Shown: one piece after another, positions 1-64,000 of the stretch
Layout: each line of letters opens with the position of its first letter
How positions within the stretch are numbered: position 1 is the stretch's first letter
Origin: Adineta ricciae
Taxonomy: Eukaryota; Rotifera; Eurotatoria; Adinetida; Adinetidae
Direction: 5' to 3'
Length of the DNA stretch: 64,000 nt
Assembly: GCA_905250025.1 (NCBI GenBank)
Contig: CAJNOJ010000124.1
Coordinates: forward strand, 186,001 to 250,000
Position numbers and translations under genes: made by a program
Notes under the pieces: model-generated
Seen by the model: the letters and a program-made list of their open reading frames with translations, nothing else
Database searches by the model: none
Told to the model about the DNA's origin: nothing

Positions 1-1778
1 ATCAATCGAGGAATTGACCGAATGAAAACGAATCAAGAACCAGTATCTGTCATTCTTTGCGGCGGAGGATCGATCCTTGTTGATATCAAAGAATCATTTA
101 CTGATGTCACAGAAGTATAAGATTTACTCTGCTTTTCGTTTTCAAAACCTTCTAAAAGGTATTTATTCTGCTTTAGATTATTCGACCACCTCATTTTGCA
201 GTGTGTAACGCTGTCGGTGCAGCTCTCTGTTCAGTGAGTGGTACCATTGAGTCAATTGTCGATCTTTTACCTTCGTCCATGGATGGAGGATTTCAACGTA
301 AATTTGAACTTGATCGATTGACGCAAGCTGTTCAACGAAAATGTGTACAGAATGGTGCGCGTTCAAGTACAATTCGTTTAGTCGATATAGAACAAGTTCC
401 TTTGACATATTATCCAGGTGGATACAAACATCGAGTTCTGCTTAACGCTATTGGCGAGCTTGATCTAATGAAATTAAAAGAGCAACATCAAGAAACTACA
501 GAGCATTTTTCGTTAACTGATGTGTCACAAGATTTACCAAAAATCCGTCAGTCGTTGAAGTATGCAGTGATAGCCGATAAACAACCGAGATTTGACGAAG
601 ACGGTGCATGGATCATTGATTCGACTGATATCGAGTACATTGCGTATGGTGTTGGCATATTAGGTTGCGGTGGTGGTGGCGAATCATATCATACGAAATT
701 ATCGTGTTTAGAAATGTTAAAGACGAATAATGGCAAGATGCGTGTCATACCGCCAGCTGCACTTCATCCATCGTCTGATTTGGTGGCCGTTATTGGTTTT
801 ATGGGAGCACCAACAGTCTCACATGAACAGTTACCGAGTGGCAATGAATGTTTACTGGCTATCGATACTATTGAAAAGTATCTTTCGAAGAAAATAACAG
901 CTGTATTTAGCGCCGAGATGGGCGGCGCAAATGGCCTTCGGAATTTATTAGTTGGAACGGTGAAAAATATACCCTGCGTCGATTGTGACAATATGGGACG
1001 TGCATTTCCAAGACTTGATCAGAAACTACCATTTATTCTTGGGCAGAGCGTCACACCTGCGTGCATGTGTGATGTTCGTGGACGCACAGTCTTATATACA
1101 GAGGAAACGATTAAAGACGCACATGAATTGGAAGATGTTTTAAGAAAAGAATGCATTAAGATGGGCTTAAGAGGAGGATTATGTATGCCACCCCTAACTG
1201 GCGAACAAGTTCAAAAATATTCAATACACAATAGTCTGTCTCGTGCATGGTTCTTGGGTAAGTTCATGATTACTTAACTACCAATATAAAAATGAATAAA
1301 ACTAGGTCGAGCAAAGTTTAGTCACCAGAAAGATGTGATCAGAGCAGTGGTAAGAGCAGGCAATGGTCGTATTCTAATATCCGACGGTAAAGTGACAAAC
1401 GTCGAACGATACACTAGCTCTGGTTTTGCTCGAGGCCATGTTGAAATCGAAACGATCTCAGGAAAATTGATAACTATTGATTTTCAAAATGAAAACTTAG
1501 TAGCTCGATGTGGCGATGAAATTCTTGCTAGTGTTCCCGATCTAATCACTTTAGTTGAACAAGATTCCGGTGAACCATTGTCAACAGAGACTGTGAAATA
1601 CGGTTGTCGTGTCTCGGTGCTTCTTCTCCCGGCACCAGAATCAATGACAACACCGCAAGCACTGAAATATGTTGGACCTGCTGTTTTTGGTTATAATCAT
1701 GAGTTTGACATGCAATTGTTACCTCGCTCTGCAATTCAGTCTGTATGGGATGTGTATTACGAAAACTCTTCTGCGTAA
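1..1778 (+). CDS. Hydantoinase/oxoprolinase-DUF917 fusion, 3' part (left copy)
   Basis: This is the C-terminal part of the gene complete at 19288-22511; the 5' part lies before the window. Exons are 1-114, 177-1257 and 1306-1778, with introns of 62 and 48 bp; the phases agree and the reading frame closes at TAA 1776-1778. The first exon ends the hydantoinase-A domain. The long second exon carries the DUF917 (S-methyl-thiohydantoin desulfurase-like) domain, with the glycine-rich run ILGCGGGGES and the segment AEMGGANGLRNLL. By family knowledge the enzyme is a cytosolic amidohydrolase-like protein acting on hydantoin or oxoproline-type rings, but the substrate cannot be read from sequence. The fusion is typical of fungi and bacteria rather than animals. 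This copy is open over all visible exons. Confidence 0.85.
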
Positions 1779-2025
1779 TTCGAATGGTTGGAGCTATTTT
1801 TCAATGATTTTCCTCTTCAATAAATTTCATTAACACGTATACTCGATCTAGTCTAGACTATATTTTGACAGTCTCTTATATCTCGTCTATACAAACTTAG
1901 GTCAGTCTCATAACTACAGCATTTATCCATCAAAATACTATTTAGTATCATTACTGAAATGGAAGTGGATAAATATCTGTTTACTATACATCATAATTAC
2001 ATCAGTGATTCTGTGCATAAAGTTC

Positions 2026-3489
2026 TCAGTTAGGTGACGTTAAGAGTGAGAAAGTAACTTTAATACTGGAATATTGGTCATAACTACCAACTGTTCTTTC
2101 GTAAATCATTTCATATCTGATACCGTCGATACAGGTCTCATTGATAAGTTGTTGAAAATACCAAGTCGTCTTATTTGTTTCTTCTGCCCGAAATCTTCGA
2201 TCAATCATCTCATCACAGCACCATGTTCTTTCCACCATGGATAAATCTTCAGTAGTTAGGATGCGATTGAGTACACTAACTGAATGGCCCATAGTTAACA
2301 GCACGCTTTGATTCGTGTCATGATTAACATAAAAATATCTTTTTAGAAAGGATTTGTCGAAGGTAGAATAGGCAGTATTTAAACGATGCACTGCTTCTTC
2401 TGTGTTGTTCATGTTTAAAGTAGGATACGGTTTCCAATGACTAGACATATGGTGCAAAGTGACTAACCCATCCATTCCACTTTCCAGCATACCAAGCATG
2501 TTTCCATAGTGATCCATCTGGTGGAAATGGTGTTCTCTCGTTAGATTCACTCTTAACTCTTCAACAACACATTTACCGATCATTTCATCCCCACCGAATG
2601 AAGCGTAGAATCGTTCACATTGTTGGCGATGCTGTACATATGATAACGCTAACGACCGACTGAAAACAATACCCGCACCACCATAGCCGAAGAACGCGCC
2701 ATGTCGTTTAAGTATAAACTTTTTAGTAGACGTGTTTCCCAAATAGATTGCGTCTGAAGAGTTATATTGGCGAAGAACATGCAGAAGATTGTTCACAAAC
2801 CAAATTGTATCATCATCGCCCACAGCAAACCATTGTATCTTCCTCCGTTCATTCTGATGACTATCACTTTCCTGTTTTTTCCAACCGTTATAGAATAATT
2901 CAAAGTATCTTTGTTCATAACGTTCCACTGGCGATGTTTGTATCTCACAAAGAACTCCTTGTTGAAGAAGAAAGTCGGTGATATTGGTATAGTTCATAAA
3001 ATCCGTTTCGTGGAAAACGATAAGACAATTGATACCGGGACGAGTCGCCCAAAACTTTAGAAAATGTATCGTTGTGAGAATCCGTCTTGCATGTGTAGTA
3101 ATAAGGAACAAGATTTCTTCGAGCATGTATTCATGAATACTGTAATTCGTCGCTGATATGGATGATATTTCTCTATATTGACCAGAAAATTGTGTGAGAT
3201 GTTTGTTATTTCTATGTAATATTTGATTATCGAAGATGTTTTGAATCTCAACAAATACAGCTTCCGGTGTAGTGTGATTCCGTGTTGCTATGGTGCTCTT
3301 GTTGGGAAAATGATTTTGCATCAGCTTAGTATCATTAACTGGAATTTGAAAATAGAATACAGTACAGATAATAGTACCAAGTATCATTAGCCATCGTGAT
3401 CTCCATCGTTTTCTTCCACTGGACTGAATAAAAAAGAAAGTCAGTCGATTGATACAACGCCTCACTAAAAAAAAATTTCGCCATTCCAT
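2026..3489 (-). CDS. Type II membrane glycosyltransferase, GT31/DUF604-like, paralogue 1 (left copy)
   Basis: This is an intronless 487-aa gene on the minus strand, starting at ATG 3487-3489. It has a short basic cytoplasmic tail, one signal-anchor segment near residues 32-50 (LMILGTIICTVFYFQI) and a lumenal catalytic domain. The acidic metal/nucleotide-sugar motif is GDDDTIWF. It is followed by YGGAGIVFSRSLA, GGDEMIGKCV and FHQMDHYGN, the order found in fringe-like and plant/fungal DUF604 beta-1,3-glycosyltransferases. The likely role is Golgi glycan extension with an unknown acceptor. A paralogue lies at 7864-9336, on the same strand with two unrelated genes between. One glycine of the EELGVNLTR motif is arginine here. 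Absence of introns and the DUF604 likeness hint at horizontal origin, but this is not proven. Confidence 0.85.
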   Translation of the reverse strand: MEWRNFFLVRRCINRLTFFFIQSSGRKRWRSRWLMILGTIICTVFYFQIPVNDTKLMQNHFPNKSTIATRNHTTPEAVFVEIQNIFDNQILHRNNKHLTQFSGQYREISSISATNYSIHEYMLEEILFLITTHARRILTTIHFLKFWATRPGINCLIVFHETDFMNYTNITDFLLQQGVLCEIQTSPVERYEQRYFELFYNGWKKQESDSHQNERRKIQWFAVGDDDTIWFVNNLLHVLRQYNSSDAIYLGNTSTKKFILKRHGAFFGYGGAGIVFSRSLALSYVQHRQQCERFYASFGGDEMIGKCVVEELRVNLTREHHFHQMDHYGNMLGMLESGMDGLVTLHHMSSHWKPYPTLNMNNTEEAVHRLNTAYSTFDKSFLKRYFYVNHDTNQSVLLTMGHSVSVLNRILTTEDLSMVERTWCCDEMIDRRFRAEETNKTTWYFQQLINETCIDGIRYEMIYERTVGSYDQYSSIKVTFSLLTSPN

Positions 3490-4154
3490 TAACGTACGAT
3501 AAATTCTTACTGGTACAATCAGCTAAAAAGTAGGTTTGATCAATCAATGGAATTCCTATCGACGCATATGAATATAAGAAAAGGTGTACGCCGTTTCACT
3601 CATGTGGCCATACTCACCCTTATATTTTATTTATTTAAACATTCCATACCTCTCGTTTGAAACCGTTTAATTCTCTTTCGTCTGTTTCATTAGAAACGAA
3701 AGGAGAAAAATAGTCGAGATTTTTTCGTCATTTTAACGCTGTTTTTTTACACAGATGCTTGTAATGGTTTCATATAGAAACAGGAAGACTTAAATTGAAA
3801 TTTGGTATGTGTATTTCTCAGTCTATAAATGTATCGGGAGACATACGTATTTCAGTCTTGTTCAAACTGATTGTGATCACTACGATAAGCATTCATACTG
3901 ATGCTTAGCAAAAACATACTTAGTGATTGTTTTCATTCATCATAGCGATTTGTCCCTCCGGGACTTCGTAAAAGTGGACGTCGATTAGGATAGAAAAGAG
4001 AACCATTAGGCATAGTCGAATGTTGATTTTTTTTTATTCTGAATTTTTGCATTTCATAAGTGAACTTATCATAGAACAAAAACACAAAAGAAAAATAATC
4101 AATTTGTGTCAATCATTTCAACTATGATATACTATTAATTTAACCGTTGGTGCA
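3490..4154. other. Intergenic 3490-4154
   Basis: This stretch holds the upstream region of glycosyltransferase 1 and the 3' flank of the EGF/mucin gene. It is AT-rich with no sustained coding frame. The other copy has a colinear, diverged version at 24220-24891 with small indels. Nothing specific is seen. Confidence 0.6.
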
Positions 4155-5456
4155 TCATTGTGAGGGACAGAAACCTGAACCTTTGTGAGCGCAGACACGT
4201 AATGCAATATCGTCGATGACGAGGTCATTGCCGGTACCGCCACGTGTATTTGAAAGCATTAAGAGATTTACTGAGCTTTCCGTTGCGACGAACGAAAAAC
4301 CGTACTTCTTCCAAGCCAATGTACTGGTTTCAGGAACATTGCCTGAATTCAATTGAGCAAGTAATTCATTTCCGTGGACGGAACGAACTTCGAAGAGAAC
4401 GTTTGGTTCGATTTTGCCTGATTTTTTACAGAGATTAGCCAAGTAAACCGAAAATTCGTAACGCAGACCGACGCATAAATTGTCGACTCTACCATTGTAA
4501 AATTGGCCTGGTTCAAAGTTTGCATTGACTAAATACATGTATCCACCTTCGTCTCCTGTATGATCTTTTGCGCCAGTATGCCAAGCATCATTATGGTTGT
4601 AAATGGAGTTGAGCAAAGCAAAGTAACCATCATGTATGGCTGGTTCTCGTCGTTGTTTGTATGTTGTAGTAAAATTGAATTCAGAAGGTAAGGCAGAAGA
4701 AAACTGACGTGAACCCTTTCCAAATGTGACTTTTAGAATTGGTTCTCCAACAAATTCGTCGTTATCAAAGCATAAACCAGTTGATTCTAAAACGAAAGGA
4801 AGACAAGATAGAAAATACAGATATCGAACTCAACGGTGTTCAATACGTACGAACTTCACATAATGAACCACTAAAGCCTTCTGGACAATGACAAACATTG
4901 TCGCCAATGCAACTGCCGCCATTTTCACATCCAGGATTGCAAACAGCTAAAATCATAGAAATACAGTTGAGAAAAGCTACGTCTTTTCAATGCAAAATTA
5001 AATCAATCATGTCAGAGTTTAGTATAGAAATTAAAAATCTCCAACGTTAATACAAATAGGTGCCGATTCATCAAGCATGTTTGTGAGCGTATTTTGAATA
5101 GGGCTATCAAACTTACGATATGCTTGTGTTGTTTCCTCCACGATTGCTCCAAGTAATTCTTCAGGTGTTGTCGACATCGGTTCTTCAGTTGTCATCATTG
5201 GTTCTTCAGTAGTTGTTGTCATTGGTTCTTCAGTTGTCGTTATTGGTTCTTCAGTAGTTGTTGTCATTGATTCTTCAGTTGTCGTTATTGGTTCTTCAGT
5301 AGTTGTCGTCATGGATTCTTCAGTTGTCGTCATGGGTTCTTCAGTGGTTGACGTCATTGGTTCTTCAGTAGTTGTCGTCATGGGTTCTTCAGTTGTCGTC
5401 ATTGGTTCCTCGGTCGTTGTTGTTGTTCCTTGAGTAGTTGTTGTAACCGATGGCAT
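4155..5456 (-). CDS. Secreted mucin-like protein with EGF and MAM-like C-terminal domain (left copy)
   Basis: Three exons join in phase: 5117-5456 (Thr-rich repeats), 4851-4946 (EGF) and 4155-4786 (C-terminal domain), with strong GTAAGT and GTACGT donors. The repeat exon encodes about 11 units of the TTTEEPM type, expected to be O-glycosylated. The EGF exon has six cysteines ending [10 protein letters not shown]. The last exon encodes a beta-sandwich-like domain with [17 protein letters not shown], resembling MAM/carbohydrate-binding modules. The first ATG lies directly before the repeats, without a signal peptide. An acceptor-like CAG near 5477 would let the exon join in phase with the Cys-rich exon of the neighbouring His-rich gene (5935-6523). 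The two may therefore be one secreted protein. This joining is inference only. Confidence 0.7.
5157..5440 (-). repeat. Minisatellite coding Thr-Thr-Glu-Glu-Pro repeats (left copy)
   Basis: Tandem 21- and 24-bp units encode TTEEPM-type heptads and octads; about 11 units are present. The matching array in the other copy has about 20. Imperfect units (EESM, EEPI) alternate here, which suggests an independent unit history in each copy. Confidence 0.85.
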
Positions 5457-5837
5457 TTTTGTTGATCTTTCTGTTTTTAATGATAGAAATGTATGGAAAG
5501 ATTTATTGTGAAGATATACGTGTTTTGAGATATTGAGAATAATTAATAGATTTACTAGGATATTATCTTTTTAGTTGTAACTTAGTAACTAAAACTCATA
5601 CATCCTGACATGAGGATCGGATTTACCTATCGTTTAAAAACTTTGTTTTCCTGGATGTATGTACAAATGGTTAAAACTGCGGATAAGTCTCACAAACTAG
5701 AAAAGGCATCCGTAAGATAAAGTATACACATGTTCCACTTTCCAGCACGCAATCTTGAAAATTAAATCGGTTATATATCTCAAGTGTATGTTTTTTTTCT
5801 ACGTGTTACTATCTGATCCAAAGCGTCAGTCGCCTCG

Positions 5838-6523
5838 TTAAATAAAGGTGAGGGACTGAACTGTAAAGTAAAAAGTATGATGTTAACGCAAAGTTATAAA
5901 CGTATATATATATTATGCAATTTACAGTACTTACGAGCACATCTGTTATCCTTATTGCAGAATCCGCTTGCACAATCACGATCAGCCCGACACTTCTTCT
6001 TATCAGCACATGGTGGACAATGCTTACCTCCACAGTCGATATCAGTCTCTTGTTTGCTAATTTTTCCATTCATGCACTTTTTATCTAAAAATGGAAAATA
6101 CGTGGAATTGCCATTCTTGCTCTCGATTATAACTGTATCTACAACAAAAGATATAGTAAAATTAATCTTCTTACTTTTCTTTTTTGGTGGTTCTTTTTCT
6201 TTAGAATGATCATGTTCTCCAGAGTGTGAATGGTCGTGCTCTTCCGAATGGGAATGTTCACGTTCCTTGGAATGATCGTGCTCTTTCGAATGGGAATGTT
6301 CACGTTCCTTGGAGTGCTCGTGCTCTTCCGAATGGGAATGTCCACGTTCCTTCGAATGGTCGTGCTCTTCCGAATGGGAATGTCCACGTTCCTTCGAATG
6401 ATCGTGCTCTTCCGAATGGGAATGTCCACGTTCCTTCGAATGGTCATGCTCTTCGGAATGGGAATGTTCTTTGGAATTTGATTCATCTTTTGATGATACT
6501 TTGTCGTGTTTAGGTCTTGCCAT
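5838..6523 (-). CDS. His-rich repeat protein with Cys-rich C-terminal motif (left copy)
   Basis: The minus-strand coding exon 5935-6523 is followed by a short last exon, 5838-5860, giving a terminus ALQSLTFI. The first in-frame ATG is 6521-6523 (MARPKHDK). A strongly hydrophobic stretch (CVGILLLTICCWQC) is in frame just upstream to about 6600 in both copies but has no ATG, so the true start is unresolved. The body is about 6.5 units of a 14-residue repeat, HSHSEEHDHSKERG, likely extended and possibly able to bind metal ions. The C-terminal motif DIDCGGKHCPPC...CASGFC...C resembles a Cys-rich module common in bacterial and eukaryotic surface proteins. Function is unknown. It may be spliced to the EGF/mucin gene instead of ending at 5838. 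Confidence 0.6.
6198..6475 (-). repeat. 42-bp minisatellite coding His-rich repeats (left copy)
   Basis: Tandem 42-bp units each encode HSHSEEHDHSKERG or a close variant; about 6.5 units. The other copy has 16 units at 27175-27846. Confidence 0.9.
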
Positions 6524-6610
6524 ACATTGCCAACAGCAAATCGTCAACAGAAGTATTCCGACACAACTTAAACATACGAAAGAAAAGCGTTGTTTATTAT
6601 TCAAGTTCAA

Positions 6611-7088
6611 TGAAATTGAGTGATCTCTAGTCTCCGCTTTAGCTGGTAAACTGTAGACCTATTTCAATTTATAACGAACGTTGATAAAGATTAGTGCAAT
6701 GCTTTTATGTAAAACATTTCTTTCGATATATGATGATCTAGATGAAAGTTTGCACTCTCATATTTTCGGTACACCTAGAACATTAAAAAGTTATTACTAT
6801 AATGTCAAACGCATCGTTGGAAGGTTGAATTGAACGAAACAGAAGCAATCCAAATGATTACCACTTGATCAGCTAAATAGAATAAAGTCAGAAACCGTAC
6901 AAAAAAAAACTTTTGAGAGCAGTAGATAGCTCTATTCTACAGATCCGTAGAGCTAAATACGAAGAAACTGACTTACCTGATTGCTGTTTAGAGAGGTGAT
7001 TCTCGCAACAAAAAAAAATGATATGCCGCCTTTACTTCTTCGCTGGTATTTATACTGGCGCGTTATTTTACATTTTCGTAGATTTATT
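6611..7088 (-). promoter_or_regulatory. Probable promoter, 5' leader exon and first intron of the His-rich gene
   Basis: On the minus strand a TATAAATA box lies at 7047-7054, conserved at 28418-28425 in the other copy. About 70 bp downstream is a very strong donor, CAG|GTAAGT, ending a leader exon at 6977. A conserved AG acceptor lies near 6627-6629 (ACTAG here, ACCAG in the other copy). The leader contains no useful ATG: its only ATG is followed at once by TAA. Confidence 0.45.
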
Positions 7089-7325
7089 TTATTGATTTAC
7101 AGTCGTATCACTGCGCTCTCTTGTAATTGATTCTATTAATCTGTGGAAACGAAAAACCATCCTCACACACTGAAGGATTAAACGAACAATAAACACATTC
7201 GAGATATTTTTAGCTTCTACAGAATCATTCGAGAATCTTTTGTTTATTTCATATATACGGGGAAATATTTCAATATCAACAAATCCGGTTGTTCTAAGTA
7301 GATCGGTCACCGATTGAGCATTATT
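7089..7325 (-). other. Orphan exon-like open frame, 77 codons (left copy)
   Basis: The frame runs from an AG acceptor-like site at 7326-7327 to a stop at 7089, without its own ATG start. It is open in both copies (the other is 28460-28696) but shows about ten amino-acid differences, close to a neutral pattern. The start LLRTTGFVDIEIFPR recalls the tail of class I methyltransferases, yet no upstream exons are found before the neighbouring glycosyltransferase gene. It may be a gene remnant or a chance frame. Confidence 0.25.
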
Positions 7326-7863
7326 CTGAAACTTTTAATGATGCTATATTCTCAAATACGCCTGTTAATTTATATTTGCTTTCCGAATGCTATTGAAGAG
7401 TCAATAATAAATTGAAAGACGTCATATCTCAGTATTTTCATCTTGATCGTTGATATCTGCTAATCACCATCAGTATCGCATTTTATGGGGAAAACAACAA
7501 GATACATTTACCAATGAGAAAAAGCAATTAGCGTTTTTCTTATGCTTTCAAAAGCCTCCAATGATTGCTGTTTTCATAGAAGTATTAAAAACACGTATTC
7601 TGATTGAAATAAAATCAATACTGTAGAGTATTACAGAATCAAAAAAAACAGGCACGCAATTTAAAAATTAACCTATATGCATGCATATATGTCATAATTG
7701 TGCGTATAATAATCAAATATAAGGCGCACATCGTACGTGGATGAATTAATTCGTTAACGAAGTGATTTCGTGGGCGATACAACAAGAGAATTGTATAATT
7801 AGTGGAATGACTAAACAAATGATTGGAGAAAGTCTCGTTCGCCGATGTCACTCGATTGATAGA
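7326..7863. other. Intergenic 7326-7863
   Basis: This is AT-rich sequence downstream of glycosyltransferase 2. A 70-codon minus-strand frame at 7639-7851 starts on a non-ATG codon and is not preserved in the other copy (28697-29237). No gene is supported. Confidence 0.6.
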
Positions 7864-9336
7864 TCACTCTTTGACTGTTACTTTTATAGTTGAATATAGA
7901 TCATTCTGACGCTTTTTACCTTCGTAAATCATTACATATTTGATACCGTCGATGGCGGTCTCATTGATAAGTCGTTGAAAGTACCAAGTCGTCTTGTTTG
8001 TTTCTTCTGCCCGAAATCTTCGATCCATCATCTCATCACAACACCAGGTTTGTTCAACTAATGATAAATCTTCACCAGTCAAGATGCGATTGAATATACT
8101 GATTGAATAACCTAGAGTTAACAGCACGCTTTGATTCATCTTACGATTGATGTAAAGATATCTTTTTAGAAAGGATTTGTCGAAGGTAGAATAGGCAATA
8201 TTGAAACGGCGCATCGTCTCACTCACCAGATCAATATGAACGTCAGAAAATGGTCTCCAACTTTTGAATACATGATGCAAAGTAACCAACCCATCCATTC
8301 CACTTTCCAGCATACCAAGCATATTTCCTAAATGATCCATTTGATGGAAATGATGGTCTCGTGTTAGATTCACTCCTAACTCTTCAACAACACATTTACC
8401 GATCATTTCATCCCCACCATATGTGTAGTAAAATCGTTCATATTGTTGGCGATGCTGTACATATGATAACGCTAACGACCGACTGAAAACAATACCCGCA
8501 CCACCGTAGGCATAGTAAGCTCCATGCTTTCTGATTTGCAATCTCTTAGTTGAAATATTTCCTAAATAAATTTTATCGGATGCGTTGTATTGACGAAGAA
8601 CATGCAGAAGATTGTTCACAAACCAAATTGTATCATCATCGCCCACAGCAAACCATTGTATCTTCCTCCGTTCATTCTGATGACTATCACTTTCCTGTTT
8701 TTTCCAACCGTTATAGAATAATTCAAAGTATCTTTGTTCATAACGTTCCACTGGCGATGTTTGTATCTCACAAAGAACTCCTTGTTGAAGAAGAAAGTCG
8801 GTGATATTGGTATAGTTCATAAAATCCGTTTCGTGGAAAACGATAAGACAATTGATACCGGGACGAGTCGCCCAAAACTTTACATAATCAATTGTCGTAA
8901 AAATACGTTTTGTATGAGTAGTAAGAATGAATATGATGTCTTCGAGTGAATACTCGTTGGTACTATTTTCATTTAATGATGTCGATGATATCTCTCTATA
9001 TTGACCAGAAAATTGTGTGAGAAGTTTGTTATTTCTATGTAATATTTGATTATCGAATATGCGTTGAATCTCTACACGAAATGTCGTTCTTATACTTTTA
9101 TTCAATGCCAAAGTAACATTTGCATCATGAACAGCATGTGTTATTGGTCTAATGCCGATATTCCAGCGAAGAAAATGAAGCAGAAAAAATAGCATAATAC
9201 CAGTTATGATAATGCATTTGATCCATCGTAATTTCAAAATTCTATTGATTGACCATTTTGTTTTATGTGATTGACTGACGAAGGTAATAAAACTATTGAA
9301 ACAACGTTTCACTAAAAATAATTTTCGCCATTTCAT
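7864..9336 (-). CDS. Type II membrane glycosyltransferase, GT31/DUF604-like, paralogue 2 (left copy)
   Basis: This intronless 490-aa gene starts at ATG 9334-9336 and has the same domain plan as the gene at 2026-3489. A signal anchor near residues 37-55 (CIIITGIMLFFLLHFL) precedes a lumenal domain with GDDDTIWF, YGGAGIVFSRSLA, GGDEMIGKCV and FHQMDHLGN. The catalytic core is nearly identical to paralogue 1 of the same copy, while the N-terminus (about 100 residues) and the acceptor-side segments differ. A 289-bp stretch (8594-8882) is identical by eye to 2771-3059. This fits recent gene conversion between the paralogues. The likely role is Golgi glycosylation; acceptor unknown. Confidence 0.85.
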   Translation of the reverse strand: MKWRKLFLVKRCFNSFITFVSQSHKTKWSINRILKLRWIKCIIITGIMLFFLLHFLRWNIGIRPITHAVHDANVTLALNKSIRTTFRVEIQRIFDNQILHRNNKLLTQFSGQYREISSTSLNENSTNEYSLEDIIFILTTHTKRIFTTIDYVKFWATRPGINCLIVFHETDFMNYTNITDFLLQQGVLCEIQTSPVERYEQRYFELFYNGWKKQESDSHQNERRKIQWFAVGDDDTIWFVNNLLHVLRQYNASDKIYLGNISTKRLQIRKHGAYYAYGGAGIVFSRSLALSYVQHRQQYERFYYTYGGDEMIGKCVVEELGVNLTRDHHFHQMDHLGNMLGMLESGMDGLVTLHHVFKSWRPFSDVHIDLVSETMRRFNIAYSTFDKSFLKRYLYINRKMNQSVLLTLGYSISIFNRILTGEDLSLVEQTWCCDEMMDRRFRAEETNKTTWYFQRLINETAIDGIKYVMIYEGKKRQNDLYSTIKVTVKE

Positions 9337-9594
9337 TTAAACGCAACACAACAAATAAATTCGTTTTTCGTTACGTACACATGTGCCTACATGCACTGTA
9401 AAACATAGTTTCGTTCTCTTCATTCTCCAATTTTTCTTCGTGTGACTACAGCAGAAAGAGGAAAAAAGAGACTCGATAGAATTCATTCAGAGTAGGCATC
9501 GTCAAATCGACGTGTAAATCTCTGTTTATTTCAGAATATAGCACACAATCAACAACAAAAAAGAAATATATGAGTTCATAATAGATCAATTTTC

Positions 9595-11337
9595 CTATAA
9601 TTTCCAAAACTTTGTTACGCGTGCAGCACCATTTTCCGAGACATACAGATTTAATTGTGAATCCAACGCCACACCATATGGAAGAATGAAAAAGCTACCT
9701 CCACTGCCAAATCCAGCAATCGTAATACCTGTGGTATCTCCTTTACAAAAGAGTTGAATACGCGAATTTAATGAATCAACAACATAGACGTTTTTCCACT
9801 GATCTAACGTTACACCCAGTGGTCCACTTAACTGAGTAGATGATGATCCGGAACTTCCAGCAATCCCAGCAACAATAGTACCATTCGGTGCGTTTATTCG
9901 CCACTTTGTCACTGTATGTGATCCAGTGTTAACAATGTACAAATTTTGATTAGACTCATCATAATATATACTAGTTGGATTACTTAGCTTATCTATTGTT
10001 GAGCCTACAAGTAAATTAGATAGTATAGGCTCTTGTGTAGAATGTATAAATTAACTACCTTGTCCATTGCCTCCGGCAACGATTATTCCCGTCGTCGTGC
10101 CTGGGCTCCATTTTGTTACGCGATGATTAGAGTATTCTGATGCATATACATTCGAACTCGAGTCAACCCATACCCCATACGGATTTCTCACTTGATTGAG
10201 TGTGCTTCCAGATGTACCATTGCCAGCTACTATCACGCCTGAAGATGCGCCATTTAACCAACGAATTATTCGATGATTCCCCGCATCGGCGATGTAAATT
10301 GCTTGATTTGAATCAGCATAATTAAAACGTGTACCCATTGCACTCAATTCATTCAGTCCGCTTCCCGAACTACCTCCAGCTACCAAAACTCCTGTTGCTG
10401 CACCAGGTAGATATTTTAGTGAACGAGCGTGTCCAGTATCATCGATGTATAGAGCATCGTTCGAATCGATAAATATACCGGTTGGTGAAGATAATTGATT
10501 TAGGGATGGACCTTGAGAACCATTGCCTGCATAGATAGTGCCTGTCGTATTCCAAAATATCCTCGTAACGCCTGGAAACAAAATAATAACAAACGAACTG
10601 TCACAGTTGTCGTATATAAATACATACATGGATTATTATCAGGCGTTGAATCTAATAATGACACGTGAGCGAAAGAGAAATATTCTTCATAGAATGAGGA
10701 ATAAGAAATCATAAGTATATCTTACTTGAGGATGTGACGTTTGGCTTGATCAAAACAGCGAGTAGAGTTGCTACGACTGCTGTACAAAGAATAAATGCAG
10801 TAATGATCGAACATATAATAATAGAACGGGTATATCTGGAGAGGAAATCATGATGATCGAACAGAGAAAGAATCAAACAAGTACTTACTTCTTCTTTCGA
10901 TTATTTTCTCTATTTTTATGATAATTATTTGTTACGCCCTTTCGATCGGTCCACTGCTCGGTAGCGAACAAATCTGGTGAACAGCGTTGATTTTCAACAG
11001 TGATTGTTTTAATTGATGAATTATCATCTTCGAACGTACACTCCCCCGCTTCGGATGGTGTAGAACGAACTTTACCAAAACTAACAGAGCTACTTATGAT
11101 AGTTCTTGATTGTTGCGCAATGCTTTTTGCGATTGATTTTTCTTGTCCATGACTGCGTGCAACGGAATTCTTGCCGATCGAACGATGATTATTTTTCGAT
11201 CGAATACTTGTATAAATTGTACGTGAATGCAACGTTGGTAATGACGATGACAATCGATGACGAGATATCTTGATGACTTTTGGTTGAACTTTGTGAGAAT
11301 GATCGTTGAATGGTTCTATGCGACTTCGCATTGACAT
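9595..11337 (-). CDS. Single-pass membrane protein with NHL repeats (left copy)
   Basis: Four exons in phase give 493 aa: 10889-11337, 10726-10835, 10059-10571 and 9595-10004; the last intron is 54 bp. Exon 1 encodes a basic, Ser-rich cytoplasmic region of about 150 residues. Exon 2 encodes one transmembrane helix (IIICSIITAFILCTAVVATL). The remaining exons encode an extracellular NHL-repeat beta-propeller, with repeated signatures such as GNGTSGSTLNQ, NPYGVWVDSS and NHRVTKW. NHL propellers bind proteins, RNA or lipids or act catalytically; the role here is unknown. The topology (N-in type II) is inferred from the positive N-terminus. The other copy carries an extra intron in exon 1. Confidence 0.85.
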
Positions 11338-12403
11338 TTTGACAGTATGTTCCTCAATTCGAATGAAATAAAAAGAAATGCAATGTTATTTATTATTCTA
11401 TGCGGCGTAATATAGATGTATGAGTATGTCTTTGGTTTCTTTTAATTAATAGAAAATTTTAATTTTCACAAATAAAAGAATTCGTTTTTGTTTCATTCGC
11501 TCGAGTTTCTTTCGACATAATCACGCCACCCATTTCATTTGTACTTGATGGTTTTTCTCCGAGGATGCCAAGTGAAGAATTGCGAACCTCATAAGAATCA
11601 ATATTTTTTGTTTACTCTCAATAAACAAATTTCGAAGTAAGAAAGGAATCAGAAAGTTCTGATTAATGCAATGTCAATCGTTGTAATATTATCAGTTCTA
11701 TTCAAGTTGGCAATGGACATATTCAAAAAGAGATAAGCAGATAATCTCGAGATAGAATATTTCTTCACCGGTGGGTCAGTATTGTAATTCTTTGAATGTA
11801 AATTAGCGAATAGTGAATGGAAATACAAAACGTATCATCTCACACTTTGGTAAGGTTCGAATTGAACAGAAATCGTCAGGTTTAATAAGTTTGTCAGAAA
11901 CATACATGTACTCGTAATTTACGCTGAGATGTAAAAATGAGTGTGCATGCGAGCAATAGGCAGTCAAGACTAAGGTAAATATATTCCTACTAATTCTGTT
12001 TTTTTTCGCAAATAGACACATCTGATTGAAACTACACGTAGTCACACTGCCTAGAAGGTTTAGGTGTTGTCCGCTGTCTAAGGTATAACATATAGTTGAA
12101 TTTATATCTATAGCTAAACTATCCTTGTTCACTTGGTACACTCTCAAACAACCATTTTCACATTCAAAGTACAACATACGTCTATCGAATCGACTCCGAT
12201 CGGTACGTGTAAAGAAACTTCGTATAGTGAAATCATCTTTAAGAATCGAAATATAAGTTTTCAGAAAATATAGTGTCGTGTATTGTTATTCGCAATTACA
12301 TTCATCATCGATATATTGGGTAAGTCCATTCACTACAACTACAATATTTTTGCATCAAATGTCATAATCATTAAAAGTAATTCTGATAAAAGAAACATAT
12401 TCA
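11338..12403. other. Intergenic 11338-12403
   Basis: This is over 1 kb between the NHL and scramblase genes. One minus-strand frame (11803-12177, Cys-containing) is broken by several frameshifting indels in the other copy, so it is not supported as a gene. Nothing else is recognised. Confidence 0.6.
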
Positions 12404-13495
12404 TTAGTTATTGTTGTTTGGCGCCGTTGAAAAAAGCATGAAATCCTGTGAGAATCAAGCTGATATGTAATTCAATATGAATTGTCATCGAACTTACGAT
12501 AAGAAAAACTGCACCAAGTGTGACTACTTTCATTTTCACATCGAGATCTATCGGAACTATGTAAACATAGGAAATAAACATTCTGATCTTCATTCATATA
12601 GAAGACGCTCACCTTTGAGTAAAAATGCATCAGCGCTTGAAAATGCTTCTTGTAGATGACCACGATATTGCTTATAAATAGCTCCAATTTCTGTGATTCC
12701 ATCTGTGCCAATCAACTAAAATTGACTTGCTTTAATAAAACTCGGCATTTTGTTTCATCTCTTCTTACAGTAAACTTATTTTCACAGCAGCATGTCAATA
12801 GTCCGTCGCAAATACATACTGGACCAACCAATGTAAACATAGTCGTATCATTTACATCTTTAATCTCAAATGTATGTCGCCAACAACTTCCTCTGAATAA
12901 AAATCAAACTAATAAAACTTCTTTGTTTTAACAATTTTAATATACTTTTGTGAGACAATTCCAATGACAACTCCCGGTGGTGATTCGACAGTTAATTCTT
13001 GCTTACAACATTGCGCATTGGCACACCAACAGCATCCTGAACAACATTTGAATTCACGTCTCATTAGAACAATATCTTGGTTAAGATTATTAACAATACG
13101 TAATGTAAAACGTCGTCTAGTTGTGCAACATAATCGTTGCCAAAATGATGATGCTATAAATTTCATAACAAATGCTGTAAATACATACTGATTTGTTAAG
13201 ATAATCGACCTACTTTCTATGGCTTCAAATAGTCTTTCATTTCGTTCGTTGAAAATATCGAATTTTGCTTGCGAAGGAAAACCGCATATGACTAGTATAT
13301 AGTAAAAGCACATAAAATTCATTTTCTCTGTTTAAATTATTCACTTTCAGCTATCAACGGAATTTGCTTTATTTTCAAAGTATCGATTGTTCGTAAAGCA
13401 TCAAGTCCAACTGTATGACTATACGTTGGTGGTAATAAAGGAAGCATTTGATTTTCATCAACGGGATGTTTGTCTTCATTTACTTTGTCAGCCAT
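12404..13495 (-). CDS. PLSCR-like: Phospholipid scramblase (left copy)
   Basis: Seven exons join in phase to give 254 aa: 13345-13495, 13214-13291, 12946-13153, 12769-12892, 12613-12715, 12498-12556 and 12404-12445. Introns are about 50-60 bp. The order of conserved blocks is that of scramblases: GLDALRTIDTLKIKQ, FDIFNERNERLFEA, FTLRIVNNLNQ, a Cys-rich stretch, VESPPGVVIG, WRHTFEIKD, GTDGITEIGAIYKQYRG, SADAFLLK and DLDVKMKVVTLGAVFLI. The C-terminal block holds the calcium-site aspartates and the membrane insertion helix. By family knowledge the protein moves phospholipids between leaflets in response to calcium. The Pro-rich N-terminal arm of vertebrate PLSCR1 is short here. No single long frame shows this gene; it appears only after splicing. 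Confidence 0.9.
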
Positions 13496-13788
13496 TTGTT
13501 TTGTCAATGAATATAGAAACACGCGGCTTATAAATATCCTGACGAGAAATATTACTCGTTTGTTCTATTCCTGCCGAGTTCCACGGCGAGAAAAAATAAG
13601 AGGAGAGTGTTTATGTTACAGAAGAAAGGAGAAAAAGAGCGCTTATAGCGTTGAATATTTAGAGAAAAGGAAAAAGAAAATACATTTTAACGCAATACAA
13701 GAACATGCACTGTTATTCATTGTAACAAATCAATCTAAACAAACAAAGTGATGCATTTAAAAAGTATTTTTCATCTTCGATGTATAAT
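13496..13788. other. Intergenic 13496-13788
   Basis: This is a short spacer between the scramblase start and the TPR gene stop. No feature is seen. Confidence 0.6.
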
Positions 13789-15066
13789 TTAATTTGTTGT
13801 CAAGCGATCTTCACTATTCAATATTGATAACGCTTTCTGCCGGAAGGAAAGTGCTTGTGATTCATCGCCCATGTGTAGATATACTAAGCGTATGTTGTTG
13901 TAGCAAAAAGCTAAATCTGGATGATTTTTCGGAAGATTTTGCTGACATATTTCCAGATCTTTCTCGAAAAATAATAGAGCTTGCGAATGTTCACCCATAG
14001 CATGATACACCGAGCCAATATTGTTGTACGAAGTAGCTAAGTTCGGGTGGTTAGCTGGAAGAGATTTTTCACAAATACTCACAGCTTTCGTGTAGAAGGA
14101 AAGAGCTTGAGAGTAGTTTTTCGTGCTTTGATGCACTGAAGCTATGTTGTTGTAACAAGTAGCCAAACTGTGTTGATTCGTAGGGTTCATATTTTCTTGA
14201 ATATCGAGAGCTTTTTCGAGATAGGAGAGCGCTTTAGAGTACTCCGCTGTCTGGTCGTAGGCCAAACCGATATTGTTGTACGACATGGCTAAATCAGGAT
14301 GATTTGAAGGAAGAGTTTTCTGTTGAATGAGAAGAGCTTTCTCATAGAATGCAAGCGCTTCAGCATTTCGATTCATATTAGCGTAAACTAAACCCATGTT
14401 ATTGTAGGAGATGGCGATATCGGGATGATCTTCAGGAAGAGCTTGTCGACGAATATTAAGAGCTTTTTCATAGAAGAAGAGCGCTTGTGAGTAGTTTCCC
14501 ATATTTTTGTGCACCACACCGACATTATTGTATGAAGTAGCTAGATTCAGACGACTCTCGGGTAGATTGGCTTCGAAAATAGTCAAAGTCTTTTCATAAC
14601 AGGAAAGTGCTCGAGAATGATCATTTATATCACTATACACGGAAGCAAGATTATTGTAGGAGACAGCTACGTCGAGATGATCTGAACGAAAACAGACGAG
14701 AGCTGCTTCAAGAGCTTTTTCAAGATGCACGAGTGCTTGAGTATACTCTCCTGTATTTTTATAGAGTAATCCAATATTGCTCCACAGGCAGACCAAGTTT
14801 GGATGATGATGATAATCAGGCAGATTTTCTTGATAAAGCAAAAGCGCTTTTTCGTAATACATGAGCGCCTGTGCATAATGACCCATAAGATCGTCTACCG
14901 AAGCGAGATTATTGTAACTAACGGCTAGATCAAAACGATCGACATAAGGGAGTTTTTGTTTAATGTCAAGGGCTTTTTCGAACAAGGAACGTGCTTGGGA
15001 ATACGAGCCCATGTTCTTGTGTACCGAAGCAATGTTGTTGTAAGAAACAGCTACGTCGAGATGACA
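13789..15066 (-). CDS. TPR-rich C-terminal part of an ART-TPR protein, cut by assembly gap (left copy)
   Basis: This is an uninterrupted minus-strand frame of tandem 42-residue tetratricopeptide repeats of the kinesin-light-chain/nephrocystin type, with the pattern SYNNIGxVYxxMGxYSQAL and EKALxIxQKxLPxxHP. It reaches the single N at 15067, where the sequence changes abruptly to an unrelated receptor gene. The complete version is at 35255-38989; this piece matches its last third. The gene is not truncated biologically as far as can be seen: the break coincides with the assembly junction. Confidence 0.85.
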   Translation of the reverse strand, partial: CHLDVAVSYNNIASVHKNMGSYSQARSLFEKALDIKQKLPYVDRFDLAVSYNNLASVDDLMGHYAQALMYYEKALLLYQENLPDYHHHPNLVCLWSNIGLLYKNTGEYTQALVHLEKALEAALVCFRSDHLDVAVSYNNLASVYSDINDHSRALSCYEKTLTIFEANLPESRLNLATSYNNVGVVHKNMGNYSQALFFYEKALNIRRQALPEDHPDIAISYNNMGLVYANMNRNAEALAFYEKALLIQQKTLPSNHPDLAMSYNNIGLAYDQTAEYSKALSYLEKALDIQENMNPTNQHSLATCYNNIASVHQSTKNYSQALSFYTKAVSICEKSLPANHPNLATSYNNIGSVYHAMGEHSQALLFFEKDLEICQQNLPKNHPDLAFCYNNIRLVYLHMGDESQALSFRQKALSILNSEDRLTTN

Positions 15067-15067
15067 N
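15067..15067. other. Assembly junction (single N) between diverged copies
   Basis: The sequence matching 36532 in the other copy stops exactly at this N. On the far side a glutamate receptor gene starts in mid-exon. The block to its left (1-15066) reappears at 20735-36532. Confidence 0.95.
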
Positions 15068-15474
15068 TTTATTGTAATTTAACATTAGTCGGCAAAGATT
15101 TCAATACGAACGCATTCGGAATTGTTTTTCAGAAAAATTGGCAGTACAAAAATATATTCGACAAAGCGGTTTTATTATTAAGAGAATCCGGGGATATTGA
15201 CGAATTAAAACGAAAATGGTTTAAAACAACCGTTTGTTCAGAAACGGTGCAAACAACGTCTCAAGCAATGACCATCGAATCCATGGCGGGCTTATTTGTT
15301 ACATTCATAATCATCAGTCTACTCGCGATTATTGTATGTTTATGGAAACATAGATCATGTCTCAATTTAGCATATGTCAAAAAGTTTTTTCTGAAACGAA
15401 ATATGTACAAAGAGAAGCATTCAACAGAAATTTTCCGTACGAATCCAACGACTGTAGAAAAGTCCTTATTTTGA
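15068..15474 (+). CDS. Ionotropic glutamate receptor, C-terminal fragment
   Basis: The open frame comes out of the assembly junction and ends at TGA 15472-15474. It encodes the end of the S2 ligand-binding lobe (FGIVFQKNW, LLRESGDIDELKRKWF), the last membrane helix M4 (MAGLFVTFIIISLLAIIVCLW) and a short cytoplasmic tail. It is a different paralogue from the receptors at 59074-60236 and 62510-64000, which share the same layout (YCNLTLVG, QKNWxYxxxxD). The 5' part is missing only because of the junction; the rest should lie in the sister contig left of this window. Confidence 0.85.
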
Positions 15475-16008
15475 ATATCGATGGCCTGCCATGCTCGATG
15501 TAACTTGAAAAGCGAATGTAATTCTTTTTGTAAATAAATGACATTGACTGTGTGTTCAATATTAGATCGAGTGCTGTTAGAGTTATGCAAGTAGTAAATC
15601 AAGTTTAATTATCTTCCCTGCAACATCTGCACGAGACACCTGTCTGTGCAAGTCATGTAGTGCATTTCGAGGATACATAAGACACATCACTGGTTTTGAA
15701 AGATTAAACTCGACAGTATTTATTCGAATTAATCCTTGAGCGCGTAGTAGTAGTTCAGACTTTTCGACGCAGAAAGAATTACTTGATCGATATGCTATTT
15801 CTTTTCGTGAAATCATTTATATAGAATTCAGAGAGTTTCCTATTTTGTTCAAACGACCTGTGACATATAAATGAATATATGCTCATTATTCCAGTTCATT
15901 TAACTCGTGTTTTTTTTTGTCTTTAAATAGAAGCGGATTTAGAGCATTTCAGATCTTATTCGTTCTGAAAAAACTTAAAATAGGTTGTAGATTATCGAGT
16001 GCTTTGTC
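15475..16008. other. Intergenic 15475-16008
   Basis: This lies between the receptor 3' end and the GPCR start. Minus-strand frames here are antisense or chance. No feature is recognised. Confidence 0.6.
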
Positions 16009-17018
16009 ATGTCATTAGCGTATCTAAGTCAACAAACAACTATCTATGTAGGACTGTTTCTCATTGTTACGGGTGTCATAGGAAACAGTTTAAATGTCTT
16101 CGTGTTTTCAACTGTTCGTTTGTATCGAAGAAATCCTTGTACGTTTTATTTCCTAATCCGTTCGATTGACAACATTGGTTTCATTCTGGTTAATCTGACC
16201 GTACGGATTATTAGTGTTGGCTATGGATATGATCTGACTCGTACGTCTGTTGTTTGGTGTAAAATTCGACAATATATCCTGCTTATTCTTGGTTTAATTT
16301 CATTTATGTTATCGTGCTTAGCTGTCATCGATCAATTCCTCGCAACGTCAAGAAATGCTAATTTACGTCGTGTGAGCAACATATCGTGGGCACACCGAAT
16401 TGTATGTCTAGTGCTGATTTTCTGTTGTTTGTATGGAATACCTGCTCTTATATTCGTTGATATTTCACCGAGTCTCAAACTCTGCATGATTGCCAACGCT
16501 AACTACGCAATTTATATTTCAATACATGTTCTCAGTTTTACTTGCATTATTCCAGTGTTGGTAACGGTTATTTTTGGATATTTGACATATCGTTCCATCC
16601 ATTCGACACGAGCCCTTGTAGAGCAGCAAGTTGATCGACAGTTAGTGCGTATGGTCTTCTCTGAAGTTGCAATTATCGTTGTATCCATTACTCCATATGG
16701 CGTCAACACAGTTTATAGTTTAATCACAAGTCGTATGGCAAAGGACACAAATCAGTTGTCTATAGAATCATTCGTCTCGACAATTACCAGTTTGTTATGC
16801 TATTTTTATTACACAGTATGTTGAAATATCTCCGCATGTTTACATAGTTGTCTCTGATTGTTATTTTTTAGGGAAGTTGCTATTTGTTTTTGCTTTCATC
16901 AAGTCGGTTTCGTCAAGCAGTCCAAAATCGAGTCTTGTTCTGGAAAAAAGACAGAATAATATATCCATCCAGAGCTCTTGTTACTATGAAAAAGGTCACA
17001 TTGACGATGGAGAGGTGA
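16009..17018 (+). CDS. Rhodopsin-type G-protein-coupled receptor, divergent (bdelloid-type)
   Basis: Exon 1 is 16009-16815; a 56-bp intron follows; exon 2 is 16872-17018; 317 aa in total. Seven hydrophobic helices are visible. Helix 1 has the GNSLNV motif (GVIGNSLNVFVF). Helix 3 starts after WCKIRQY and ends with the unusual AVIDQFLATS where DRY is expected. Helix 7 and its tail read YYTGSCYLFLLSSSRFRQ in place of a classical NPxxY. By analogy with FMRFamide-like receptors of protostomes it is probably a peptide or small-molecule receptor at the plasma membrane; the ligand cannot be predicted. The C-terminal tail is short and basic. Bdelloids carry many such receptors. Confidence 0.8.
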
Positions 17019-17653
17019 ACCGGTTACTCGACATTTCATTTATTTTTTCTTTGTTATATCTGTTGTAGAATTACATGTTTCAAAATGCGTTTTTCTTTCT
17101 AATTCATACGTTTTGCGTCAGAGCTTGGTCTAATAACTTTTTAATAGATTTCAGTAATTACAAGCCCTGATGAATTTGTTGCCATTTCAGTTCGATGTAT
17201 GTTGTTGAAGAATATGACGTAAAATATTATCTATGTCAACATTCACGACGAAAGTGCTTCGAATGTATACAAGAAAGCGGCCGAAAAGAGAATTAATTTA
17301 AAAAAAAGAATAGTATCTATGACATATTTTTATATTAATAACTTTCTCGAGTATTCTCTTCCGTACATAATAGATTTTCTTAGCCATCATTTCCAGTTGC
17401 TAAACATATTTACATTCACGGGAGTATATGCGTATTCTGCACTGATTTGTTTATCATTTCTAAAACAACATCAAAAGATCATTCATTTCACGTGAAGCGT
17501 TCTCGAATAAAATATGGACGAGCTGTATATTTAAGAATCTGAGCCGCTTCGAGTGTGTTGAGCTAGGACATCAACATTTTTCTAGTTTTGGAAAAATTTA
17601 AAATATTTGTTGTTTTTTAAAACTATACAAAACAACTAAACTATCCACCTAGA
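17019..17653. other. Intergenic 17019-17653
   Basis: AT-rich spacer between the GPCR and the mucin-like gene; no open frame or RNA gene is recognised. Confidence 0.6.
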
Positions 17654-19023
17654 ATGATGAATCTTCTAAAGCTGCTTTGGATAATAACTAGCATTGTTTC
17701 GGGTTCCTCGATTTTTATTGGGTCAATATCTAACACAACATTCACAGCATCGAACATAATTGAAACATTGTACAACTTAACTTGTCAACAATGTACGTGT
17801 GAAGCTTTGAATATATCGGTCGTTGGATGGAATTATTTTACCTTAAATAACACTTGTCAATTGATTGGTAATTACACAGTAAATGATCCTGGACTTATAA
17901 CTTCGACACATTCCATATTTTTCTTCCGACAAATTCCGTATGAACCGACTTCGACTACAAGTAAATACAGTAGTATTCAACTTAGCGTAATATTTTTAAT
18001 TATTTGAGCTCAGTTCGCATTAGCTTCTTCCTTTTCATTCCCTTTTATTGTAACACTCTTCTCATCTATGATTGAAGATTTACTGATAGGAAATTTATTT
18101 CGTTCTGTTGTAGCCTCATCGACGACATCCACATCAACTTCCACGTCCAGCTCTACCTCAACGTCATCCACGTCAACCTCAACCTCGACTTCCACCTCAA
18201 CAACGTCCACATCAACCTCCACGTCCAGCTCTACCTCAACAACATCCACGTCAACCTCAACCTCGACATCCACTTCAACAACGTCCACGTCGACTTCCAC
18301 GTCCAGCTCTACCTCAACGTCATCCACGTCGACCTCAACCTCGACATCCACTTCAACAACATCCACATCAACTTCCACGTCCAGCTCTACCTCAACATCA
18401 ACCACGTCAACTTCAACCTCAACCTCTACTTCTTCTTCGACAACTTCGACAACAACATGTGAGTTTCAAGAAAGACTGATTTTCATCTTAATTTGAATCG
18501 ATCCGATATTTAAATATTTTGAATAGCGCCGTCATGTTCAATTCCATCTACAACAGGACAGATTTTCAGTTTTAATTCTGGTTCCGCTGGACTACAAAGT
18601 TACACGTTCAACACATATACATTTGTTGCTAGTAATTCTTTCGCCACCTTAACTTTTGTTATAAAAGGCGAAAGAGATGGTCAACACAAATATTGGTTAC
18701 TAGATGACATATCAGTGACCTATGTGAGTACGGGCACTAATGTATTAGCGAATGGTGGTTTTGAAACGGGGAATCTATCCAATTGGACACAGTTCTGTGC
18801 GACAAATACTAATTGTCAAGGATCGAACGATCGATATGGCCAAATTACAGGATCGAGCTGCCGTACAGGATCATTTTGTTACGTTGACAAATGCGAGAAT
18901 TACGATTATCTGGTTCAATCATTTCCCACTGTCAGTGGAGGACAGTATATTATAAATTTCTATTTGAAACTTAACAATAACGGTGGTACAGATCGATATG
19001 TCTACGTATTGTTGAACACTTGA
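17654..19023 (+). CDS. Secreted mucin-like protein: PAN-like domain, Ser/Thr linker, carbohydrate-binding-like domain
   Basis: Exons 17654-17960, 18114-18458 and 18527-19023 join in phase to 382 aa. A signal peptide (LLKLLWIITSIVSGSS) precedes a Cys-containing domain with CQQCTCEALN and GWNYFTLNNTCQL, a PAN/apple-like pattern. Exon 2 is almost purely Ser/Thr (TSTSTSS repeats), a likely O-glycosylated stalk. Exon 3 encodes two linked beta-sandwich segments (KYWLLDDISV, then LANGGFETGNLSNWTQF with paired cysteines). This resembles carbohydrate-binding modules frequent in bdelloid secreted proteins. The product probably acts at the cell surface or in secreted mucus. Function is inferred only from domain style. 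Confidence 0.75.
18114..18446 (+). repeat. Ser/Thr-coding microsatellite-like tract
   Basis: This is a degenerate array built on TC(N)AC(N) codons, encoding alternating Ser and Thr. Larger period blocks recur (for example CACGTCCAGCTCTACCTCAA several times). Because of codon periodicity, the antisense strand is also open; that frame is a by-product. Confidence 0.8.
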
Positions 19024-19287
19024 ACAAACTATGTCTTTTGAGTAATAATGTCTCGTTTTCAATTCTACTTTTCATTTGTCTAATAAAAACCATTTTTCTT
19101 CGTCTTCATTAATAAAATGAGTTCGCGGCGTTTACTATAGTTCTGAATATTGGAAGTGATGATGTGTAATAAAAATAAATACACGTGCTTTTTCTTCATC
19201 AAGACTCATGTCATTGATAAGTCATTCTTTTCATATATCTGTAATCAACCGTTGTAGGTAGATAGTCATTTGCTGTCTTTGTCTACC

Positions 19288-22200
19288 ATGTACATCATCG
19301 GTGTTGATGTAGGTGGAACAAATACAGGTAAAACTTTGTTGTACTTTGATGAAATTTGTATTTTCGGAATTTTTGTCTATCAGATGCGGTTCTCATACGA
19401 ATCGAGTCGGGAATTTGTGAGTGAATGCGGTATATTTTGTTTGCGTTGTTAAACCTTTCTTTCTTACACATTAATATAGCGCCAGTAGTCGTAGCCACGA
19501 ATAAAACAACGACGACTGCCGATGTATTTTCTGGCATGCTTCATTCTGTTCGACAAGTCGTTCAAGATGTTGAAGTAACTGCGGTGATGGCTGGCACGAC
19601 TCACTTCATCAATGCTCTTATTCAACGACGAAATCTTGCAAAAGTATGCATCTTGCGTCTCTGTGGACCAGCTACGCATTCCCTTCGGCCGATGTCCAAC
19701 TGGCCAGATGATTTGAGGCAACAGGTAAAACACGATACATATTCAGTTTTTCTCCGAGACAAAAGATATCACATAGGTTGATGGTATAACAGCACTCGTT
19801 TCTGGTGGATATTTCTATGATGGATCGCCCATTGCCTCTTTGGATGAAGAGGAGATTCGTGGGATTGTTCGACAAGCTCTTGCAATGAATATTCAGTCGT
19901 TTTGTGTTTGTGGTGTGTTTTCTCCATGTCGATCCGATCAAGAGAAACGTGTTGCGGAAATCATCCGTGAAGAATCGCCGGATGTGTACATTACAGTTTC
20001 GCACGAAATCGCTGGTCTCGGTTTGATTGAACGCGAAAATGTATCGATCCTCAATGCGTGTCTTCGTCCATTAGCACTTCGTACAATGAAAGCATTAAAA
20101 CAGGCACTCCCAAATGGTTTGCCATTATTTCTCACCCAAAATAACGGCACTCTATTATCATTGGAACAGTGCGCTCGTTTACCTGTTTTCACTTTTGCAA
20201 GTGGATGAACGAGTGCGATGATTGGTGCAGCACACCTAACAGGTATACAGAATGGCATTGTTATTGATATAGGAGGCACATCAACGGATATCGGAGTAAT
20301 TATTAATGGTCGCCCAAGACAAACACACGCAGTTAGTTTCATATTCAGTGTTCATTTCGTATTTAAACTGATTTTCGTTTTTTTCGTCATCAGAAAGTTT
20401 ATCTAGTCGACGAAATTCGTGTAAATGTGAGCATGCCTGACGTAGTTTCGTTACCCTTGGGAGGTGGTACAGTCATCCATATTGATGAAGATAACGATAC
20501 GATTTGTGTTGGACCTGATAGTGTAGGATATGAATTACATACAAAAGGATTGGCTTTTGGCGGTCAAACGATGACTACTGCTGACATAGCGCTAGCCGCT
20601 GGATTGATTACGAAAGTGAGTTCATTCGTCTCCTTCGATATAAATACTATGAAGTTTAATTATAGATAGGCCATTCAACTGTAGAAATACCAGCATCAGT
20701 AATTCAAAAAGTACTTGATCACATCAAAAGTACAATCAATCGAGGAATTGACCGAATGAAAACGAATCAAGAACCAGTACCTGTCATTCTTTGCGGCGGA
20801 GGATCAATCCTTATTGATATCAAAGAATCATTTGCTGACGTCACAGAGGTATCGGTTTTACTCTGCTTTTCGTTTTCAAGACCTTCTAAATAGCATCTAT
20901 TCTGCTTTAGATTATTCGTCCACCTCATTTTGCAGTGTGTAACGCTGTCGGCGCTGCTCTCTGTTCAGTGAGTGGTACCATTGAGTCAATTGTCGATCTT
21001 TTACCTTCGTCCATGGATGGAGGATTTCAACGTAAATTTGAACTTGATCGATTGACGCAGGCTGTTCAACAACAATGTGTACAGAATGGTGCGCGTCCAA
21101 ATACAATTCGATTAGTCGATATAGAACAAGTTCCTTTGACATATTATCCAGGTGGATACAAACATCGAGTTCTGCTTAATGCTATTGGCGAGCTCGATCT
21201 GATGAAATTAAAAGAGCAACATCAAGAAACTACAGAGCATTTTTCGTTAACAGATATGTCACAAGATTTACCGAAAACCCGCCAGTCACTGAAGTATGCA
21301 GTGATAGCAAATAAACAACCGAGATTTGATGAAGACGGTGCATGGATCATTGATTCGACTGATATCGAGTACATTGCGTATGGTGTCGGCATATTAGGTT
21401 GCGGTGGTGGTGGCGAATCATATCATACGAAATTATCGTGTTTAGAAATGTTAAAGACGACTAATGGTAAGATGCGTGTCATACCGCCAGCTGTACTTCA
21501 TCCATCGTCTGATTTGGCAGCCGTTATTGGCTTTATGGGTGCACCAACAGTCTCACACGAACAGTTGCCGAGTGGTAATGAATGTTTATTGGCTATCGAT
21601 ACTATTGAAAAGTACCTTTCGAAGAAAATAACAGCTGTATTTAGCGCCGAGATGGGCGGCGCAAACGGCCTCCGGAATTTATTAGTTGGAGCGGTAAAAA
21701 ATATACCCTGTGTCGATTGTGACAATATGGGACGTGCATTTCCAAGACTTGATCAGAAACTACCATTTATTCTTGGCCAGAGCGTCACACCTGCGTGCAT
21801 GTGTGATGTTCGTGGACGGACAGTCTTATATACAGAAGAGATGATTAAAGACGCGCATGAATTGGAGGATGTTTTAAGAAAAGAATGCATTAAGATGGGC
21901 CTAAGAGGAGGATTATGTATGCCACCCTTAACTGGCGAACAAGTTCAGAAATATTCAATACACAATAGTCTGTCTCGTGCATGGTTCTTGGGTAAGTTCG
22001 TGATTACTTAATTACCGTATAAAAATGAATAAAACTAGGTCGAGCAAAGTTCAGTCACCAAAGAGACGTGATCAGAGCAGTGGTAAGAGCAGGCAATGGT
22101 CGTATTCTAATATCGGATGGTAAAGTAACAAATGTCGAACGATACACTAGCTCTGGCTTTGCTCGAGGCCATGTTGAGATCGAAACGACTGCAGGAAAAC

Positions 22201-22511
22201 TAATAACTATTGATTTTCAAAATGAAAACTTAGTAGCTCGATGTGGCGATGAAATTCTTGCTAGTGTTCCCGATCTAATCACTTTAGTTGAACAAGATTC
22301 CGGTGAACCATTGTCAACAGAGACTGTGAAATACGGTTGTCGTGTCTCGGTGCTTCTTCTCCCGGCACCAGAATCAATGACAACACCGCAAGCACTGAAA
22401 TATGTTGGACCTGCTGTTTTTGGTTATAATCATGAGTTTGACATGCAATTGTTACCTCGCTCTGCAATTCAGTCTGTATGGGATGTGTATTACAAAAAAT
22501 CTTCTGCGTAA
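19288..22511 (+). CDS. Hydantoinase/oxoprolinase-DUF917 fusion, complete but with an in-frame stop
   Basis: Eight exons join in phase: 19288-19327, 19384-19416, 19480-19724, 19777-20331, 20394-20615, 20666-20848, 20911-21991 and 22039-22511, coding for about 943 residues. The N-terminal half is the HyuA ATPase-like fold: DVGGTNT at the start, TTHFINALIQRR, and a second phosphate motif DIGGTSTDIG. The C-terminal half is DUF917 (ILGCGGGGES, AEMGGANGLRNLL). Expected chemistry is ATP-assisted opening of hydantoin or 5-oxoproline-like rings. A TGA at 20206-20208 interrupts the conserved FASG-x-T-S-AMIGAAH segment where proline or similar is expected. This is either an inactivating mutation or a base error. 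The fusion is fungal/bacterial in type, so horizontal origin is likely. Confidence 0.85.
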
Positions 22512-22761
22512 TTCGAATGGTTGGAGCTATTTTTCAATGATTTTCCTCTTCAATAAATTTCATGCACACGTATACTAGATCTTTTAGTCTAGACTATATT
22601 TTGACTGCAGTCTCTTATATCTCGTCTATACAAGCTTAGGTCAGTTTCAGCTACAGCCTTTATCCATCAAAATATCATTTAGTATCGTTTCTGAAATGGA
22701 AGTGGATAAATGTCTGTTTACTATACATTATAATTACATCAGTGAGTAGGTGCGCAAGTTC

Positions 22762-24219
22762 TCAATCAGGTGATCTTGAAAGTGAGAAGGCAACTTTAAT
22801 ACTGGAATATTGATCATTACTACCAACTGTTCTTTCGTAAATCATTTCATATCTGATACCGTCGATACAAGTCTCATTGATAAGTTGTTGGAAATACCAG
22901 GTCGTCTTGTTTGTTTCTTCTGGCCGAAAGCTTCGATCAATCATCTCATCACAGCACCATGTTCTTTCCACCATGGATAAATCTTCGGTAGTTAGAATGC
23001 GATTGACCACACTGACTGAATGGCCCATAGTTAACAGCACGCTTTGATTCGTGTCATGATTAACGTAAAAATATCTTTTTAGAAAGGATTTGTCGAAGAT
23101 AGAATAGGCAGTATTTAAACGACGCACTGCTTCTTCTGTATTGTTCATGTTTAAAATAGGATACGGTTTCCAGTGACTAGACATGTGGTGCAAAGTGACT
23201 AACCCATTCACTCCACTTTCCAGCATACCAAGCATGTTTCCATAGTGATCCATCTGATGGAAATGGTGTTCTCTCGTTAGATTCACTCCTAACTCTTCAA
23301 CAACACATTTACCAATCATTTCATCCCCGCCGAATGAAGCGTAGAATCGGTCACATTGTTGGCGATGTTGCACGTATGATAATGCCAACGATCGACTCAA
23401 AAGGATGCCTGCACCACCATAGCCGAAGAACGCGCCATGTCGTTTAAGTATAAACTTTTTAGTAGACGTGTTTCCCAAATAGATTGCGTCTGACGAGTTG
23501 TATTGACGAAGAACATGCAGAAGATTGTTCACAAACCAAATTGTATCATCATCTCCCACGGCGAACCATTGTATTCGTCTTCGTTCATTCTGATGACTAT
23601 CGCTTTCCTGTTTCTTCCAACCATCATAGAATAATTCAAAATATCTTTGTTCATAACGTTCCACCGGCGACGTTTGTATCTCACAAAGAACTCCTTGTTG
23701 AAGAAGAAAGTCGGTGATATTGGTATAGTTCATAAAATCCTTTTCGTGGAAAACGATAAGACAATTAATACCGGGACGAGTCGCCCAAAACTTTAGAAAA
23801 TGTATCGTCGTGAGAATCCGTCTCGCATGCGTAGTAATAAGGAACAAGATTTCTTCGAGCATGTATTCGTGAGTACTGTAATTCGTTGCTGATATGGATG
23901 ATATTTCTCTGTATTGACCAGAAAATTGTGTGAGAAGTTTGTTATTTCTATGTGATATTTGATTATCGAAGATGTTCTGAATCTCAACAATTACAGCTCC
24001 CGGTGCAGTATGATTCCGTGTTGTTATGTTGCTCTTGTTAAGAAAATTACTTTGCATCAGCTTAGCATCATTAACTAGGATTTGAAAATAGAATATAATA
24101 CAGATAATAGTACCAAGTACCATTAGCCATCGTGATCTCCATCGTTTTCTTGCGCTGGGTTGAGTAAAAAAGAAAGTCAGTCGGTTGCTACAACGCCTCA
24201 GTAGAAAAATTTTCGCCAT
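22762..24219 (-). CDS. Type II membrane glycosyltransferase, paralogue 1 (right copy)
   Basis: This intronless gene of 485 aa is the counterpart of 2026-3489, with the same signal anchor, GDDDTIWF, YGGAGILLSRSLA, GGDEMIGKCV and FHQMDHYGN. The start differs: the ATG homologous to the left copy (24223-24225) runs into a stop after eight codons because one base is missing in the A/T run that follows. An overlapping ATG at 24217-24219 gives MAKIFLLRR and restores the conserved frame. In the core, 23507-23795 shares copy-specific variants with paralogue 2 of this copy (29968-30256). Role as for the left copy. Confidence 0.85.
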   Translation of the reverse strand: MAKIFLLRRCSNRLTFFFTQPSARKRWRSRWLMVLGTIICIIFYFQILVNDAKLMQSNFLNKSNITTRNHTAPGAVIVEIQNIFDNQISHRNNKLLTQFSGQYREISSISATNYSTHEYMLEEILFLITTHARRILTTIHFLKFWATRPGINCLIVFHEKDFMNYTNITDFLLQQGVLCEIQTSPVERYEQRYFELFYDGWKKQESDSHQNERRRIQWFAVGDDDTIWFVNNLLHVLRQYNSSDAIYLGNTSTKKFILKRHGAFFGYGGAGILLSRSLALSYVQHRQQCDRFYASFGGDEMIGKCVVEELGVNLTREHHFHQMDHYGNMLGMLESGVNGLVTLHHMSSHWKPYPILNMNNTEEAVRRLNTAYSIFDKSFLKRYFYVNHDTNQSVLLTMGHSVSVVNRILTTEDLSMVERTWCCDEMIDRSFRPEETNKTTWYFQQLINETCIDGIRYEMIYERTVGSNDQYSSIKVAFSLSRSPD

Positions 24220-24891
24220 TCCATTAACGTACGATAAATTCTTACTGATACAATCAGCTAAAACGCGAGTTTAATCAATCAATGGAATTTTTATTGACGC
24301 GTATGAATATAGAAAAATGTGTACACCATTTCACTCGTGTGACCATACTTACCTTCATACTCTATTTATTTAAACAGTCCATACCTCTCGTTTGAAACAG
24401 TTGAATTCTCTTTCGTCTGTTTCGTTAGAAACGAAAGGAGAAAAATGGTCGAGATTTTTTCGTCATTTCAACGCTGTTTTTTTTTACACAGATGGTTTTA
24501 ATGGTTTCGTATAAAAACAGGAAGATTTAAATCGAAATTTAATATGTGTATTTCTCAGTCTATAAATGTATCGTGAGACGTACGTATTTCAGTATCGTTC
24601 AAACTGATTGTGATTGCACTACGATAAGCATTCATACTGATGCTTGGCAAAGACACACTTAGTGATTGTTTTCATTCATCAAAGCGATTTGTTCCTCCGG
24701 GACTTCGTAAAAGCCGAGTCGATTAGGATAGAAAAGAGAACCATTAGGCATAGTCGAATGTTTATTTCTTTTATTCTGCATTTTTGCATTTCATAAGTGA
24801 ACTTATCATAGAACAAAAACACAAAAGAAAAATAATCGATTTGTGTCAACCATTTCAACTATGATATACTATTAATTTAACCGTTGGTGCA
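24220..24891. other. Intergenic 24220-24891
   Basis: This is the colinear counterpart of 3490-4154 with substitutions and small indels; no coding signal. Confidence 0.6.
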
Positions 24892-26401
24892 TCATTGTGA
24901 GGGGCAGAAACCGGAACCTTTGTGAGCGCAGACACGTAATGCAACATCATCGATGACGATGTCATTGCCGCTACCGCCACGTGCATTTGAAATCATTAAG
25001 AGATTTACTGAGCTTTTCGTTGCGACGAACGAAAAACCGTACTTCTTCCAAGCCAATGTACTGGTTTCAGGAACATTGCCTGAATTCAATTGAGCAAGTA
25101 ATTCATTTCCATCGACGGAACGAACTTCAAAGAGAACGTTTGGTTCGATTTTGCATGATTTTTTACAGAGATTAGCCAAGTAAACCGAAAATTCGTAACG
25201 CAGACCGACGCATAAATTGTCGACTCTGCCATTGTAAAATTGGCCTGGCTCAAAGTTTGCATTGACTAAATACATGTATCCACCTTCGTCTCCTGTATGA
25301 TCTTTTGCGCCAGTATGCCAAGCATCATTATGATTGTAAATGGAGTTGAGCAAAGCAAAGTGACCATCATGTATGGCTGGTTCTCGTCGTTGTTTATATG
25401 TTGTAGTAAAATTGAATTCAGATGGTAAGGCAGAAGAAAACTGACGCGAACCCTTTCCAAATGTGACTTTTAGAATTGGTTCTCCAACAAATTCGTCGTT
25501 ATCAAAGCATAAACCAGTTGATTCTAAAACGAAAGGAAGACAAGATAGAAAATACAGATATCGAACGCAAAGATCTTCAATACGTACGAACTTCACATAG
25601 TGAACCACTAAAGCCTTCTGGACAACTACAAACATTGTCGCCGATGCAACTGCCGCCATTTTTACATACAGTATTGCAAACAGCTAAAATCATAGAAATA
25701 CAGTTGAGAAAAGCTACGTCTTTTCAATACAAAATTAAATCAATTATGTCAGAGTTTAGTGTACCAATTAAAAACCTCCAACGTTAATAAAAAATAGTCG
25801 TCGATTCATCAAGCATGCTTGTGAACGTATTTTGAATAGGGCTATCAAACTTACGATATACTTGTGTTGTTTCCTCCACGATCGCTGCAAGTAATTCTTC
25901 AGGTGTTGTCGTCATTGGTTCTTCGGTTGTCATCACTGGCTCTTCAGTTGTTGTTGACATTGGTTCTTCAGTTGTCGTCACTGGTTCTTCGGTTGTTGTC
26001 GTCATTGGTTCCTCAGTTGTTGTTGACATTGGTTCTTCGGTTGTTGTCGTCATTGGTTCTTCGGTCGTTGTCGACATTGGTTCTTCGGTTGTGGTCACTG
26101 GTTCTTCAGTTGTTGTCGACATTGGTTCTTCAGTTGTTGTTGACATTGGTTCTTCGGTTGTGGTCATTGGTTCTTCGGTTGTTGTCGACATTGGTTCTTC
26201 GGTTGTGGTCATTGGTTCTTCAGTTGTTGTCGACATTGGTTCTTCGGTTGTTGTCACTGGTTCTTCAGTTGTTGTTGACATTGGTTCTTCGGTTGTCGTC
26301 ATCGGCTCTTCGGTCGTTGTCGTCATTGGTTCTTCAGTTGTTGTTGACATTGGTTCTTCGGTCGTTGTTGTTCCTTGAGTAGTTGTTGTAACCGATGGCA
26401 T
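24892..26401 (-). CDS. Secreted mucin-like protein with EGF and MAM-like domain (right copy)
   Basis: Exons 25855-26401 (Thr-rich repeats), 25588-25683 (EGF) and 24892-25523 (C-terminal domain) join in the same phases as in the left copy. The repeat array is longer, about 20 TTEEP units against 11. The EGF exon keeps six cysteines, although its first spacer differs ([11 protein letters not shown]). The C-terminal domain ends [17 protein letters not shown]...GFCPSQ. As in the left copy the ATG before the repeats lacks a signal peptide, and joining to the His-rich gene upstream is possible. Confidence 0.7.
25905..26385 (-). repeat. Minisatellite coding TTEEP repeats (right copy)
   Basis: About 20 alternating 21/24-bp units encode TTTEEPM and STTTEEPM/V. 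The higher-order alternation (seven- then eight-residue units) is more regular than in the left copy. Antisense frames (25864-26382, 26091-26378) are open only because of the repeat. Confidence 0.85.
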
Positions 26402-26782
26402 TTTTGTTGATCTTTCTGTTTTTAACGACAGAAATGTATGAAAAGATTTATTGTGAACACATACGTGTTTTGAGACATTGAAAAATATTAATAGACTTAC
26501 TAGGATACTATCTTTTTAGTTGTAACATAGTAACTAAAACTCATACACGCTAACATAAGGATCGGACTTATCTATAGTTTTAAAAAATTGCTCTCCTGGA
26601 TGTATATAAAAGTGGTTAAATCTGCGGATAAGTCTCACAAGCTAGAAAACAAATCCGTAAGACAAACTGCACACATGTTCCATTTTCTAGCACGCAGTCT
26701 TGAAAATTAAATAGGTTATATATCTCGAGTGTGTGTATTTTTTCTACGTGTCACTATCTGATCCAAAGCGTCAGTCATCTCA

Positions 26783-27895
26783 TTAAATAAAGGTGAGGAA
26801 CTGAACTGTAAAGTAAAAAGCATGATATTAACGTAAAGTTATAAACGTATTTATTTATATATATATTATACCAATTACAGTACTTACGAGCACATCTGTT
26901 ATCCTTATTGCAGAATCCGCTTGCACAATCACGATCAGCCCGACACTTCTTCTTATCAGCACATGGTGGACAACGCTTACCTCCACAATCGATATCAGTC
27001 TCTTGTTTGCTAATTTTTCCATTCATGCACTTTTTATCTAAAAATGGAAAATACGTGGAATTCTCAAGTCTTCACATCTAAAATTGTCATTCTTGCTCTC
27101 GATTATCACCGTATCTACAGCAAAAGACATAGTAAAATTAGTCTTCTTACTTTTCTTTTTTGGTGGTTCTTTCTCTTTAGAATGGTCGTGTTCTTCGGAA
27201 TGGGAATGTTCGCGTTCCTTGGAGTGATCGTGCTCTTCAGAATGAGAATGTCCACGTTCCTTGGAGTGGTCGTGTTCTTCGGAATGGGAATGTCCACGTT
27301 CCTTGGAATGGTCGTGTTCTTCGGAATGAGAATGTTCACGTTCCTTGGAGTGGTCGTGTTCTTCGGAATGAGAATGTTCACGTTCCTTGGAGTGGTCGTG
27401 TTCTTCGGAATGAGAATGTCCACGTTCCTTGGAGTGGTCGTGTTCTTCGGAAGGGGAATGTCCACGTTCCTTGGAGTGGTCGTGTTCTTCGGAATGAGAA
27501 TGTTCACGTTCCTTGGAGTGGTCGTGTTCTTCGGAATGAGAATGTCCACGTTCCTTGGAGTGGTCGTGTTCTTCGGAATGGGAATGTCCACGTTCCTTGG
27601 AGTGGTCGTGTTCTTCGGAATGAGAATGTCCACGTTCCTTGGAGTGGTCGTGTTCTTCGGAATGAGAATGTTCACGTTCCTTGGAGTGGTCGTGTTCTTC
27701 GGAATGAGAATGTCCACGTTCCTTGGAGTGGTCGTGTTCTTCGGAATGAGAATGTCCACGTTCCTTGGAGTGGTCGTGTTCTTCGGAATGGGAATGTCCA
27801 CGTTCCTTGGAATGGTCGTACTCTTCGGAATGAGAATGTTCTTTGGAATTTGACTCATCTTTTGATGATACTTTGTCGTGTTTAGGTCTTGCCAT
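26783..27895 (-). CDS. His-rich repeat protein with Cys-rich motif (right copy)
   Basis: Coding segments are 27076-27895, 26888-27037 and 26783-26805. Compared with the left copy there is a 23-bp insertion at about 27063-27085, which would shift the frame. A 38-bp GT-AG segment (27038-27075) restores it if spliced, giving NFRYKKCMNGK where the left copy reads straight through. The repeat array has 16 units of HSHSEEHDHSKERG against about 6.5. The Cys-rich end CGGKRCPPC...CASGFC...C is kept. As in the left copy, a hydrophobic stretch upstream (to about 27980) is in frame but has no ATG. Function unknown; a metal-binding or structural surface protein is a guess. Confidence 0.55.
27175..27846 (-). 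repeat. 42-bp minisatellite coding His-rich repeats, 16 units (right copy)
   Basis: This is exactly 672 bp, 16 tandem units of 42 bp. Units are nearly identical; the last position alternates between Gly and Glu codons, and one unit has HSPS. The recent homogenisation contrasts with the shorter, more diverged left array. Confidence 0.92.
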
Positions 27896-28459
27896 ACATT
27901 GCCAACAGCAAATCGTCAACAGAAGTATTCCGACACAACTTAAACATACGAAAGAAAAGCGTTGTGCATTATTCAAGTTCAATGAAACTGAGTGATCTCT
28001 GGTCTCTGCTTTAGCTGGTGAACTGTAGACATATCTCAAATTATAACGAACATTGATAAAGATCAATGCAATGCTTTTATGTAAAACATTCCTTTCGATA
28101 TATGATGATCTGGATGAAAGTTTACACTCTCGCTCATTTTCGGTACGCCTAGAATATTAAAAAGTTATTACTATAATGTCAAACGCATCGTTGGAAAGTT
28201 GAATTGAACGAAACAGAAACAGTCGAAATGATTACCACTTGATCAGCTAAATAGAATGAAGTCAGGAACCATACAAAAGCAACGTTTGAAAGCAGTAGAT
28301 AGCTCTATTCTACAGAAGCGTAGAACTAACTACAAAGAAAGTGACTTACCTGATTGTTGTTTGGAGAGGTGATTCTCGCAACAAAAAAATGATATACGGC
28401 CTTTACTTCTTCGGTGATATTTATACTGGCAGGTTATTCTACATTTTCGTAGATTTATT

Positions 28460-28696
28460 TTATTGATATACAGTCGTATCACTGCTCTCTCTTGTAATTG
28501 ACTCTATTAATCTATGGAAACGAAAAACCATCCTCACATCCTGAAGGATTAAAAAAATAATAAACACATTTGAGATATTTTTGGCTTCTACAGAATTTTT
28601 CGAGAATCTTTTGTGTATTTCATATATACGGGGAAATATTTCAATGTCCACAAATCCGTTTGTTCTAAGTAGATTGGTCACCGATTGAGCATTATA
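28460..28696 (-). other. Orphan exon-like open frame (right copy)
   Basis: Counterpart of 7089-7325, also open from an AG site to a stop. Replacements such as V-to-I, R-to-F and C-to-D show little constraint. Possibly a methyltransferase-tail remnant; no partner exons are seen. Confidence 0.2.
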
Positions 28697-29237
28697 CTGA
28701 AACTTTTAACAATGCCATATTCTCAAATACTCCTGTTAATTTATATTTGCTTTCCGAGTTCTATTGAAGAGTCAATAACAAATTAAAAGACGTCATATCG
28801 TAGTATTTTCATCTTGATCGTCGGTATCTGCTAATCACTATCAATATCGAATTTTATGGGGAAAACAATAAGATATATTTACCAATGAGAAAAAGCAATT
28901 AGCTTTTCTTTTATTCTTTCAAAAGACTCGAATGATTGCTGTTTTCATCGAAGTATTAAAAACACGTATTTTGATTGAAATAAAATCAATACTGTAGATT
29001 AAAACAGCGTCAAAAAAACAGGCACGCACTTTAAAAAATAACCTATATGCATGCATATACGTATATCATAATTGTACTTATAATTATCAAATATAAGGCG
29101 CACATCGTACGCGGATGAATTAATTTGTTAACGAAGTGATCCCGTGGGCAATGCAACAAGAGAATTGTATAATTAGTGGAATGGCTAAACAAATGATCGA
29201 AGAAAGTCTCGTTCGTCGATGTCACTCGATTGATGGA
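28697..29237. other. Intergenic 28697-29237
   Basis: Counterpart of 7326-7863; no gene recognised. Confidence 0.6.
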
Positions 29238-30710
29238 TCACTCTTTGATTGTTACTTTTATAGTTGAGTAAAGATCACTCTGACGCTTTTTACCTTCGTA
29301 AATCATTACATATTTGACACCGTCGATACAGGTCTCATTGATAAGTCGTTGAAAGTACCAAGTCGTCTTATTTCTTTCTGCTGTCCGAAATCTTCGATCC
29401 ATCATCTCATCACAACACCAGGTTTGTTCAACGAATGATAAATCTTCACCAGTCAAGATGCGATTGAATATACTGATTGAATAACCTAGAGTTAACAGCA
29501 CGCTTTGATTCATCTCACGATTGATGTAAAGATATCTTTTCAGAAAGGATTTGTCGAAGGTAGAATAGGCAATATTGAAACGGCGCATTGTCTCACTCAC
29601 CAGATCAATCTGAACGTCAGAAAATGGTCTCCAACTTTTGAATACATGATGCAAAGTAACCAAACCATCCATTCCACTTTCCATCAAACCAAGCATATTT
29701 CCTAAATGATCCATCTGATGGAAATGATGATCTCTCGTTAGATTCACTCCTAACTCTTCAACAACACATTTACCAATCATTTCATCCCCACCATATGTGT
29801 AGTAAAATCGTTCACATTGTTGGCGATGCTGTACATATGATAACGCTAGCGACCGACTGAAAACAATACCTGCACCACCGTAGGCATAGTAAGCACCATG
29901 TTTTTTGATTTGCAATCTCTTAGTTGAAATATTTCCTAAATATATTTTATCGGTTGAGTTATGTTGACGAAGAACATGCAGAAGATTGTTCACAAACCAA
30001 ATTGTATCATCATCGCCCACAGCAAACCATTGTATTCGTCTTCGTTCATTCTGATGACTATCGCTTTCCTGTTTCTTCCAACCATCATAGAATAATTCAA
30101 AATATCTTTGTTCGAAACGCTCCACTGGCGATGTTTGTATCTCACAAAGAACTCCTTGTTGAAGAAGAAAGTCGGTGATATTGGTATAGTTCATAAAATC
30201 CTTTTCGTGGAAAACAATAAGACAATTAATACCGGGATGAGTCGCCCAAAACTTTACATAATCAATTGTCGTAAAAATACGTTTTGTATGAGTAGTAAGA
30301 ATAAATATGATATCTTCGAGTGAATACTCGTTGGTAATATTTTCATTTAATGATGTCGATGATATCTCTCTGTATTGACCAGAAAATTGTGTGAGAAGTT
30401 TGTTATTTCTGTGTGATATTTGATTATCGAATATGCGTTGAATCTCTACATGAAATGTCGTTCTTATGCTTTTATTCAATACCAAAGTAACACTTGCATC
30501 ATGAACAGCATGTGTCATTGATCGAATACCAATAATCCGGCGACGAAAATGAAGCAGGAAAAATAGCATAATACCAGTTATGATAATACATTTGATCCAT
30601 CGTAATTTCAAAATCCGATTGATTAGCCATTTTGTTTTATATGATTGACTGGCAAAGGTAATAGAACCATTGAAACAACGTTTTACTAAAAATAATTTCT
30701 GCCATTTCAT
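29238..30710 (-). CDS. Type II membrane glycosyltransferase, paralogue 2 (right copy)
   Basis: This is an intronless gene of 490 aa, counterpart of 7864-9336, with a signal anchor (CIIITGIMLFFLLHF), GDDDTIWF, YGGAGIVFSRSLA, GGDEMIGKCV and FHQMDHLGN. Its catalytic core carries the right-copy variants (for example ERRRIQWF and LFYDGWKKQ) also present in paralogue 1 at 22762-24219. Both left-copy genes have ERRKIQWF and LFYNGWKKQ instead. Confidence 0.85.
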   Translation of the reverse strand: MKWQKLFLVKRCFNGSITFASQSYKTKWLINRILKLRWIKCIIITGIMLFFLLHFRRRIIGIRSMTHAVHDASVTLVLNKSIRTTFHVEIQRIFDNQISHRNNKLLTQFSGQYREISSTSLNENITNEYSLEDIIFILTTHTKRIFTTIDYVKFWATHPGINCLIVFHEKDFMNYTNITDFLLQQGVLCEIQTSPVERFEQRYFELFYDGWKKQESDSHQNERRRIQWFAVGDDDTIWFVNNLLHVLRQHNSTDKIYLGNISTKRLQIKKHGAYYAYGGAGIVFSRSLALSYVQHRQQCERFYYTYGGDEMIGKCVVEELGVNLTRDHHFHQMDHLGNMLGLMESGMDGLVTLHHVFKSWRPFSDVQIDLVSETMRRFNIAYSTFDKSFLKRYLYINREMNQSVLLTLGYSISIFNRILTGEDLSFVEQTWCCDEMMDRRFRTAERNKTTWYFQRLINETCIDGVKYVMIYEGKKRQSDLYSTIKVTIKE

Positions 30711-30968
30711 TTAGACGCAACACACCAAATAAATTTGTTTGTCGTTACGCACACATGTGCCTACATGCACTGTAAAACGTAGTTTCGTTCTCTTCATTCT
30801 CGAATTTTTCTTCGTGTGACAAGAACAGAAAGAGGAAAACAGAGACTCGATAGAATTCATTCAGAGTAGGCATCGTCAAATCGACGTGTAAATCTGTGTT
30901 TATTTCAGAATATAGCACACAATCAACAACAAAAAAGAAATATATGAGTTCATAATAGATCAATTTTC

Positions 30969-32790
30969 CTATAATTTCCAAAATTTTGTTACGCGTGCAG
31001 CTCCATTTTCTGAGACACACAAATTTAATTGTGAATCCAACGCCACACCGTATGGAAGAATGAAAAAGCTACCTCCACTGCCAAATCCAGCAATCGTAAC
31101 ACCTGTGGTATCTCCTTTACAAAAAAGTTGAATACGCGAATTCAATGAATCAACAACATAGACGTTTTTCCACTGATCTAACGTTACACCCAATGGTCCA
31201 CTTAACTGAGTAGATGATGATCCGGAACTTCCAGCAATCCCAGCAACAATAGTACCATTCGGTGCGTTTATTCGCCACTTTGTCACTGTATGCGATCCAG
31301 TGTTAACAATGTACAGATTTTGATTAGACTCATCGTAATATATACTAGTTGGATTATTTAGCTTATCTATTGTTGAGCCTACAAGTAAATCAGATAGTAT
31401 AGGCACTTGTGTAGAATGTATAAATTAACTACCTTGCCCATTGCCTCCGGCAACGATTATTCCCGCCGTCGCGCCTGGACTCCATTTTGTTACGCGATGA
31501 TTAAAGTATTCTGATGCATATACATTCGAACTTGAGTCAACCCATACCCCATACGGATTTCTCACTTGATTGAGTGTGCTTCCAGGTGTACCATTGCCAG
31601 CCACTATCACGCCTGAAGATGCGCCATTTAACCAACGAATTATTCGATGGTTCCCCGCATCGGCGATGTAAGTTGCTTGATTTGAATCAGCATAATTAAA
31701 ACGTGTACCCATTGCACTCAATTCATTCAGTCCGCTTCCCGAACTACCTCCAGCTACCAAAACTCCTGTTGCTGCACCAGGTAGATATTTTAGTGAACGA
31801 GCGTGTCCAGTATCATCGATGTATAGAGCATCGTTCGAATCGATAAATATACCGGTTGGTGAAGATAATTGATTTAGGGATGGACCTTGAGAACCATTGC
31901 CTGCATAGATAGTGCCTGTCGTATTCCAAAATATCCTCGTAACGCCTGGAAACAAAATAATAACAAACGAACTGTCACAGTTGTCGTATATAAATACATA
32001 CATGGATTATTATCAGGCGTTGAATCTAATAATGACACGTGAGCGAAAGAGAATATTCTTCATAGAATGAGGAATAAGAGATCATAAGTATATCTTACTT
32101 GACGATGTGACGTTTGGCTTGATCAAAACAGCAAGCAGAGTTGCTACGACTGCTATACAAAGAATAAATGCAGTAATGATCGAACATATAATAATAGAAC
32201 GGGTATATCTGGAGAGGAAATCATGATGATCGAACAGAGAAAGAATCAAATAAGTACTTACTTCTTCTTTCGATTATTTTCTCTATTCTTATGGTAATTA
32301 TTTGTTACGCCCTTTCGATCGGTCCACTTCACAGCACTGAACAAATCTGGTGAACAGCGTTGATTTTCAACAGGGTCTGTTTTAATTGAAGAACTATCAT
32401 CTTCAAAAGTGCACTCCCTCGCTTCGGATGGTGTAGGACGAACTTTACCAGAACTAACAGAGCTACTTATGATAGTTCTTGATTGTTGCACAATGCTTTT
32501 TGAGATTGATTTTTCTTGACCATGACTGCGTGCAACGGAATTCTTGCCGATCGAACGATGGCTATTTTTCGATCGAATACTTGTATGAATTGTACGTGAA
32601 TGCAACGTTGGTAATGACGATGACAGTCGATGGTGATTCTGAATTGTTTAAAGAAAAAAAGAATAGCGAAGCGATGATTAATGAGAAGATAACGAACGCG
32701 ACTGTGCCGATGACGAGATATCTCGATGACTTTTAGTTGAACTTTGTGAGAATGATCGCTGAATGGTTCTATGCGACTTCGCGTTGACAT
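30969..32790 (-). CDS. Single-pass membrane protein with NHL repeats (right copy, one extra intron)
   Basis: Exons 32698-32790, 32262-32638, 32099-32208, 31433-31945 and 30969-31378. Exon 1 of the left copy is split here by an 80-bp insertion. This contains a 59-bp GT-AG intron (32639-32697, with a polypyrimidine tract before CAG) plus 21 coding bases, so the frame is kept (ISRHRHSR|NHHRLSSSL against ISRHRLSSSL). The rest matches the left gene: basic Ser-rich N-terminus, one membrane helix, then an NHL propeller. Without splicing the insertion would frameshift the protein. Confidence 0.8.
32639..32697 (-). other. Polymorphic 59-bp intron, absent from the left copy
   Basis: It begins GTTCGT and ends with a T-rich tract and ATTCAG, in phase 0. 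The surrounding 80-bp insertion is flanked by a repeated CATCG, so it fits either gain with duplication or loss by microhomology deletion in the left copy. Confidence 0.65.
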
Positions 32791-33843
32791 TTGACAGTAT
32801 GTTCCTCAATTCGAATGAAATAAAAAGAAATGCAATGTTATTTATTATTCTTTCGGTGTAATATAGATGTATCAGTATGTCTTTGGTTTCTTTCAATTAA
32901 TTGAAAATTTTAATTTTCACAAATAAAAAAATTCATTTTTGTTTCATTCGCTCGAGTTTCTTTCGACATAATCACGCCACCCATTTCACTTGTACTTGAT
33001 GGTTTTTCTTTGAGGATGCCAAGTGAAGAATTGCGAACCTCATAAGAATCAATATTTTTGTTTACTCTCAATAAACAAATTTCGGAGTAAGAAAGGAATC
33101 CAAGAGTTCTGCTTAATGCAATATTATTTCAACGAATACAGACAATATGTCAATCGATGTAATATTATCGGTTCTGTCCAAGTTGACGATGGACATATTC
33201 AAAAATAGACAAGCACATAGTCCCGAGATAGAATAGTAAGTGAAAATACAAAACGTATCATCCCGCGCTTTGATAAGATTCAAATTGGACAGAATTCACC
33301 ATACTTGATAAGCTTGTCAGAAACATAGACATGCACTCGTAACTTACACTGAGATGTAAAAATGAGTGTGCATGCGAGCAATAGGCAATCAAGACTAACA
33401 TAAATATTTTCCTACTAATTCTTTTTTTTCGCAAATAGCAACCTCAGAATGAAACTACACGTATAGTCACACTATGCTTGGAAGGTATAACATACAGTTG
33501 AATTTATATTTATAGCTAAACTACTTGTTCGATTCGTACACTCGCAAACAACCACTTTCACATTCAAAGTAAAACATACGTCTATCGGCTCCATTGCGAT
33601 CAGTTTCTTTCAGAAAAATCTATACCCGTGACATATGGGAGGTGTAAAGAAACTTTGCAGTGAAATCATCCTTAAGAATCAAAATATAAGCTTTCAGAAA
33701 ATATAATGACGTTTATTCTTATTCGTAATACGCTCATCGTGAATATATTGAGTAATTAAATCCATTCACTACAGCTACAATATTTTTTGCATCAAATCAA
33801 ATGTCACAATGGTTCAAAGTAATTTGGATAAAATGAAACATAT
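32791..33843. other. Intergenic 32791-33843
   Basis: Counterpart of 11338-12403, with several indels that break the minus-strand frame seen there. No gene is supported. Confidence 0.6.
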
Positions 33844-34936
33844 TCATTTCTTTCTGAAGGTTGGCACCGTTGAAAAAAGCATGATATCCTGTGAGAATCA
33901 AGCTGATATGAAATTAAAGATGAACCATAATCGAACTTACGATAAGAAAAACTGCGCCAAGTACGACTGCTTTCATTTTCACATCGAGATCCACCGGAAC
34001 TATGTAAGCAGGTAGGAAATTAACATTTGATCTTCACTCGTACATAAGACGCTCACCTTTGAGTAAAAATGCATCAGTACTTGAAGTTGCTTCATGTAGA
34101 GGACAACGATATTTCTTATAAATAGCTCCAACTTCTGTGATTCCATCTGTGCCAATTAACTAAAATTGACTTGTTTTAATAAAACTCTGCATTTTGTTTC
34201 ATTTCGTCTTACAGTAAATTTATTTTCACAACAGCATGAGAATAGCCCGTCGCAAATACACAATGGGGCAACTAGAGTGAATATAGTCTTATAATTTACA
34301 TCTTTGATTTCAAATGTATGTCGCCAGCAACTTCCTCTAAATGAAAAATAAACTAATAAAATTTATTCTTTTAACAACTTTAATAGACTTTTGTGACACA
34401 GTGCCAATGACGACTCCCGGTGGTGATTCGACAATTAATTCTTGCTTACAACATTGTAAATTGCCACACCAACACCATCCTGAAAAGCATTCGAATTCAC
34501 GTCTCATCCGAATAATATCTTGCTTAAGATTATTAGCAATATGTAGTGTAAAACTTCGTCTAGCTTTGCAACATAATCGTTGCCAATATGCCGATGCTAT
34601 AGATTTCATTACAAACGATGTAAATACATATTGATTTGTTAAGATAATCAACCTACATTCCCTGACTTTGAATAGTTTTTCATTTTGTTCGTTAAAAATA
34701 TTAAATTTTGCTGCAGACGAACTACCACACAGTGCTAGAATAATATAAACATATACAATCCATTTTCTCTGTCTAAATAATTCACCTTCACGTATTGAAA
34801 CAAGTTGCTTTATTTTCAATTTATCGATTGTTCGTAGGGCATCAAGTCCAACTGTATGACTATTTGTTACTGGTAATAAAGGATCCATTTGGCTTTCATC
34901 AACAGGATATTTGCCTTCCTTCGCTTTGCCAGCCAT
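33844..34936 (-). CDS. PLSCR-like: Phospholipid scramblase (right copy)
   Basis: This has the same seven-exon structure as 12404-13495, from ATG 34934-34936 to TGA 33844-33846, all splice sites kept. Conserved blocks: GLDALRTIDKLKIKQ, FNIFNEQNEKLF, VESPPGVVIG, WRHTFEIKD, GTDGITEVGAIYKKYR and DLDVKMKAVVLGAVFLI. Divergence from the left copy is higher than in the neighbouring genes, with many amino-acid changes in the Cys-rich middle part and a different C-terminal tail (STVPTFRKK against STAPNNNN). Expected role is calcium-activated phospholipid scrambling. Confidence 0.88.
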
Positions 34937-35254
34937 TTGTTTTGTCAATGAATAGAAACACACAACTGATAAATATTCTAAAGAGAAATACTACATCTGT
35001 GTTCGATTCGTGCTGAGTTTTATTGTAATAAGCAGTAAGAGGAAAATGTTTAGGTTACAAAAGAAAGACAAACAAGAGGTATATGTACTGTTATTCACTA
35101 TCACAAACGAAGACATGTCACAGTTGACATGAGAATTTTAGTTGAGATTGGAATGCGCGCAAAAATCAATCCATCGATTTACCACATATATAAGTGAATT
35201 CATGCATTTAAAAAGTATTTTCTAAATAGATCCTGTATGTTTTTGATGTACAGT
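34937..35254. other. Intergenic 34937-35254
   Basis: Spacer between the scramblase start and the ART-TPR stop; no feature seen. Confidence 0.6.
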
Positions 35255-38200
35255 TTAATTTGTTGTCAAGCGATCTGCACTATTCAATATTGATAACGTT
35301 TTCTCCCGGAAGTAGAGTGCTTTGGATTCATCGCCCATGTGTAGATATACTAAACGGATGTTGTTGTAGCAAGAAGCTAAATCAGGATGATTTTTTGGAA
35401 GATTTTGCTGACATATTTCCAGATCTTTCTCGAAAAATACTAGAGCTTGAGAATGTTCACCCATAGCATGATACACCGAGCCTATATTGTTGTACGAAGT
35501 AGCTAAGTTCGGGTGGTTAGCTGGAAGAGATTTTTCACAAATACTCACAGCTTTCGTGTAGAAGGAAAGAGCTTGACAATAGTTTTTCGTGCTTTGATGC
35601 ACTGAAGCGATGTTGTTGTAACAAGTAGCCAAACTGTGTTGATTCATAGGGTTCGTATTTTCTTGAATATCTAGAGCTTTTTCGAGATAGGAGAGCGCTT
35701 TAGAGTACTCCGCTGTCTGGTCGTAGGCCAAACCGATATTGTTGTACGACATGGCTAAATCAGGATGATTTGAAGGAAGAGTTTTCTGTTGAATCAGAAG
35801 AGCTTTCTCATAGAATTCAAGTGCTTCAGAATTTCGATTCATATTGGCGTAAACTAAACCCATGTTATTGTACGAGATGGCGATATCGGGATGATCTTCA
35901 GGAAGAGCTTGCCGGCGAATATCAAGAGCTTTTTCATAGAAGAAGAGCGCTTGTGAGTAGTTTCCCATGTTTTTGTGCACCACCCCGACATTATTGTATG
36001 AAGTAGCTAGATTCAGACGACTCTCGGGTAGATTGGCTTCAAAAATAGTCAAAGTCTTTTCATAACAGGAAAGTGCTCGAGAATGATCATTTATATCACT
36101 ATACACGGAAGCAAGATTGTTGTAGGAGACAGCTACGTCGAGATGATCTGAACGAAAACAGACGAGAGCTGCTTCAAGAGCTCTTTCAAGATACACGAGT
36201 GCTTGGGTATACTCTCCTGTATTTTTATAGAGTAATCCAATATTGCTCCACAGGCAGACCAAGTTTGGATGATGATGATAATCAGGCAGACTTTCTTGAT
36301 AAAGCAAAAGTGCTTTTTCGTAATACATGAGCGCCTGTGCATAATGACCCATAAGATCGTCTACCGAAGCGAGATTATTGTAACTAACGGCTAGATCAAA
36401 ACGATCGACATAAGGGAGTTTTTGTTTAATGTCAAGGGCTTTTTCGAACAAGGAACGTGCTTGGGAATACGAGCCCATGTTCTTGTGTACCGAAGCAATG
36501 TTGTTGTAAGAAACAGCTACGTCGAGATGACATTCCGAGTATATCTCTAGTCGCGTATGAAGAGCCTTGTCATAGTACGAGAGTGCCTGTGTGTAATCTC
36601 CCTTTTTTTCATGTACCGAGCCTATATTATTGTACGATGCTGCTATATCAGGATGTTTTTCGGAAAAATGCTTTTGTCGAATTTTGAGAGCTTCTTCAAA
36701 ATAGAAAAGTGCTTTAGAATATTCACCCATGTCACAATGTAGCGAGCCAACGTTGTTGTAATATGTAGCTAAGTCAGGATGATTGGCATCAAGGAGCTTC
36801 TGTTGAATTGCGAGAACTTTCTCAAAATAGAAAAGTGCTTCGGAATATTTACCAATCTTTTCATACATTAAGCCAATGTTGTTAAATGAAGTTATCGTAT
36901 CAGGATGATGTTCAGGAAGATTCTTTTGTTGAACAGCAAGAGCTTGTTCATAGTAGGAGAGTGCACGCAAGTAGTCACCTTTTTTATCATAGACGGAACC
37001 AATATTATTGTAGGATGTAGCGATATCAGGATGTTCTTCGGGATAATTTTTTTTTTGAACATCGAGCGCTTTCTCAAAGCAGGCAAGTGCTTTGGAATAC
37101 TCGTTCATATTACAATACACGAAGCCAATATTATTGTAAGAAGTTGCGAAATGAGAATGATCTGCAGGAAGAGACTTCTGTTGAATATCGAAGACTTTCT
37201 CGCAGCAAGCGAGTCCTTTAGTATGATCGGCCATCATATCATAGATCAAAGCAATATTGCTGTAAAAAGTAGCTACCATCGGATGATTTGCTAGTGAACG
37301 TTTCTGTTGAATGCCGAGAGCTTGTTTATAATACGAAAGTGCTTGAGGATAATCTCCCATCGAATGATGTACTGAACCCAAGTTATTGTACGAAATGGCT
37401 ATTTCAGGATGATCCGAAGGAAGAATTTGTAGTTGGATATCGAGTGCTTTTTTATGGTAGGAAAGCGCCTTCGAGTAATCACCCGTGTGCCTGTAGACCA
37501 TACCGATATGGTTGTATGTATGCGTTGGAAATAATTTATCTGACGTGCAAGATTTGCCATGCTCTTCAAGAGCTTGTTGATAATATTGAACTGCTTCTTC
37601 ATGGTTTCTTTGCTTTGCTTTAATTTTTCCTAAGGCGTGATAGTATTTACATGGGCTTTGATCTTCTAAGTTTTGATCAAGTAGAGTAAGAAATAAATTC
37701 TCCGCTGTTTCCAGCTTACCAAGATAGATCAACAGGTCGCCCATTCGTGTCCATCCAACTTCTTCATCTTCTTGTTCAATTTGCGTAGTTAAGACACGAA
37801 GTTCTGGATCATTGTCATTAGTTAAACTGAGAAACACCTTGAACACACGATCATTGACTTTGTCTTTTTCTATTTTATTTATGCGAAACACGGCATGCAT
37901 TGAAAACAGCACTTCATCTTCATCTTCGATAGCGCTAATATTCCTGATCCGAGCAAAAGACGTCGTGTCTAATTTAGGATCAATGGTCATGATGAATAAT
38001 ATTCCCATAACCTCTAAGTCTTGCGTTGCACTATCAGCGTACATATAAGCTGGTGCTTCATCTTGACTGGTTGAAATAAAACTATTAAAAGCAATCAATC
38101 CTTTTTGACTTTTTCCCAGCTGATGAAAGTCATCTATTGAGAGTCTTTGTCCTCGATAAACATCAAATGGTTTGTCACCATAGCTGCACGCTTGTTCTTT

Positions 38201-38989
38201 GTATAATTCTTCGATTTGTCGATGAAGATCGTGAATAAAGAAACTCATGTAGACAATAACATCTGATTCTAGAAGTCTAAGGGCTCGATTTAACATTGGA
38301 TAGATAAAACAGTCTTTTGTGTACCACCATATTGCCTTATCAGGTTGATAAGCTTGACTGAATTCATCGACGACTGCTAATGTCCTCAGATTATCCTGAA
38401 ATTGATCTCGGCAGAATTCGATTAGCATTGAACTACTTTGATTGTCATATTTCGTGTTTAGTATTGCATTTTTGAATATTTGAGTATACATATAACTCGG
38501 CTGTAATCGATTCAGATCAACTTGTTCATTCGTTTCGTTCATTCGCGCAAAACTGATCGGAGTAGTATCTTGATCGCAGCGCTTAGCAGCTGGATGAATT
38601 ATTTCAATCAGAGGTTGAATCGTGGGATGAAGTCCTTTAACTTTTGGCCATTCCGAAGCCCATTGTCCATACCACGGTTGATCCTCATCGCAGATATAGA
38701 TCGTATTTATTGCTTTCATTGAGTGAATTTGTGGAACTAATGTTTGCGCGAAGGCAGCGGATGTAATAACGAATATTTTTTCCGATTCGATTTCTTTTAG
38801 AAATTTCAAAGAATCTTCGATCGTGTTGAATAGGGTCACAGAATTAATTACATTACGCAGCTGCTCGATGTTACTCTGAATGTTATTGTTCGATAAATCA
38901 GCATTAGCATCGAGCCAAACAGCCAAATAGTTCTGCACAATTCGTCTTCGAATTGTTCGATATTGTGGTACTTTTTTCAAATTCGCCAT
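35255..38989 (-). CDS. ADP-ribosyltransferase (ART) domain fused to about 19 TPR repeats
   Basis: This is a single-exon gene of 1244 aa starting at ATG 38987-38989. Residues about 1-180 form an alpha/beta region of unknown type (KIFVITSAAF, IYICDED). Residues about 180-410 hold an arginine-specific ART fold with the R-S-E triad: VYRGQRL, then FNSFISTSQDEAPAYMYA, then EDEDEVLF giving the E-x-E. The rest is a solenoid of 42-residue KLC/nephrocystin-type TPRs. By family knowledge the ART domain transfers ADP-ribose from NAD to proteins, and the TPR solenoid would select targets. No signal peptide is seen, so it is probably cytosolic. ART-TPR fusions form a large family in bdelloids. The target is unknown. 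Confidence 0.85.
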   Translation of the reverse strand: MANLKKVPQYRTIRRRIVQNYLAVWLDANADLSNNNIQSNIEQLRNVINSVTLFNTIEDSLKFLKEIESEKIFVITSAAFAQTLVPQIHSMKAINTIYICDEDQPWYGQWASEWPKVKGLHPTIQPLIEIIHPAAKRCDQDTTPISFARMNETNEQVDLNRLQPSYMYTQIFKNAILNTKYDNQSSSMLIEFCRDQFQDNLRTLAVVDEFSQAYQPDKAIWWYTKDCFIYPMLNRALRLLESDVIVYMSFFIHDLHRQIEELYKEQACSYGDKPFDVYRGQRLSIDDFHQLGKSQKGLIAFNSFISTSQDEAPAYMYADSATQDLEVMGILFIMTIDPKLDTTSFARIRNISAIEDEDEVLFSMHAVFRINKIEKDKVNDRVFKVFLSLTNDNDPELRVLTTQIEQEDEEVGWTRMGDLLIYLGKLETAENLFLTLLDQNLEDQSPCKYYHALGKIKAKQRNHEEAVQYYQQALEEHGKSCTSDKLFPTHTYNHIGMVYRHTGDYSKALSYHKKALDIQLQILPSDHPEIAISYNNLGSVHHSMGDYPQALSYYKQALGIQQKRSLANHPMVATFYSNIALIYDMMADHTKGLACCEKVFDIQQKSLPADHSHFATSYNNIGFVYCNMNEYSKALACFEKALDVQKKNYPEEHPDIATSYNNIGSVYDKKGDYLRALSYYEQALAVQQKNLPEHHPDTITSFNNIGLMYEKIGKYSEALFYFEKVLAIQQKLLDANHPDLATYYNNVGSLHCDMGEYSKALFYFEEALKIRQKHFSEKHPDIAASYNNIGSVHEKKGDYTQALSYYDKALHTRLEIYSECHLDVAVSYNNIASVHKNMGSYSQARSLFEKALDIKQKLPYVDRFDLAVSYNNLASVDDLMGHYAQALMYYEKALLLYQESLPDYHHHPNLVCLWSNIGLLYKNTGEYTQALVYLERALEAALVCFRSDHLDVAVSYNNLASVYSDINDHSRALSCYEKTLTIFEANLPESRLNLATSYNNVGVVHKNMGNYSQALFFYEKALDIRRQALPEDHPDIAISYNNMGLVYANMNRNSEALEFYEKALLIQQKTLPSNHPDLAMSYNNIGLAYDQTAEYSKALSYLEKALDIQENTNPMNQHSLATCYNNIASVHQSTKNYCQALSFYTKAVSICEKSLPANHPNLATSYNNIGSVYHAMGEHSQALVFFEKDLEICQQNLPKNHPDLASCYNNIRLVYLHMGDESKALYFREKTLSILNSADRLTTN

Positions 38990-39560
38990 CTTCTTCAATA
39001 AGTATACAGTGCAGTGAAGAACACGAGTCGATGTTTACTAATCTGACTATGTGTGTGTTATCATTATTTTATATATGAATAGCATGCTTGAGTAGATTCG
39101 TTTGTTCTATTCTTCCGTCAAGGTGAGTCAGGAAGAGAGAAGACAACTATGAATCATGACTATTTAGCTTTTAATCGAAAGTACGATTATTGAAGAAGCC
39201 AAGTTCTTCAAATCGTGCGTGCACGGGTGCACATAGGAATGAGTCACTGTCTCATCAGCATACTCCTCAGTCTTTGTTTTTTATGTACGAGAATATTCCA
39301 TTCGTCAAGATATCTTCGGCACCGGATATGCCTTTTTCTTTTTCTCTATATCTTCATGAGAGTTATATCAGTATGGATCGTTTATATTCGCCGACTTTTC
39401 CTTCTAGTTCTGTACACATGCATATTCTTAGATAAAGAAAGAGGAAAAATAAACATGTGCTTCAGAACGTCGTAGTAACGACAAATAGGTTGCGCACAAA
39501 AACTTCCAGAGAGAACATAGTTCTTTTCCTCTGTGAGTGAAATTTTATTTCGGATAAATC
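38990..39560. promoter_or_regulatory. Divergent intergenic region between ART-TPR (-) and coiled-coil gene (+)
   Basis: About 570 bp separate two oppositely oriented starts, so both promoters must lie here. No clear TATA or other motif stands out beyond an AT-rich patch near 39065. Open frames at 39190-39475 are not supported. Confidence 0.4.
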
Positions 39561-40667
39561 ATGTCTGCGATTATCAATGCTTTGTTCGGCTCATTCTCGT
39601 CGGCAGAAGAGCAGAGTCCTATGACAAATACAAGTGGAGCCGTCACTGAAAATATCCAAACATCAGTTGTAGCCGATAATGTTCAAGTCAATTCGGTCAT
39701 CTCATCCGATACTCAAGCAAATGCAAGTATTAATACAAACACAAATATGGAAAATTTATTATCACAAATAAATACAACACATGCACAAGTGGATGAATAT
39801 TCCAGAACTCGTGTTGCAGAAATCAACGAACAGGTAAGTAGTGTACTCATTCGTTCAGATATAACTGAGCTTTCGGTTTAGGTTCGAAACTCAATTGCAG
39901 ACGTTCTTAAAAATACGCAACGTCATCAAGAAGAATTATTGACTTTTGCTAATCAACGCCATTTGATTATTGATAATGAATATAAAGTTCAATTAAAACG
40001 AGCTGTACAAGCATTAGATGCTGTGAAAGCGAAAACATTAGCTGATCTAGAACGTGATTTACAAGTCAGACAGCAAAAGATTCTGAATGAAGCAAAGAAA
40101 CAGATCGATCTTCTGAATAATCAAGCGAATGCGGATAAGCTAAATGTTTTAATTGAAACACAACTACAAAATAAAGAAAATATTCAGAATCTTACCGATC
40201 AAGTTCTTGAATTGAATCAACAACAAACTCAGCATTTACTCGAATCAACGACAACAACAATTATTACTTCTCACGCACAAGCAACAACACCACCAATCAA
40301 TCCTATTGTTGCTGCTGCTGCTAACGTCACGCTCAGCAGCAGTGCAATTGATTCGATCATGGCGAAAGCAAGCGAAAAGAATCAGAATAAGATACCTCCA
40401 GTTCAATCTATCCCGACTGCCGTGACAAATACGCCAGCTAATATTAATCCTATTGTTATTGCTGCTAACGTGACACTCAGTAGCAGCGCAATTGATTCTG
40501 TTATAGCCAAAGCCGGTGTAAAAAAGGAGCAGAAAACCAGCGAGGTAAATACGGTCAATCACATAGCTACTGCTGCTAATGTTGCGCTTAACAGCAATAT
40601 CATCGAATCTATTGTTAACAACGCACGTGAGCGAAGTAAAAAGCCGGTTGCCGAACCAATCAATTGA
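39561..40667 (+). CDS. Coiled-coil protein with three C-terminal AANVxLSSSxIDS repeats
   Basis: Exons 39561-39833 and 39882-40667 (48-bp intron) give 352 aa. The N-terminal 90 residues are Ser/Thr/Asn-rich and low in complexity. Residues about 90-225 form a long charged coiled coil (QLKRAVQALDAVKAKTLADL, then QQKILNEAKKQIDLLNNQAN). The C-terminal third has three copies of a motif near 30 residues: AANVTLSSSAIDSIMAKA, AANVTLSSSAIDSVIAKA and AANVALNSNIIESIVNNA, joined by Pro/Asn-rich linkers. There is no signal peptide or membrane helix. I do not recognise the family. The hydrophilic coiled coil is reminiscent of intrinsically disordered stress-protection proteins, but this is only an impression. 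Confidence 0.75.
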
Positions 40668-40856
40668 AAATATTTGTAAAAAAAAGCGTAATTATTAATC
40701 CCGCTCGCATCCTTTACCCGACGTAAAATCGAAATGTATCCTATAGCTGTACAAATCCTTAAACATTGTATATTATTTTTCTGTATAACAGTAGTGCATG
40801 TAAAATTTTTACATAGATTCAAAGTATTTGTCATTAGAAATAAAAATTATCATACT

Positions 40857-42925
40857 TTAAAGTTCTGTCTTATCATTTGCCGTTCCGCACGTAGGATTTG
40901 CGTGTAATCCACCATGTAGAAGAACGAATTGATTCAAACATGATGATGGTGGTCCTAAGCATTCGATATTGAAACACTGCTGTGCTATCATGCGCGCACA
41001 TAAACATTTCAAACGACTCGGATTTGTTTTTGACTTCAGTAGAGTTTTGATTTCATCATTTTTTACATAATCAATTGGAAGATAACCATCTTCGTTAACA
41101 CAATCTACATGAAATCCATAATCTAATAGCAGCTTGATGAATTCTTTATCATTTGAATCCCGACATAAACAATGCAACGCTGTATTTCCATTGCTAAAAT
41201 CAACTGCATCATAACACAAATATTGTCGTCCACAATATAGTAACAATCGAAACGCAGCTACATTAGGAAATCTAAAGAAGAAAATGATTCAAAATTACAT
41301 CAACTTCACATTTTGATAATACATACTGTAAATGTCGACGAAGTTTCTGTGAACGACAATTCACGTTACTATTAGTCTCTTTCATCGCACAGATATGAAT
41401 TAAAGTCAATCCATGTTCGGTGATCATTTTATGTTGGCATAGAACTTCAATCCAATTATAGATTAGTTTTTTTTCTTCTTTTGTATTTTCTTGCTGATCA
41501 AGAATCTAAACGGAAGACAAAAAGAGTCAAAATCAGCAATGTTAGTGAAGTGATCACCTTCGTTGCAATGACCACCAATAATACAGCACTGTATATGCTT
41601 GTAGGATAATCTATCTGCGATGGTTCGAAAACAAGTTGACAAACTTGTACAAATCTTTGAACAGGTATGGTTTCGTCTCTATCTAGTATTCGACAAAAAA
41701 GATGAACAAACCCGTGAAGTGAAGTTTCAAAATGGTTTTGTTGACGAAAATAAAACAAATGAATGCCAATGTCAATACACTTGCCGAATTCTTTATGAGC
41801 GTTTAACATGTTCGCATAGTCATTTAAACACTCGATGATTTCGATACTATTTCTCGATTGAAAAATACGTTCTCGAATAAGTAATGTTTCGATATACATT
41901 CGATCACGATTGCCTTCGATCTTTGCTAATTCTTCAATTGTTTGACATTCTTGTTCGTGATTGTAGATGGATTTTGGTGGTGAACAAATTTTCGGCTTCT
42001 GTAAGAGATCACGTTGATGTAAAACTAGTTTTAACAAACTGACTACTTTGTCTGAGAATACATTAGAAAATGACCTATAAGATCGGGAACAAACAGCTAG
42101 TTCGACATCTTCAATTGTATTGATAGATTTTTCCAAAAGAAAATTAATCATCGGATGTGAATTACGTTCAATCGCATTGTCTAAAAGAGTTCTTCCTGTA
42201 TTATTCCGAATCATGATATCTGCGCCTGCGTCATAAAGTAGCCGAACTACTTCGACGTGCACAGTCTGACAAGCAAATGATATTGGGGTGCGAGCAGTCA
42301 GATACGCACTCGAACAGCAATAGTTAACATCAGCACCATTTTCGACCAGGTATTTAGCGATCGACGTATAGCCTCGAAGGGCTGCCCATGTCAAAGCCGT
42401 ACATCGATTTCTGTCAGTGGATTTTGTTTCATTCACATCTGAGTAACTGTTTTCAACAAGAAAACGAACTATATCAAGACGATCCATTGTAGTAGCGAAG
42501 ATAAGCAACGGACAATGTGGATATTCGTAAGTGTCTTGCAATGGATTTGCATGACCAATTTCGATTAATGTTTTCGCAACTGTAAAATGCCCATAAAAAC
42601 ATGCAGCGTATAGCGCTGTTCCACCGCCGATGTATTCGCCGTCAGGTTTTTTTACTGTACCTTTCAATTCAACTTGTTCGACTGAATTATAATAACTTAA
42701 AAGTATTCGAACGAGATCATCATGTCCATTCTTCGCAGCAATCATTAGTAAACTCAAATGCTCGCCATCATACCAATTCAGGGTGATTAGATAATCAACA
42801 GCATTCGAGAGTTCATTTAACTGCGTGTTTAATTGAGAACATAAACCATCTTGAGTAAGTCTATAAAGTCTATCCATGATAGAGGCATCGAGAAATAGCT
42901 CTCTAAGCGAAAGTATCTGTTCCAT
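40857..42925 (-). CDS. FEM1: FEM1-like ankyrin-repeat substrate receptor
   Basis: Exons 41558-42925, 41327-41505 and 40857-41271 join in phase to 653 aa, near the usual FEM1 length (about 620-670). The N-terminal half has about seven ankyrin repeats (for example HLSLLMIAAKNGHDDLVRIL, TALYAACFYGHFTVAKTLI, TALTWAALRGYTSIAKYLVE). The middle is TPR-like and helical. Two more ankyrin repeats (NGNTALHCLCRD, VNEDGYLPIDYV) and a terminal LKCLCARMI box follow, as in FEM1, where this end recruits the Cullin-2 ubiquitin ligase. The protein should select C-terminal degron substrates for ubiquitination. Assigned from architecture and the C-terminal box. Confidence 0.82.
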
Positions 42926-43383
42926 TTTGGTAAAATTATTCTATGCGGTAACATCACTTTATTTATATATATTTCTTCGGTTGGAAATCTCCCGAGAAGT
43001 TTATATTTCCTTGAAAGGACGTGACAACATCATGAGTCACAAAGAATTTCTCAATTTACCAAAGGAATTATAAGGATTCAGCGAACGAAAAAAGAAATTC
43101 ACATATTCAATCACAGCAGACTAGATGTCGGTGTCGGCAAGATGAGAAATTCACAAAAAAAACACTAATATTCAATCGAGATTACCAAATTGTTTTACAA
43201 AAAAACCTTTTATTGATATCATACAACATTAATCGTCAGATAAATTCGAGATTGTACGTCTTATATGCGATAATATTCAACGATCATTTAGAATTTATTA
43301 CCGAGATAAACCTAAGTGACGAGAGATGAAAGCATCAATAAATATCTTTGATAGAAGCGTTTACTTCATTCGAGACAATCGAG
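42926..43383. promoter_or_regulatory. Divergent intergenic region between FEM1 (-) and aquaporin (+)
   Basis: About 460 bp of AT-rich sequence between two opposite starts, presumably holding both promoters. Out-of-frame ATGs occur upstream of the aquaporin start. No specific element is identified. Confidence 0.4.
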
Positions 43384-44442
43384 ATGACGAGAAAAGATCT
43401 TCAACGATATATGGTTCTGTTCTTAGCTGAATGCTTCGCGACATGTATAATGATATTAATTGGTGAAGGTGCTATCGCTAATTATAAATTTACCCAAGAA
43501 CCGTCTCAAACAACACTACCGATTGCCATTGCGTTCGGTGTTGGTGTTTATGCAGGTAGCTGTCGTGTAACTAATTTTTCAGCATCTTCATTCTTTTGAT
43601 TTTTAGCATTAATGCTCGCTGCACCAATCGCAGGTATGAGATCAGATGAATGATGGTGTTATACGTTGATTCTATTGAGGTTCTAGGCGCGCAGCTGAAT
43701 CCTGCGTTAAGTATATCACTATTGACTATTGGTGAAATAAAACCATTACTGTGTCTATTGTACGTCATTGCGCAAGTTGTGGGCGCATTTCTCGGAGCGG
43801 TTTTAGTTTATGTTGTTTATGTGAAGCAATTTGATGCGTATGATGGGGGTCGACGGGAAATGATAGGCGTAACTGGTACAGCTGATGTTTTCTTCACTAT
43901 GCCTGCTGAAGGTATACCGAATTGGAGTGCGTTCATTGATCAAGTTATTGGAACTGGTATCCTTATGATTTTTGTTCAGGCCGTTGGAAATGTAAAGAGA
44001 AAGTTGAACTTGTATACATAGGCATAAAAAATATTGATTTTATTTGTAGAAATCCAATCAAATTACATCGAAAGTTATCCAACCATTTGCATATGCATTA
44101 ATTGTGATTGGCATTATTTCGGCATTCTCAATTAATGCTGGTGCTGCAGTTAATCCCGTAGATATGTCTACTTGTCATTTGCATTGATTGAATTTCTCCG
44201 TTTCATTGAAGGCTCGTGATTTCGGTCCACGTATTTTCGGAGCATTCATCTATGGTTGGAAGGCTGTCTTTACAGTACATGATTATTACTTTTGGGTACC
44301 CATCGTTGGTCCAATTGTAGGAGCCATCATCGGTGTATGGGTGTATCAATGTTATAGGTTTATCGTGAAAAAATACGGATATCTTTCGAATGTCGAAGCT
44401 CCATCGATAGACATCGAACAACGTGTTTCGAGCAAATTTTAA
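43384..44442 (+). CDS. Aquaglyceroporin
   Basis: Five exons in phase give 280 aa: 43384-43555, 43607-43633, 43687-43991, 44050-44157 and 44212-44442; exon 2 is only 27 bp. Six membrane helices and the two pore half-helices are present, with AQLNPALS (NPA 1) and AAVNPARDFGPR (NPA 2). The aspartate after the second NPA (NPARD) marks the glycerol-permeable subfamily. The intron before exon 5 falls between NP and ARD. In a desiccation-tolerant animal a water/glycerol channel is plausible physiology, but expression is not visible from sequence. I chose ATG 43384 because the upstream in-frame start codon is TTG and earlier ATGs are out of frame. Confidence 0.92.
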
Positions 44443-45216
44443 AAGATTTTGAGCTGGTCCGAACTTTTCTAACCTATAATCTTGGAGATGTACGTGTGGT
44501 ACCCAGATGAGTTAAATGGAGAAACTTCTGTTAAAATTCAAATGCTTTGCTTTGAAATAATCTTCAGATAAACATTAGATCTATAACGTGCATAACGATG
44601 ACGACAACGCAATTAATAAGCTTTCATGTGAAAATGTGGTATTAAATTTGTCGCAGGAGACTACGTACATTCACATATTTCGAGCACGTATACGTTCGAG
44701 GGAGAGATATTGGTACTGCTTTGTCAGAAGGAATGTATATTGATCATCATCACGATTCTCACATTACACTACTTCTGTTTGCAGACAGGTCCAACTATGA
44801 ATTGAACACAGTGCGGATCTGTTGACATCAATCGATAAAACATTCAATATTCTTTCATATCGTCTATGAAAGCCAGCGACGAGCATATCGGACGAAAGCG
44901 TATTCAAAACTAAAGGTATGCATATTTTACTAAAAAAAACCCTACGTGTGTGCATTAATATCAATGACGGATTCGCATAGTTGACTTATTTAAGTAGGTA
45001 CGACTATGATGTGATACATCAATTCAATCTATCATACTGTGAAGGTACCTAAGAAAACTAGATAACATGAAATTAATTAAATCTTTTGAAGAAAAATGAA
45101 TAATCATTTGTTTCGACAACATCAAGCATAAGCAAGCCTTTAGTCAATTTTTCGAATGACAATAGAACATTGAAAGCAACATAAATAGAGGGTGATCATA
45201 AGAGACTGCGCATTAG
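44443..45216. other. Intergenic 44443-45216
   Basis: Convergent 3' flanks of the aquaporin and the three-module gene. A 66-codon minus-strand frame (44764-44964) has no recognisable motif. Nothing else seen. Confidence 0.55.
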
Positions 45217-48200
45217 TCAATTTAGATTCACCGGTACTACTCGAGTTCTACGACGGCGACTACCAATGTATTGCTGAGTTTTCCAATAAATATCCAAGCT
45301 ATACCAAACGATGAACTTCAATCCAACAGTTAATCCGCCATATAAACCGAGAAATGTTGTTAGTATATATAAAGCACTACTTCTCACTGCATAACTGTAT
45401 TCACATGAAGATGGCGAACAAGACGAATAGTACTCCGAATAATTACTAGAATTCTGCCACGTTTCGATAAAGAATTCATCGATTAATTCACCGATTGTCG
45501 TAGTCGATATCGGATAAAAGCGACTTGAAACAGAGCGATTAAGAGCATTTGGAATATTAGTCATATTTAGAAAATCAGCTAGTAGTTGTAAACACGTGGA
45601 ATTGTACAAGCACTCAAGTGTTGACTGACGAAGACCATCAATCGGTAAACAACCAAAAACGATACCTTTAAACGTAATCTTATAGATCAATGTATTTATT
45701 CAAATGTATCTCACCTGGTAGACGTATTGTTTGATTAAAACTTGTGAGTATCGTTCTAAAACATCGAGATGGCGATATTGTACACAAACATGATTCCCCG
45801 CTTTCGTTAAACCATATTGGAAATGTTCGTATGACATAGTTCATTTGTGCATTCGATGCAAAAGATGCCCAATTCAAACCAAATCTATGTTGTAATTGAT
45901 TTGCATGGAACATGTCAATTATGTAATGATGCATCCATTGAAATTGAGCTAGTGTTTGAACGATGAAATTGTTAATAATTGAATCAACTTGGATTTGAAA
46001 CGAATAATGCGTTAGTATTTGCAGAGTAATCAGATTTTTTGTGGAGAATGTTTGAACATTTAGTTCGATCGTACTTCTTGTCAATGCACAAAATGATGAT
46101 AGAACATGAAATAAACCACTGAGAACTTTTCTATCATAGTTAAGTGTATATTCTGCTACGTCCTCTAAACCCCACACTGATGTAATAAAGGCCGAAGATA
46201 CAAAATCAGTAGAACAAATCTGATGATACGTCTCGGGTTGAATAGAAACGAATTTTGAATACGGTATTGCAATGTTTGAACATGAACATGTTAGTGTTGA
46301 TGCATGTTTGCTTTGTAGTTCGTTGAATGTGGATAAACTTGGTGAAGAAACTGTGATTGTATTGATGTGAGTGTTTAAATTAAGAAAGAGTATGATTATA
46401 TGAAATGAAATAAGGAATAAAAGACTGTAGATCCGAGTTGCAAAACGTTGTTGTTCACACAACAAGTCGTCGTCATTTTCCTGTCCTTGGCGATAAAAAT
46501 TCATTTGTTGGACATTGTTTCGAAGCTGATTGAGAACAGTTGCGAATCTTCGTGCATTATTTGAGTCTTCTTCAATCTGTTCGCTCGATATGCAACAATA
46601 ACGAAATATTCGTCGAATCGATTTCACGAAAAACGGAACTAAGATTTTAAGGGCAACTGACAGTCCACCGATAATTCCTGCTACAGTCGCAATTATGTAG
46701 GATATGCTAAAGCGTTCTTCATAGGTATAAATACATTCTCTTGGTGCACATGCTTCAAAATATCTGTCGAAATAAATCGAATAGATCCATTTTTCGATGA
46801 ACATTGCCGAAATGATTTCATTTAATCTTGTCGAAGTGTTAAACCGACTGTTAATCATCGGATTCAAGGGCGTGACATTGGCTGCACGCGGATCGATGGT
46901 TACTCCAGACATTCCCAATGGAAACGCATCGATTAACATTTGAACGCACGATGAATTGTAGAGACATGTTAATGACGAGGTGGACAGCGAATCAATGGGT
47001 GAACAACTTGTGTACCAATTAGGTACAACTTTATTAAGTGCACTCTCATTTCCTGAACAAACGCCTGTTATACAGTAAAATCCTGTGTCGGTTTCACAGA
47101 ATCTGTCGATACCGCACGAACAATTAGGATTACTAAAGACGCGCATCGCTTGAAAGAATATTTGTATGGTGTCATTCAATTGTAGTAATGCCATATTTGA
47201 ATCAATGCTTCCTGATTTTGCCAATTGATTCACTTGAATAGAAGTTTGAACAGTTTGGTATAGATCATAAAAAGAGGCGACTGTCTAAAAAAATAAATAA
47301 GAGCATGTGAATAGCTGAAGTGAAATTATTGGATCCCACTTTGGAATTCTATGCTATATACTCTACGTACTTTTTGCTTAAATTGATTGATAATCGAATC
47401 TATTTGAGTATTGAATGTGTCCTCTGCTAATACTTGACTTGTGAAAAACTGCAAATTATTAAAAACAGCGATTTCATTGGAGATTGTTTCGTTTGATAAA
47501 AGACACAATTTTTGAAGGATACGAAATGACGCCATGCCTATGGTACGAAAATCAATCAGTAAGAAAATTCCCACGAGATTCGAATTGTACAATAGCCAAA
47601 CATCATCCTTGATGAAACCGCTTGAACATACTTGATGAAGAGTTGTGCTTATATCGATGATGGACGAATATTTTATTGAAATGTGCGAGCACGGGCAAGT
47701 CAATGTTGACGAATATTGTTGAGATAGTTGTGAAAAAACATTCCACGACGGGTTCATGATGGATATTGGACGAACTTGTGTTGAGATCGATGAGTAAAAC
47801 AATAGAATAATCAAACCAAGGGTTAAAAATAAAATATACAAACGTGTAGAATAAATGCCATCTTTTATATCAGTGAACAATGGAAACATATTGTATGTTT
47901 GGATTTGCTGCGGAAGAGTTCTAATACGGTTTTTGAAATCTAGAATATTCCGAAAAAAGATTATTGTCAATATAACGATTTGGCGTATCACTTTTACTTG
48001 GCTTTCCATCTCTTTGAGTATGTGTCGTTTGTTTTCGATGAGAAATGTTCTTCTGAATTTTCTGGACTAATCGAACAAAAAATGGTGCTGACACAAATAA
48101 AATGATCTTTAGTCCACCAAATAAACTAATTATGGTAACGGCGATGTATAAGAAATTGAATGATTGATCAAACGAATATGTACACAGTTTCGGAGAACAT

Positions 48201-49291
48201 ATTTCATAATATTTACTGAAATTATACACTTCATTCCATGCTTCAATGAAAAGATTATTCAAAATATCATTGATCAATGTTTCTGGTGCAAACTGAGATT
48301 GCTTCAATGGTGAAACCAAAGAGAATCCTGCAATATACTTCTGAAGAGAACTCAAACATGATTGATCATAAAAACATTCGAATGTAGAACTCAAGAGCGA
48401 TCTATATGGATAACAGCCAACTTCCATATTTGGTAAAATAAACATAACATGTGAATCCTTATCAGTTGTACCGTATAGCAAACCACCATCCCTGCCTATT
48501 CGACCAGTATCATTGTAAATATAAGCTGGGTATGTACAGGTATCAACTTTTCGACAATCACAATAACTCGATGCAGTTCCATATCGAGCTGTTAGGATAG
48601 TGGGAGAAGCCGATGATAATCGCATATGTGCTTCACTGCATAGTCCCGAAGAAATTCTATTATAAAATGTATTGAGCCAAATGAAATTATTGATATGTTT
48701 ATGAGCGTTTATTGTGTTTTGTTGAAACTGATTTACAAGTGTCGTCATTTGACTTTGAAAATTGTCAAAAGATAAGACTTGAGTGGTGATTAAATATTGA
48801 GAGGCAAATTCTTGTATGGCATCGGTGATCTTTTCTTTTGTCGTTCGACAAAATATTTGAACAAGCTGAATGTGTGATGATACCATTAAACGATAGTCGA
48901 CAGGCCAATATTGACTGACATCAACATTTGTTAAGGATAATAAAAAGGTTTGATTAACAAATTGACTTGAGCAGATCAGATGATATTCAGGGTGAAACGA
49001 AACAATTTCGCCTTGAACAATTGAGTTCTGTTGGCATAAACACGAAAGTGTGTGAGAATATTTGCTTGAAAGTTGCTTGAAAACTTTCTCCGATGGTGAA
49101 TCAATAGATATGAACTTTGTTTGAACAGTAAAACTTGTAAATAGAACTATGACCAGGATTGAAACAATTAAGAAACAAGTGAATATCCTCGTTGAAAGTA
49201 TTTGATCTGCTTTCGGTAGTTTTTTATCTTCTTCATAGAGATTAAACTGTTTAATTAAATCAGCGAGCTTTCTTACTCGATTGGTCTGCAT
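45217..49291 (-). CDS. Large membrane protein with three tandem ectodomain modules, family unknown
   Basis: Four exons in phase (47998-49291, 47371-47939, 45715-47284, 45217-45665) give 1293 aa. Three homologous modules follow each other. Each opens with a membrane helix (TCFLIVSILVIVLFTSF; LYILFLTLGLIILLFYSS; LLFLISFHIIILFLNLN). Each then has a Cys pair in a TLTCxCS motif, an HxICSSxF segment and a helical QVLxxDxFxxQxDxIxxQF block. A Cys-rich stretch follows with CLYNxSC or a variant, and modules close with CSPxxCxYxY and a second helix with FGGL/YGGL. This gives about six helices and large N-glycosylatable loops. It looks like an internal triplication. I do not recognise a named family; comparable proteins are known to me only as uncharacterised. 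Confidence 0.75.
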
Positions 49292-49904
49292 TTATTCTGA
49301 ATTAAATGAGAGAAAAAGCTCGGAATATTTCTATTGTTCACATTTTTAGATTATTCTCTTCTAGAGAAATAACTCATGAATGTAATTTTTATTCTTAATA
49401 AGATGTAAAAACAATTATATTTCCGTTCAGCGTTAATTAGTGACTATTTCATTTCCTATTTGTTCAACTCAAAAAGAAAAACAATTCTGTTTCAAGATCA
49501 TATCCATATTCATATCAATTGAAACCTGATATATGGCAAATGTTCTCAGAAAGTGCTTTTTGTTTCTATCAGTTTGTACGTAATGCATATTATAAAGATA
49601 CATGAGATAAACGATGGTGTTATCAAAGATATAAATTATGTTCGGAATGCCATGTTCATATGAAATTGTACTTGTTTACACTGCAGCAAGTTGCATGCTA
49701 CTAGAAGAAAATATTTCTATGTGTCAAAATTTTTCATGCTACATTCTGTTCTCTTCGTTTGTGTAGAGACCTTGTTGACAATCAAATAGTCGTTGTGTCA
49801 TAACATTCTGAAATGGTTCATTCTTTAGTCTATATTTGTGACATTGATTCGTAACGATTCAATGGATGCTGATAAATACGACTTTCCTACTAGTATTTAA
49901 TGAA
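49292..49904. other. Intergenic 49292-49904
   Basis: Upstream region of the three-module gene; AT-rich, no coding signal recognised. Confidence 0.55.
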
Positions 49905-50778
49905 ATACTCACGTTATAGTTGTAGGTTGATAATCGTTTTGATCGATGATACACGTGTTGACAAATCATTACTGCTAACATGTTTTACTCATAAATAGCT
50001 TCTTTTTTTTTCAGAAGAATACGTTCAATGAGAAAACTTCACCGATTAATGGGGCTGATTTTGTGAGGATATGGATCTACGCCTACTCGAAATCGATCTT
50101 GACAATTTAGTCAAGTCATATAGTAAGAAAAAAAAACGAAAACGAGCCAGAATATATTGCATAAAAAAATCTCATTGTAGTTTGGTACAAGGTACATTAG
50201 TGGTTATTTTTGTTTACTTACAGTACGATACAGCAGGCTAAGAAAAGAATCTTTTGTGGAAAAAATTCAACAAAGTGATTTGTTGAACTTTTAGGATGAC
50301 TTCTGAAGAATGCCAATGTTGTGATGATCGTTGACGATGTCACAAACACTGCATGTTGTTCAACTAATGTTTTACTCTTTCAAGAAATATAGATAATTTA
50401 GGGATTGTTCGAGAATGGAAATAAATTGATACGAGATACCATGCAAATAGGTGAGCGTCAAATAAGATTGATAGGATATTAATTGGTAACAAATGTGATT
50501 CAAGTTTGGAGAGAGTTACCGGTACTGCACAAGTCAAACTATGCTATATTGAAGAATTTTGATTTCAGTAGTGTTCTATGGTATAGAATTTAGCGGATTC
50601 GTATGCTATTCCATACGTTGAAACGTCAGCGAAAAGTTTAACAAAGATTGAAGAAGCATTGTGGAACATATTCGATAATCTGATCACGAATATTCCAGAT
50701 AAGCCGAAATTTAGTTTTGAAAATTCTTTGTTATTACCAAAACGATCGGGCAATGCTGAAGCAGGAATTGATCTGTAA
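49905..50778 (+). pseudogene. Decayed Rab/Ras-type small GTPase
   Basis: No long frame exists, but short plus-strand pieces match a Rab GTPase in the right order. P-loop region: VIVVG near 49910 and DTRVDKSLLLTCF near 49948-49986 (Lys-Ser kept, Gly lost). Effector strand: NTFNEKTSPINGADFVR after an acceptor near 50013. LLEIDLDNLVK near 50083-50115. G3: DTAG followed by TAA (50239-50241) where Gln is expected. NVVMIV then DVTNT near 50311-50350. G4: ILIGNKCD at 50476-50499. G5: ETSAK at 50620-50634, in a frame open to TAA 50776-50778 after a 54-bp intron-like gap. Stops and frameshifts make a functional GTPase unlikely. Confidence 0.7.
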
Positions 50779-50919
50779 GTATTAAGGAATACAGTTTCGT
50801 TCATATATTTTTATGACGTCAGAATTTACTCATTGTTTAGTGAACATTCATCTCGAATAGTATTAATTGGTTATACGTAAATAGAATCGTAATAAAGATA
50901 AAGCTTTGATTCTTTTTGC

Positions 50920-51135
50920 AGTGGGATGTGACTGGCAACAAATGTGATTTAGCATAGAAAAGAGTGATTAGGTATGAACAAGCTAAAGTAGAGATTTGAT
51001 CACGAAACCAACCAACTAACGAATTCCTTTGTTTAGAGTTTAGCGGATTCTCTCAATGTTCCTCACGTAGAAATATTCGTGAAAGATAATACAAAATGTC
51101 GACGATGCGTTTCTTAAACTAATTTTTTAATGAAA
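50920..51135 (+). pseudogene. Second small-GTPase relic (G4-G5 part only)
   Basis: After an acceptor-like CAG the sequence reads GNKCDLA, a stop, KRVIRYEQAK. A gap with an acceptor-like TTTAG follows, then LADSLNVPHVE and a frameshifted VDDAF. These are the NKxD and LADSLxIPFxETSAK regions of Rab1-like proteins, with the SAK motif lost. It lies directly behind the first relic, suggesting tandem duplication before decay. Confidence 0.55.
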
Positions 51136-51478
51136 AGAGCATGAATACCGATAGGCATGAGGTTGTGTGAAAATCAGTTTCTTAATATGTGAAATTATTT
51201 GAATCCTCACCTGTATTAACCCATCCACATATTGTTCTTGTTGATGATATTCTTACAATAACGAACATGTAATTTTTTTGCGCTTCAACTATTAAACGAT
51301 GAGGACATCGATTTCATGTTAAAGAAAGGAAAGAAAAAATCCCTTTGAAATAATGTACTATCGTCGCCTATGACAGAGCAGATTTTTCTTTGCTCTGAGT
51401 GAATAAAAAGCCTTGTCAGGTAAACAAAAATCTATGATATCGAGATAGATTTGTTAGTACTCGAAGTTAGACTTAATA
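51136..51478. other. Intergenic 51136-51478
   Basis: Upstream flank of the MFS gene; nothing recognised apart from general AT richness. Confidence 0.5.
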
Positions 51479-53041
51479 ATGCACTTTGACGAACGCCCGG
51501 CATGTTTTCGCAATTTTCTACATGAAATTGTCTTCGTTGGTGTAATTTCTTGTGCACAATTACTTTGTCAAGCAGCACTAGGCAACATACTTGTTCCTCT
51601 TCATATTATCGGCCCTGATGTTGGTATTGACGATCCGGCTAAATTGCCATGGACATTAGCATCTTATTCACTTACTGTTGGGATATTTATTATGGTCACC
51701 GGTAGACTGGGTGATATTCATGGACACAAATTATTGTTAGTTATTGGGTTTGTAATCTTTTCAGTCTTCAGCGTGTTCACCGGGATGGGAACCTATGTGA
51801 AAAACGATGTTTATTTCAATATTATGAGAGCATTGCAAGGAATCGGTCCTGCAACACTCCTACCGAATGGTGTTGCTCTACTTGCGAGAACCTATCCCTC
51901 CGGGAAGAGAAAATCGTTTGTCTTCGCAATGTTTGGGGCAACAGCACCTTTGGGATTCATTCTCGGTGCTTTGTTTGCAAGTATCTTCGCTCAATTATTG
52001 TGGTGGCCTTGGGGTCAATGGGTACTTGCATTCTTTTGTGCATTTCTTGCTATTTTATCTTCGTATGTTGTACCTGAAGAAGTGTCGCCAGCTGTTCATC
52101 CAACTGGAAAAACGGATATTCCCGGTGCAATTGTTGGATTATCTGGTTTAACGTTGTTTATCTACTGTTGGAATCAAGGGCCGGTGACTGGATGGGATAA
52201 ACCTTATGTGTATGCTTTATTAATTGTTAGCGTTTTGATTATCGGCTTGTTTATTTTTATCGAAATGAAAACAGAAGAACCAATCATGCCACTATCTATT
52301 TGGCTTGTGAAGGGATTTCCAGGTGTTCTAGCCTGTATCGCATTGGGATGGTCTAGTTTTGGTATATTTATCTATTACATCGTACAATTTCTACAAGTCA
52401 TTCGTGGTGCATCTCCATTACTAACCACTGCAATGTTGTCACCAGTTATACCGGCTGGTCTATCAGCAACATTATCTGTGTCTCAATTATACGGTCGGAT
52501 ACCTGCACATTTCCTTCTAATGGCGTCCATGGTTTTCTTCTGTATTGGCAATGTTCTCATAGGAACAATGCCAGCCGATCAAACATATTGGGCACAAGTA
52601 TTCGTATCAACATTACTAACACCATTCGGTATGGATATTAGCTTTCCTGCGGCATCGCTCATTGTCAGTAATACAATGCCAGTACATCAACAAGGCGTTG
52701 CTGCAAGTATGGTTAATACTGCTATTAACTGGTCGATTTCTCTCGGGCTAGGTATTGCTGGAACGGTTGAAAGTGAATTGTTGAAAAAGGGAGCATCTGT
52801 ATTGGAAGGTTTTCGTGGTGGCTTATATGTCGGTATGGGGCTTAGTGGTGCAGGAATTATCGTTGCACTTCTCTTTTGTCGTGTACCACTAGCGCCAGAA
52901 ACAGCATCGAGCGATCATCAAAGAAAATCATCAGTTATGAACACAATCTCGAAAACAACCGCATCGGATGTTATTATTGACACAGAAAGTATCCAAGGTG
53001 AAGGACTTCAAGGGGAATTTCCGATTATACATCGTCTCTAA
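51479..53041 (+). CDS. MFS multidrug transporter, DHA2 (14-helix) type
   Basis: This intronless gene of 520 aa starts at ATG 51479. It shows the DHA2 plan with about 14 helices. MFS motif A is GRLGDIHGHKLLL between helices 2 and 3. The RALQGIGPATLLPNGVALLA segment and the motif-C-like APLGFILGALFAS follow, as in proton-driven drug exporters. The C-terminal cytoplasmic tail is short and acidic. This family is abundant in fungi and bacteria and rare in animals; with no introns in an intron-rich neighbourhood, horizontal acquisition is likely. It stands tail-to-tail with acetamidase and near P450, suggesting a detoxification cluster. Its last 358 bp recur at 54658-55015. Confidence 0.9.
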   Translation: MHFDERPACFRNFLHEIVFVGVISCAQLLCQAALGNILVPLHIIGPDVGIDDPAKLPWTLASYSLTVGIFIMVTGRLGDIHGHKLLLVIGFVIFSVFSVFTGMGTYVKNDVYFNIMRALQGIGPATLLPNGVALLARTYPSGKRKSFVFAMFGATAPLGFILGALFASIFAQLLWWPWGQWVLAFFCAFLAILSSYVVPEEVSPAVHPTGKTDIPGAIVGLSGLTLFIYCWNQGPVTGWDKPYVYALLIVSVLIIGLFIFIEMKTEEPIMPLSIWLVKGFPGVLACIALGWSSFGIFIYYIVQFLQVIRGASPLLTTAMLSPVIPAGLSATLSVSQLYGRIPAHFLLMASMVFFCIGNVLIGTMPADQTYWAQVFVSTLLTPFGMDISFPAASLIVSNTMPVHQQGVAASMVNTAINWSISLGLGIAGTVESELLKKGASVLEGFRGGLYVGMGLSGAGIIVALLFCRVPLAPETASSDHQRKSSVMNTISKTTASDVIIDTESIQGEGLQGEFPIIHRL

Positions 53042-53955
53042 TCCATTATCTTCTCTCATATAGGCGTTTTCAATATAAAATAGTCGGTGATGTTGAAGAT
53101 GTACTTGTTAGACAAGTAAAATCATGACTTCATGAACATCTATGAGAAATTGTATTGAACATAAAAATTAGCTTGATGCAAGATGTAAATGAGTATCGTT
53201 CTGAAGAGTCTAGACGTTTTTCTGTTTCTTGATTTCGTGTCGAAATGTTCTTGGTGCAATTAAATCACTCTCACAATTTGTAAAGAAAGATTTAGAATGA
53301 TATTTTCAATATGGATTCAATCAATACTTTTCTGATCGTTTTCCGTCATATTGTTGATGCATAAAAAAAACTGCAATGTGTAAACTCAAAGAAAGTATAC
53401 ATTATAATGCCGATATTTTGATGAAGTACAATGATAACTAGGATTTGATCCTATAGTTCTACCTGTCGTATTCTGAGGAAACGATCGAACTCGATTTGTA
53501 ATGCGATTATTCTTCAATATCTTCAATTCAAATAGTGCTAATAATACAATAGATACTAATTCTTCGAATAATAGGTAATAGTTAACGCAGCTAAGATAAG
53601 AACTATGTCTAAAATAACATAGAAAATAATTAACATCGAATTGGACAATATGCTTTTGTTAACGATGAAGGCAGAGCGAGTATTTAAGAAAAGCGTCGTT
53701 CTCCAAACTGGTTTAAGCAAAGATTAATGTGTCTAGAGACGGTAGGAACTATTCTATAATACAATATGCCCCGTATGATTCAAGTTCTGCGAAGATAGAT
53801 ATGCCTTTCTTTCGTTGTGAAATGGCTCGTGTATCCACGTTCGATTAACACAGCCAGATAACGTTTCGAAAGTCGTGTGTATAGAAAAAGAAGTCAAATT
53901 ACATCGCCATCTTTTTATTAATAAAAAATGATGTAAACGTAGCAAAAGCATCCGG
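53042..53955. other. Intergenic 53042-53955
   Basis: Convergent 3' flanks of the MFS and acetamidase genes. A diverged counterpart lies at 55016-55928 with indels (for example extra sequence near 55385-55415 in the second version). No gene seen. Confidence 0.6.
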
Positions 53956-54656
53956 CTATTTTGTCTCCACGTTAGCGAAGATGTTCAATGGTAAAAATGC
54001 ACCAACTGTATAATTGGGCATATCAACAACTTGTGTGGCACGAATATCAACTGCAACCGAACATAACATATATGCTTCTTCTCTTGTCAATTGTTTATTT
54101 TGCACCAAGTAAGCAATCATTTGTCGAACTGCCTGTTTCGTTGCTTCGCGCATATCATCCGCAATACCTAATACAGAATAATAACGTGTCGATGATCGAT
54201 CTTCCGTTCGTGTTAACAAACATGGACTTGTAACATGACTAACAGATTCGCCACGTATTACAGTCAAACGAACTGACACGACTACTGGTGTTTCGATTGC
54301 TGTACCACATACTTCGCCATCTCCTTGTGCCGCATGCCCATCGCCAATACTAAAGAGTGCACCTTCACATTCAATTGGTAGATATAGTTTGGATCCTTTG
54401 GTTAAATATTTTGTATCAATGTTACCCCCAGTGCGATAGGGAGGTATTGTGGAGAAAGATCCTGGCAAACCTCGTGCCACACCACATTCGCCAGTGAATG
54501 GGCGAATCGGAATGCGGATTTGATTCGGCTTAAACCAAGCGAAGCCTTGATCTTGATCCAGTTGCCATATTTTCAGTTTTGCTTCTGGAAACTCCTCATG
54601 GAGCAATCCAAAATTTGGAATAATAGCAGTCCAGCCCCACGTAGCTATTTTAATAT
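53956..54656 (-). CDS. Acetamidase/formamidase, 3' part (first version, cut by assembly gap)
   Basis: This frame runs from the N at 54657 to the stop at 53956 and covers roughly the last three quarters of the enzyme at 55929-56876. Motifs seen: GFAWFKPNQIR, GECGVARGLPGSFSTIPP, TGGNIDTKYL and GDGHAAQGDGEVCGTAIE. Only the N-terminal part is missing, because of the junction. Confidence 0.88.
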
Positions 54657-54657
54657 N
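54657..54657. other. Assembly junction (single N)
   Basis: The left side ends inside acetamidase, and the right side restarts inside the MFS gene at the base equivalent to 52684. Confidence 0.95.
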
Positions 54658-55015
54658 ACATCAACAAGGCGTTGCTGCAAGTATGGTTAATACTGCTATT
54701 AACTGGTCGATTTCTCTCGGGCTAGGTATTGCTGGAACGGTTGAAAGTGAATTGTTGAAAAAGGGAGCGTCTGTATTGGAAGGTTTTCGTGGTGGCTTAT
54801 ATGTCGGTATGGGGCTTAGTGGTGCGGGAATTATCGTTGCACTTCTCTTTTGTCGTGTACCACTAGCGCCAGAAACAGCACCGAGCGATAATCGAAGAAA
54901 ATCATCAGCAATTAACACAGTCTCGAAAACAGCCGCATCGGATGTGATTATCGACACAGAAAGTATCCAAGGTGAAGGACTTCAAGGGGAATTTCCGATT
55001 ATACATCGTCTCTAA
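54658..55015 (+). CDS. MFS transporter C-terminal piece (second version)
   Basis: This matches the last 118 codons of 51479-53041 (from HQQGVAASMVNTAINWS to the terminal FPIIHRL) with a few replacements, such as SSDHQ to PSDNR. It is an allele-like piece whose 5' part is absent because the contig starts at the N. Confidence 0.88.
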
Positions 55016-55928
55016 CTCATTATCTTCTCTGATATAGGCATTTTCAATATAAAATAGTCGGTGATGTTGAGGATGTACTTGTTAGACAAGTAAAATCATG
55101 ATTTCATGAACGTCTATGAGAAATTGTATTGAACATAAAAGTTAGCTTGATGAAAGATGTAAATAAGTATCGCTCTGAAGAGTCTAGACGTCTTTCTGTT
55201 TCTTCATTTCGTGTCGAAATGTTCTTGATGCAATTAAATCACTCTCACAAATCGTAAAGAAAGATTTAGAATGATATTTTCAATATAGATTCAATCAATA
55301 CTATTCTTATCGTTTTCCACCATATTGTTGGTGCATAAAAAAGATTGCAATCAGTAAACTCAAAGAAAGTGTACATTATAACATTGATAAGTAATATAGC
55401 AGCTAGTTGCCGACATTTTGATGACGTACAATGATACAGCGAGGATTTGATCCGATAGTTCTATCTGTCGTATTCTGAGGAAACGATCGAACTCGATTTG
55501 TTATGCGATTATTCTTACATATCTGCAATTCAAATAGTGCTAATAATACAATAGATACTAATTCTTCGAATAATAGGTAGTAACTAACGCAGCTAAGATA
55601 AGAACTATGTCCAAAATAACATAGAAAATAATCAACATCGAATTGGACAATATGCGTTTGTTAACGATGAAGGCATAGTGAGTATTTAAGAAAAGCGTCG
55701 TTCTCCAAACTGGATTAAGCAAAGATTAACGTGTCTAGAGACGGTAGGAACTATTCTATAATACAATATGCCCCGTATGATGTAAGTTCTGTGAAATGAC
55801 TCGTGTATCCACGTTCGATTAACGCAGCCAAATAACGTTTCGAAAGTCGTGTGTATAGAAAAAGAAGTCAAATTACATTACCATCTTTTTTTAATCAGAA
55901 ATAATGTAAAAGTAGTCAAAGCACCTGG
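55016..55928. other. Intergenic 55016-55928
   Basis: Counterpart of 53042-53955; no gene seen. Confidence 0.6.
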
Positions 55929-56876
55929 CTATTTTGTCTCCTCGTTAACGAAGATGTCCAATGGTAAAAATGCACCAATTGTATAATTGGGCATATCGAC
56001 AACTTGTGTGGCACGAATATCAACTGCAACCGAACATAACATATATGCTTCTTCTCTTGTCAATCCTTTATTTTGCACCAAGTAAACAATCATTTGTCGA
56101 ATTGCCTGTTTCGCTGCTTCGCGCATATCGTCCGCAATGCCTAATACAGAATAATAACGTGTCGACGATCGTTCTTCCGTTCGTGTCAACAAACATGGAC
56201 TTGTAACATGACTAACAGATTCGCCACGTATTACAGTCAAACGAACTGACACGATTACGGGTGTTTCGATTGCTGTACCACATACTTCGCCATCTCCTTG
56301 TGCCGCATGACCGTCACCAATACTAAAGAGTGCACCTTCACATTCAATTGGTAGATATAGTTTGGATCCTTTGGTTAAATATTTCGTGTCGATATTACCA
56401 CCGGTGCAATAGGGAGGTATTGTGGAGAAAGATCCTGGCAAACCTCGTGCCACACCACATTCGCCAGTGAATGGGCGAATCGGAATGCGGATTTGATTCG
56501 GCTTAAACCAAGCGAAGCCTTGATCTTGATCCAATTGCCATATTTTCAGTTGTGCTTCTGGAAACTCCTCGTGGAGCAATCCAAAATTTGGAATAATAGC
56601 AGTCCAGCCCCACGTAGCTATTTTGATATCGACAATTTCAACTTCCAATACATCACCAGGTTTGGCATTACGAACAAAAATTGGTCCATTGATCTGATCT
56701 AATTTCGACATATCAAACGAGTGAATGGCATCCACAGTCGAGCCGGCTGTCACTTGACCATTCGATGCATCGAGACAGTCGAATGTAACTATTTCACCAG
56801 AATCGATCGTAGCAACCGGAGGAATCGAATTATCCCATGCTAAATGATGCTGATGTCGATGAATATGATGCGTCAT
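55929..56876 (-). CDS. Acetamidase/formamidase
   Basis: This intronless gene of 315 aa starts at ATG 56874-56876 (MTHHIHRHQHHLAWD). It carries the FmdA/AmdA hallmarks: an N-terminal His-rich strand, VTFDCLDASNGQ, GDVLEVEIVDI, GFAWFKPNQIR, GECGVARG, TGGNIDTKYL and GDGHAAQGDGEVCGTAIE. The length is typical for the family. The enzyme hydrolyses small amides (formamide, acetamide) to ammonia and acid in the cytosol. The family is bacterial and fungal, so horizontal transfer is likely. It is transcribed away from the P450 gene, sharing a 376-bp promoter region, and convergent with the MFS exporter. Confidence 0.92.
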   Translation of the reverse strand: MTHHIHRHQHHLAWDNSIPPVATIDSGEIVTFDCLDASNGQVTAGSTVDAIHSFDMSKLDQINGPIFVRNAKPGDVLEVEIVDIKIATWGWTAIIPNFGLLHEEFPEAQLKIWQLDQDQGFAWFKPNQIRIPIRPFTGECGVARGLPGSFSTIPPYCTGGNIDTKYLTKGSKLYLPIECEGALFSIGDGHAAQGDGEVCGTAIETPVIVSVRLTVIRGESVSHVTSPCLLTRTEERSSTRYYSVLGIADDMREAAKQAIRQMIVYLVQNKGLTREEAYMLCSVAVDIRATQVVDMPNYTIGAFLPLDIFVNEETK

Positions 56877-57252
56877 ACGGATATTGATCAAAATTTACAA
56901 TGGAAACTTTCTTTCGTTCGCACTGATTTGTTTTATCGATTGTCTTTATGATACATACAAGACGAGATCAACTATGCAGACCATTAATAAGACAAATCGA
57001 CAGAGGTCATGCTCTATCAATTGATTATAGACGAGTACTTCGTCTTTCATTTGAATTCTGTCTAAACTGTATATCGGTAGAGAAAATTTTATGATTGCAG
57101 AATGACTCAACTCGTGTCTTCAAATGTGATGCGAAGATGCAGCGAAGCACGTCCTAACAAACCGTATTTTATATCTATGAAAATGGGACGCCCAAGGGCA
57201 AAGTAGAGAATAAGAAAAGGTGCGATCATCATATTGTCGTAAACATCAAAAC
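56877..57252. promoter_or_regulatory. Bidirectional promoter region, acetamidase (-) / P450 (+)
   Basis: These 376 bp lie between two divergent start codons. The second version (60313-60688) is also 376 bp long and well conserved, more so than the convergent spacer 53042-53955 appears to be. No clear TATA box is seen. Confidence 0.5.
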
Positions 57253-58971
57253 ATGTATCTCACAATTATCGTTGTTGCTTGTTTTATCAGTCTTCTTGTT
57301 ATCTACTTGTCGATTTTAAAATCTCGATATTCATATTTTCAATGTCGAGGTATTCCAGGCCCTTCGCCCACTTTCTTTCTTGGCCATTTCGGTATTATAT
57401 GGTCGACGAAATCTTATTCGCGTCAATTACAATCATGGACGAAACAATTCGGTTCAATTTATGGTATTTTTGAAGGCACTCGTCCATTCTATGTTGTGTC
57501 CGATGTTGATTTCCTTCAAAATATATTTATTCATCAATTTTCATCCTTCAATTCACATCGCATTTCTTTCCTTTACAAATTATCTAAATCAGTACATTTG
57601 ATTGGTGCTGATTCAGCACGATGGCATCAACAACGACACGCTATCAATCCTGCATTTTCAGCCGCAAAACTCAAGCTTATGGACCCACTCATCGATCGAT
57701 GCATCGAATCATTTATCGAGAAATCATCTGAAATAAATCAAGAAAGCAACGAATTTGATATCTATAAGTTATATCAACGATTAACCATGGATGTTATCTG
57801 TTAGTATATTCATTCGTTTTACAAAATATATGATTTTGTATATTTTGCATCGGTTCCAGGTCATTGTGCATTTGGCATTGATACAGATATGCAAAATGAT
57901 GTCGATAACGAGATGATGGCTAAAGCAGCTGTTATTTTCAAACAAGATGTCGAACGCATGTCATTGACAAAATTGAGCTATCTTATGCCATGGTTAACAC
58001 CCATTCTCACTCGATTCCTTCTCTTTCAGACAGTTCTTTTTCATACTCTTCACAGACTGGCACCTACTATTTTTCCCGATCTTACGGATAAGATACCTCG
58101 TTTTTGGCTTCTCGCAAGAGTCCAACAAGTTATCGATGCGCGCAACACCGAATCAGGAGCAGATACAGCGAAACGAATTGATCTTTTGCAATTGATGCTT
58201 GATGCGAAAACTACGTCGCAGCATGAGGTTCCTTAATCACCCTGAAATAGTTTGATATCTTTTGTGTGTATGTGTATCCTAGGAAACTACACGTGAGAAA
58301 GGACTGACCAATGATGAAATCAAAGCAAATATTTTTCTCTTCATGGTTGCTGGCTTTGACACAACATCGACAATGTTAGCGAATTGTACTTACGTACTAG
58401 CTATAAAGCCTGCAATCCAAGAGAAGCTTTATGAAGAAATTCATAGTTTGGAAAAAGACAAGTTTGATTATGATACAATAACTAAACTAGAATACATGGA
58501 ATTATTTCTACGAGAAGTTCTTCGTATGTATCCTGCTTCCACAAGTGTACTCACCAGAGTATGCAATGAAACAACAACTGTATGCGGTCATCTTATTGAG
58601 AAAGGTAAAGTGCTTTTCGAGCATGTTTTGATTTGTTTTTCTATTTGGCCTGCTCAGGAAGTGTTATTCAAACAGATTTATTTACAATTCATTATAATCC
58701 TGATCTATGGGGCCCTGATGATCCACATGAGTTCGTGCCTGAACGGCATCTAACCAAACGACATCCAATGGCACTTTTAACATTTGGTGCTGGGCCACGT
58801 ATATGTATTGGAATGCGATTTGCGATGATGGAGATCAAAATGACTCTCGCACGTTTACTACACGATTATAAAATATTACCTGGTAAACATTTAGAAGAAG
58901 GCTTTCAACTTCGTGATGGATTTGTTATACAGCCAGATGCTGTTTATATTAAACTTCAAAAGCGTAACTAA
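57253..58971 (+). CDS. Cytochrome P450, CYP3-clan-like (first version)
   Basis: Exons 57253-57799, 57860-58227, 58283-58604 and 58658-58971 join in phase to 516 aa. An N-terminal membrane anchor (LTIIVVACFISLLVIYLSIL) is followed by the proline hinge GIPGPSPTFFLGH. The C-helix region has WHQQRHAINPAF. The I-helix oxygen motif is AGFDTTS, the K-helix ExxR is EVLR, the PERF-like box is FVPERH, and the haem loop is FGAGPRICIG with the axial cysteine. All catalytic motifs are intact. The enzyme should be an ER-bound monooxygenase of broad substrate range. Its place beside acetamidase and an MFS exporter fits xenobiotic metabolism. Confidence 0.93.
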
Positions 58972-59073
58972 TGAAAACAAGCTTACAAACGTTATAGACA
59001 ATCTTTTTCTTCTATTAACATACATATGTACTCGCGCTGCTATGAATAGCTCTATAATGATTAGACAAGTGTT

Positions 59074-60236
59074 TCAAAATTTAGTGTTGTGACTGGCAAT
59101 TGAACTGTTCGAAGAACTACGAGGAATTGAATAAAGAGCAGGAGTTCGGAGAATATCACGCTTAGTACTGGGTTGAACGGTACGACGTATGGAATAAATA
59201 CATTTCTTGACTAATCCAGAGAAATGACACTTGACGACTACCATGTATTGGCACATAAATAATAATAAGGCCAGAATACTTATACTTCCGAATATGATAA
59301 ATACACCAGCCATTGTTCCAATCGACAGCTGATCAACTAGTATCGACGATGTATTCGAACAATAACTGGTTTGAAACCATTTCGTTTTTAAACTATCTAA
59401 TACACCTGATTCTCGCAATGATAGGATATTTACGTCTAAAACTTGTTGATAAATCCAGTTCTTTTGAGTAACAATTCCAAACTGACTGTAATCAGCAGGC
59501 GCGCCAACTAATGTTAAATTGCAGTAAACATTCCCAACGAAATATTCTGACACGCCACTATCCATCAAAGCTACGTCGATTACATTCGTCAAGAGTTTCT
59601 GAAAGGTTTCACCTTTTGTGCGTAATGGATAAAAATCTCGACTACCACCGGATACTTCTCGTAAATAAAAGGTTTCAATAGCCGTATTCGTACGAATACC
59701 TATCCGTCCAGGTGCAGCTTTTCCATTTTTCAAGTCCTCAATACCAGAAATTATGTTATTTGTCTTAGCTACTGTTAAATCAGACGTCAGATTCGCTTGA
59801 TATTGCGCTACTAGAACAAAACTGAGAATGTATATAGCAGCAGTTACTAATCGACTCATCAGCGTCCTGATACGATAATCCCAATTATATCCAACAAGAG
59901 TTCCAAACGCGTAATACATACTTAATTCAAATTGATGAATGAGAGATTTACGTTTCATTGTTCGATTGCGCCGACATTCAAACAAAAATATCAAAATAGC
60001 CGACCAGACAATAACGCATATGATGATTATCCAAAGATGACATGAAAAGGGTCGTAGGAAAGACCAATAATTGACTGGTTCGATGGGCGTAATACGTGTG
60101 ATAATTCGTAAGGAATTATCAAAAATTCCGGCGGAGAAAGTAACTAATTTTCGTCGATCGGCATAGATTGTCACATCACCAACAACCATATCATAATCGC
60201 CATTTGCAACGGCATTAATAAGTGCATTGTAACTCT
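59074..60236 (-). CDS. Ionotropic glutamate receptor, 3' part (first version, cut by assembly gap)
   Basis: The frame starts at the N (60237) and ends at 59074. It covers the end of S1 (VVGDVTIYADRR), M1 (LWIIIICVIVWSAILIFLF), the pore loop YYAFGTLVGYNWDYR, M3 (YILSFVLVAQYQANLTSDLT), S2 and M4 (MAGVFIIFGSISILALLLF). The pore sequence contains VGY as in potassium-channel filters. The fuller version is 62510-64000. Confidence 0.88.
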
Positions 60237-60237
60237 N
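60237..60237. other. Assembly junction (single N)
   Basis: The left side ends inside the glutamate receptor, and the right side restarts inside acetamidase at the base equivalent to 56812. An open frame that bridges the N is an artefact. Confidence 0.95.
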
Positions 60238-60312
60238 ATCGATCGTAGCAACCGGAGGAATCGAATTATCCCATGCTAAATGATGCTGATGTCGATGAAT
60301 ATGATGCGTCAT
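60238..60312 (-). CDS. Acetamidase N-terminal piece (second version)
   Basis: This encodes the first 25 residues (MTHHIHRHQHHLAWDNS...) with start ATG 60310-60312, identical in protein to 56802-56876. It is cut by the N. Confidence 0.8.
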
Positions 60313-60688
60313 ACGGATATTGATCAAAATTTACAATGGAAACTTTCTTTCGTTCGCAATGATTTGTTTTATCGGTTGTCTTTATGATACATACAAGACG
60401 AGATCAACTATGCAGACCATTAATAAAACAAATCGACAGAGGTCATGCTCTATCAATTGATTATAGACGAGTACTTCGCCTTTCATTTGAATTCGGTATA
60501 AACTGTATATCGGTAGAGAAAATTTTACAATCACAGAATGACTCAACTCGTGTCTTCAAATGTGATGTGGAGATGCAGCGAAGCACGTCCTATCAAACCT
60601 TATTTTATATCTATGAAAATGGGACGTCCAAGGGCAAAGTAGAGAATAAGAAAAGGTGCGATGATCATATTGTCGTAAACATCAAAAC
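60313..60688. promoter_or_regulatory. Bidirectional promoter region (second version)
   Basis: Same length as 56877-57252 with scattered substitutions; see that entry. Confidence 0.45.
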
Positions 60689-62405
60689 ATGCATCTCACA
60701 ATTATCGTCGTTGTTTGTTTTATCAGTCTTCTTGTTATCTACTTGTCAATTTTAAAATCTCGATATTCATATTTTCAACGTCGAGGTATTCCAGGCCCTT
60801 CGCCCACTTTCTTTCTTGGCCATTTCGGTATTATATGGTCGACGAAATCTTATTCGCGTCAATTACAATCATGGACAAAACAATTTGGCTCAATTTATGG
60901 TCTTTTTGAAGGCACTCGTCCATTCTATGTTGTGTCCGATGTTGATTTTCTTCAAAATATATTCATTCATCAATTTTCATCCTTCAATTCGCATCGTATT
61001 TCTTTCCTTTACAAATTATCTAAATCAGTGCATTTGATTGGTGCGGATTCAGCACGATGGCATCAACAACGACACGCTATCAATCCTGCATTTTCAGCCG
61101 CAAAACTCAAGCTTATGAACCCACTCATCGATCGATGCATCGAATCATTTATCGAGAAATCATCTGAAATAAATCAAGAAAGCAACGAATTTGATATCTA
61201 TAAGTTATATCAACGATTAACCATGGATGTTATCTGTTAGTATACATTCGTTTTACAAAATATATGATTTTGTATATGTTGCATTCGTTCCAGGTCATTG
61301 TGCATTTGGCATTGATACAGATATGCAAAATGATGTCGATAACGAGATGATGGCTAAAGCAGCTATTATTTTCAAACAAGATGTCGAACGCATGCCATTG
61401 ACAAAACTGAGCTATCTAATGCCATGGTTAACACCCATTCTCGCTCGATTCCTTCTCTTTCAGACAGTTCTTTTTCATGCTCTCCACAGACTGGCACCTA
61501 CTATTTTTCCCGATCTTACGGATAAGATACCTCGTTTTTGGCTTCTCGCAAGAGTCCAACAAGTTATCGATGCGCGTAACATCGGATCAGGAGCAGATAC
61601 AGCGAAACGAGTTGATCTTCTGCAACTGATGCTTGATGCGAAAACTAAGTCGCAGCATGAGGTTCCTTAATCACTCTGAAATAGTTTGATATCTTTTGTG
61701 TGTATGTATATCCTAGGAAACTACATGCGAGAAAGGATTGACCAATGATGAAATCAAAGCAAATATTTTTCTCTTCATGGTTGCTGGCTTTGACACAACA
61801 TCGACAATGTTAGCGAATTGTACTTACGTATTAGCTACAAAGCCTGAGATCCAAGAGAAGCTTTATGAAGAAATTCACAGTTTGGATAAAGACAAGTTTG
61901 ATTATGATACAATAACTAAAATAGAATACATGGAATTATTTCTACGAGAAGTTCTTCGTATGTATCCTGCTTCCACATCCGTACTCACCAGAGTATGCAA
62001 TGAAACAACAACTGTATGCGGTCATCTTATTGAGAAAGGTAAAGTGCTTTTCGGACATGTTTTGATTTGTTTTTCTATTTTGCCTACTCAGGAAGTGTTA
62101 TTCAAACAGATTTATTTACAATTCATTATAATCCTGATCTATGGGGTCCTGATGATCCACATGAGTTCGTGCCTGAACGGCATCTAACCAAACGACATCC
62201 AATGGCACTTTTAACATTTGGTGCCGGACCGCGTATATGTATTGGAATGCGATTTGCGACGATGGAGATCAAAATGACTCTCGCACGTTTAGTACACGAT
62301 TATAAAATATTGCCTGGTAAACATTTAGAAGAAAGCTTTCAACTTCGTGATGGATTCGTTATACAGCCAGATGCTGTTTATATTAAACTTCAAAAGCGTA
62401 ACTGA
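60689..62405 (+). CDS. Cytochrome P450, CYP3-clan-like (second version)
   Basis: Exons 60689-61235, 61294-61661, 61717-62038 and 62092-62405 have the same lengths as in the first version, giving 516 aa. All key motifs (GIPGPSPTFFLGH, AGFDTTS, EVLR, FVPERH, FGAGPRICIG) are kept. Differences are scattered and mostly conservative, for example LLHDYK against LVHDYK, as expected for alleles. Confidence 0.93.
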
Positions 62406-62509
62406 TGAAAACAAGCTTACAAATGTTATAAAACAAATCTTTTTCTTCTATTATCATACATATGTACTCGGGCTGCTACTAATAGCTCTATAATGATTAG
62501 ACAAGTGTT

Positions 62510-64000
62510 TCAAAATTTAGTGTTGTGGCTGGCAATTGAACTGTTCGAAGAACTACGAGGAACTGAATAAAGAGCAGGAGTTCGAAGAATATCACGCTTA
62601 GTACTGGGTCGAACGGTACGACGTATGAAATAAATAGATTTCTTGACTAATCCAGAGAGATAGTACTTGACGATTACCATGTTTTGGCACATAAATAATA
62701 ATAATGCCAGAATACTTATACTTCCGAATATGATAAATACACCAGCCATTGTTCCAATCGACAGCTGATCAACTAGTATCGACGATGTATTCGAACAATA
62801 GCTGGCTTGAAACCATTTCGTTTTCAAACTATCTAATACACCCGATTCTCGCAATGATAGGATATTTACGTCTAAAATTTGTTGATAAATCCAGTTCTTT
62901 TGAGTAACAATTCCAAACTGACTGTAATCAGCAGGCGCGCCAACTAATGTTAAATTGCAGTAAACATTCCCAGCGAAATACTCTGACACGCCACTATCCA
63001 TCAAAGCTACGTCGATTACATTAGTCAAGAGTTTCTGAAAGGTTTCAGCCTTTGTGCGTAATGGATAAAAATCTCGACTACCACCGGATACTTCTCGTAA
63101 ATAAAAGGTTTCAATAGCCGTATTCGTACGGATACCTATCCGTCCAGGTGCCACTTTTCCGTTTTTCAAGTCCTCAATACCAGAAATGATGTTATTTGTC
63201 TTAGCTACTGTTAAATCAGACGTCAGATTCGCTTGATATTGCGCTACTAGAACAAAACTGAGAATGTATATAGCACCAGTTACTAATCGACTCATAGGCG
63301 TCCTGATACGATAATCCCAATTATATCCAACAAGAGTTCCAAACGCGTAATACATACTTAATTCAAATTGATGAATGAGAGATTTACGTTTCATTGTTCG
63401 ATTGCGACGGCCTTCAAATAAAAATATTAAAATAGCCGACCAGACAATAACGCATATGATGATTATCCAAAGATGAAATGAAAACGGTCGTAGGAAAGAC
63501 CAATAATTGACTGGTTCGACGGGTGCAATACGTGTGATAATTCGTAATGAATTATCAAAAATTCCGGCGGAGAAAGTAACTAATTTTCGTCGATCAGCAT
63601 AGATTGTCACATCACCAACAACCATATCATAAGCGCCATTTGCAACGGCATTAATAAGTGCATTGTAACTCTGATTTGATGGTAAACACGTTATATTTGA
63701 AATGAATCCCATTGCTTTTTCTAACTGTTTTATAAGATCAGGAATATATCCGACTATTTTCTGAGCTGTTTGTCCATAGTCATCAGTGGTCGCTGTACAT
63801 TTTGTAAACGGTACTGCCTCGATAACAGCAATTTGTAGAACTAAACCTGAAATTGATGCATAACCAGTAGGAGGTACGGTTGATTTACCAGGCCATATAA
63901 TCGAGCTCATCCGTCCATTAGCTGTCCATTCACCTGTCTCTGATGAGACGAGCACTGGAACATAACTTAGAATATTAGAAGAACTCTGCACATTTTTCAC
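62510..64000 (-). CDS. Ionotropic glutamate receptor with K+-channel-like pore (second version, 5' end outside)
   Basis: This is a 496-codon open frame continuing past the window edge. It starts in the segment before S1 (IIWPGKSTVPPTGYAS, a signature shared with plant-type receptors). Next come S1 (GYIPDLIKQLEKAMGF, VVGDVTIYADRRKLVTFSAG), M1, and the pore loop FGTLVGYNWDYR. M3 is QYQANLTSDLT in place of the usual SYTANLAAFLT. S2 (VALMDSGVSEYF, FGIVTQKNW, LRESGVLDSLKTKWF), M4 and a basic tail follow. Family knowledge: a ligand-gated cation channel binding amino acids. The VGY core suggests potassium permeability, as described for AvGluR1 of Adineta vaga. Confidence 0.9.
   Translation of the reverse strand: MKNVQSSSNILSYVPVLVSSETGEWTANGRMSSIIWPGKSTVPPTGYASISGLVLQIAVIEAVPFTKCTATTDDYGQTAQKIVGYIPDLIKQLEKAMGFISNITCLPSNQSYNALINAVANGAYDMVVGDVTIYADRRKLVTFSAGIFDNSLRIITRIAPVEPVNYWSFLRPFSFHLWIIIICVIVWSAILIFLFEGRRNRTMKRKSLIHQFELSMYYAFGTLVGYNWDYRIRTPMSRLVTGAIYILSFVLVAQYQANLTSDLTVAKTNNIISGIEDLKNGKVAPGRIGIRTNTAIETFYLREVSGGSRDFYPLRTKAETFQKLLTNVIDVALMDSGVSEYFAGNVYCNLTLVGAPADYSQFGIVTQKNWIYQQILDVNILSLRESGVLDSLKTKWFQASYCSNTSSILVDQLSIGTMAGVFIIFGSISILALLLFMCQNMVIVKYYLSGLVKKSIYFIRRTVRPSTKRDILRTPALYSVPRSSSNSSIASHNTKF

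Follow-up and report, generated by a model that had tools for sequence, protein, structure and literature searches.

Probable interlocus gene conversion between linked glycosyltransferase paralogues in two haplotypes of Adineta ricciae

We analysed a 64,000-nucleotide window of the bdelloid rotifer Adineta ricciae (positions 186,001 to 250,000 of contig CAJNOJ010000124.1, here C124; assembly GCA_905250025.1), and window coordinates are used throughout unless C124 is named. The window holds a left and a right copy of the same region, and each copy carries two Fringe/DUF604-type predicted glycosyltransferase genes. We refer to the left-copy paralogues 1 and 2 as L1 and L2, and to their right-copy alleles as R1 and R2. 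All four genes have intact frames of 485-490 codons, and all four predicted proteins match PF04646 (85.9-100.4 bits) and PF02434 (63.9-67.2 bits) above the gathering score. The paralogues are closely linked, with start-to-start distances of ~5.8 kb between L1 and L2 and 6.5 kb between R1 and R2, and two tandem arrays lie between them. The 42-bp repeat of one array falls inside open frames and differs in unit number between the alleles (5.7 vs 15.6); the right-copy frame that holds it (27038-28066) is without a Pfam match.

Several other features accompany these genes. An S-Me-THD family gene (PF06032/PF20906) lies at 201-1277 and 20935-22011, of which the left copy was scanned; this family is mainly microbial, and a horizontal origin of the gene is therefore possible. 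Ionotropic glutamate receptor sequence is present at 59287-60042 and 62723-63478 and is close in sequence to AvGluR1 of Adineta vaga; among the solved structures listed, AvGluR1 was the best match (E 3e-77 vs 1e-29 for the next). Genome-wide, we counted 73 Lig_chan matches, with exons counted separately. TGTGGG arrays are also present in the genome, and the reversed sequence is the same repeat and hence provides no control.

Table 1. Features of the locus, in window coordinates unless C124 is given.
Feature	Position	Strand	Remark
L1, glycosyltransferase paralogue 1, left contig	2026..3489	-	intact 487-aa ORF, Fringe/DUF604
L2, glycosyltransferase paralogue 2, left contig	7864..9336	-	intact 490-aa ORF
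R1, right-contig allele of L1	22762..24219	-	intact 485-aa ORF
R2, right-contig allele of L2	29238..30710	-	intact 490-aa ORF
Main conversion tract in L1	2771..3059		identical to L2
Main conversion tract in L2	8594..8882		identical to L1
Corresponding tract in R1	23507..23795		10 differences vs R2, 17 vs left
Corresponding tract in R2	29968..30256		10 differences vs R1, 17 vs left
Second tract in L1	2619..2682		L1 = L2, 64/64
Inferred donor of second tract, in L2	8442..8505		identical to L1 tract
Array of 45-bp tandem repeats, L1-L2 interval	5157..5441		6.3 units
Right counterpart of 45-bp array	25895-26368		10.3 units
Array of 42-bp tandem repeats, L1-L2 interval	6228..6467		5.7 units
Right counterpart of 42-bp array	27183-27839		15.6 units
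Single N where two allelic contigs meet	15067		C124:180345-201066 restarts at 201068
Further single Ns with restarting head-to-tail copy	54657, 60237; C124:170431, C124:258290		join like 15067

Comparison of the four genes revealed a stretch of ~290 bp in the middle of the gene, covering the GDDDTIWF motif, in which the paralogues of one copy resemble each other. The initial annotation had reported L1 and L2 as identical by eye over this main tract, and this proved exact (289/289 bases, with mismatches at 2770 and 3060). R1 and R2 are also unusually alike here, with 10 differences over 289 bases vs 21/60 and 18/60 in the adjoining 60 bp on either side. At least seven variants had been said to be shared by the right tracts and absent from both left genes; we counted 12, and the peptides given as examples were correct (ERRRIQWF and FYDGW in R1 and R2, ERRKIQWF and FYNGW in L1 and L2). 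Five of the 12 shared right variants fall within 7 bp, so they represent fewer than 12 independent events. This cluster of five left/right differences (2839-2845 and its right counterparts) is probably one event. All 12 informative sites in the tract group same-copy paralogues and none groups alleles. Across the coding core, 152 of 170 informative sites were allele-type, 16 were same-copy paralogue-type (12 of them in the main tract) and 2 were cross-copy paralogue-type. Outside the tract, 152 of 158 informative sites group alleles, in agreement with the claim that the flanks group the opposite way. Paralogues are thus closer than alleles within a bounded tract and the reverse holds outside it, the pattern by which ectopic conversion is recognised.

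The clustering of these sites was supported by several tests. A run of 12 consecutive haplotype-type sites did not arise in any of 20,000 shuffles. A mosaic test of each gene between its allele and its same-copy paralogue gave p = 5e-5 in all four genes, the lowest value that 20,000 permutations allow. The same test against the other-copy paralogue gave p values of 0.066-0.60 in three of four genes, and the one low value, 5e-5 for L1 with R2, traces to the second tract described below; conversion across haplotypes (L1 with R2, L2 with R1) was thus rejected as a candidate. In a GENECONV-like run test of the six pairs, L1-L2 and R1-R2 gave the lowest values (0/5000 each). Values for L1-R2 (6/5000) and L1-R1 (22/5000) were low too, as expected if L1 is itself mosaic, and those for L2-R1 and L2-R2 were not low. 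With both known tracts masked, a search for further tracts in the four genes gave two of eight tests below 0.05 (0.035 and 0.042 uncorrected), neither of which survives correction.

Trees agreed with the site counts. A same-genome homologue search gave 10 matches, namely the four genes themselves and six at 29-45% identity, and four of these homologues served as outgroup; of the other two, L018 was used for polarity and dropped from the trees, and L017 is without a matching ORF over 200 aa. The allele tree was rejected in the main tract (AU p 0.00014 under HKY+G and 0.0016 under a codon model), whereas in the flanks (256 codons, without the second tract) each of the four other trees tested fell 312 log units or further short and was rejected. 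One tree that differs from the best only in the point at which the outgroup attaches to L1=L2 ties with it (likelihood difference under 0.001) and nevertheless received AU values of 0.005 and 0.05, on which we put no weight. The topology therefore switches sharply at the tract borders, which the initial annotation had named as the support to look for.

Of the two tracts, it is the second, shorter one in L1 that provides information on direction. In this tract L1 and L2 differ at 0/64 positions, L1 and R2 at 2, L1 and R1 at 11/64, and R1 and R2 at 11/64; on either side, L1 reverts to R1 type. L2 stays R2 type throughout while L1 departs from R1, and R1 keeps the paralogue-1 sequence. In this tract the transfer was non-reciprocal (i.e., the donor is unchanged and the recipient is replaced). 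Since L1 equals L2, is nearly R2, is unlike R1 and has R1-type flanks, the transfer, as read from the four sequences, ran from L2 to L1 once the haplotypes had separated. That L2 rather than R2 was the donor rests on sites 2674 and 2652, of which 2674 alone is decisive; at 2652 the R1 base is the same as that of L1 and L2. Taking R1-R2 as a proxy for the state of L1 and L2 before this event, the two sequences differed at 11/64 positions inside the tract, 9/60 to its left and 22/60 to its right. By the same proxy, no shared run longer than 34 bases lies nearby, and the borders have 17 and 11 shared bases.

We next consider the timing of conversion in the two haplotypes. The initial annotation had placed conversion inside each haplotype after the haplotypes separated. 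For the left haplotype, as assembled, a date after separation is firm because L1 and L2 differ at 0/289 positions vs 17 between alleles, and because of the second tract. For the right haplotype, the claim holds as likely rather than proven: the right tract was most likely also homogenised after the split, but longer ago than the left. The chief alternative, which we regard as unlikely but as deserving serious weight, is that a single founding conversion preceded the split, that a later conversion affected the left haplotype alone, and that the likeness of R1 and R2 is a relic. The borders speak for it, since the two haplotypes share their right border (3059/3060) and have left borders that lie four bases apart (2770/2771 in the left haplotype, 2766/2767 in the right). 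So do the trees in which R1 and R2 are not sisters, of which one in four was rejected (AU p 0.075 and 0.075 under HKY, 0.067 and 0.009 under the codon model), and the comparison of 12 vs 5 changes, which was non-significant (p 0.14, or p 0.58 if the five-in-7-bp cluster is counted once). Against it, R1 and R2 differ less in the tract than alleles do (10 vs 17; Poisson p 0.049), and two polarised amino-acid sites favour a derived state shared by the right genes. There are three haplotype-type amino-acid sites, two of them informative for polarity. At the T/K site (3005), four of five outgroup copies have T; at the K/R site (2839-2841), two of five outgroup copies have K (best-matching, C270) and none has R. 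The outgroup thus matches the left genes at both sites, and the shared right state therefore looks derived, on a polarity of two sites read from outgroups only ~37% identical in protein. Polarity at silent sites is mixed, with 3031 and 2905 matching the right genes and 2866 the left.

Two further explanations question the left haplotype itself. L1 and L2 could derive from different homologues through a switch of phase between them, which would turn the event into conversion between homologues. The two tandem arrays of unequal copy number between L1 and L2 make this conceivable, and the 45-bp array is a likely place for phase to switch; however, there is no N between L1 and L2 and allelic homology breaks only at the arrays. 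We consider such a switch improbable, and each contig presumably represents one true haplotype. Somewhat more doubtful still is an assembly artefact, in which assembly or polishing carried sequence from one left paralogue over into the other and left 289 bp falsely identical. The exactness of the identity and the demonstrable imperfection of this assembly would suit it. The likeness of R1 and R2, however, does not come from collapse because both carry private variants, and the switch in the second tract is from one sequence to another with differences at 11/64 positions (by the R1/R2 proxy) and only 17 and 11 shared bases at its borders.

The initial annotation had treated the left and right copies as haplotypes, and the layout of the contig bears this out. 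The left copy starts at C124:180345, upstream of the window, and ends at 201066; the right copy starts at 201068, immediately after a single N. We found five single Ns in C124:166001-270000 (104 kb), and after all five a copy of earlier sequence restarts, with 92-96% identity in the block beginning there. The four further Ns have 2.0, 3.4, 4.2 and ~8.7 kb between restarts (units overall ~2 to 21 kb); at the fifth (C124:258290) the copy restarts at the N, but the match covers only ~4.7 of 8.7 kb. Furthermore, the left frame of a TPR-repeat protein is open to the N with no stop, and its right counterpart extends to 1247 aa. This TPR-repeat protein (35255-38998) has an ADP-ribosyltransferase (ART) match at residues 221-383, and its left allele is cut at the contig end. 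One left-copy gene was found at two genomic places at 95-100% and at no third above 72%, counts of this kind being lower bounds, and the tract has four places in the genome. Of the three main blocks, two have ~6% left-right mismatches and the third has ~10%; these values exceed the divergence printed for A. ricciae alleles, median 4.55% and 5.5%, in sources that include PMC5916493.

These observations make it almost certain that left and right represent two alleles, assembled as separate contigs that a scaffolder then placed in head-to-tail order with the single N at 15067 between them. Were the two copies instead a genuine 20.7-kb tandem duplication within a single chromosome, they would likewise lie head to tail on one scaffold, but this is very improbable: an N stands at the copy restart in five of five cases with units of ~2 to 21 kb, the left-right divergence is not far above those allelic values, and we found no further allelic copies in the genome. 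We rejected this candidate on the N positions. The layout resembles heterotype false duplication, for which PMC9516828 lists gaps between copies among the signs. Here, too, allelic copies stand side by side on a scaffold with a gap exactly between them, at five of five Ns; such false duplication differs in accounting for the left/right layout only and not for the conversion tracts. Within the 104 kb of C124 and the 200 kb of contig C50 that were read, single-N joins occur on C124 only; C50:1-200000 starts with a run of 2134 Ns and contains neither a single N nor any repeat reaching 500 bp. Two genes further along C124 are without an allelic copy (next best 73%, a short piece, and 74%), so the assembly is partly collapsed or incomplete.

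Finally, we compared silent sites inside and outside the main tract. L1 and L2 have silent differences at 0/54 sites in the tract vs ~72/175 in the flanks (Fisher p 5e-11), and R1 and R2 at 8/54 vs ~82/176 (Fisher p 2e-5). Allelic silent divergence is no lower in the tract (0.30 and 0.25) than in the flanks (0.22 and 0.12), and R1-R2 dS in the tract is 0.16 vs an allelic dS of 0.25-0.30. Strong constraint on the catalytic region, which might keep the paralogues alike where the tract spans the GDDDTIWF motif, is therefore scarcely credible as the cause, and purifying selection is ruled out because silent sites are homogenised too and agree with the tract pattern.

Together, these data make it probable that two allelic contigs, each carrying an old gene pair, were homogenised by interlocus conversion, recently in the left haplotype and likely after the split in the right. 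The initial annotation had named this process, and site classes, the mosaic test, trees and silent sites all support it. The most likely mechanism is that a break in one duplicate was repaired non-reciprocally from the neighbouring duplicate (i.e., gene conversion), which would leave a copied stretch of ~290 bp. On this reading, the left haplotype underwent a recent conversion after the haplotypes diverged, together with the ~60-bp patch from L2 to L1. Nearly identical borders are unexpected for two unrelated events and hint at a founding conversion older than the split, which may have created an island of near-identity in which later conversions were favoured. More tentatively, and as a possibility that we would not lean on, the tract may be a conversion island that renews itself: linked paralogues that were already strongly diverged would have undergone a founding transfer over the catalytic motif, after which each haplotype re-homogenised the same 290-bp patch independently. 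The second tract would then represent conversion at ~20% difference via matching stretches a few tens of bases long, in line with expectation if mismatch-repair rejection is weak.

The locus is a clear case of a known process, ectopic conversion between linked duplicates, and not a new kind of system. As in other tandem or linked duplicates, the main tract is short and sharply bordered, same-haplotype paralogues are closer than alleles, silent sites are included and one tract has a clear direction. It differs in that one tract is only ~64 bp long and, by the right-haplotype proxy, lies between sequences that were ~17% apart within it and 15-37% apart over the next 60 bp on either side. The initial annotation had considered the pattern notable for a lineage long held to be asexual; asexuality is not at stake here, as conversion between linked paralogues can arise from mitotic break repair and needs no sex. 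For bdelloid rotifers, PMC5916493 and PMC6264785 discuss conversion in which former alleles are the partners; that process likewise homogenises non-reciprocally without known meiosis but differs in that the donor here is a linked paralogue and not an allele. Among the matches listed from the open-access literature, titles and the beginnings of abstracts mention no paralogue conversion in bdelloids. PMC6264785 proposes that conversion between divergent sequences is made possible in bdelloids by losses in genes for mismatch repair and recombination, a proposal that the second tract would fit.

The head-to-tail copies on C124 are almost certainly alleles, and a naive gene count there would double. 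If confirmed by reads, the tracts would provide a clean and relatively dated case in which a linked duplicate, not an allele, served as repair template, between sequences too different for conversion to be expected under normal mismatch repair. Such a case, once confirmed, would bear on how genes are renewed in an animal without known meiosis.
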